Notes under the pieces: model-generated
The model's input: only the letters and a program-made list of their open reading frames with translations
Databases searched by the model: none
Told to the model about the DNA's origin: nothing
Part shown: piece by piece, positions 1-25,220 of the stretch
How positions within the stretch are numbered: position 1 is the first letter of the stretch
Layout of the letters: every line of letters starts with the position of its first letter
Source of the DNA: a virus
Reading direction: 5' to 3' (one strand)
IMG/VR virus record: IMGVR_UViG_3300037882_005382
Location: 1 to 25,220 of that record
Length of the DNA stretch: 25,220 bases
Made by a program: the position numbers and the translations under genes

Positions 1-1059
1 ATGTCGAAAGCTCGAAAGGGCACCGTCTCAGTTGCCAGCCAAGACGGAATGCTTCGTCTGCGTTGGCGACATCTCAGCAAACCCTACACCCTCGCCCTCG
101 CCCTCGCCGACACCCCGCTTCACCGACGCATCGCCCAAGGCAAAGCTTCCGAAATCCAAGCGGACATTGCCTTCGATCGCTTTGATGAAACGCTTAGAAA
201 ATATGTCGGAGAACGAACAACCACGATTTCCAGCAAAACCCTGTTCGATCGCTACATCGCCGCTCGCCGCAAGGCAGGCACCCAAGAGAGCACCTTAACC
301 AGTAAATACATCGCCCTCTCTGGCAACCTCAAACGCTTTGAACGATCGATCGACTCCAGTGATACAGCAGTCGCTTTTATTAAGCTGCTCCGGTCTCGTC
401 AGAAGCCCTTGATTTCTAATCAGAATCTTTCACTGCTCAAAGGTTTCGGGGACTGGTGCGTTCAGGGCGGACATTGGCCGACGAACTTTTTCGCCGATAT
501 CCGAAGCGTCAAGGGAGCAAAGCCCGCCCGCGAAGGCGAACCTTTCACGCGAGCCGAAATCACCCAGTTTCTCACCACACTCAAGAGATCCAAATACTAC
601 AGCCACTATCACGATCTCTGCTTCTTTCTGCTATCCGTTGGCTGTCGTCCCGGCGAGGCTCACGATTTGCGCTGGCATCAGGTCAATTTGCAGGACGGCA
701 CCGTTACGATTAATCACACAAAAACCGACAGCACCACACTGCTTACCGTCCAACCCAACATCCTTTCCATGCTCCAAGGGCGATCGTCGTCAAGACGCTC
801 TGACCTCGTATTCCCCTCCCCAACAGGCAAACGCATCAACACTCGATCGTTCTGTCGGCGATGCTGGAAACAAACCTGCACCGATGCGGGAATCCCCTAT
901 CGCGTCCCCTACTTTGCCCGCCATAGCCTAGCCAGTCATCTCATCGAATCAGGCGCAACCTACCCACAAGTGGCCTACGTTCTAGGGCATTCCTCCACGC
1001 GAATGGTCTCCCAGACCTATGGCCGCATGGTTACACCTCCTCAGCTCCCAGAGTTTTGA
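1..1059 (+). CDS. int: Tyrosine recombinase / phage integrase
   Basis: A 352-aa tyrosine recombinase that would catalyse site-specific integration and excision. The C-terminal catalytic domain shows Arg216 in GCRPGEAHDLRW, a probable Lys241 in the beta-hairpin (HTKTDS), Arg307 in YFARHSLASHL, His330 in LGHSS and the nucleophile Tyr340 in QTYGRM. The usual first His of the HxxR box is Tyr304, a substitution I recall in other cyanobacterial integrases. Residues 75-175 look like an N-terminal SAM-like core-binding domain. The ATG is the first base of the window, so neither its ribosome site nor a start further upstream can be examined. A tRNA-Pro-like fragment lies about 70-120 bp after the stop, between two pairs of direct repeats, as expected for an integrase next to its own att site. 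Confidence 0.93.
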   Translation: MSKARKGTVSVASQDGMLRLRWRHLSKPYTLALALADTPLHRRIAQGKASEIQADIAFDRFDETLRKYVGERTTTISSKTLFDRYIAARRKAGTQESTLTSKYIALSGNLKRFERSIDSSDTAVAFIKLLRSRQKPLISNQNLSLLKGFGDWCVQGGHWPTNFFADIRSVKGAKPAREGEPFTRAEITQFLTTLKRSKYYSHYHDLCFFLLSVGCRPGEAHDLRWHQVNLQDGTVTINHTKTDSTTLLTVQPNILSMLQGRSSSRRSDLVFPSPTGKRINTRSFCRRCWKQTCTDAGIPYRVPYFARHSLASHLIESGATYPQVAYVLGHSSTRMVSQTYGRMVTPPQLPEF

Positions 1060-1077
1060 GTACGAACTGTGTACGAA
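1060..1077 (+). repeat. Paired GTACGAA direct repeat, left side of att (candidate integrase arm sites)
   Basis: Two copies of GTACGAA start at 1060 and 1071, 11 bp apart (about one helical turn), directly after the integrase stop codon. A second pair with the same spacing occurs at 1280-1297. Tandem, helically phased heptamers on both sides of a core are typical of arm-type integrase binding sites. That function is inferred from position and spacing only. Confidence 0.5.
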
Positions 1078-1129
1078 GTTTTGAGCGATCATATGTAGCC
1101 CTATCTATTCCGGCTATTTTGAACCTGCG

Positions 1130-1180
1130 TCTACCACTTTGGGGTAGTAGGGGTCGCAAGTTCAAATCTTGTCATTCCGA
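1130..1180 (+). other. tRNA-Pro-like 3' fragment, probable att core
   Basis: The 3' part resembles the end of a tRNA: T-stem GCAAG (1156-1160), T-loop TTCAAAT (1161-1167), T-stem CTTGT (1168-1172, one G-U pair), acceptor strand CATTCCG (1173-1179) and discriminator A1180. Upstream, a degenerate anticodon arm contains TTTGGG, which fits tRNA-Pro(UGG), but its stem has a mismatch and the loop is short. No D-arm or 5' acceptor strand is present, so this is not a functional tRNA gene. A 3' tRNA fragment beside an integrase is the usual trace of integration into that tRNA gene. Confidence 0.6.
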
Positions 1181-1190
1181 TCGATGTTAG

Positions 1191-1230
1191 GCCATGCACA
1201 GAGCTAGTTCTAGCCTAGAGCATGGCTTTT
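1191..1230 (+). terminator. Rho-independent terminator-like hairpin after the tRNA fragment
   Basis: GCCATGC (1191-1197) pairs perfectly with GCATGGC (1220-1226), followed by TTTT (1227-1230). Inside, GCTAG and CTAGC form a second short stem (1203-1214). Lying 11 bp after the discriminator base, it may be the original tRNA-Pro terminator carried along with the fragment. The T-run is short. Confidence 0.5.
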
Positions 1231-1279
1231 CACCTCAGCCATTTTCAGCCATTCCCGGACATTCGATCGCTCCTTTTGT

Positions 1280-1297
1280 GTACGGATTGTGTACGAA
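1280..1297 (+). repeat. Second paired GTACGRA repeat, right side of att
   Basis: GTACGGA at 1280 and GTACGAA at 1291 are again 11 bp apart, and the intervening bases end in TGT as in the first pair. With the pair at 1060-1077 it brackets the tRNA-like core about 55-100 bp away on each side. Finding arms on both sides resembles an attP layout more than a simple attL or attR. Confidence 0.45.
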
Positions 1298-1362
1298 GGT
1301 TTTAGGGGTATTTGTTTTCCAAGAACGGTAACACTTGAAAACATTTTGACGGTTCCAAAACG

Positions 1363-1716
1363 AGATTTAAAAAGTCACATTCCCGACACAACCAGCAAAA
1401 AACCAGCAAAACCAGCAAGCCTTTTTTTACTGGTTTTACTGGAAGCCTTATACAGTGCGACTTTCAGAAAGCCCAAACCAGCAAAACCAGCAAACCAGTA
1501 AATCTCTTACCTTTTAAGGAAAAAGAAAAAAAGAAAATAAATATAGAGCCAATAGAAAAGCCAATAAAAAGCCTGTAAAGGGAACCAGATTTACTGGTTT
1601 TCTCGGTTTGCTGGTTTAGGATGTTGCTATGACTGGGTTTGATGCCGACCAGTAAAAAAAGGCTTGCTGGTTGCTTCTGGTTTTTGCTGGTTGTGTCGAG
1701 AATGTGACTTTTAAAA
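1363..1716. repeat. 350-bp nested inverted repeat with ACCAGCAA iterons; possible origin or foldback element
   Basis: The outer left arm, about 1366-1433, is nearly the reverse complement of 1649-1715; blocks such as AAGTCACATTC, CGACACAACCAGC and AACCAGCAAGCC recur exactly inverted. An inner pair lies at about 1474-1504 and 1583-1618. ACCAGCAA or ACCAGTAA motifs recur several times in each arm. The centre (about 1511-1580) is A-rich on one strand. No ORF here looks coding. Iterons beside an A-rich unwinding-like segment suggest a replication origin; a foldback (MITE-like) element or a structured RNA are alternatives. No target-site duplication was seen. Confidence 0.7.
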
Positions 1717-1759
1717 GGTCCCCATGTTTCAGCCTAGATTGGGGCCGATCACCCTTGGT

Positions 1760-1793
1760 AGATTTAAATTCGTTGGATGAAGCGTTTAAATCT
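1760..1793 (+). promoter_or_regulatory. 9-bp perfect hairpin or operator ahead of the coiled-coil gene
   Basis: AGATTTAAA (1760-1768) and TTTAAATCT (1785-1793) form a perfect inverted repeat separated by 16 bases, ending just before the ribosome site (AGGAAAA) of the gene at 1808. The same AGATTTAAA opens the left arm of the large inverted repeat at 1363. It could be an operator or a leader hairpin; there is no direct evidence for either. Confidence 0.35.
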
Positions 1794-1807
1794 CTCACAG
1801 GAAAAAG

Positions 1808-2155
1808 ATGAACATTAACCTATCCCCCCTCCGTCAAATTGTTGAAGTGTTGCGAACGAAAATCAGTGCCCAATGGTCTCAGGTGGGAGTCTTGCAAACT
1901 AGCGTCTACGCCCTAACGAACGAACTCGCCCTCGTGCAAAGCCAACTCGCCACCGCCCTCGCCGCCGAACCCGCGCAGCTCGCCGAAATTGAAGCGCAAA
2001 AAATCCGCGCCACGGATGCAGAAGCCGCCCGACTCCTCGCTGAACAAGCCCTAGCGGAGCAACAAGCCACCGCCCAAGCCGAAATTGGCGAACTTGAGCA
2101 GCAGCTTGAAAGCCTGGTTCAGGAAAGCAGCCCGATCGCTGACCCGGTCTACTAA
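1808..2155 (+). CDS. Small coiled-coil protein of unknown function
   Basis: A 115-aa protein. Residues 1-30 (start MNINLSPLRQIVEVLRTKI) look amphipathic; from residue 35 to about 107 it is rich in Ala, Glu, Gln and Leu with heptad-like spacing, indicating a long coiled coil. The start is supported by AGGAAAAAG 2-10 bases upstream. There is no signal peptide and no recognisable domain. It is the only plus-strand gene between the att region and the terminase operon, and it faces that operon with paired hairpins between them. Short coiled-coil proteins like this are common in cyanobacterial prophages, but I cannot name a function. Codon use matches the neighbours, and it is probably real. Confidence 0.7.
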   Translation: MNINLSPLRQIVEVLRTKISAQWSQVGVLQTSVYALTNELALVQSQLATALAAEPAQLAEIEAQKIRATDAEAARLLAEQALAEQQATAQAEIGELEQQLESLVQESSPIADPVY

Positions 2156-2157
2156 AA

Positions 2158-2204
2158 ATTTGCGGGGCATTTTGCCCTACAACCCTGCAAAATGCCCCGC
2201 AAAT
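2158..2204. repeat. GCGGGGCATTT palindrome, copy 1
   Basis: An 18-bp left arm (2158-2175), ATTTGCGGGGCATTTTGC, is the perfect reverse complement of 2187-2204, with an 11-base loop. It lies between the convergent ends of the coiled-coil gene and the large terminase gene. Two more copies with the same core arm but different loops occur at 22971 and 24714. It lacks a clean T-run, so the sequence is probably kept for more than termination. Confidence 0.85.
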
Positions 2205-2210
2205 AATTCT

Positions 2211-2238
2211 AAAAAAGGCATCTATCGGGGTGCCTTTT
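2211..2238 (-). terminator. Rho-independent terminator of the terminase operon
   Basis: Read on the minus strand, AAAAGGCA and TGCCTTTT form an 8-bp stem with a 10-base loop and end in a run of six T (plus-strand A 2211-2216). It starts 8 bases after the large terminase stop. Its symmetry and the adjacent palindrome could also stop transcription from the plus-strand gene. Confidence 0.72.
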
Positions 2239-2245
2239 CGCACCT

Positions 2246-3574
2246 CTACCAGCCCGCAAAATCCAACATCTCTTCACTCGCAAAATTAATCGAACTCTCC
2301 CCCACGGTCGTAATCCCAGCCCAATCGATCGCCTCATCCCCCGCCGCCATAATTGCCAGGAACAAAGCCCAAGTGCGATCGGCGTGACCATTGGAGTCCC
2401 GATCGGCATCAAAGCGCGGCGTCCCCACAGCGGATACCGATTTTTTCAGCTTATGCAAATCGTCCCGCAGTTCTGGCAGCGGCGGAATCCGAAGGCCCCG
2501 CGTCTCGAATCGGCGCTTTCCTTCCGTCGCCAACGCCAACTTATTCGCCGAGCCAAAAATCACCCCCTCCACCATCGACCCATACTTTTTCTGCGCCCGC
2601 TCCACCACCATCTCGCCCATCCCAGATTGGTCAAAGCAACCCCGTTCAATTCGGTACCGCCCCCATAACCGATCGACGATCGCCTCTTGCTCCTCAAACG
2701 AAATCCGCCGCTCCACCACCAACTCACGCACCCACAAAATATCGCCCACCCGCTCGACGACGATCGCAACCCACAGGTCATTACGCCGAGCAATATCCAC
2801 CCCTAAATAGCAGGGATAGCCCGCATACTCTGACGGCTTCCCAGCCCGCTCATCCTCACAGCTTGCAATCAATTCAAACCCAAGCCAAGCCGAAGCCTCA
2901 TCCAACCATTGCAGCTCAAATTCCTGCGCCCAGGCATCCTCATCCGCCAGAGCCGATCGCAGCTCCACCACATCCCGATCCAACCCCTGCGCCACCGCCT
3001 GATGAATATCGACCTGGTGCTTGGACCAAGTGCCGTCGTTAGACTGCATCAGGTCGTAGAACTTATTCGCTTTTCCATTGGGAGTAGACGTAATCCGCAA
3101 ATCAAACCCACGAGAAACGATCGGGAACATCGCCTTCCAAATCTCCCGACTGTCATGGTGGAACGCAAACTCATCCAAAAAAACATTGGCACTAAACCCG
3201 CGAGCCGTATCAGGATTTGCAGGCAGCGCCGTGATGCGTGACCCATTGGGAAGCTGCGCTTCGAGCGCCTTGTATTTGCCCTCCCACTGATACTCGATCG
3301 TTTCAAACGCCGCCTCATAAATCTTGAGATGACGCTTCACCCCCTCATTCAGAGCCTCATAAGCTTGCCGTTCTCCGCGACTAAGAATGACCCACCGATC
3401 GCGCCCGCCTCTGGACTCCGCAAACAAACAGCGCTGCACAATCTCCAACGTCGTCGTCCAGGTCTTCCCAGTCTGACGCGCGAACATGCCGATTTTGAAC
3501 CGGGACTGATCACGGAGCCAACCCCGCTGGTAGTCATAGAGTTCGATCGCGGGCTTTGATTTTTTAGAGACCAT
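2246..3574 (-). CDS. terL: Terminase large subunit, Mu gp28-like
   Basis: A 442-aa DNA-packaging motor: an N-terminal ATPase that drives DNA into the prohead and a C-terminal RNase H-fold nuclease that cuts it. ATPase motifs are Walker A RQTGKT (33-38), Walker B VFLDEF (131-136) and coupling motif STPNG (163-167). Nuclease acidic residues are Asp260 (LGVDIAR), Asp315 (CFDQSG) and Asp399 (HADRTWA). The length is normal for the family and no lesion is seen. The ATG overlaps the end of the small terminase gene by 11 bp and no strong Shine-Dalgarno is visible, so translation is probably coupled. It is the last gene of a minus-strand operon that ends in a terminator. In Mu this gene is followed directly by the portal; here the portal is 15 kb away on the other strand. 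Confidence 0.95.
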   Translation of the reverse strand: MVSKKSKPAIELYDYQRGWLRDQSRFKIGMFARQTGKTWTTTLEIVQRCLFAESRGGRDRWVILSRGERQAYEALNEGVKRHLKIYEAAFETIEYQWEGKYKALEAQLPNGSRITALPANPDTARGFSANVFLDEFAFHHDSREIWKAMFPIVSRGFDLRITSTPNGKANKFYDLMQSNDGTWSKHQVDIHQAVAQGLDRDVVELRSALADEDAWAQEFELQWLDEASAWLGFELIASCEDERAGKPSEYAGYPCYLGVDIARRNDLWVAIVVERVGDILWVRELVVERRISFEEQEAIVDRLWGRYRIERGCFDQSGMGEMVVERAQKKYGSMVEGVIFGSANKLALATEGKRRFETRGLRIPPLPELRDDLHKLKKSVSAVGTPRFDADRDSNGHADRTWALFLAIMAAGDEAIDWAGITTVGESSINFASEEMLDFAGW

Positions 3575-3995
3575 AGATTGCCGCCGTCACTTCCCTCAGT
3601 CGCTCTGGGTCAAGCGTTCGTGCCTGCCCCACATCTACCAATTCAATCTCAGGTGCCGTCATATCCAACACCTTAAACGCCACCTGAGCCAAGACGTTTG
3701 CGGAGGTGTCAGGGCTAGTCAATAGGGTTTCGATCGCGGCCACCGCTTTAATATTCAGCGTCCGCAATTGCCTAATCGAATCCTCACGAGATTCACTGAT
3801 TCGCTTATCCAACTCCGCCACAAACGCCGGAGATTTTAACCACCGATTTAGGGTCGCGCTCCCAACCCCAAGACGCTCTACCACCACCACCTGTTTATCA
3901 CCCATCGAAAGCATCCCGATCGCCTGCATCTGCAAGGGCTGAAGCCGCTTTTTAGAGTGATTGGTTTTGATTGGTTTTGATTGGTTTTTAGCCAT
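3564..3995 (-). CDS. terS: Terminase small subunit, helix-turn-helix protein
   Basis: A 143-aa probable DNA-recognition subunit that would bind the packaging site and load TerL. After a basic, Lys- and Asn-rich N-terminus comes a helix-turn-helix (about residues 20-53; LQMQAIGMLSMGDKQVVVVE, then LGVGSATLNRWLKSPAFV), a helical middle and a hydrophobic C-terminal segment. I chose the ATG at 3995 because TGAGGG lies 9 bases upstream; another ATG 9 bp earlier leaves no room for that site. The gene overlaps the upstream FHA gene by 8 bp and TerL by 11 bp. A 10-bp tandem repeat (TTGGTTTTGA) makes up codons near the N-terminus. Identification rests on position plus the HTH. Confidence 0.82.
   Translation of the reverse strand: MAKNQSKPIKTNHSKKRLQPLQMQAIGMLSMGDKQVVVVERLGVGSATLNRWLKSPAFVAELDKRISESREDSIRQLRTLNIKAVAAIETLLTSPDTSANVLAQVAFKVLDMTAPEIELVDVGQARTLDPERLREVTAAIYGL
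3961..3990. repeat. 10-bp tandem repeat, three copies, inside the terS start region
   Basis: TTGGTTTTGA, TTGGTTTTGA and TTGGTTTTTA run in tandem. The unit is not a multiple of three, so gain or loss of one unit by slippage would shift the terS reading frame within its first dozen codons, upstream of the HTH. Confidence 0.8.
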
Positions 3996-4818
3996 TATTC
4001 CCATCCCTCAACACCGGAAGGGCCGATCGAAGACTCTCCTCCCCCCGCTCACCCGGACGCATATAAATCAAGCCCGCCACACTTGCCACCATGCCTGCAA
4101 TATTGGCGATTTTCCCGACTTCCTCTTGGGCCTTCGTCGCATTCCACCCGCACACCGAAAGCATGGTGATCGCGAGACCGATCGTCAGATACTTCAGGTG
4201 TTCGTGATGCACCTTCAATCGATCTTCCTGCTGTTGGTCGCGTTCACTGGCCAGCGCAATCGCGGCCCGCACCTCAGTCGAAATCGATCGGAACCCGCGT
4301 TCCATATCCGCCTGTAGATCGCTCTTCAAATCATCGATCGAATCAATGCGTTGATTTATTTCCATCATGGCTTGTTGCTGGAGATTCAGCTCTTGCTGGA
4401 GTTGTTGAAGGTCACGCCGTAGCAATGCGATCGCCTCCAATTCAAATCCTTGAGTTGGAGGTTCTCCTAACTCTAACCGCACCTTGCTAGAAAGCTCCGC
4501 CTTGTAACCATCTCCAAGGAAAATATCAATCTCCATGCCCTCCCCAAAGGTCAGCGGTTCCCGGATTCTTTCCCCACAGAACCAAACACCACTGGCACTG
4601 GGCCTAGACTCCTGACCATCCATCACCAACCACGCATCGCCCGATCGCACCAACGTCGATTGCACCCGCGAACAAGCCTGCACCCCTCGCCCGATTTTGT
4701 AATTCGTCTCAGAAGATCGCCCAAAACTGACAGTAGACTGATTTTTCAAGTCAATCTTGCGAACGGTTAAAAGCGTCCCATCTTTAAATTCTTTGAGTAG
4801 CACATTGTTTTCTAGCAT
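3988..4818 (-). CDS. FHA-domain, coiled-coil, two-TM membrane protein
   Basis: A 276-aa protein. Residues 10-115 match the forkhead-associated fold, which binds phosphothreonine peptides: Gly33-Arg34 (SFGRSS), Ser50-Arg51 (CSRVQST), then AWLVMDG, Ser76-Gly77 in place of the usual NG (SASGVWFCGERI) and a final strand IDIFLGDG. Residues 128-205 are a Gln- and Leu-rich coiled coil. Two hydrophobic stretches follow, about 209-225 and 237-253, with a short charged tail. The ATG at 4818 overlaps the upstream Mor-like gene by 35 bp. It lies between a regulator and the terminase genes, an unusual place for an FHA protein. A membrane-tethered phospho-signal sensor or a spanin/holin-like accessory are possible; neither is shown. 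Confidence 0.72.
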   Translation of the reverse strand: MLENNVLLKEFKDGTLLTVRKIDLKNQSTVSFGRSSETNYKIGRGVQACSRVQSTLVRSGDAWLVMDGQESRPSASGVWFCGERIREPLTFGEGMEIDIFLGDGYKAELSSKVRLELGEPPTQGFELEAIALLRRDLQQLQQELNLQQQAMMEINQRIDSIDDLKSDLQADMERGFRSISTEVRAAIALASERDQQQEDRLKVHHEHLKYLTIGLAITMLSVCGWNATKAQEEVGKIANIAGMVASVAGLIYMRPGERGEESLRSALPVLRDGNNG

Positions 4819-5176
4819 CTAAATCTCGGCTTTTGAACGATCGAAGAATAATAAAGATTTGCCGCTCAGTTAGACCAAATTCAACGGCCGCCTGACGACA
4901 GGAATAGAGCTTTAAAAAATCGAAAATAGCCTTATTCCGATTCCTAATCACCAAAGGACTCGACCGACGACAATGCTTTTTAAAATTAGGAACATCAAAG
5001 GCTCCCCCTCCGTAAAAGCGCTGAAGTTTTTGAGTCGATTCTTCACCAATCAGTGAATACAAGGCCATCAAGCCCTTAGAACTTCTTCGCCCGATCGGAA
5101 TATACAAGCGCGTCCCACCATACTTTTCAACGAGTTTTTCTAGAGATTCATGGTCTAGTAATTGTTCAAGAAACAT
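4784..5176 (-). CDS. mor: Mor-type (Mu middle operon regulator) transcription activator
   Basis: A 130-aa protein of the Mor/C family, which activates middle or late phage promoters as a DNA-bound dimer. Features seen: N-terminal dimerisation segment with YGGTRLYIPIGRRSS (19-33), a Gly-rich strand region (RFYGGGAFDVPN, 53-64), and a C-terminal helix-turn-helix from about 82 to 114 (FLKLYSCRQAAVEFGLTERQ). The length fits Mor and C. No good Shine-Dalgarno precedes the ATG at 5176. It heads the minus-strand operon and faces the head genes across a 152-bp AT-rich gap, so it is well placed to control both directions. The C-terminal tail runs into the FHA gene and seems less conserved. Confidence 0.8.
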   Translation of the reverse strand: MFLEQLLDHESLEKLVEKYGGTRLYIPIGRRSSKGLMALYSLIGEESTQKLQRFYGGGAFDVPNFKKHCRRSSPLVIRNRNKAIFDFLKLYSCRQAAVEFGLTERQIFIILRSFKSRDLDARKQCATQRI

Positions 5177-5328
5177 GGCTTTTGAGAGATTGAATTGGAG
5201 GCTATTCGTCTTGAGAAAATATTAATATTTATTTAAGAATTAAGCTGTAATGATATCCATAAGTTCTTTCAGGCTAGAAACATTCTATAGGTGGGAATAC
5301 CGTTTCATTGCTGACGTATGGCAGTCCT
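5177..5328. promoter_or_regulatory. Divergent promoter region with AT-rich palindrome
   Basis: This is the only gap between the minus-strand regulator/terminase operon and the plus-strand head-tail operon, so it must hold promoters for both unless transcription enters from elsewhere. AAATATTAATATTT (5217-5230) is a perfect 14-bp palindrome and a wider imperfect CTT...AAG dyad surrounds it. TTGAGA at 5211 with TAAGAA 17 bp later is a weak sigma70-like candidate. Mor-type activators bind dyads beside weak promoters, so this palindrome is the best operator candidate. Confidence 0.45.
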
Positions 5329-6270
5329 ATGAGCAAATTAGTAGAAATTTTTCGACAGGGAACGCACATTGATAGTGCAGGTGTTACCCGTACATTTACG
5401 GAAGATACCCTTAAACAAATTCAAGATTCCTACAATCCTGAAAAACATACGGCTCCATTCCTGGTTAATCACGATGAATCAAAGCCCAACCGAGGAATTG
5501 TCGATCGCCTTATAAGGATTGGTTCCTCGCTCTATGCCGCCGCGAAAAATATTGACGCCGATTTCCAAAAGCAGATTAACGATCGGAGACTGCCTGCGCT
5601 ATCAGCCGCACTCTATTCCCCCGAAGACCCTCGCAACCCCAGACCGGGAATGTGGGGGCTTCGGCATGTCGCAGCCGTTCAGATTCCAGCGGTTAAGGGA
5701 ATGAAGCAACCCGAATTCAAAGAATGCGACAAGCTTTTGACGATCGAGTTTGCAGAGCTAGCCGTAGAGGAGGAAGAACCTGAAGAGGAAGAACCTGAAA
5801 CTAAACCTGAAACTAAACCTGAAACAACGGAGCCACCAATGACTGAGGAAGAACTCAAGGCCCTTAGAAAACTATTAGACGAGCGATCGACAGAACTGGA
5901 TAAAAAATCCGCCGTCTTGGACGCAGCAGAGTTTCAAACCTTTGCTGAAGCCTTGCTAAAGGAAGGCCGTGTCTTTGATTCCAAACTCGCAGCGGCGATC
6001 GCGGTCACGCTCCCCAGTGAAGCGGAAAGCACGATCGCATTCGGAGAAAAAGCAGAACCGATTCAAACGCGATCGGCTTTCAAAAAGTTCCTAGAAGCCT
6101 TGCCTAAGACGGTCGAATTTGGGGAGGTATCAGCGGGCGCGGCTCCGGCGAAGTATGACGCGAATGCGATCGCCACAGCCGCCCGTGACTACAAATCTGA
6201 GCAAGAAGCCAAGGGCAATTCCATTAGCTTCTCTGAAGCGGTGGCCCATGTAGAAAAAGGAGTGAAATAA
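5329..6270 (+). CDS. Mu gpI-like head maturation protease with in-frame scaffold
   Basis: A 313-aa two-part protein. Residues 1-145 are a Mu I-type prohead protease: EIFRQGTHIDSAGVTRTF, FLVNHDESKPNRGIVDRL with candidate catalytic His48, and LPALSAALYSPED with candidate Ser92 or Ser97. A flexible acidic repeat linker follows (EEEPEEEEPETKPETKPETT, 147-166). Residues 171-313 are helical and scaffold-like. The family processes the prohead and removes scaffold. The ATG at 5329 is chosen because the family motif begins right after it; an upstream in-frame TTG at 5308 adds seven unconserved residues. The ribosome site is weak. First gene of the plus-strand morphogenesis operon. Confidence 0.88.
   Translation: MSKLVEIFRQGTHIDSAGVTRTFTEDTLKQIQDSYNPEKHTAPFLVNHDESKPNRGIVDRLIRIGSSLYAAAKNIDADFQKQINDRRLPALSAALYSPEDPRNPRPGMWGLRHVAAVQIPAVKGMKQPEFKECDKLLTIEFAELAVEEEEPEEEEPETKPETKPETTEPPMTEEELKALRKLLDERSTELDKKSAVLDAAEFQTFAEALLKEGRVFDSKLAAAIAVTLPSEAESTIAFGEKAEPIQTRSAFKKFLEALPKTVEFGEVSAGAAPAKYDANAIATAARDYKSEQEAKGNSISFSEAVAHVEKGVK
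5828..5841 (+). promoter_or_regulatory. Internal Shine-Dalgarno and ATG for the nested scaffold
   Basis: CGGAG (5828-5832) stands six bases before an in-frame ATG (5839-5841), a better initiation site than that of the full-length gene. It sits exactly at the linker between protease and scaffold, as in Mu, where gpZ starts inside gene I. Confidence 0.7.
5839..6270 (+). CDS. Nested scaffold protein, Mu gpZ-like, in frame within the protease gene
   Basis: Internal translation from the ATG at 5839 would give a 143-aa protein identical to the C-terminal half of the protease ORF. It begins MTEEELKALRKLLDERSTEL and is largely helical and charged, as expected of a removable scaffold that nucleates the prohead and is then digested. 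It shares the frame and stop of the longer gene. Support comes from the strong internal ribosome site and the known Mu I/Z arrangement; expression itself cannot be seen from sequence. Confidence 0.65.
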   Translation: MTEEELKALRKLLDERSTELDKKSAVLDAAEFQTFAEALLKEGRVFDSKLAAAIAVTLPSEAESTIAFGEKAEPIQTRSAFKKFLEALPKTVEFGEVSAGAAPAKYDANAIATAARDYKSEQEAKGNSISFSEAVAHVEKGVK

Positions 6271-6272
6271 CT

Positions 6273-6683
6273 ATGACTCAAGCGACACAAATCATTGCCT
6301 CAATTCAGGCCGATAGCGAGGGCATTCCCCCTTATCGAATTGTCATGACGAACCCGTTTAACGGTTCCATTGGCTACAGCACAGGCAACAATCTAGTTTC
6401 TGGATTTCCCGTTGCTTATATCGGCGTAACCGGAGAATTGGGCATTGACCCAGATGCTGTTGGCGACTGTACGGTTGCGGGAATCGCGTATGTGCAAAGC
6501 GGGGAAGGTCAGCTCTTGCCGGGAAGTCCGATCGCCTGCGATCAAGTGGGCCGAGCTGTGCCCGTCATCGGGCCTGGAGAAAGAATTGTTGGCTTTTGTC
6601 TGGAGAACCAGCCAACAACCCTAGGCCAAATTGTCAAAGTCATTGTTTCTCCAGGTTCTTCTTATTCGGGGCTTAGTTCGTAA
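6273..6683 (+). CDS. Capsid cement/decoration protein, DUF2190-like
   Basis: A 136-aa beta-rich, Gly-rich protein between the scaffold and the major capsid gene. Segments such as GDCTVAGIAYVQSGEGQLLP and IGPGERIVGFCLENQPTTLG fit the small capsid cement proteins (DUF2190 type) that brace expanded HK97-fold shells from outside. It starts at ATG 6273, just after the protease stop, with GGAG eight or so bases upstream. Assignment is by position and general sequence character, without a diagnostic motif. Confidence 0.62.
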   Translation: MTQATQIIASIQADSEGIPPYRIVMTNPFNGSIGYSTGNNLVSGFPVAYIGVTGELGIDPDAVGDCTVAGIAYVQSGEGQLLPGSPIACDQVGRAVPVIGPGERIVGFCLENQPTTLGQIVKVIVSPGSSYSGLSS

Positions 6684-6685
6684 TC

Positions 6686-7645
6686 ATGGCAAAACAACCG
6701 TTCGTCCTATCGCCACAGCTCACCGCCGTCGCGATCGCCTACCAAAACAAAAACCTGATCGCAGATTCAATCCTGCCTCCCACGCCCGTCAATGCCGCTG
6801 AATTCAAATGGACATTGTATCCACCTGAAGAAGCCTTCACGGTCCCAGACACGCGGGTATCCCGTCGCGGTAGTGTCAATCAAATCAGCTTCACCGCCAC
6901 CGAGCAAACCAGCTCAGTGGATGCCTACGGCTTAGAAGACCCCATCCCCTACTCAGACATCATGAAGGCGGAAGACGGGCGACGGGCGGGGCTGAATGCC
7001 TACGATCCACAGGCTCATTCCGTCGAGTATTTGATCAAATTGATGGACCTCGATCGGGAAATCCGAGTCGCGAGCGAAGTCAACAACCTCGCCGCCTACG
7101 CGACCAATCGCCGGGTAACGCTCTCGGGAACATCCCAGTACAACGACTATGCCAACAGCAATCCGTTATCGGACTTGCTAACCCGCCTAGACGTGCCACT
7201 AGTGCGCCCTAACGTCCTATGGATGGGCCAAGACGGATGGCGAATCCTGCGGCAGCATCCGCGAATCGTCGAAGCCGTCAAAATGACCGGAGCGGGTCTC
7301 AATGCCCAAGGCACGATCGCCCGTCAAGCGCTCGCTGAACTTCTCGAAATCGAAGAAGTGTTGGTCGGCGAAGGCTGGGTAAATACGGCTAGGCGCGGCG
7401 TCACGGCCACCATGTCCCGTGTCTGGGGCAAGAACATCGGCATGATTTACCGCGACAAATTGGCAGGGCCTCAAATGGGTCTGACCTTTGGCTTTACGGC
7501 TCTGTGGAAAGGCAAATTTGCAGGGACGATCGAAGACCCGAATATCGGTCTTGAAGGCGGCGTAATCAACCGCGTCGGGATGAACTGCAAAGAGATCATC
7601 TGTGCCCCTGATGCAGGTTACTTCATTCAAAACGCATTCGCTTAA
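6686..7645 (+). CDS. Major capsid protein
   Basis: A 319-aa protein that should build the HK97-fold shell. The position after protease/scaffold and cement genes is diagnostic. Sequence marks are the N-terminal LIADSILPPTPVNAAEFKW, the middle ALNAYDP-like region around residues 105-125 with DREIRVASEV, the LVRPNVLWMGQDGWRILRQH stretch typical of capsid A-domains, and a C-terminal core with IGMIYRD and GFTALW. It has few Cys and no signal peptide. The size is usual for Mu-like siphophages. It starts two bases after the cement gene stop and is expected to be the most highly expressed gene of the operon. Confidence 0.87.
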   Translation: MAKQPFVLSPQLTAVAIAYQNKNLIADSILPPTPVNAAEFKWTLYPPEEAFTVPDTRVSRRGSVNQISFTATEQTSSVDAYGLEDPIPYSDIMKAEDGRRAGLNAYDPQAHSVEYLIKLMDLDREIRVASEVNNLAAYATNRRVTLSGTSQYNDYANSNPLSDLLTRLDVPLVRPNVLWMGQDGWRILRQHPRIVEAVKMTGAGLNAQGTIARQALAELLEIEEVLVGEGWVNTARRGVTATMSRVWGKNIGMIYRDKLAGPQMGLTFGFTALWKGKFAGTIEDPNIGLEGGVINRVGMNCKEIICAPDAGYFIQNAFA

Positions 7646-7660
7646 TAGGAGAAATGAATC

Positions 7661-7873
7661 ATGACTGATGCCGCTAAGACACCCGCTAAAGAAGCGACTC
7701 CCGTAGCAACAAAAGTGGAACTCAAAAGTTACAAATGTCTGAACCCGATCGAACACGACGGCAAATCTTACAATACGGGCGCGACAATCAAGCTCGACAA
7801 CGCCACCGCGATCAGTCTGCTACGCCTTGGGGCGATCGTAGACCCAGAGGCTATGGACAAGGCTGAGGACTAA
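7661..7873 (+). CDS. Small DUF7210-like protein
   Basis: A 70-aa protein with a disordered Thr/Ala/Lys-rich N-terminus (1-18) and a compact domain from 20 to 65: LNPIEHDGKSYNTGATIKLD followed by ATAISLLRLGAIVDP. This short beta-beta-helix layout (hydrophobic strand, HDGKxY turn, Gly-x-Ile, LLxLGA) is common just after phage major capsid genes. AGGAGAAA lies about nine bases before the ATG. Its role is unknown; a minor head-completion or capsid-associated protein is likely by position. Confidence 0.72.
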   Translation: MTDAAKTPAKEATPVATKVELKSYKCLNPIEHDGKSYNTGATIKLDNATAISLLRLGAIVDPEAMDKAED

Positions 7874-7876
7874 TCC

Positions 7877-8308
7877 ATGTATGTCACTCAAGCTGATTTG
7901 ATTCGGTTATTTGGTTTGTCTGAGATTGAGAGTTTGTCTCAGCTCGACTATCCCGGTAACCCCGCGATCGACACAGTGCGAGTGGATGCAGCCTGCGAAT
8001 ACGCAACCCAGGAAATTGATTGCTATTTAGCGTTGCGTTATGCGTTGCCGATCGCGTCGGTGCCATTGGTCCTCACCAACAAAGCTGCCGATATTGCCCG
8101 CTATCAATTGGAGCATAACGACCCTCGCGAAGACGTGCGGAAGCGCTACGAAGACGCGATCGTCTGGCTCAAGTTGGTGGCGTCGGGAAAGATTGGTTTA
8201 GGGCTAGATAGCGGCGGGGCTGAGATTGAATCTGAGACCCCGACCTATTCAGTCGCGGCGCTGCACCCGATCGCGGTATTCACGGACCTTTCACTATCGG
8301 GGTACTGA
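7877..8308 (+). CDS. Mu gp36-like head completion protein (DUF1320)
   Basis: A 143-aa helical protein. MYVTQADLIRLFGLSEIESL at the start, then AACEYATQEIDCYLALRYAL and KAADIARYQLEHND, match the gp36/DUF1320 family, a head-tail connector/adaptor class. The ATG lies four bases after the stop of the preceding gene, and its stop overlaps the next ATG by one base (TGATG), so translation is coupled. Length is typical for the family. Confidence 0.82.
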   Translation: MYVTQADLIRLFGLSEIESLSQLDYPGNPAIDTVRVDAACEYATQEIDCYLALRYALPIASVPLVLTNKAADIARYQLEHNDPREDVRKRYEDAIVWLKLVASGKIGLGLDSGGAEIESETPTYSVAALHPIAVFTDLSLSGY

Positions 8309-8745
8309 TGATTGAGCAGGTGGAACAACTCCTAATCGATCGGCTAAAGGCAACCCCCAACCTTGGCAATCTCGTTCATGTCCTGGGCTTCCCTGGCAAG
8401 CCGAACGACGACGCGGCGAGGATTCGGGGAAGCGCTGCCATCCTCGTTAAGTTTGGGCGATTAAAGCTCGAAACCGAGGGCGGTAACGGGTATCACACGC
8501 TGCAATATGGGTCCCTAGATTTTGAGTTTCGGCTCTTGGTCAAGGATTTACGATCGCACGTCGGAGCCTACGACCTAATCGAAATCATCGTCGATCGAAT
8601 CTCTCGCTATCAGCCGCCCAATCTCCCACCATGGAGCTTTGGGGTGTCTGGTTTCCAGGTGAGTGAGGCGGTGTTAATCGATCGGAGTGAGGCGATTTGG
8701 GACTGGGGAATGACGGCAAAAATTGATTTGACTTATCAGAAATAA
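8308..8745 (+). CDS. Mu gp37-like tail terminator/neck protein
   Basis: A 145-aa protein of the gp37 (DUF1834) type by order and sequence pattern: an N-terminal helix (EQVEQLLIDRLKATP), a central beta region (LDFEFRLLVKDLRSHVGAYD) and LIEIIVDRIS, then a Trp-rich C-terminal strand region. The family is thought to form the collar or tail terminator ring between neck and tail tube. It starts on the last base of the preceding stop. Assignment is by synteny plus weak motif resemblance. Confidence 0.7.
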   Translation: MIEQVEQLLIDRLKATPNLGNLVHVLGFPGKPNDDAARIRGSAAILVKFGRLKLETEGGNGYHTLQYGSLDFEFRLLVKDLRSHVGAYDLIEIIVDRISRYQPPNLPPWSFGVSGFQVSEAVLIDRSEAIWDWGMTAKIDLTYQK

Positions 8746-8754
8746 CGAGGAATT

Positions 8755-9567
8755 ATGAGCGGAATTGCGATCGGTTTTGGGGATGCAGGCGTACGATCGA
8801 CTTCGATCGCGGGCGGTCCCGGTAATCAAAAATTATTCAGATATCCTATCTTCAGCTTCGACTTAGACCAAGAGTCCAAGAATGAAGAAGTCTTGGCCTA
8901 TAACGCGGGGATTCATCAAACAGAAGACATTCTAGACGGAGCCACCACCACCACCCTCAAGCTGTCCACAGAGGTGGTCAACTGGGGCATGATGGGTCTC
9001 GCTCAAAACCAAATCGAGCGGACCCTGACCAACTTCAGCCTGCCCCGACTCAAGCGGGCAACAGTGCCTTTGACGGCTCCCTACGAAATCGTAGACACAG
9101 ACCTGACCGCAGCGAATACGGCTAAGACTTTGGTGAGCGTCGATCGCTACGGCACTTGGGGTCAGACCGGAACCCTCACGCTCTCGGCCACGGCACCCGA
9201 TGCCCGATCGGTGCAGATTGTCACAGCCAATACAAAGCTCGTCTTCAACGCGGCTCAAGCGGGCGCACCTGTCACCTACATCACAGACCAGATTGTTCCG
9301 GCTGCAAACGTCTACGGCGGGCCTGGACAGTCAGCGCAGATTGGTGAAATGGAGTTCTGTGGAACCATTTACGACAACTCCAACGACCCCAGCAATGGTC
9401 AATACATTTGGATTCCCCGCATCAAACGGTTCACCGCACCAAAACTAAACTTTTCAGGCGGTAAAGCGAAACTTGAAACCGAGTTCCGCTGTCTATCGGT
9501 CCCCGGCTGGACCAATCCGTTCATGATGGTTGACCTTCACTCGATCGTTCCCCAATTAATCATCTAA
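8755..9567 (+). CDS. Major tail tube protein, probable
   Basis: A 270-aa beta-rich, Gly/Ala/Thr-rich protein between the neck protein and the tail chaperone, where the tube gene lies in siphophages. No tail sheath gene of about 400-500 aa precedes it, unlike Mu, so the tail is probably long and non-contractile. C-terminal segment GKAKLETEFRCLSVPGWTNP has the alternating pattern of tube strands. An Ig-like or decorated insertion may occupy about 115-180. AACGAGGAATT before ATG 8755 provides a ribosome site. The stop overlaps the next ATG by one base. Confidence 0.65.
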   Translation: MSGIAIGFGDAGVRSTSIAGGPGNQKLFRYPIFSFDLDQESKNEEVLAYNAGIHQTEDILDGATTTTLKLSTEVVNWGMMGLAQNQIERTLTNFSLPRLKRATVPLTAPYEIVDTDLTAANTAKTLVSVDRYGTWGQTGTLTLSATAPDARSVQIVTANTKLVFNAAQAGAPVTYITDQIVPAANVYGGPGQSAQIGEMEFCGTIYDNSNDPSNGQYIWIPRIKRFTAPKLNFSGGKAKLETEFRCLSVPGWTNPFMMVDLHSIVPQLII

Positions 9568-10115
9568 TGAAGTGGATTGAACTAGACCTAGACACCTACA
9601 CATTCGAGGGCGTAGACGGGGAAATTCATACCTTTCCCGGCTGCTCCCTTGTCGGTTTTTTTGAGTTTGAAAAACGACTGATTGATCTGCAAAGTTTGTT
9701 ATCGGACGCGGCGGAAGTGATGCCTGTGCAATCGCTTTACCAATCAGATAAGCGATTTAGATGGACGATCGATCGGTGCCTCAAACTGAATGGCATTAAC
9801 CCCGATTGGTGCAATTGGCAGATTGTGGAGCAAATGCTTTTTGTCCCTGGGTTGCTCCGTGAGGTGAACCAACCCAAGGGCAATTCAGGGGGTGAAGGGA
9901 AGGCTCCCGATCTGGCCGAATTGATTGCGGGAATTGCCCATGCGACGGGTTCAATTACGGAGGCGATCGACCTGGCAAAGACGCAGCCGATTAATGCGTT
10001 GGTCGATATTATCGAAGCCTATACTCAGGCTCAATTGCCGCATGATGAACAGGATAAAAAGGGCTTTGATGAGTGGATGGAAAACGCGAGGAATGAAGCC
10101 TTTGGGGTGAGTTAA
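9567..10115 (+). CDS. Probable tail assembly chaperone
   Basis: A 182-aa acidic helical protein immediately before the tape measure gene, where tail assembly chaperones are encoded. The N-terminus (TYTFEGVDGEIHTFPGCSLV) is beta-like; the rest is helical with DLAELIAGIAHATGSITEAI and a charged tail. Such chaperones bind the tape measure and recruit tube subunits. Many phages make a second, frameshifted form; I saw no obvious slippery heptamer near the 3' end and no overlapping ORF. TAATG overlaps link it to both neighbours. Confidence 0.6.
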   Translation: MKWIELDLDTYTFEGVDGEIHTFPGCSLVGFFEFEKRLIDLQSLLSDAAEVMPVQSLYQSDKRFRWTIDRCLKLNGINPDWCNWQIVEQMLFVPGLLREVNQPKGNSGGEGKAPDLAELIAGIAHATGSITEAIDLAKTQPINALVDIIEAYTQAQLPHDEQDKKGFDEWMENARNEAFGVS

Positions 10116-13100
10116 TGGCAGGTCAGCAAATTACTTTAGGGCTGCTAATTTCCGCGACGGGTGGACAGCGAACCGTTGCGGAATTGTTGGCGTTGCGGGC
10201 CGCTGCTAGACGGATCGCTGATGAAGCGCCGGGGATTGCTCAATTGGCAAATGCTTTTGGTATTACTGGAAATGCCGCAAGAAGGCTGATGACTGATATT
10301 GGAAAAACGCCAGAAGAGATTTTAGAAATTGCGGAATCATTAAAGGCAATGCGATCGGCTGGAGCGTCCAGTGCCGAACAAATTTTAGGTTTATCGGCGA
10401 GATTTGGCCTCACAGCAGATCAAGCAAGAAGACTACAAGCAAGCATAAGAGGGACTTTTGACAATGAAAATACTAGAGTTTCTCAGTTTGGCGATGGCTT
10501 GGGGGCGGTGGCATTTAAATTTAACAATATTATTACCGCAATCCAATCTCTCGCCGCCGCTGCAAAACCAGCCTACGACCTGCTTATTGGAAGTAACGAA
10601 AAATTAAATGCTCAGCTACTAAGCAGCCAAACAAATCTTGCAAGCTCCACCCGAATTTCCCAGGGTGGTCAAGACATTACCGACCCGATCGCAAAAATCC
10701 AAGCAACGCAACCTGCACTGAAAGCAGCACTGAAGCAGGTTGAAGAAGACACCCGATCGCTGGTCGGTGTGACCAGCTCCCAAGTCAATGAGCTGTTCCA
10801 AATCACGCTGACCAATGCCGCATCACTCAATAATCAATCCAAACAATTCCCGGACCCGATCGCTGCTGCAACGTCCCTAACTAAAGGCTGGGCGGCATCA
10901 CTAAAAGTGATTGGGATTCCGCTGGACCAAGCGCGACAGGAAATCAATTCGATCGTCAAAGGGCAGGTGGATCAGAATTCCCTCTTGGCTAAAAACCTTA
11001 ACATCAGTAATGAACAGGTTAATAAATGGAAAGGACAAGGCATCCTGGTTGATGAGTTGAATAAAAGACTTGAGGTCTTTGTCGCCGGGAACAAGATTGC
11101 ATCCAATAGCATTGAGGGTATTGGCTCCAATATTCAAGAATTGTTTGAAGTCTTTGGTCGCAATGCAGGCGCGCCATTTTTGCAGCCTACGATCGATGCT
11201 CTGCAAGCGGTGTTTGAATACTTGGATGCGAACAAAGCTGCGATCAATCAGTTCCTGTCTGAGATTGCCACGGTGCTACTGTCCACAGGTCAAAAACTTG
11301 GCACAGCCCTAGAACCCTTTGGCCGAACGTTGCTCAGTATTGGAGAGCAAGCGGGACCGATTTTGCTCAATGCCTTTGAAGGGTTGTCGTCAGTGTTGGC
11401 TGGTCTGGTTACGGCCCTGGCCCCGATCGCCAACTTCATTGCCCAAATCATTGAACAGATTGCCCTGTTTGCCAACACAGACATCGGCGGCATTGCAGTG
11501 CAGGCGGTGGTGGTTACGGCGGCCTTCGTTCAACTGGGGACGATCGTCGCCGGATTCGCCGCAGCCACGATGCCAGCGGCCTTAGTCGCGGTAACAGGTT
11601 TGAGCGGTGCTTTTGCCACATTGTCTACAGGAGTAGTGGCACTCGCAACAGGTGGGATTCCCGGATTGATTGCGGCGTTCCCTGGATTAATTGCGGGGCT
11701 TGGTGCGGTCTCGACTGCGGCATTACCTGTCGCTGCGGCATTGGCACCTTTAGCTGGGGCGATCGCACTCACCTTCATCGTCAAAGGAACTGAAGACCTC
11801 AAAAAATCTCAAGAGGAACTCGACCTGATGCGCAACTCAACCGAACAGTTGTCGGATGAGTCAATTAAATATGCGTCGAAATTGCGAAACCTCGCCCAAG
11901 CCCAAAAGGAAAACGGTTCTCTTACCGCAGAGCAGACCAAAGAACAGCGGCTTTACTCCGACCTTGCCAAACAAACCATCAAAGCCAATGAGGACCAAAT
12001 TGCTGCACTCAAAGCCCTAACTCCAGCCAGTAAGGAACAAATTTCTCAACAGCAAATCCAAATCGCTGAACTTGAGCGGATGAACAAGACGCTCAGCAGC
12101 GCGTCGGGTGGCATTAAAATTCAGGGTAAAGAGCTGGAGGTTTTGGGCAGTTCCTATGAGCAGCTTGCTAAGAAAGTAAATAATTCTAATAACGCAATTA
12201 ACAACGCTCAAACCAATGAGGAAGCCAGTAAAGCCGCTAATGAATTAATTAAGACAATCGAATCCCAACAGGAACTTGCTGCAAAATCTGGAAAAATTAC
12301 AACAGATGCCGCTGTGGAGCAATTGAGGGCGATCGAGCAAAATACTAAACTTGAAGTCGATGTAAAAGAGGCCGCATCCGAAGCGATTGTCAAAATCCGT
12401 AAAGGCGAAATTAGCAAAGTCAAGGACCTTTTAGATCAAGGAAACCTGACCGAAGTTGCGGCGATCGGACGGCTTCAAGAGCTGAGGGCAAAGGCTGAAT
12501 CTCCTGAAATAGCAAAAGCCGCCTCTAATCAAATCATTGCCATTCGTAAGTCTCAGGTGGATGCGGAAGTCGCCGTCATTCAAGCGGGTCTTGCAGAAAT
12601 TGAAGCCGCCAAAGCGAAGGGCGAAATTAACGAGATTGAAGCAGAGCAACAAACAACGAAACTAAAGCAAGAGGAAATCAAAAAACGGATTGACCAGGCT
12701 CGTGAGGAAGCGAACCTCGCCACCGGAGCCGATCGCGAGAAAGCCCTTGCCAATGTGAAAAAATTGAATGCGGAATTAGAGAAAGCCGCTGCTGAATCGT
12801 CGGCACGTATTCTGGCCATCAAAATCAAAGCGATCGAAGAAGAGAATGCCAAAGCCCTCGCCCTCGTCAAATTATCCGAGCAAGAGCGTAAAAACGAGAT
12901 TCAGCGAAGCCTCAACGACCAATCCACCACCCAAGAAGAAGCTCGAAAAGAACAGCTTGATGCTCAAAGAGAAAGTTTAGAAAAAGAAGTTGAAATCGCC
13001 AAAAACAATCAGCAACGCCTTGCAGAACTTGAAAGCCAAATCACCAACCCCAAAGCCCGCGAGGATTTTGAAAGACGTAAACTGGAGGCTGCTAACAAGA

Positions 13101-14413
13101 CCGCTGGGGCAATTTCTAAACTCCTAGACAATGAAGCCGCACAAATCGAACTCCAGCGACAGAAAGTCATTCGCGCCATTGAAAAAGAACAGGATGCACG
13201 ATCGAAGGCGATCGACCTGCAAATTGCTCAGTCCAACAAAATCGCTGCGGTTCGGAATGCCAATGCAACGACAGCGGAGCTGGCATCAGGGCGGGAAATT
13301 GCTGCGATCGATGCCGCGAACCGCGCGTTGCAAACCCAGGGCAAAATCCTAGAAGCTCGAAGCCGACTGGAAAAAGCCCGCTTAGATGCAGCATTGTTTC
13401 TAGCTGAGAAGTCTGGCGACCCCGATGCTGTCGCCGCCGTCAAAGCAGCTCAATTTGCCGCAGAACAAACGGCGGCCCAAACAGCCCTTGCCCAGCAAAT
13501 TAAGGCCGAAGACATGGCCAATCGTCGCGCAGTGATTGAAGCCAAAATCAATGAACTCAAAGCGAAACAAGCCGTCCTCACTGCACAGCAAGCCGTAGCC
13601 GAAGCCAATCTCACCGCCGCCAAAGCCAAGGGCGAAGCGGATGCAGCATTGGCCAAAGCGGACACCCTTGCACCCGGTGAGGCCAAGGACAAGGCCATCA
13701 ATGATGCCAAGCAACAGCAAGCGCTAGCGGCTGAACAGGGCGCAGCGCAGAAGGCCAATGCTGGGGCAGGGCTAGAGGTGGCGAAGCAGGGCGCGCAGCT
13801 CGCCGGGGAAGCCGTCAAGGAAGCCACCCAAAATGCGGCGGCTTCTAAAGAATCTCAGGCATTGCAGCAACAGGCCCTGAATCTCGAACAGCAGACCGCA
13901 AAGGCCCGCTTTGAATCTGAGCAGTCGATCGCTCGTCAGAATGCCTTGCTGTTGCCCCAGCAAGCCACTCAGAACACGATCGCCAACGATGCTGAACGAA
14001 CCAACGCCGCAAGGAATGGCAGTGGAGGACAGGCCACTGCACTCCCAGGACGAAGAGACGGCGGGTCCGTCACAGCGAATACGGCCTATCTGGTGGGTGA
14101 GCGCGAGCCGGAAATCTTTATCCCGAATGTATCAGGCACCATCCTCAACCAAGCCCAAATCACGCGCAACCTTAGCGCACTTCAAGCCGCACAGACGATC
14201 GGTGGCATGGGTACCCCCACGATCGCACTGTCCCAAAACTCGACCGTGAGCATGGGCCAGAACGCGATCGTTCAAGAGTTGCAGGCATTGCGGAAATTGG
14301 TGGGCGATCGTCAACCGATTTCACAAATGAACGCAACCTTTGAAGCGCCTGACTCGGTGAGCTTTGATAAATTTGCACGGTTACAGCGATCGTTATTGAG
14401 GAATAAACTTTGA
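10115..14413 (+). CDS. Tape measure protein
   Basis: A 1432-aa protein, by far the largest here. It is helical and Ala/Glu/Gln/Lys-rich, with long coiled coils (about 580-1300), including a repeated unit near 730-830. A hydrophobic block spans about 457-558 (GGIPGLIAAFPGLIAGLGAV within it), as in tape measures that help DNA cross the membrane. The C-terminus has the typical RRDGGSVTANTAYLVGERE and EIFIPN (about 1316-1337). Tape measures set tail length and leave the tail tip at injection. Using the rough rule of 1.5 angstrom per residue the tail would be around 200 nm, an inference. No peptidase or lysozyme domain was seen. The stop overlaps the next gene's TTG start. Confidence 0.95.
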   Translation: MAGQQITLGLLISATGGQRTVAELLALRAAARRIADEAPGIAQLANAFGITGNAARRLMTDIGKTPEEILEIAESLKAMRSAGASSAEQILGLSARFGLTADQARRLQASIRGTFDNENTRVSQFGDGLGAVAFKFNNIITAIQSLAAAAKPAYDLLIGSNEKLNAQLLSSQTNLASSTRISQGGQDITDPIAKIQATQPALKAALKQVEEDTRSLVGVTSSQVNELFQITLTNAASLNNQSKQFPDPIAAATSLTKGWAASLKVIGIPLDQARQEINSIVKGQVDQNSLLAKNLNISNEQVNKWKGQGILVDELNKRLEVFVAGNKIASNSIEGIGSNIQELFEVFGRNAGAPFLQPTIDALQAVFEYLDANKAAINQFLSEIATVLLSTGQKLGTALEPFGRTLLSIGEQAGPILLNAFEGLSSVLAGLVTALAPIANFIAQIIEQIALFANTDIGGIAVQAVVVTAAFVQLGTIVAGFAAATMPAALVAVTGLSGAFATLSTGVVALATGGIPGLIAAFPGLIAGLGAVSTAALPVAAALAPLAGAIALTFIVKGTEDLKKSQEELDLMRNSTEQLSDESIKYASKLRNLAQAQKENGSLTAEQTKEQRLYSDLAKQTIKANEDQIAALKALTPASKEQISQQQIQIAELERMNKTLSSASGGIKIQGKELEVLGSSYEQLAKKVNNSNNAINNAQTNEEASKAANELIKTIESQQELAAKSGKITTDAAVEQLRAIEQNTKLEVDVKEAASEAIVKIRKGEISKVKDLLDQGNLTEVAAIGRLQELRAKAESPEIAKAASNQIIAIRKSQVDAEVAVIQAGLAEIEAAKAKGEINEIEAEQQTTKLKQEEIKKRIDQAREEANLATGADREKALANVKKLNAELEKAAAESSARILAIKIKAIEEENAKALALVKLSEQERKNEIQRSLNDQSTTQEEARKEQLDAQRESLEKEVEIAKNNQQRLAELESQITNPKAREDFERRKLEAANKTAGAISKLLDNEAAQIELQRQKVIRAIEKEQDARSKAIDLQIAQSNKIAAVRNANATTAELASGREIAAIDAANRALQTQGKILEARSRLEKARLDAALFLAEKSGDPDAVAAVKAAQFAAEQTAAQTALAQQIKAEDMANRRAVIEAKINELKAKQAVLTAQQAVAEANLTAAKAKGEADAALAKADTLAPGEAKDKAINDAKQQQALAAEQGAAQKANAGAGLEVAKQGAQLAGEAVKEATQNAAASKESQALQQQALNLEQQTAKARFESEQSIARQNALLLPQQATQNTIANDAERTNAARNGSGGQATALPGRRDGGSVTANTAYLVGEREPEIFIPNVSGTILNQAQITRNLSALQAAQTIGGMGTPTIALSQNSTVSMGQNAIVQELQALRKLVGDRQPISQMNATFEAPDSVSFDKFARLQRSLLRNKL
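14398..14412 (+). promoter_or_regulatory. Shine-Dalgarno supporting a TTG start
   Basis: GAGGA (14398-14402) stands seven bases before TTG at 14410, which overlaps the tape measure stop (TTTGA). No in-frame ATG lies near, so this site decides the start of the following gene. Confidence 0.6.
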
Positions 14414-14847
14414 GCTATATTTCCTGGCTGGGTACGAGCCTAATCAATCCCTACCCGATCGAACACAAACATATTATTCTCGCCCATCCCCTAGTGCCAG
14501 ATGCTTTGATTTTGGCCCAATTTCAAAGCGAACCCTACAACCGATCGCTCGTGGGGTTTCCAGCGTCAGATGGGCGGTCTAGGACGGGCGGGATTCGGGT
14601 CAAGGGCGATCGATATGCCCCTCAACCTGAATGGGATTTTAATCTCAGTTGCAAAACACCGCAGCTGTATCTATTTGAGCAGTTGCTGTATACCCAATCA
14701 CTGTCTGTTATCCCAATTACCTTCACTGACAACTTTGCGGGCACTGGAGCCGCGACGGTGTTTGTCGATGTGGATGGTCGCTACTCGACTCCGGCGACAA
14801 CGATCGACCTTTGGAAGTTGCAATTTAAATTAAGTAAAGAGGTGTAG
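14410..14847 (+). CDS. Distal tail protein, unidentified
   Basis: A 145-aa protein starting at TTG 14410, overlapping the tape measure stop. It is beta-rich with aromatic residues (EPYNRSLVGFPASDGRSRTG, PQLYLFEQLLYTQSLSV), as in small distal tail or tail-tip adaptors. No specific family recognised. Position immediately after the tape measure matches the distal tail protein slot of siphophages, which caps the tube and anchors the hub. Function is therefore inferred from order only. Confidence 0.6.
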   Translation: MSYISWLGTSLINPYPIEHKHIILAHPLVPDALILAQFQSEPYNRSLVGFPASDGRSRTGGIRVKGDRYAPQPEWDFNLSCKTPQLYLFEQLLYTQSLSVIPITFTDNFAGTGAATVFVDVDGRYSTPATTIDLWKLQFKLSKEV

Positions 14848-14849
14848 TT

Positions 14850-15137
14850 ATGAGCGATCCATTTGGACCGAGAACCAAGATTATTAACACCACCCGCGTG
14901 ACTCAACAGCAGGCTCAAGCGAAAGCGATCGGCGATCGCCACTCCTGTTGCGCTGGGCAATTGGGAGCCTATTCAGACCGTGATGCTTTGACGGGCGATC
15001 GGTTGTTCATCATGCCCGACGGCGGCCAGATTCGACAGAACTGGATTAGCAATTCTACGCCCGCTGCACTTCCGCCCTTGACCATTCCCAGTGGGACGAT
15101 CGGCCTACCCGGATACTCTAGCCAAAAACCCCGATGA
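14850..15137 (+). CDS. Small tail-region protein of unknown function
   Basis: A 95-aa protein starting at ATG 14850, two bases after the previous stop, with AAAGAGG about ten bases upstream. It is polar and Pro/Gly-rich, with a Cys-Cys pair (SCCAGQLG) and a proline-rich end (AALPPLTIPSGTIGLPGYSS). It overlaps the next gene by an ATGA tetranucleotide. No family is recognised; by position it is a minor tail component or assembly factor. Confidence 0.6.
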   Translation: MSDPFGPRTKIINTTRVTQQQAQAKAIGDRHSCCAGQLGAYSDRDALTGDRLFIMPDGGQIRQNWISNSTPAALPPLTIPSGTIGLPGYSSQKPR

Positions 15138-16930
15138 GATTAAACTATCGAATTCCTGAATATGAATTCAAAATTGGGGCGTTTGATGCGTCCGCTTTTT
15201 TGAATAGTTTTAGTTTGAATTGCAGCCCATTGGAAATCAATGCGCCCGCGCTGTGGAGTGGAGATTTTGAATTGGATTACAACCGGATTGCCATGCGATC
15301 GGGCCTCACGGAGAATGACTTTGACCCGCTACATACACCTGCCAGATGGAGACCTGGACAAGCTGTGGTGCAAATTAAAATCAACACCTACCCACTGCCA
15401 CCACTGCGCATTGAGAACTATGTCTACGATGCCAAAACGCGAACCGGACGCGGACGATTGGTGCAGTTGCTCGCGCTAATTGGGGGCGATCGGCCTGCTG
15501 CTGAGCCGGATGTAATCATTCCCGGTGATGGGCTTCCGCTCAATCGAGCGATCGAAGAGTTGCTCAAATCGGCCTACGCTCTGGCCAATCTCACCCCGAC
15601 ATTAGCGATCTCAAACACGGCAATCACAGGCGTAATCCACGCTCCCCTCACCACCCGTGATCCGATCGCTGATGCCCAAAAATTAGCGGGTGTGAATTGG
15701 CAATGGTTGACCGTCACGCCTACCGAATCGACGACGGTTTTTAGTTGCAATCCAAGCGATCATGGGGTGTTGTTTAGCCGATCGATCGGCCAAGTTGAAT
15801 GGGAACCGGACCTGGACGCAATCCATTTCGCCGCGCCCAAAGTCATCGTCACAGGGAGCCGTCAAATTTTGGATGATGTGCCCGCATGTCCCAATGACCC
15901 GAACCCAGCGGCGGATAGTAAGGGCAGACCTAAGCGCGTCACTACTGAGCAATTTGAACCTTTTGGAAAAGTGTTCCCCCAATCGGGGACCAGTACAAAC
16001 CCAGTAATTTCCATGAGGAAAACGATCCAATATGCTTATAACAAAGCTGATACAGGAATTAGTACGATCGGATGGTCCCTCCCCTTTGACGTAGGCAGTG
16101 ATTTGAATACGGCAACTTCGCTCAATACAAAAGACTTCGACGCAAACACGCCGATTAAAACGCTCACGGTAATTGAAGAACCCTTTGGGAAAGTGTTTCC
16201 AAAATCGGGGACTAGCGCCAATCTTGTCGTTAGTAAGGCGATTGTTGAAACGCCATTTGTCCGGGCTGAATATATCCCTTTTGGCGTCATTTTTCCGTCG
16301 TCGGGCACCTCTTTAAATTTATATGCTGCTCCAAGGGAAGTTTTGACCAATCAACGTGTCGCTCAAAAGCCTGACCATGGGGGGGAAATTGACCCTCTTA
16401 CAGGCAAACCGAGATGCTTTGAAAAGCCTCCAGAACTAGAAGACGCGCAGCCCGTCCCCCAAAAGCCGCTTAAAACCGAGGTGATTAAAGGCGAGGCGAT
16501 CGTCACCACTCCAAACTGGACCCCGCTCATTCCTCGTCCCCTAATTGAGGAGGTGGGGTTTATTCCAACGCCGGGACATGCGACGAGTCTAGCCCAGCAG
16601 ATTGCTTTGAGAGAGCAGCGCAGACGTAGCGCTGTCCAGGTCGGTATGCCCATCCCAACAGAGTGGCTTCAGGCTGGCTGTCCTGTGGCTTTTAGGTTGC
16701 TGTGTCATGATGGTGAATTTTGGGGTGAGGGTCCGATCGTGGCCTTCTCTGAGGGGTTTGCAGAGTTCTCATTCAGCGGTGGCCGCATTGGGACATTGGC
16801 GACTGTCATTGCTGAGCCTGCACCTTATCCAGTTTTTGAGTATGGTCAGGCGTCAATATCGGTGCCGCCGAATATTGTCAGTCCGGTTGGCGCTCCGGTT
16901 AATATTCCGATCGTTGTGGGAGGTGTGTGA
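15134..16930 (+). CDS. Large tail protein, probable hub/tip, with three internal repeats
   Basis: A 598-aa protein following the distal tail genes. Residues 1-130 form a beta-rich domain (EFKIGAFDASAFLNSFSLNC, GDFELDYNRIAM, LRIENYVYDAKTRTGRGRL) that resembles tail hub N-termini; 130-250 look like a second hub domain (LNRAIEELLKSAYALANLTP). Three copies of PFGxxFPxSGTSxN start at residues 276, 350 and 382. The C-terminus (about 490-598) has a helical stretch (LAQQIALREQRRRSAVQVGM) and a hydrophobic tail. The ATG overlaps the previous stop. Likely the structural hub that bears fibres; whether it also contacts the host is unknown. Confidence 0.6.
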   Translation: MRLNYRIPEYEFKIGAFDASAFLNSFSLNCSPLEINAPALWSGDFELDYNRIAMRSGLTENDFDPLHTPARWRPGQAVVQIKINTYPLPPLRIENYVYDAKTRTGRGRLVQLLALIGGDRPAAEPDVIIPGDGLPLNRAIEELLKSAYALANLTPTLAISNTAITGVIHAPLTTRDPIADAQKLAGVNWQWLTVTPTESTTVFSCNPSDHGVLFSRSIGQVEWEPDLDAIHFAAPKVIVTGSRQILDDVPACPNDPNPAADSKGRPKRVTTEQFEPFGKVFPQSGTSTNPVISMRKTIQYAYNKADTGISTIGWSLPFDVGSDLNTATSLNTKDFDANTPIKTLTVIEEPFGKVFPKSGTSANLVVSKAIVETPFVRAEYIPFGVIFPSSGTSLNLYAAPREVLTNQRVAQKPDHGGEIDPLTGKPRCFEKPPELEDAQPVPQKPLKTEVIKGEAIVTTPNWTPLIPRPLIEEVGFIPTPGHATSLAQQIALREQRRRSAVQVGMPIPTEWLQAGCPVAFRLLCHDGEFWGEGPIVAFSEGFAEFSFSGGRIGTLATVIAEPAPYPVFEYGQASISVPPNIVSPVGAPVNIPIVVGGV

Positions 16931-17376
16931 TGGGTTGGGTTTACACCATGAGTCCGATCGTCCCTGGGTTGACAATCATTGCCGATCCGGTTGACAGTCG
17001 AATCGCTGAATTAGTGGGCGTTCCGGTGGGTTCATTTAGTGGACCGATTACGATCGCGGCGACCGATGGAACGCTTGCATTAACCAGGGTGGTGATGTTG
17101 GAGAGTGCTGTTCCGGTGGTGACGAGTATTGCGTCTTTGGAATTTGATGTTGCGTTGCGGCCTACGATCGAATTTCGATTTCAGGAAGCTGACCTTGATT
17201 TGATTCGATTGAATCTACTCTTTGAATTTAAAGAGCAGATTCCTATCAAAATGAATGTGACGCCAAAGGTTAGATTTGAATTCACCCCCATTCAACCGAT
17301 CGGGCCAGTCAATTCAAATTTTGAACCTAGTATTGAGTTCTTTTTTACTGAAACCATAATCAACAACGGAAGCTGA
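16930..17376 (+). CDS. Tail-associated protein, unidentified
   Basis: A 148-aa beta-rich protein. I take ATG 16930, overlapping the previous TGA, because GGAGG (16919-16923) stands six bases ahead; a GTG one codon earlier is less well spaced. Alternating patterns such as IEFRFQEADLDLIRLNLLFE and MNVTPKVRFEFTPIQPIG suggest beta strands, and VPVGSFSGPITIAATDG a Greek-key-like turn. No family recognised. Part of the tail operon, probably a tip or fibre-base component. Confidence 0.6.
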   Translation: MGWVYTMSPIVPGLTIIADPVDSRIAELVGVPVGSFSGPITIAATDGTLALTRVVMLESAVPVVTSIASLEFDVALRPTIEFRFQEADLDLIRLNLLFEFKEQIPIKMNVTPKVRFEFTPIQPIGPVNSNFEPSIEFFFTETIINNGS

Positions 17377-17379
17377 ACT

Positions 17380-18099
17380 ATGACGATTACTGGACAAGCT
17401 AGCCCTACCCTACTTCAAGACATTTTGGATAATGGCATTCGCTCAAATAGCATTACCGGACATTTGATTTTGATTGAACCGGGGCTGCGGACGATCGCGG
17501 TGGAGAGTGTGAGTGCGGCAAATAATACCGTGACAATGGATGGGGGAATCGATCATTTTCCTGTTGGCTCAAAAGTCAGAGTTAGCGCAGGTTCAGGCGG
17601 GATTTTGCCCTCGCCTTTGGTTGCGACGCAGGATTATTTTGTGATTCTTGGCAACAGTGATGGAGAGATTGGATTGTGCTTGACGTTGGCGGATGCGATC
17701 GCCTCAGATAATTACAACTCGTATTCCGTGGACATCACAGACGGTGGAGCGCTTCCACTCAATATTTTGGAGCAGCCGTTAGATGCAAAGTCACCGCTCG
17801 CACAAATTGTTCGCCATGAAATTAAGCCGAGCGGCGTCCTCGGCTACGAACGAAAACCTATTGCATTTTCATCAGGTCAAATCGGGCCATCATCGGCAAC
17901 CAAACCTCCAATCGTCGTGATGTGGACGATCGGATCGACTGCCCTGAATTACTCAGCCTGGGCCATCCTTTGGGACGGGATTTCTATCCCTGGTGATTCG
18001 GGTGGGAGTGGCATGGTTTACGCCTCTGATGGGGTAACGCGGACGATCGCGGCCAATGATACGGGCGGGGTGACGGTGAATGTTTCGCTATTGAATTGA
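17380..18099 (+). CDS. Tail tip/fibre-like protein, unidentified
   Basis: A 239-aa beta-rich, Gly/Ser/Thr-rich protein: MTITGQASPTLLQDILDNGI helix at the start, then IAVESVSAANNTVTMDGGID, FPVGSKVRVSAGSGGILPSP and a C-terminal domain with GWAI-like strands (SAWAILWDGISIPGDSGGSG). The mixed profile fits a tail-tip or short fibre subunit. The stop lies in an ATTGA tandem repeat (18091-18110) that also separates it from the next gene. No specific family recognised. Confidence 0.6.
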   Translation: MTITGQASPTLLQDILDNGIRSNSITGHLILIEPGLRTIAVESVSAANNTVTMDGGIDHFPVGSKVRVSAGSGGILPSPLVATQDYFVILGNSDGEIGLCLTLADAIASDNYNSYSVDITDGGALPLNILEQPLDAKSPLAQIVRHEIKPSGVLGYERKPIAFSSGQIGPSSATKPPIVVMWTIGSTALNYSAWAILWDGISIPGDSGGSGMVYASDGVTRTIAANDTGGVTVNVSLLN

Positions 18100-18112
18100 A
18101 TTGAATTGAGCC

Positions 18113-18742
18113 ATGAAGTTACATTTTTCGATTTGCTATTGGCTGGGGGATTGGCAGGGTGTGCCGAGGCTTTACAAAGAGATTCGGGAACGGTTCCCTT
18201 TGGCCACGATCGCCTTTGTTCCTGATGGCATCACGCCCTTGAATCTGATCGGTATGCCACGAAATAGGCGGCTGAAACCGATCGATGGTGGGGCATGGCT
18301 TGAACGAATCTTGCGGACCTGCCCCCAGGACTGCGACTTATTTTTTAAGGTCGAGCCTGATATTACGTTCCAAAGGACTCCCATTTATTGGCCCGATGGG
18401 GATTGGTTTGGGCATTGGTCTAAGCCTGTCGGGGCGGTGAGGCCGCTGTTGCGGGGTGGTTTTTGGGGGTTTAATCCCGTCGCCGTCGAGCGGATTTTGC
18501 ATTCGTGGCTATTGCAGGATGAATTGTATCTGAGCGATCGGTTTAAGTACGATCGCTATGGCCGCTTCCTACTGCCCGGTGAGGAACCCGGCCCGATGGT
18601 TTATCACTGCGATAGCATCATGGCTGCGGTGTGCGATCGGGTGGGGATTGTGCCGATGTCATGGAGCGAGGTGTATCTGAATTTTAGGGAGCCTGTCCCT
18701 GAGAATATTGCGGATTATGGGATCGTGACTTGTTCAGGCTAG
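18113..18742 (+). CDS. Glycosyltransferase-like protein (GT-A type) carried in the tail region
   Basis: A 209-aa protein resembling a small GT-A glycosyltransferase. Seen: an N-terminal strand MKLHFSICYWLGDWQGVPRL, TIAFVPDG, then CDLFFKVEPDITF (about 74-86) where an acidic EPD takes the place of the DxD metal/nucleotide-sugar motif, GGFWGFNPVAVERIL (about 118-132) like an acceptor-side loop, and YHCDSIMAAVCDRVGI with a possible catalytic acid. Such enzymes can decorate virion proteins or alter host surface sugars. It separates the tail module from the portal module, a common site for morons. The start follows GAATTGAG weakly. The enzymatic role is plausible but unproven. Confidence 0.6.
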   Translation: MKLHFSICYWLGDWQGVPRLYKEIRERFPLATIAFVPDGITPLNLIGMPRNRRLKPIDGGAWLERILRTCPQDCDLFFKVEPDITFQRTPIYWPDGDWFGHWSKPVGAVRPLLRGGFWGFNPVAVERILHSWLLQDELYLSDRFKYDRYGRFLLPGEEPGPMVYHCDSIMAAVCDRVGIVPMSWSEVYLNFREPVPENIADYGIVTCSG

Positions 18743-18795
18743 ATAGAACGCGACGGTTTCGCTAGGTTGAGTGGGCCTGATTTTGGTGCTTAACT

Positions 18796-20952
18796 TTGGA
18801 TCGTCCCACCTTTGACGAAATTGCATCGATCGCAGATGGCCGCGACATTACCCGGCCCTGGTTGGCTCCCTTGCTGGAGAGTCAAGATGAGATTTTGGAG
18901 ACCAAAGGTGGGGGCGATTTGCTCGTCTATGAACAGGAATTGACGGATACGCAGATTGAGAGCGGGTATCAGCAACGGTTTAGTGCTTTTATTGGCTGTG
19001 AAACTGATGTGATTCCCGGTGGGAAGAAGCGCCTTGATATTAAGGCGGCGGACTTTGTGAGAGAGCAGCTTAGCGGGATTAATTGGGACGACATTTGTGA
19101 AAAGCAACTCTACGCCATCCATTACGGCTTTGGGGTGGCGGAATGTCTGTGGATGCGAGATGGGCAGAATATTGGGTTTGATGATACTCGCGATGGGATT
19201 CGGGTGCGGAATCGTCGGCGGTTTAAGTTTGCACCCGATCGCTCCCTGAGATTGATTGTGTGGGGCGATATGTTGCAGGGCGAGACGATGCCCGATCGGA
19301 AGTTTTGGGTGTTGCGATCGGGGGGCGATAATCACGATGAACCCTACGGTCGCGGGCTAGGTCACAACCTTTACTGGCCTGTCTTTTTTAAGCGGAACGA
19401 TATGAAGTTCTGGCTGAGGTTTTTGGAGAAGTTTTCCCAGCCGACCGTGAAAGTCGAGTATCCGTCTGGGATGCCTAAAGATGAACAGGATAGGCTTTTG
19501 CAATCGGCCTATCGCATGGCATCGGCTTCGGCGTTGAAGGTGCCCCAAGGGACTGTGATTGATTTCTTGGAGGCGGGCAGGTCTGGCACTGCGGATTATG
19601 TGCAGCTTTGGGAGTTGATGGACGCGGCGATTTCCAAAACGATTCTGTCTCAAACAATGACGACGGATAGTGGTTCGTCATTGTCCCAGGCCCAGGTACA
19701 TGAGGGCGTTGCGTCGCGGTTGATTAAGCGCGACGCGGATTTGCTGTGTGGGTCGTTTAATCGATCGATCGTGCGGTGGCTGGTGGATTGGAACTATCCC
19801 GGCGCTGCCTATCCCAAGGTTTGGAGAAAGATTGATCCGGCTGAGGATTTGAAGGCAGTGGCCGATCGCGATCGGGTGCTGTTTGATATGGGCTTTAAGC
19901 TCACCCCAGAGAAGGTTGTTGAGGTCTATGGCGAGGGCTATTACGATCCGTCTCAGCTTAAGGATGAGGCCGTTGATAAGCCGCCTTTGGTCTCGGTGTT
20001 GGGTGTGGGGGCTACGACGGCGCTGGTGGGCTTCTTGCAGCAGATTGGACAGATGGGCTTGAAACGGAAGAATGCGATCGCGACGTTGACAACGGTTTTT
20101 GGGATTGGGGCGAATGAAGCGGAGTTGATGATTCCTGATGATGAGTCTGCGGAACCAGGTTTGGATCAATTGTTTGGTGGGGTGGCGGATGCGGCGGATG
20201 TGGCGGATGCGGCCCCAGATACGGCGGAGCCTGCTACGGCTTTTTCTGAAGCGGTGGAGTTTGCGGACAAGAAATGTAACCCGGCGAAGTCTCACCTCTG
20301 TATTGGAAAAACGGGGAAGGGGAGTTGCGTTAGTTTGACGAAGAAGTGTAGGGTTCCTGTGACGGGAGCAGCTCGTGAAGCGTCGGATTATACGGCGGCT
20401 CAGGCTAATCTTGAGACAGAGCAAGCAACCACTCCCGAACCTGCAAAGCCTCAGTCGATCGCCGATCGCATTCAATCAGGCGATTTGCCAGAACCTTTCG
20501 ATCAAGAAAGATTTAATTTTGATGACCGGGATTTTGTTGTAAACGGTCCAGAAAAAGATAGCGAAGTCTCGCTTGGTGGAATTTATTATCAAAAAACGCT
20601 GGGTTTGACCGTGTTTACGATCGCGTTTGCTGTTGATGGAGAGTACGAAAGAGAAGACCCTGTAACGGATGCTGAAAAAGCTCATAATAAAAGAGTGGCC
20701 TTGGCTGTTTTGAAAGAAGCGAGAGATTGGGTTAAAGGGTTGCCGGATGGTTTGATTGTCCACAACAATCCATCAAAAGGGGATAGTGCAGCGAGTGGAC
20801 GAGTCTCCATCTATTCGAGGGCGGGGTTTGGTCCGCTTGACGAAGAGGGATCGCAGTATGGGGTTGTCAAAGGTGGGAAGATTGTGCCATTAAATGAAAA
20901 CGAAGCCAATCAATACTCTGAAGCTAGGGCTTCAAGGAAGAAAAAAATATGA
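18796..20952 (+). CDS. Portal protein (Mu gp29/DUF935) with unusual C-terminal cargo domain
   Basis: A 718-aa protein. Residues 1-480 are the DUF935 portal: SIADGRDITRPWLAPLLESQ, YQQRFSAFIGCETDVIPGG, FWLRFLEKFSQPTVKVEYPS, SGSSLSQAQVHEGVASRLIK, all expected for the 12-mer ring through which DNA enters and leaves. After an Ala/Asp-rich linker comes a four-cysteine cluster (Cys494, 502, 511, 518; CNPAKSHLC) and a domain ending in LPDGLIVHNNP and VSIYSRAGFGPL, resembling the last part of a GNAT fold. The normal DUF935 C-terminus is missing and lies in the 158-aa gene downstream. GC falls to about 43% in 20521-20700 versus about 57% in the core (hand count). The start is TTG 18796; an in-frame stop lies 18 bp upstream and no clear ribosome site is seen. 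Confidence 0.88.
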   Translation: MDRPTFDEIASIADGRDITRPWLAPLLESQDEILETKGGGDLLVYEQELTDTQIESGYQQRFSAFIGCETDVIPGGKKRLDIKAADFVREQLSGINWDDICEKQLYAIHYGFGVAECLWMRDGQNIGFDDTRDGIRVRNRRRFKFAPDRSLRLIVWGDMLQGETMPDRKFWVLRSGGDNHDEPYGRGLGHNLYWPVFFKRNDMKFWLRFLEKFSQPTVKVEYPSGMPKDEQDRLLQSAYRMASASALKVPQGTVIDFLEAGRSGTADYVQLWELMDAAISKTILSQTMTTDSGSSLSQAQVHEGVASRLIKRDADLLCGSFNRSIVRWLVDWNYPGAAYPKVWRKIDPAEDLKAVADRDRVLFDMGFKLTPEKVVEVYGEGYYDPSQLKDEAVDKPPLVSVLGVGATTALVGFLQQIGQMGLKRKNAIATLTTVFGIGANEAELMIPDDESAEPGLDQLFGGVADAADVADAAPDTAEPATAFSEAVEFADKKCNPAKSHLCIGKTGKGSCVSLTKKCRVPVTGAAREASDYTAAQANLETEQATTPEPAKPQSIADRIQSGDLPEPFDQERFNFDDRDFVVNGPEKDSEVSLGGIYYQKTLGLTVFTIAFAVDGEYEREDPVTDAEKAHNKRVALAVLKEARDWVKGLPDGLIVHNNPSKGDSAASGRVSIYSRAGFGPLDEEGSQYGVVKGGKIVPLNENEANQYSEARASRKKKI

Positions 20953-21131
20953 CGTTTGAACAATTTATGACGATTTTTCATGAGGAAGCGGACAAGGCTG
21001 ATGACGCTGGGCTGACCGAGGATGAGACTCTAGCCGCCTTTGACTCAAGGATAAAAGCGGAAGGCATCACTGAGGAAGAAAGCACCAAGTACCATGGAAT
21101 GATGCTCGGTTCGATCGGGTACCTTATTTAA
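20949..21131 (+). CDS. Small acidic protein, candidate immunity or partner of the portal cargo domain
   Basis: A 60-aa protein with strong negative charge (MTFEQFMTIFHEEADKADDA, LTEDETLAAFDSRIKAEGIT). The ATG overlaps the portal stop (ATGA) and AAGGAAG lies seven bases upstream, so it is translationally coupled to the portal. Predicted helical, without TM or signal. Size, acidity and position right after a variable C-terminal domain resemble immunity or antitoxin genes; this is inference. It could instead be a small assembly factor. Confidence 0.65.
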   Translation: MTFEQFMTIFHEEADKADDAGLTEDETLAAFDSRIKAEGITEEESTKYHGMMLGSIGYLI

Positions 21132-21133
21132 AA

Positions 21134-21610
21134 ATGAATCTACCTAAATCCCCCACTCCCGAACAACTCAAGACGATCGTACAAGCCATCCTCCGAGACC
21201 AATTGGAGGATGACGCGGTGGTGACGAAGCTGGAGATTCCCGGTGATAAAACCTGGACAGCCTACTACACCACCCAAAAGCGATCGTTTGTCTGTACGTA
21301 CCAGGATGGCTATTTTGAAAAGGGTCCAGTGAACGCAACAGACTCCGTAGACTTTACGGAGTCTACGGAGTCTGAAGAATCGGACACCGTAGACCTGTAT
21401 ACCGATCGCCTCCGCACCACAGCAGGCAAAGAGGTAGACGGCTGGGTGAGCCAAATATCGGGGCTACTCGACAGTGCTGGAGACCTGAATAGTTTCAGCG
21501 AGACACTACTCACGCTGTACCCAGACCTGAAGGGCGATCGGTTGCGAGACATTATGGGTGATGCCGTCCTGGCCGCGAGCATTGCTGGGAGCTTAGAAGG
21601 CGATGCCTAG
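21134..21610 (+). CDS. Hybrid protein ending in the displaced DUF935 portal C-terminus
   Basis: A 158-aa protein in two parts. Residues 1-65 are an unknown small domain (QLKTIVQAILRDQLEDDAVV, WTAYYTTQKRSFVCTYQDGY). After an acidic Ser/Thr/Glu linker (68-88), residues 91-156 carry VDGWVSQISGLLDSAGDLNS, FSETLLTLYPDLKGD and MGDAVLAASIAGS, the pattern I know from the extreme C-terminus of Mu gp29-type portals (helices ending LYPDL and AxLAG). The stop overlaps the MuF start by 8 bp, as a native portal end would. It thus looks like the end of the portal gene cut off by an insertion and now made as a separate protein. A 10-bp stem (21340-21364) lies in the linker DNA. Confidence 0.75.
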   Translation: MNLPKSPTPEQLKTIVQAILRDQLEDDAVVTKLEIPGDKTWTAYYTTQKRSFVCTYQDGYFEKGPVNATDSVDFTESTESEESDTVDLYTDRLRTTAGKEVDGWVSQISGLLDSAGDLNSFSETLLTLYPDLKGDRLRDIMGDAVLAASIAGSLEGDA

Positions 21611-22826
21611 TTATCCGTGGCAACAACTTCCCTTTCAAGAGGCGATCGATTACTTTGCGACGAAGCAGAATATCGATACGGATTCTTGGCGGGATTTGCA
21701 GGGCCTCGACTACGACGTAGCTTTTGCGGTGGCCGGGGCTAAGGGGGCGCTGTTGCAGGATATGCGGGACGCGGTGGAGAAGGCGATTACGGAAGGGACG
21801 ACGCTGCAAGAATTTAGGAAGGATTTCGATCGGATTGTGCAGTCTCGCGGTTGGAGTTATAGCGGCGATCGGGATTGGCGAACCAACACCATTTACAACA
21901 CCAATCTCCGCACGGCCTACGCGGGGGGACGGTGGGAACAGATTCAGCAGAATAAGGCCAAGCGCCCCTATTTGCAGTGGCGACATGGGGGAAGTCGTGA
22001 CCCAAGGCCGCTACATATTGCCCTCGATCGCAAAGTATTTAGCCTGGACGATCCCTTCTGGCAGAGTATGGGCAATCCACCGATCGGTCATGGGTGCCGC
22101 TGTTCGGTTTTTGCGTTGGGCGATCGGGACCTGGAGCGCTTGAAGCTGAAGGTCGAAAAAGCCCCAGTGTTGGGGAGTGAGTATGGTGGGATTCCGGTGG
22201 AGCCTGATCCGGGTTGGGGTGGTGGCCATGGGCGCAGCAATCCAGAGCAGCGGCGTAAGCTTTTGGTCAGCATCACCCAGAGGCTTCAGCCAGAATTGGC
22301 CGTGGCCGTCGAGCAAGAGGCGCGGTTTGCGTCGCTTAGATTTAGTCAGGAATTTGGGGCAGTTGAAAAGTCCCAGATGCAGGCGATTCGCGATCGGTCT
22401 CGCCAAGAACTGGCTAGAACTGGGAGTGATGATTTGCGTCGGGCTGATGGTCTCTACAGCGTTATTCAGGAAATGGCGGATGACTCACCGCAATTTTTTA
22501 GGGGTGTGATTGATGGGTTGGGAGATTTGCAGGCGAGTGCGATCGTGACTCAATCTTCGGATTCACTGGTGTTGAATCATTTGGTCTCTTCCCCATGGAA
22601 TTTGCGTGGGATGCCCAAGACGGGGCAGCAGCTTAAAGGCGCGGGAGGCCGACTAATGGCTGATGTTGCGCGAGAAAGTATTGAGTTAGGATACGAAGGC
22701 AGAATCCGATTAAGCGCTAGCCCTGAAGCTCGTCATTACTACGAGAATTTTGGTTTCGTTGCAGATGGAAATCGGATGGTTCTTACACCTAGCCAAGCAC
22801 AGAATTTAATTGGAGCTTTTTTATGA
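21603..22826 (+). CDS. Mu gpF/gp30-like (MuF) head protein fused to a GNAT acetyltransferase-like domain
   Basis: A 407-aa protein. Residues 9-180 are the MuF domain of minor head proteins: LPFQEAIDYF, WRTNTIYNTNLRTAYAGGRW, PYLQWRHGGSRDPRPLH and the PPIGHGCRC motif (159-167). After a charged helical linker, residues 290-407 look like a GNAT acyltransferase: LVLNHLVSSPWNLRG strand-turn, QxxGxG motif at Gln343-Gly348 (QLKGAGGRLM) for acyl-CoA pyrophosphate, and the C-terminal ARHYYENFGFV. Typical MuF head proteins lack this tail. GC drops to about 46% (22681-22800) against about 60% in the MuF part (hand count). MuF proteins with C-terminal toxins are an established polymorphic toxin class of temperate phages. 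The ATG overlaps the previous stop by 8 bp with AGAAGG close upstream. Confidence 0.88.
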   Translation: MPSYPWQQLPFQEAIDYFATKQNIDTDSWRDLQGLDYDVAFAVAGAKGALLQDMRDAVEKAITEGTTLQEFRKDFDRIVQSRGWSYSGDRDWRTNTIYNTNLRTAYAGGRWEQIQQNKAKRPYLQWRHGGSRDPRPLHIALDRKVFSLDDPFWQSMGNPPIGHGCRCSVFALGDRDLERLKLKVEKAPVLGSEYGGIPVEPDPGWGGGHGRSNPEQRRKLLVSITQRLQPELAVAVEQEARFASLRFSQEFGAVEKSQMQAIRDRSRQELARTGSDDLRRADGLYSVIQEMADDSPQFFRGVIDGLGDLQASAIVTQSSDSLVLNHLVSSPWNLRGMPKTGQQLKGAGGRLMADVARESIELGYEGRIRLSASPEARHYYENFGFVADGNRMVLTPSQAQNLIGAFL

Positions 22827-22969
22827 AGACGATCGAAGAAATTAAGGCAGCAATCGCGACGGCTGATGAGTCTGATGCGACCTATACGGACGGTTCAACG
22901 TTGGCCGAGCTAAAAGCATCACAGGCTGCGCTCCCCGATAAACCCAAGCCAGAGGCCAAACCCGCCTAA
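22823..22969 (+). CDS. 48-aa protein, candidate partner/immunity for the MuF-GNAT protein
   Basis: A 48-aa ORF (MKTIEEIKAAIATADESDAT ... KPEAKPA) whose ATG overlaps the MuF stop (ATGA), with TGGAG about eight bases upstream. It is acidic in the first half and Lys/Pro-rich at the end. Its size suits an antitoxin or small immunity protein, or a minor head factor. The GCGGGGCATTT palindrome starts two bases after its stop. No homology can be claimed. Confidence 0.55.
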   Translation: MKTIEEIKAAIATADESDATYTDGSTLAELKASQAALPDKPKPEAKPA

Positions 22970-22970
22970 A

Positions 22971-23017
22971 ATTTGCGGGGCATTTCGCACCGCCTCTCTC
23001 AAAAATGCCCCGCAAAT
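22971..23017. repeat. GCGGGGCATTT palindrome, copy 2
   Basis: ATTTGCGGGGCATTT (22971-22985) pairs perfectly with AAATGCCCCGCAAAT (23003-23017), with a 17-base loop unrelated to the other copies. It occupies the whole gap between the 48-aa gene and gpG, ending four bases before the GGAG ribosome site of gpG. It could attenuate or shield that site. Confidence 0.85.
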
Positions 23018-23029
23018 ATTGGAGAAATC

Positions 23030-23467
23030 ATGGCTCAAGTCATTGTCGAAGATACTCAACTCCAAAGCGCGATCGATGCCCTGATCGATCGTATGGGTGA
23101 TCTGCGTCAGCCGATGTCCGATATCGGCGAGTACCTGCTGCTCAGCACCCGCGATCGGTTTGATGGCCAGAAAGACCCGGAAGGCCGATCGTGGACCCCT
23201 TTGACCCCGAACTATGCCAGACGTAAGGCGAAGAGTTCGCGGGCGCTGAAGGGGATTCTGACGTACTCAGGGATACTGCGGGATACGATCGCGTACCGGG
23301 CGGATGCGGTATCGGTGACGGTGGGCAGTAACCGAATCTATGCGCCGATTCAGCAGCTCGGTGGGAAGACGGGGCGCGGTGGGACGATTCCGCCTCGGCC
23401 TTTTTTGGGAGTGAGCGCAGCCGATCGGACTGAGATTGCGGCGATCGTGGCGGATTGGCTTAGTTGA
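23030..23467 (+). CDS. Phage virion morphogenesis protein, Mu gpG-like
   Basis: A 145-aa protein of the phage virion morphogenesis (Mu gpG/tail completion S) family, needed for joining head and tail. Motifs: DIGEYLLLSTRDRFDGQKDP, GRSWTPLTPNYARRKAKSSR, ILTYSGILRDTIAYRAD and the C-terminal IPPRPFLGVSAADR. I chose ATG 23030 (ATTGGAGAAATCATGG); an in-frame ATG upstream (22973) would read through the palindrome. The stop overlaps the convergent minus-strand gene by 8 bp. It is the last gene of the plus-strand morphogenesis run, matching the portal-MuF-gpG order of Mu. Confidence 0.88.
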   Translation: MAQVIVEDTQLQSAIDALIDRMGDLRQPMSDIGEYLLLSTRDRFDGQKDPEGRSWTPLTPNYARRKAKSSRALKGILTYSGILRDTIAYRADAVSVTVGSNRIYAPIQQLGGKTGRGGTIPPRPFLGVSAADRTEIAAIVADWLS

Positions 23468-24713
23468 TGGTGGTGACGGCGGTGATAATGGCGGCGGTGG
23501 CTGGGATTTTGGCGGCTTCGACCGTTTGATTGGTGGTGATGCGATCGAGTCCGGTGACGGTGATGGTGATGAGTCCTGGGCCTGATTTGAGGTTGTTGAG
23601 TTGAGTGAAGCTGCTGGTGATGTTGGTGAATTGACCCTCGGTGTACATGCCGCTGGGTAGATTCTGAACAGGGGTTGTGACGGTCTCTAGAAAATCATTG
23701 AAGAGGTATGGATAAAATTGGGTTGTTGGCGTTGGCGGGGTTGTTTGGTTTAGCTGTTCAAAGTATCCAGAATAGTCCCCAGTCATGTAGTCCTCAGAGT
23801 CATACCTCAATATCACTGAGGTCCGATCGACCTTGATTGTGGACCAATACCGAGTATAGGCATCGCCTGTGTTTGAGAAGCCAATATCGGCAAAGTCATT
23901 TGTTTTGGAAAGGATTGCAGTCCCAGGGAAAAAGGCTCGTGGGAGGTTGACCGAGTAGTTCCAATTGTCCCCATTCGTCGGGATGGTGAAGGCCGATCGG
24001 TTAAAGGCCCATTGCCCAGCCTTCCAGACGTAGGAGTTTCCAGCGCCCTGGAATTGATTGGGGGACGTGTTGTCTCGTAGGATTGTGGTTCCAAATCCCA
24101 CATAGCCAGAGCCTCCAGCGACTGCACCGATCGGGAAATTGTCCGGTGATGCGGGCGAGTTGTAGACGGCTCCCTCTGAGTCCACGCTACTAATCGTTCC
24201 GGATGTCGATCGTCTTGTGACAATCCATCCTGAGTTGTCGGCCCATAGGTCGTAGGTCCAAGTTGGGTTGCCTGCGACGATCGGGAACGCCACTTCTTCT
24301 GGCTCATCCTGATGTCCACCAACCCAAATTTTGCTGTCGTCAAAAAAGAGAATATGAATCGGGCCTTTGGTGCCTTTCTTAGGTTCTGGAATCTCGAAGA
24401 CTCGGCCTTCTCGGTAGAGCTTTGCGGGGGCGAGGGGTTGCGGGGTGTTGGGGGCTGCTGCTCCTTTGAGGCTGTCGATCGTCCTGAGTCCGTCGGTGCG
24501 ATCGGTGCTGAGTACAGGTGTGCCGGGTTCGACCTGGGCGCTAAAGATTTTGATTCCGTCGCGGCTACTGCTTCCGTCTGGGCCGATGACGTTGTATTTC
24601 CCGGTATCGGGGTCTCGGTTTCCAATTCTACTCACGCCGTTGGCCGATCGTCGCTGTTCGATCGCGGTCTGTTGGGCTTGGCGTTGGCGTGCGCGTTGGT
24701 CTTCGATCGTCAT
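23460..24713 (-). CDS. Probable tail fibre/tip protein on the opposite strand
   Basis: A 417-aa protein starting at ATG 24713. The first 30 residues are a polar helix (IEDQRARQRQAQQTAIEQRR). Residues 30-75 contain SRIGNRDPDTGKYNVIGPDG and VLSTDRTDGLRTIDSLKGA, a pattern I recall from cyanobacterial prophage tail proteins; the rest is Gly/Ser/Thr/Asn-rich, beta-like, with aromatic pairs. Late, inverted, beta-rich genes at the end of a tail/head operon are often receptor-binding fibres. Unusually, copy 3 of the palindrome ends right at the ATG, leaving no ribosome site, so the true start could be further in. Convergent, 8-bp overlap with gpG. Confidence 0.6.
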   Translation of the reverse strand: MTIEDQRARQRQAQQTAIEQRRSANGVSRIGNRDPDTGKYNVIGPDGSSSRDGIKIFSAQVEPGTPVLSTDRTDGLRTIDSLKGAAAPNTPQPLAPAKLYREGRVFEIPEPKKGTKGPIHILFFDDSKIWVGGHQDEPEEVAFPIVAGNPTWTYDLWADNSGWIVTRRSTSGTISSVDSEGAVYNSPASPDNFPIGAVAGGSGYVGFGTTILRDNTSPNQFQGAGNSYVWKAGQWAFNRSAFTIPTNGDNWNYSVNLPRAFFPGTAILSKTNDFADIGFSNTGDAYTRYWSTIKVDRTSVILRYDSEDYMTGDYSGYFEQLNQTTPPTPTTQFYPYLFNDFLETVTTPVQNLPSGMYTEGQFTNITSSFTQLNNLKSGPGLITITVTGLDRITTNQTVEAAKIPATAAIITAVTTIN

Positions 24714-24766
24714 AAAGTTTGCGGGGCATTTTGATGGGTGAGGTGTGCAAATGCCCCGCAAACTTT
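24714..24766. repeat. GCGGGGCATTT palindrome, copy 3
   Basis: AAAGTTTGCGGGGCATTT (24714-24731) pairs perfectly with 24749-24766 over 18 bp; the loop is 17 bases. The flanking pairs (AAAG with CTTT) differ from copy 1 but keep the stem, which suggests the structure is maintained. It abuts the ATG of the minus-strand fibre gene on one side and the end of the ASCH region on the other. Confidence 0.85.
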
Positions 24767-24768
24767 TG

Positions 24769-24861
24769 CTAGGCGGCGAGGGCTTGGAGCCATGTTCTAC
24801 CGAGGTCGAGGGCATCGACGACGATCGGGCGTCCAGGACGGGAATCCTTCCGCGATGACAT
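24769..24861 (-). CDS. 30-aa ORF overlapping the ASCH gene end, doubtful
   Basis: An ATG at 24861 opens MSSRKDSRPGRP followed by IVVDALDLGRTWLQALAA and a TAG at 24771. It lies in a different frame from the truncated ASCH gene and ends two bases before palindrome copy 3. The second half reads like genuine protein. It may be a tiny real gene, or the shifted remainder of a gene formerly in frame (one-base shift near 24810 would join it to ASCH). Weak ribosome site (CAGG). Confidence 0.25.
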   Translation of the reverse strand: MSSRKDSRPGRPIVVDALDLGRTWLQALAA

Positions 24862-25108
24862 CGGCCTGGGTGATGGCCGCGATCGGTTCTTTGCGGAAGC
24901 TGACGATTTCGATCGGGCCATTCAGAAGCTGTTGCTTCTCTCCCTTTTTGAGGCCCATGCCTTTGTAGATGGGTTGGAGCCGATCGCCGGGTTTGAGGTT
25001 GTCCCAGCCTAGTCGCCGGGTGACGGTTTTGGTTTGGTTCTGGACTTGAGTGGTTGTGAGGGCGAAGCTGATTCTACGCATGGACTGACTTTTCTCCATA
25101 AATTTCAA
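24797..25108 (-). pseudogene. ASCH-domain-like protein, C-terminally truncated or frameshifted
   Basis: A 103-aa ORF; the start may be ATG 25108, or the internal ATG in SMRRISFALTTTQVQ. From there TKTVTRRLGWDNLKPGDRLQ, YKGMGLKKGEKQ and EIVSFRKEPIAAITQADVIA match the small ASCH-like (PUA-related, RNA-binding fold) proteins frequent in phages and cyanobacteria. The family usually continues after EGFPSWTP with a further 25 or so residues ending in an IEF-type strand; here it changes to Arg/Pro-rich sequence and stops. An alternate frame continues more naturally (see 24769-24861). I therefore think the gene end was replaced or frameshifted. Confidence 0.55.
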
Positions 25109-25112
25109 AAGA

Positions 25113-25220
25113 TTACTGTTGCCCCCAGACGGATTGCATTCCCTCTAATCTTGCAGCGGCGAGGGCATTGTAGAAGCCTGCTAGACCTGGATTATTAGCC
25201 CGATCGATCGCCTCTTCTGC
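25113..25220 (-). CDS. C-terminal end of an unidentified gene, cut by the window edge
   Basis: Reading minus-strand from the window edge, an open frame gives 35 residues (AEEAIDRANNPGLAGFYNAL, then AAARLEGMQSVWGQQ) and TAA at 25115. Ala-rich and helical; the frame is open to the edge. No family can be assigned from this fragment. Its stop is 4 bp before the ASCH-like gene start, suggesting one minus-strand operon. Confidence 0.55.
   Translation of the reverse strand, partial: AEEAIDRANNPGLAGFYNALAAARLEGMQSVWGQQ

Follow-up and report, generated by a model that had tools for sequence, protein, structure and literature searches.

Opposed iterons around an A-rich core form a probable replication origin of a temperate cyanobacterial phage

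The DNA analysed here, referred to as a whole as the window, is a 25,220-base virus record that is classed as having no end repeats. Its region 1366-1716 is very probably the replication origin of a temperate cyanobacterial phage, at which a Rep protein would bind the iterons and the core would melt. A first-pass annotation had suggested a possible phage or plasmid origin at this place, and the phage reading is supported by conservation in two phage contigs, by a fused primase-helicase in a relative, and by recurrent opposed arrays at the 3' ends of rep genes. The argument as a whole draws on the sites, their conservation, the co-occurrence of arrays with a Rep family, and the predicted fold. 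SaPI-like iteron origins are a known kind, and the window holds a variant whose initiator family is named by no library that we searched.

Results

The window opens with an integrase, continues with terminase genes and a Mor-like activator on the minus strand, and then carries head, tail and portal genes. The neighbouring integrase on which the first reading had leaned is indeed there, a tyrosine integrase at 1-1059, and the features between it and the terminase genes are as follows.

1-1059, plus strand: tyrosine integrase gene, 352 aa
1054-1085, plus strand: candidate integrase arm-type repeat, left of the attP core (repeat family D4)
1152-1180, plus strand: 3' end of a tRNA-Pro gene, candidate attP core
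1274-1305, plus strand: candidate integrase arm-type repeat, right of the attP core (repeat family D4)
1366-1434, plus strand: outer left arm, with plus iterons at 1391, 1402 and 1411 and a minus iteron at 1427
1472-1516, plus strand: inner left arm, with plus iterons at 1477, 1486 and 1494, in 9- and 8-bp steps
1506-1582, no strand: A-rich core, candidate unwinding element, 76/77 identical in L004 and 74/77 in L053
1576-1620, minus strand: inner right arm, with minus iterons at 1591 and 1608 and a degenerate unit between them
1648-1716, minus strand: outer right arm, with a plus iteron at 1648, minus iterons at 1664 and 1684, and a degenerate unit at about 1674
1808-2155, plus strand: 115-aa ORF with no assigned function, between origin and terminase

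The candidate attP (1054-1305) places the 3' end of a tRNA-Pro(GGG) gene between two GTACGAA-type repeats. Of 386 genomes from the phylum to which G002 belongs, 15 contain the tRNA-Pro 29-mer with one mismatch, and its site is tRNA-Pro(GGG) in all six genome loci fetched. Because arm-type repeats stand on both sides of the core, the sequence suggests that the attachment site in the window is the attP of a non-integrated molecule. Elsewhere in the window, a hairpin, TTTGCGGGGCATTT, occurs three times (2159-2203, 22972-23016 and 24718-24762), in every case with its reverse complement beginning 31 bases further along; it is present in L004, L053 and L061 too, and is perhaps a shared bidirectional terminator.

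The element consists of nested inverted repeats, as first described. Its outer arms (1366-1434 and 1648-1716) are 69 nt long, 87% complementary and 213 nt apart. The inner arms were likewise found where they had been proposed, at a greater length than the roughly 30 bp given to them: 1472-1516 and 1576-1620 are 45 nt each and 82% complementary. The symmetric structure stops at 1716 and not at 1793. The region holds no plausible gene, in agreement with the first description, as its only frames, of 70 and 60 aa, are not gene-like.

The repeated unit reported at the outset, ACCAGCAA/ACCAGTAA, is found in 13 exact copies across the 25,220 bases of the window, and all but one of these lie at 1391-1691. 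Expressed as ACCAGYAA, 12 of the window's 13 exact sites thus fall inside 301 bp, where 1.15 would be expected per whole window and the maximum in any of 100 shuffles was five; multiple short iterons of this sort are a mark of SaPI-like origins. Their strand order is + + + - + + +, then the core, then - - + - -, and degenerate units occupy the middle of both right-hand groups. The middle is A-rich, as had been noted (39 of the 60 bases at 1520-1579 are A), and the lowest G+C of the window is a tie among the 70-mers starting at 1499-1501. Iteron origins have an A+T-rich segment adjoining the iterons, and by composition and conservation the core is a candidate for such an unwinding element.

The conservation expected in related phages was found in two contigs. 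One viral contig, G001, carries a single copy of the region at 92% identity (locus L004). The map of G001 closes at about 36 kb through a 299-bp overlap (99%) of the contig ends, and the window matches the stretch that begins at 28.8 kb, crosses this junction and finishes at 16.7 kb. The remainder of G001, absent from the window, holds an HTH repressor-like gene and a gene for a 933-aa DUF3854 protein, which we call Rep. The second contig, L053, begins inside the origin, and the region is therefore cut by the contig end. The terminase relatives L050 and L051 (61%) carry no array. Set against annotated phages and plasmids, the DNA of the region gave only short, chance-level matches, and scans for the bare iteron pattern returned zero contigs in the first run, six contigs in another (their repeats mostly of coding type by look, with L005 a possible exception) and already known contigs only in the last. 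The GC-skew inflection proposed as a check was not seen: the cumulative skew of G001 has its maximum near 21 kb and its minimum near the contig ends, and shows no extreme at the site, at 29.6 kb.

L004 encodes one replication protein, in which DUF3854, a Toprim-like domain of the type seen in CyRepA1 (PF12965, E 2.6e-26), is fused to a helicase. A model of the helicase domain (residues 377-853; pLDDT 86.8) finds its best structural match in the SaPI5 primase-helicase 7ola (Z 18.2, 4.6 A, 369 aligned, model 1-457), followed by poxvirus D5/E5 and, lower, by SCCmec Cch (Z 13.9) and PriRep1 with dsDNA (Z 13.4). The last 100 residues of the model form helices and then a two-stranded hairpin; we read this C-terminal part, which is alignable across 16 Reps, as a winged helix. 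The model thus has the D5/SF3-like helicase and, as a prediction, the C-terminal DNA-binding part of SaPI-like initiators, in a protein encoded outside the window fragment. Among 30 sequences of the helicase domain (residues 377-853 of L004 Rep plus 29 more; alignment A4, comprising L004, L012 and 28 of 31 viral loci, without L085, L088 and L098), none was seen to reach a curated Pfam or NCBIfam cut-off, and none matched a PHROG at E 0.001. L004 Rep had no match to DEAD/DEXD Pfam models up to E 1, the C-terminal DEXDc of CyRepA1 being one such domain type. Sequence searches of the PDB gave weak or P-loop matches only, a full-length Rep model built from two sequences was uninformative (pLDDT 32), and one viral scan with the Rep protein returned its own contig only.

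The L004 array begins at 10772, 1.9 kb downstream of rep (which ends at 8882), with the integrase and att intervening; in relatives such as L035 and L070 the array is found directly downstream of rep, as in SaPI-like systems. The pairing of rep and array in the phage is suggested by their position and by their being the sole such pair seen. The L004 integrase (10001-10441) has 146 aa, against 352 aa in the window; its coordinates imply that about 621 bases have been lost internally and in frame. Barring an assembly error, this copy may therefore no longer be capable of integration.

Arrays recur beside homologous rep genes. In L012 (Cyanothece), an integrase relative, an analogous (GGTGACAAC)n array lies inside the 3' end of its own rep (6189-6426), within the reading frame, and in L042 a TTGTGACATT array (11062-11485) is also within the rep reading frame. 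L035, a plasmid of Chlorohelix (Chloroflexota), has a GTGACGCT array directly after rep, and Streptomyces plasmids have GTGACGC or GGGACGC arrays downstream of rep. The integrase relative L011 has no array. In L013 (Nodosilinea; 12642-15185), a related integrase stands beside a DUF3987 gene with an opposed GGTAGAC array at its 3' end, which is an equivalent plan with a different replication protein.

We scored opposed repeats by k-mers. Of 23 loci, 12 scored at least 10 close to the 3' end of rep, versus 2 of 55 background blocks, in an exploratory set for which the cut-off of 10 was picked after viewing the loci and in which a far score of 13 in L054 lies outside the counted blocks. In 31 further viral loci, found by protein alone and scored with unchanged code, the same level was reached in 10, versus 0 of 36 background blocks; two of these contigs, L079 and L090, end shortly after rep. 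Among the layouts compiled, which cover scoring or borderline loci, many arrays have the form -9-9- ... +9+9+. Opposed runs phased at 9 bp occurred near the rep 3' end in 21 of 54 loci; the background gave 1 in 130 segments and shuffling 0 in 540. The p-value of this test is descriptive only, since the test was designed after viewing the layouts of positives among the same 54 loci. The window and L004 fail the strict phased-run test (L004 is among 33 failures), owing to the degenerate middle units in their right arms. Either test was positive in 27 of 54 loci (20 of 35 clusters at 60% identity), and the other 27 rep loci pass neither. An array-less clade has AGCGTCC/GCGTCCC repeats well upstream of rep (five copies in L074, at about 1076, and two in L089, at about 1051), and its origin may have moved.

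Across lineages the unit differs while the layout persists, and the phage unit is without the GTGAC-like core of many other members. No array was found in loci with DUF3854 only (L031 and L046, apparently one plasmid, and L032, L045 and L047), and arrays therefore seem to associate with the helicase part of Rep.

Repeat arrays also serve as partition, operator or regulatory sites, and the iterons could bind a Par-type, repressor or late-regulator protein in place of an initiator. We consider this improbable for the phage. In L055, L056 and L060 parA follows the array, so that a partition site is conceivable in some Streptomyces plasmids; however, arrays track the 3' end of the rep family in cyanobacteria, Chloroflexota, Streptomyces and viruses, and the available part of one source reports the pFP11 iterons to be bound by RepA (PMC3583192). 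Nor is an operator reading helped by the surroundings, as no sigma-70-like promoter was found at 1000-2400.

It is less probable still, and very unlikely, that the 350-bp hairpin acts as a large structured RNA or attenuator. The predicted fold is very stable, with energy z-scores of -13.7 and -12.7 for the two strands, but both strands fold about equally, as expected of any inverted repeat, no Rfam family reaches its gathering score, and the interval 1000-2400 yielded no promoter-like site. Pair counting, over three homologous sequences of which one is partial, found 8 of 10 changed pairs broken and 2 kept in L053, and 7 of 14 broken in L004, where three of the seven kept have both sides changed and most of the 14 fall outside the arms. 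Pair-preserving evolution, which the RNA alternative raised at first would lead one to look for, was not evident across these few homologues. Identity to the window is 76/77 (L004) and 74/77 (L053) in the core, and 34/43 and 35/44 in the right flank. L053 has lost the non-iteron outer end of the arm; GTGAC/GTCAC, present in the outermost arm of the window and L004, is absent from it. Iterons and core are kept while base pairs break, and to judge from these alignments the conserved feature seems to be protein sites, not strand folding. A remnant of a foldback transposon, also considered at first, or of a MITE, for which the long inverted repeats would speak, has hardly any likelihood left, as the dispersed copies looked for were not found (one copy in the 25-kb record, where other matches are the arms against each other, and one in G001) and the position is constant: in L004 the integrase and the 115-aa ORF flank the element, and in L053 it again precedes this ORF.

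The replication-origin reading can be set beside the layout of L035, in which twelve sites run +++-++ and, beyond a middle gap, --+---, a perfect dyad; the gap is 75% A+T in a locus of 56% A+T. With the degenerate site at 1674 included, the window order is one edit from that of L035, a closeness reached by 0.36% of random strand orders and 1.6% of random dyad orders in a comparison of the window and L035 only, made after the likeness was noticed.

Discussion

The SaPI5 and SaPIbov1 origins share with the phage both iterons and an initiator helicase, and it is the SaPI5 primase-helicase that the Rep model matches best. They differ in that phage Rep has a DUF3854/Toprim-like part in place of the AEP primase, the phage origin lies 1.9 kb from rep behind integrase and att, and the phage iterons form nested opposed groups in steps of about 9 bp. 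As far as the available part of PMC7581432 goes, SaPI Rep is a self-loading helicase whose C-terminal domain reads iterons just downstream of its gene, the C-terminal domain of the SCCmec helicase Cch2 binds sequence just downstream of its own gene, and SaPI primases belong to the AEP family.

The Streptomyces theta plasmid pFP11 encodes a helicase-type protein homologous to phage Rep (31% over 481 columns), with an opposed iteron array downstream of the helicase gene, but has a separate prim-pol gene preceding the helicase and the unit GGGACGC, and is a high-G+C plasmid, not a phage. In the available part of PMC3583192, RepA of pFP11 and pFP1 binds its iterons and RepA of pWTY27, also a Streptomyces theta plasmid, footprints on an inverted iteron array; we infer that the homologous pFP11 gene is the repA of that source. 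CyRepA1 and CyRepA2 of cyanobacterial plasmids have an N-terminal DUF3854 (available part of PMC10079941), shared with phage Rep, and a C-terminal DEXDc where phage Rep has a D5/SaPI5-like helicase; the CyRepA literature consulted, including that part of PMC10079941, does not mention iterons. Phage Rep resembles P4 alpha and its origin in the fusion of primase and helicase, by description only. Phage P4 has iterons at ori and crr. Its alpha joins a Toprim-type primase and a helicase in one protein, and in the Sulfolobus plasmid pRN1 the origin contains a long inverted repeat and lies downstream of the gene for a primase-SF3 helicase-winged-helix protein (both from the available part of PMC4234260). 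The pRN1 replicon is like the phage in that long inverted repeat and, given the relation of origin to initiator gene, in its order; it differs in having a stem-loop without iterons.

By analogy with SaPI Rep, Cch2 and RepA of pFP11 and pWTY27, we infer assembly of phage Rep on the opposed groups, and with it binding, melting at the core, ring loading and fork direction. Rep, with its DUF3854/Toprim-like part, D5/SaPI5-type helicase and C-terminal winged-helix-like domain, would bind the 9-bp iterons, and the opposed groups flanking the core would set helicase rings face to face. The A-rich core would then melt, the primase part would prime, and forks would leave. Two opposed hexamers on twelve sites are our conjecture, part of a broader picture that is tentative and, on balance, doubtful: a family of initiator helicases that has no name in Pfam, NCBIfam or PHROGs may span cyanobacterial phages, Chloroflexota, Streptomyces, Methylobacterium and an archaeal plasmid, with origins made of opposed groups of three 9-bp-phased iterons whose unit drifts with Rep, and the twelve sites of phage and Chlorohelix (outer and inner groups plus two singles) may seat the two hexamers. 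The literature searched, which took in few subscription papers, gives no account of this phage origin, and none of an opposed phased geometry in this Rep family.

These results give a candidate origin and initiator for a group of temperate cyanobacterial phages. They also give a rule, to scan the rep 3' end for opposed 9-bp-phased repeats, that leads to candidate origins in metagenomic plasmids and viruses. A natural series in which each Rep C-terminal domain comes with its own iterons could reveal how such domains read DNA, and small rep-plus-origin cassettes may serve as cyanobacterial vectors.

Follow-up and report, generated by a model that had tools for sequence, protein, structure and literature searches.

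FHA proteins are a main cellular way of reading threonine phosphorylation, and the locus described here raises the question of what such a protein would do for a virus that encodes it between a transcription activator and the terminase genes. The DNA is an IMG/VR virus record of 25,220 bases (IMGVR_UViG_3300037882_005382), which was analyzed over its whole length and is called the window below. The original prediction had read in it an FHA domain followed by a coiled coil and two transmembrane (TM) segments, with a late role at the membrane such as sensing host kinase signals for lysis or packaging.

The gene, its operon and its relatives

The ORF at 3988-4818 is present. It is read from the minus strand (4818→3988), which the original prediction had left unstated. 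It is one clean ORF of 276 amino acids, and the corresponding frame of the plus strand over 3988-4818 contains several stops. Two homologues were found in IMG/VR, with 91% and 75% identity. Among the three viruses, the overall dN/dS of the gene is 0.14-0.19, which indicates purifying selection, and therefore the ORF is a real gene. The features of the locus are the following:

3988..4818, minus strand: FHA-coiled coil-hairpin gene, 276 aa (ORF; purifying selection)
4522..4731, minus strand: FHA domain, residues 30-99, divergent (Pfam PF00498; HHalign)
4204..4446, minus strand: long helix, probable coiled coil, residues about 125-205 (AlphaFold)
4135..4191, minus strand: hydrophobic helix 1, uncharged residues 210-228, probable TM (Kyte-Doolittle; hairpin dN/dS)
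4060..4110, minus strand: hydrophobic helix 2, uncharged residues 237-253, Gly/Ala-rich, possible TM (Kyte-Doolittle; hairpin dN/dS)
4784..5176, minus strand: Mor-family transcription activator (Pfam Mor, 25.4 bits; PHROG late transcriptional activator, 2.8e-14)
3564..4004, minus strand: terminase small subunit, TerS (PHROG terminase small subunit families)
2246..3574, minus strand: terminase large subunit, TerL (Pfam Terminase_6N/6C)

The mor gene is located upstream of the FHA gene, with an overlap of 35 bp at the mor end, and the small terminase gene is located downstream, with an overlap of 17 bp at its start, being followed by the large terminase gene. Overlapping genes in the order Mor-FHA-TerS-TerL are found in all three viruses. 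The placement in a Mor-terminase operon is borne out in both homologues, no ordinary host homologue was found, and the possibility of an ordinary host gene is ruled out because the gene lies inside a phage operon in every case. Beyond the same two relatives, IMG/VR gave no further matches to the whole protein, the three-sequence alignment or the hairpin alone; also, a scan of bacterial genomes with narrow patterns of the family found none, and tblastn against phage and plasmid collections gave no credible homologue.

The head and tail genes are oppositely directed, from about 5308. The Mu-like layout is rearranged in the window, with the terminase operon (2246-5176) diverging from the capsid genes (5308-23467) and with the portal and MuF genes located after the tail genes. 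The MuF-like head protein (21603-22826) carries a C-terminal stretch resembling a GNAT acetyltransferase (Acetyltransf_10, E 2e-5). Moreover, an inverted repeat formed by AAAATTTGCGGGGCATTT, 15 or so variable bases and AAATGCCCCGCAAATTTT is present at 2155-2205, 22968-23018 and 24714-24764 of the window. The copies of this repeat (three in the window, five in the related genome G001 and one in G002) are near gene-block borders, and the repeat could be a terminator or a regulator site.

G001 (IMGVR_UViG_3300046778_000227) has 36,362 bases and is classed as linear in IMG/VR; it is probably complete because there is a 299-base overlap between its two ends, in which 3 positions do not match. A MuA-type transposase was not recognised in this genome, which instead combines Mu-like head genes with a gene for a tyrosine integrase and one for a primase-like protein that carries DUF3854 and has relatives among plasmid proteins; G001 is possibly a phage-plasmid. 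The window encodes an apparently full-length tyrosine integrase (1-1059), and the G001 copy (28772-29212) has an internal deletion. Downstream of the integrase gene of the window, long inverted repeats are observed at 1366-1716 (69 nt, 87%; 45 nt, 82%).

The host had been proposed to be a filamentous cyanobacterium. The hexamer CGATCG occurs 166 times in the window against 6.6 expected, a 25-fold over-representation of a kind that is typical of many cyanobacteria, and the plasmid relatives of the DUF3854-bearing protein are rich in cyanobacteria. These sequence traits point to a cyanobacterium as the probable host of this small virus group, but they give no support to the filamentous part of the proposal.

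The FHA domain, the long helix and the C-terminal hairpin

The Pfam FHA profile (PF00498, cut-off 20.7 bits) gives 19.7 bits (E 0.0012) with the whole protein of the window, just below the cut-off, and 22.4 bits with its N-terminal domain by itself. For the homologues, the values are 27.8 bits as a domain and 24.9 as a whole protein (L002), and 27.1 and 25.0 bits, respectively (L003), so that the isolated domains are above the cut-off in three of three members. Also, when the three phage sequences were compared by HHalign with six cellular FHA domains, the probability was 83% (score 35.8), whereas the maximum among 30 column-shuffled versions used as control is 18% (score 24.3), most of them being at 1% or less. 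A sequence search of the PDB gave no match. FHA domains fold as an 11-strand beta sandwich; the AlphaFold model of this part is all-beta and of low confidence (pLDDT 44, from three sequences only), and with it Foldseek places the FHA domains of Ki67, EssC and CEP170 at ranks 1, 3 and 6, with nonsignificant E values (0.16 for the top FHA). Taken together, the profile comparisons support well the assignment of the N-terminal domain as a divergent FHA domain.

The hallmarks GR, SR and SG named in the original prediction are indeed present, at residues 33-34, 50-51 and 76-77, and none of the three known members departs from the motifs G33-R34, S50-R51 and S76-G77. In all three, Gln53 replaces the usual His after SR, and Ser76, preceded by a few inserted residues, replaces the Asn of the NG motif. 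This Asn contacts the peptide in known FHA domains; it is, like the His after SR, a common site residue that is absent from some of them. Because both positions are substituted, the binding of phosphothreonine by the phage domain is doubtful. Moreover, no match to a kinase (PF00069) was obtained in the three phage records; a phage-encoded kinase partner was thus rejected, and any phosphate would be made by the host. Then, for the proposed reading of host-kinase signals, the invariant GR and SR are favorable, but the two substitutions and the missing kinase are not.

After the FHA domain, AlphaFold predicts a single long helix (residues 125-222, with pLDDT mostly in the range 78-92 until about residue 210), in agreement with the predicted coiled coil, and a second helix at residues 227-251. 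The two TM segments, as a probable C-terminal membrane hairpin, are plausible but borderline. The uncharged runs at 210-228 (19 residues) and 237-253 (17 residues) reach Kyte-Doolittle means of at most 1.22 and 1.49, below the usual TM threshold of 1.6, and their octanol sums are -4.6 and about 0. Weak hydrophobicity would still be compatible with a membrane role because two DUF2730 proteins, from the equivalent slot of related phages, reach peaks of only 1.28 and 1.34. On the other hand, the hairpin has a dN/dS of only 0.01-0.03 between the three viruses, while the FHA core is at about 0.17-0.19, the long helix at 0.14-0.22 and the tail at 0.45-0.9; the hairpin is therefore the most constrained part of the protein. 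This constraint lends support to membrane insertion without proving it.

A lysis slot and the proposed role

The slot of the FHA gene was compared in phages with related large terminases, being defined as the interval that precedes the small terminase gene and, where Mor is annotated, follows it. In the window and the two relatives, the FHA gene alone fills the Mor-TerS interval. The same interval contains a lysozyme and an Rz1-like gene in Leptolyngbya phage Lsp-JY19, a lysozyme and a holin in Microcystis phage Mwe-Yong1, an amidase in Pasteurella phage AFS-2018a, a transglycosylase in Alteromonadaceae phage B23, and a holin, an endolysin and Rz in Pseudomonas phage B3; DUF2730 is found by Pfam in three of the five scanned slot proteins close to the small terminase. 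The slot of the FHA gene is thus equivalent to the lysis cassette of related Mu-like phages. DUF2730 corresponds to Mu gp25, a membrane-tethered releasin required for the release of the Mu endolysin (PMC9239132). Also, when the proteins of G001 were scanned with Pfam and PHROGs, no endolysin, holin or spanin appeared among the matches listed (for PHROGs, the best 25 of 40 families). This is a strong but not absolute indication that G001 has no recognised lysis gene, an endolysin of an unrecognised family being conceivable among its ORFans.

Based on the slot and the hairpin constraint, the best single guess is a late, membrane-tethered FHA adaptor that occupies the lysis or releasin slot and helps lysis or another takeover of the envelope, to which we assign a probability of roughly 37%. 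The protein would be produced together with the terminase genes, presumably late, and its C-terminal hairpin would tether it to the inner membrane, with the coiled coil and the FHA-family domain held on the cytoplasmic side. There, the coiled coil would drive oligomerisation, the FHA domain would bind a partner of host or phage origin, which might be a membrane protein in phosphorylated form, and the hairpin would act on or in the cytoplasmic membrane to help lysis or envelope takeover. The late lysis role that had been suggested is in this way favored by the slot and by the lack of a recognised lysis gene in G001. However, the protein has no sequence match to DUF2730 or holin families, its topology is the reverse of that of gp25 and its hydrophobicity is borderline; moreover, any cargo could come to occupy such a slot, which weakens the reading. 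A bolder version, in which these phages would have lost endolysin, holin and spanin from the Mu-like slot and a single membrane-anchored FHA protein would instead couple Ser/Thr phosphorylation in the host envelope (for example, of wall-synthesis proteins) to lysis, is a long shot.

Alternatives and comparison with known systems

The FHA domain could, alternatively, capture phosphothreonine made by host kinases at the membrane and alter host signalling, defence or wall synthesis with no role in lysis. The invariant GR and SR would fit such a decoy, as would the kinase and FHA families of the control cyanobacterium Synechococcus elongatus and the precedent of KKP, a known kinase module of prophages in which one kinase bears an FHA domain (PMC11341870). 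Nonetheless, the site has Ser for Asn and Gln for His, the strongest constraint falls on the hairpin and not on the FHA domain, and the three records lack a phage kinase, all of which makes this explanation unlikely. A second one, also unlikely, is that the domain is structural, a phosphate-blind protein-protein module within a membrane scaffold that would place, for example, terminase or proheads at the membrane. Such a plain protein-protein role has been proposed for other FHA-fold domains without the site residues, and the degenerate site, the overlap with the small terminase gene and the low-confidence structural match to the EssC FHA would agree with it; however, GR and SR are retained at 75% protein identity, related phages do without such a protein adjoining TerS, and we know of no membrane packaging in Mu-like phages. 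Finally, a prophage cargo protein for superinfection exclusion or lysogenic conversion, in the operon by chance, is less probable still: exclusion factors are often membrane proteins of this type and the integrase of the window is apparently full length, but the co-directional overlap with Mor and TerS, kept in all three viruses, suggests expression with the terminase genes.

If the lysis role of the membrane-tethered adaptor is true, the exit of the phage would be tied to host kinase signalling, and cyanobacterial viruses, about whose lysis little is known, would gain a new lysis component. If it is not, these phages without a recognisable lysis enzyme would still show a Mu-like lysis slot taken over by a different membrane protein. 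The original prediction knew of no phage system described in this form; in agreement, the open-access papers searched gave no description of such a phage protein, nor of an FHA protein in a phage structural or late operon.

Among known systems, the FHA protein shares with Mu gp25 and DUF2730 (PF10805) the Mor-TerS slot and, if the hairpin inserts, a membrane-tethered cytoplasmic organization with a coiled-coil-like helix, some DUF2730 members having similarly weak hydrophobic segments. However, DUF2730 proteins have about 100-120 aa, an N-terminal TM segment and no FHA, whereas in the phage FHA protein the FHA domain is N-terminal and the hairpin C-terminal, a reversed topology. Membership in DUF2730 was rejected, PF10805 being absent from the Pfam lists up to E 1, and a match of the FHA protein to a holin family was not found. 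The prophage kinase-kinase-phosphatase module KKP (PMC11341870) resembles it in having a prophage-encoded FHA domain; in that case, the domain belongs to the kinase PfkB of a defence or lysogeny module composed of two Ser/Thr kinases and a phosphatase, whereas the gene described here belongs to a packaging operon in records with no PF00069 match. With cellular FHA proteins, including the membrane-linked EssC, the family is shared by profile, the structural match to the EssC FHA being of low confidence; in contrast to them, the phage protein has a divergent site, a phage operon, a coiled coil and a C-terminal hairpin, and no secretion ATPase. In sum, a domain that is already known stands here in a new architecture and at a new genomic location.

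What the first reader, a model, noticed from the sequence alone, without database searches (positions are those of the whole stretch)
20271..21400. Portal gene appears split by an inserted cargo/immunity cassette
Seen: the portal ORF departs from the DUF935 pattern near residue 490, where a four-cysteine CNPxKSH cluster and an AT-richer domain begin, and stops at 20952. A 60-aa acidic gene follows with ATGA overlap. The next ORF ends in the LYPDL and AxLAG helices typical of a DUF935 C-terminus and overlaps MuF as a portal end should. Family knowledge: Mu gp29 portals keep that C-terminus in the same protein. Inference: about 1.1 kb was inserted, giving the portal a new C-terminal domain and leaving the old tail as a separate protein. 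Similar short sequences (SEAVEFAD and TDSVDFTES) at the two edges may mark the junction. A domain fused to a portal would sit at the DNA exit vertex, which would be a new site for virion-borne effectors.
Basis: partly seen in the sequence, partly recalled or inferred. Interest (0 to 1): 0.85.

Follow-up and report, generated by a model that had tools for sequence, protein, structure and literature searches.

The report
Cargo cassette splits phage portal gene
In a virus of cyanobacteria, a cassette carrying a probable injected protein has been inserted into the gene for the DNA gateway of the virus head and has cut it into two genes; the same arrangement with other cargo occurs in at least four other cyanobacterial prophage lineages, always at a short motif that is probably where the virus's own protease cuts, which would explain why the split is tolerated.

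Summary
The insertion is real. A close relative (L006, 82% identical) has an uninterrupted 556-aa DUF935 portal; its C-terminus is residues 71-158 of ORF158, and a profile of 72 other portal tails finds ORF158 (E 3e-18) but not the window's portal ORF. The insert (about 20269-21346) runs between two copies of one motif, VEFAD and VDFTE, and brings a Cys4 linker plus effector onto the portal, a 60-aa gene, and a new N-terminal domain on the tail. It is not unique: five cyanobacterial lineages have the tail in its own ORF, each with a Cys4 linker and a different effector on the portal; protease-scaffold genes carry similar insertions (a full split in one, a linker fusion in another). The motif is strongly enriched in the portal linker and the scaffold, and its F or L variant agrees between the two, so it is probably the maturation-protease site. 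Mu virions lack the last 124 portal residues. Most likely the effector is loaded via the portal, released by the protease inside the head, and ejected with DNA; the tail works in trans. Portal-effector fusions are known; gene splitting at this site by a recurring cassette appears new. Cleavage, ejection and immunity are inferred.

The parts
18796..20253 (+). Portal core and linker (DUF935 / Mu gp29 type), residues 1-486
   Evidence: Pfam PF06074 44-379 E 1.7e-94; PHROG 113 8-477 E 5.9e-94; 73 synonymous vs 23 non-synonymous changes against L005
20254..20268 (+). Left junction motif VEFAD (probable maturation-protease site; left edge of the insert)
   Evidence: Aligned with AEFAE of the intact relative L006; motif class enriched in portal linkers, 43/72 vs 5.5 expected
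20275..20349 (+). Cys4 (C4) linker CNPAKSHLCIGKTGKGSCVSLTKKC
   Evidence: Best of 253 window ORFs with a C4 profile built without it: residues 487-527, E 0.0024; matching form CDPSKSFVCGASCQKNGRNC in Nodularia phages
20482..20949 (+). Effector domain, portal residues 563-718; GNAT-like by motif only, fold not established
   Evidence: Profile from L152 (MuF C-terminus) and L185 (stand-alone C4 protein) hits residues 606-711 at E 7.5e-14; alignment A11; model pLDDT 49, best Foldseek hits are GNATs but not significant
20949..21131 (+). 60-aa acidic ORF overlapping the portal stop (ATGA); candidate immunity or chaperone, untested
   Evidence: 7 synonymous / 4 non-synonymous vs L005; a different small ORF sits at this place in L008 (77 aa), L154 (137 aa), L122 (64 aa)
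21140..21331 (+). AB domain (predicted helix and four strands), N-terminal domain of ORF158 supplied by the cassette
   Evidence: hhalign probability 90% to AB domains of L008/L154/L151/L178/L180, but over the first 23 residues only; predicted H9-23 E29-34 E41-46 E51-57 E60-65 (low confidence); 6 synonymous / 0 non-synonymous vs L005
21347..21361 (+). Right junction motif VDFTE (second copy of the motif)
   Evidence: Position; aligned region; same layout in L008 (GDFAE), L154 (PEFAA), L180 (VFAEE)
21383..21607 (+). DUF935 C-terminal tail, now a separate protein (ORF158 residues 84-158)
   Evidence: Tail profile E 2.7e-18; PHROG 113 455-516; 86% identical to the end of the intact portal in L006
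21603..22826 (+). MuF minor head protein with a C-terminal GNAT domain
   Evidence: PF04233 E 2.8e-19; PF13673 residues 342-391 E 2e-5
5308..6270 (+). Maturation protease-scaffold; source of the recurring motif (TIEFAEL, QTFAEAL, IAFGEK, VEFGEV, ISFSEA)
   Evidence: Family membership from profile; sequence; motif enrichment in scaffolds 126 vs 14.8 expected

Best explanation
A motif-to-motif cargo cassette has been inserted into the portal gene at the codons of the junction motif (F-A/G/S-E/D type) between the mature portal core and its C-terminal tail. The cassette supplies, in order: a Cys4 linker and effector, read in frame as a new C-terminus of the portal; a stop; a small gene; and a new start with an AB domain that becomes the N-terminus of the detached tail, followed by the second motif copy. 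Proposed mechanism: in the procapsid, twelve portal subunits carry the effector inward; the phage's maturation protease cuts at the motif as it cuts the scaffold, freeing effectors into the head and trimming the AB domain from the tail, whose assembly role it plays in trans; the effectors are ejected with the DNA. SHOWN here: insertion, empty site, conservation of all pieces, recurrence with different effectors, motif enrichment and its agreement between portal and scaffold. INFERRED: cleavage, trans function of the tail, packaging, ejection, effector activity, immunity.
For: Empty site in L006 and split in L005. Tail profile E 2.7e-18 in ORF158. Apart from two probable frameshifts (L021, L086), all ORFs carrying a DUF935 tail without a portal core are cyanobacterial: five lineages (window/L005, L008, L154, L151, L180) plus one where the tail is fused to MuF (L156). 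The portals of all five carry the C4 linker and different C-terminal domains: GNAT-like (window), zincin motif HEMGH (L008), ART-like by inspection (L154), ParB-like by inspection (L151), unassigned large domain (L122). In L178 the protease-scaffold gene is split the same way, protease-EIEFAV-C4 then AB-AEFAA-scaffold; a second scaffold carries a C4 fusion (L195). In L123 a Pfam InPase domain (E 8.7e-26) is inserted in frame at the same place with the tail retained. Motif: 43/72 portal linkers vs 5.5 expected, 1.18 vs 0.07 per 100 aa in the core; scaffolds 126 vs 14.8 expected. Phages with L-type scaffold motifs (including Mu, AALSA) have L-type portal linkers, p 0.0009. The last 124 residues of Mu gp29 are absent from the virion structure, attributed to protease I (PMC11915804); T4, phiKZ and SPN3US prohead proteases cut after Glu (PMC9026906). 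Tail-MuF and portal-tail-MuF fusions (L156, L039) fit later cleavage.
Against: No cleavage, virion or ejection data for any of these phages. The motif could be a docking site rather than a cleavage site. Loss of 124 residues in Mu could partly be disorder; the Mu motif (residue 428) lies 40 residues after the last ordered residue. The portal-scaffold agreement of the motif is not corrected for phylogeny, and the motif was defined from sequences that are also in the test set. Homology of the window's AB domain to the others is firm only over its first helix. The effector fold is unresolved. The five lineages were counted by divergence, not by a tree.
Confidence: 0.7

Rival explanations
1. Same insertion, but the motif is a docking peptide (scaffold, protease or shell binding) and is not cut; the effector stays attached to the portal and acts at the vertex or leaves with it.
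For: Enrichment and F/L agreement would look the same for a binding motif; scaffold repeats are common binding elements.
Against: Mu virions lack the portal C-terminus; the tail appears in the portal, alone, fused to MuF, or in a portal-tail-MuF polyprotein, which fits cleavage better than a fixed joint; twelve bulky fused domains at the portal would have to be accommodated.
Confidence: 0.2
2. The portal is a decaying prophage gene: an accidental fusion and frameshift, with ORF158 a remnant.
For: The host is unknown and the record is a metagenomic fragment.
Against: Few non-synonymous changes in all pieces against L005, none in the AB domain; same architecture in divergent lineages; neighbouring genes intact.
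Confidence: 0.03
3. Effector-immunity cassette acting between lysogens: the 60-aa acidic ORF neutralises the effector in the producing cell, as in MuF polymorphic toxins (an addition to, not a replacement of, the main model).
For: A different small ORF follows the effector gene in L008, L154 and L122; ATGA coupling; the same effector family in MuF of L152 is followed by a 61-aa ORF.
Against: Small ORFs also lie elsewhere in these operons; no homology between them was shown; the effectors may be counter-defence enzymes that need no immunity.
Confidence: 0.45

Closest known systems
Polyvalent proteins and portal-effector fusions (Iyer et al. 2017, PMC5512222)
   Same: Effector domains (InPase, PBECR, 2H) fused to portal or MuF and predicted to be packaged and injected; L123 is an InPase case
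   Different: Passages read there do not mention splitting of the portal gene, a Cys4 linker, an AB domain, or placement at a maturation-protease-like motif; that paper reports a paucity of polyvalent proteins in cyanobacteria
MuF polymorphic toxins (Jamet et al. 2017, PMC5576092)
   Same: Variable C-terminal domain on a head protein next to the portal; in L152 the same effector family is on MuF
   Different: Here the carrier is the portal, and its own C-terminal tail is displaced into another gene
T4 internal proteins and Alt (capsid-targeting propeptides cut by gp21; PMC9026906)
   Same: Proposed mechanism: cargo carried in by a head-assembly component, freed by the prohead protease, ejected with DNA
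   Different: Carrier is the portal or protease-scaffold; unrelated sequences; insertion into an existing gene
Phage Mu gp29 portal (NC_000929; PMC11915804)
   Same: Same family; C-terminal 124 residues missing from the virion; AALSA motif shared with the Mu gpI/Z scaffold
   Different: Uninterrupted gene, no effector

Membership tests
DUF935 / Mu gp29-type portal (PF06074) | Portal_Mu core domain | tested here: met
   E 1.7e-94, residues 44-379
DUF935 / Mu gp29-type portal (PF06074) | C-terminal tail in the same polypeptide | tested here: not met
   Tail profile hits only ORF158, E 2.7e-18
Polymorphic effector system on a head protein (MuF/portal type) | Conserved carrier with variable C-terminal effectors across relatives | tested here: met
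   Five split portals with different C-terminal domains
Polymorphic effector system on a head protein (MuF/portal type) | Cognate immunity gene | not testable with these tools
   Small ORFs present, function unknown
Polymorphic effector system on a head protein (MuF/portal type) | Effector has toxic or enzymatic activity | not testable with these tools
   Window effector has no Pfam, NCBIfam or PDB match
T4-like internal (ejected) protein | Cut by the prohead protease at a defined motif | tested here: inconclusive
   Motif enrichment and agreement with the scaffold; no cleavage data
T4-like internal (ejected) protein | Ejected into the host with DNA | not testable with these tools
   Needs infection experiments
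GNAT acetyltransferase (window effector) | GNAT fold or family match | tested here: inconclusive
   No Pfam hit; model pLDDT 49; best Foldseek hits GNAT, E 0.18; no profile link to the MuF GNAT
Intein or self-splicing insert | Known splicing domain joining the two halves | tested here: not met
   No such domain found by Pfam, NCBIfam or PHROGs; the halves are in separate ORFs with their own starts

The most novel reading that the evidence does not exclude
The junction motif (the phage's own maturation-protease site) is a standing insertion target: segments [C4-effector-stop ... start-AB] are exchanged motif-to-motif between virion genes (portal, protease-scaffold, MuF, free-standing cargo), splitting the recipient gene while the protease makes the split invisible in the mature particle; the C4 and AB domains may bind each other and hold the two halves together until cleavage.
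Probability: 0.4. Interest if true: 0.82.

Novelty: new variant of a known kind. Interest (0 to 1): 0.68.

Why it matters
If right, it shows how an essential structural gene can be split to carry cargo without losing function, because the joint is one the virus cuts anyway. It gives a sequence rule (a motif shared by portal linker and scaffold) for predicting maturation cleavage sites in Mu-like phages, a tag (C4 linker) for finding virion-borne effectors in cyanobacterial phages, where few had been noted, and a possible place for loading foreign proteins into Mu-like heads.

Tried and rejected
Searches of the extension against plasmids, phages, PDB, Pfam, NCBIfam and genome contigs gave no relatives; a relative (L152) was found only after reading portal neighbourhoods in related genomes, and others with domain profiles. 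Structure predictions of the effector and of ORF158 were of low confidence (pLDDT 49 and 47); only secondary structure was used, and the GNAT assignment was not claimed. Profile comparison of the effector with the MuF GNAT domain was negative. A ribosomal frameshift rejoining the pieces was considered from the A-rich portal end and rejected by reading: it would run into the 60-aa ORF, not the tail. Portals without tails in Magnetococcales looked like further splits but no separate tail was found there. L021 and L086 separate tails look like frameshifts or masked sequence, not cassettes. No Pfam family explains the C4 linker or AB domain. PADLOC gave nothing. Promoter-like sites in the region are not above chance. 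Literature on Nodularia and Aphanizomenon cyanophage proteomics gave no usable statement on these proteins in the main text.

Full report
OBSERVATION. The window is a 25,220-base IMG/VR virus record of unstated host; GCGATCGC-type repeats suggest a cyanobacterial host (my reading). Portal ORF 18796-20952 matches Pfam Portal_Mu at residues 44-379 and PHROG 113 at 8-477. ORF158 (21134-21610) matches PHROG 113 positions 455-516 with residues 88-157. A profile built from the last 100 aa of 72 non-redundant DUF935 portals, leaving out the close relatives, hits only ORF158 among 253 window ORFs, at E 2.7e-18. The portal lost its tail and ORF158 has it.

EMPTY SITE. Viral contig L006 carries an 82% identical portal that is uninterrupted (556 aa) and continues from AEFAEKEPDTVDLYTDR into the tail that in the window is ORF158 71-158 at 86% identity. 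L005, an independent contig, has the split form. At the left edge the window DNA follows L006 through GGAGTTTGCGGACAAG / GGAATTTGCGGAAAAA; at the right edge it resumes at GTAGACTTTACGGAGTC...GACACCGTAGAC. The motif of the intact gene is thus present at both edges (VEFAD at portal 487-491, VDFTE at ORF158 72-76).

CONSTRAINT. Window against L005: synonymous / non-synonymous changes are 73/23 in the portal core, 10/6 in the C4 linker, 4/3 in the effector, 7/4 in ORF60, 6/0 in the AB domain, 21/5 in the tail. All pieces evolve as proteins. Synonymous divergence of the effector (0.04) is much lower than that of its flanks (0.23 core, 0.32 tail), as expected if the effector segment was exchanged recently.

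RECURRENCE. Petrachloros mirabilis ULC683 (L008) has the same order with another effector: portal core-APEFAQ-C4-zincin motif (HEMGH), a 77-aa ORF with ATGA overlap, a 173-aa AB-GDFAE-tail protein, MuF. G464 (L154): portal-PEFAQ-C4-ART-like domain, a 137-aa ORF, AB-PEFAA-tail, MuF. G549 (L151): portal-C4-ParB-like domain, then a tail ORF that itself continues SVEFAAK-C4-DUF3626/ART, a stand-alone AB ORF, and MuF-DFAAP-C4-C39 peptidase. G307 (L122 with L180): a 1266-aa portal with AB and C4, small ORFs, AB-FAEE-tail, MuF. A systematic scan of all fetched loci found tails outside a portal core only in these five lineages, in L156 (tail fused to the N-terminus of MuF, followed by VEFAEAEY), and in two probable frameshifts (L021, L086). 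L123 keeps the tail and has an InPase domain (Pfam E 8.7e-26) inserted in frame between AEFNE and NFAES. Effector names other than InPase, C39 and DUF3626 rest on motifs read by eye.

NOT ONLY THE PORTAL. In G464 (L178) the protease-scaffold gene is split in the same way: protease-EIEFAV-C4-short domain, then, with ATGA overlap, AB-AEFAA-scaffold. In G549 contig C210 (L195) a scaffold carries a SLEFGS-C4 fusion; no downstream scaffold half could be read there. C4 proteins also occur free-standing with a short leader ending in [DE]F[AS] (L186, L200, L203) and with an AB domain in front in isolated Nodularia phages, where the C4 form CDPSKSFVC resembles the window's CNPAKSHLC. In 390 cyanobacterial genomes, 7 have strong C4 hits and 6 of those also have a DUF935 portal, against 19 of 390 overall (hypergeometric 4e-8). 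The window's effector family is found on MuF in L152/L169 and free-standing behind a C4 in L185 (profile E 7.5e-14).

THE MOTIF. F[AGS][ED] occurs in the portal linker of 43 of 72 tail-bearing portals (5.5 expected by shuffling), 1.18 per 100 aa against 0.07 in the core and 0.26 in the tail. In the scaffold part of 32 protease-scaffold proteins there are 126 against 14.8 expected. Mu uses AALSA: repeated in gpI/Z and once in gp29 at residue 428. Phages whose scaffold motifs are L-type have L-type portal linkers (5 vs 22 phages, one-sided Mann-Whitney p 0.0009). These tests are not corrected for phylogeny. A motif that is multi-copy in the scaffold, single-copy in the portal linker and varies together in both is what a maturation-protease site would look like. 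The cryo-EM structure of Mu lacks the last 124 residues of gp29, which the authors ascribe to protease I, citing Grimaud 1996 (PMC11915804). T4, phiKZ and SPN3US prohead proteases cut after Glu following a short motif (PMC9026906). Cleavage in the present phages is an inference.

MECHANISM. If the joint between portal core and tail is cut during maturation, three things follow: the tail can be encoded elsewhere (own gene, MuF N-terminus) at little cost; a domain placed at the joint is carried into the procapsid by the portal and then freed; and each added piece needs a motif at its edge, which is what is seen. The order [C4-effector | AB] at split sites and [AB-motif-C4-effector] within single proteins (L122, L123, L209) is the same unit read from different starting points, which suggests motif-to-motif exchange from arrays of such units. 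That last step is the most speculative (0.4).

LIMITS. The AB homology of the window protein is firm only for its first helix (hhalign 90%, 23 columns; HMM E 0.034). The effector has no established fold. The 60-aa ORF is a candidate immunity protein only by position. No virion data exist.

KNOWN OR NEW. Portal-effector and MuF-effector fusions are known (PMC5512222, PMC5576092). I found no description of a portal gene split by such a cassette at the maturation site, nor of the C4/AB pair; searches were limited to open-access text.

Noticed in passing
L178:2165-3864: Protease-scaffold gene split by the same kind of C4 / AB cassette as the portal; a second scaffold with a C4 fusion is in L195:486-1109 (minus strand).
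   Followed up: partly
L201:8-1333 and L204:127-2244: A portal of a different family (not DUF935) carries a C4 linker and an ADP-ribosyltransferase-like domain at its C-terminus.
   Followed up: no
L019, L020, L024, L027, L028, L030, L031, L032, L034, L036: Magnetococcales genomes hold DUF935 portal-like ORFs of about 390-440 aa without the tail; in L019 the neighbours are ordinary host genes, so these may be orphan or domesticated copies.
   Followed up: partly
window 22353-22826 and 22823-22969: MuF ends in a GNAT domain (68-69% identical in L005 and L006) and is followed by a 48-aa ORF, possibly a second effector pair in the same phage.
   Followed up: partly
window 2246-4004 and 18796-23467: The terminase genes are on the minus strand at the left while portal-MuF-gpG lie after the tail genes, unlike the Mu order; a tyrosine recombinase-like ORF is at 1-1059.
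   Followed up: no
window 20482-20949 against L005:7666-8133: Synonymous divergence of the effector segment is about one sixth of that of the portal core, pointing to recent exchange of the effector alone.
   Followed up: partly
L209:9110-10987, L210: Isolated Nodularia phages carry an AB-C4-DUF3626 protein next to a DUF935 portal that lacks the tail, and an InPase-bearing minor head protein; these isolates could be used for virion proteomics.
   Followed up: partly
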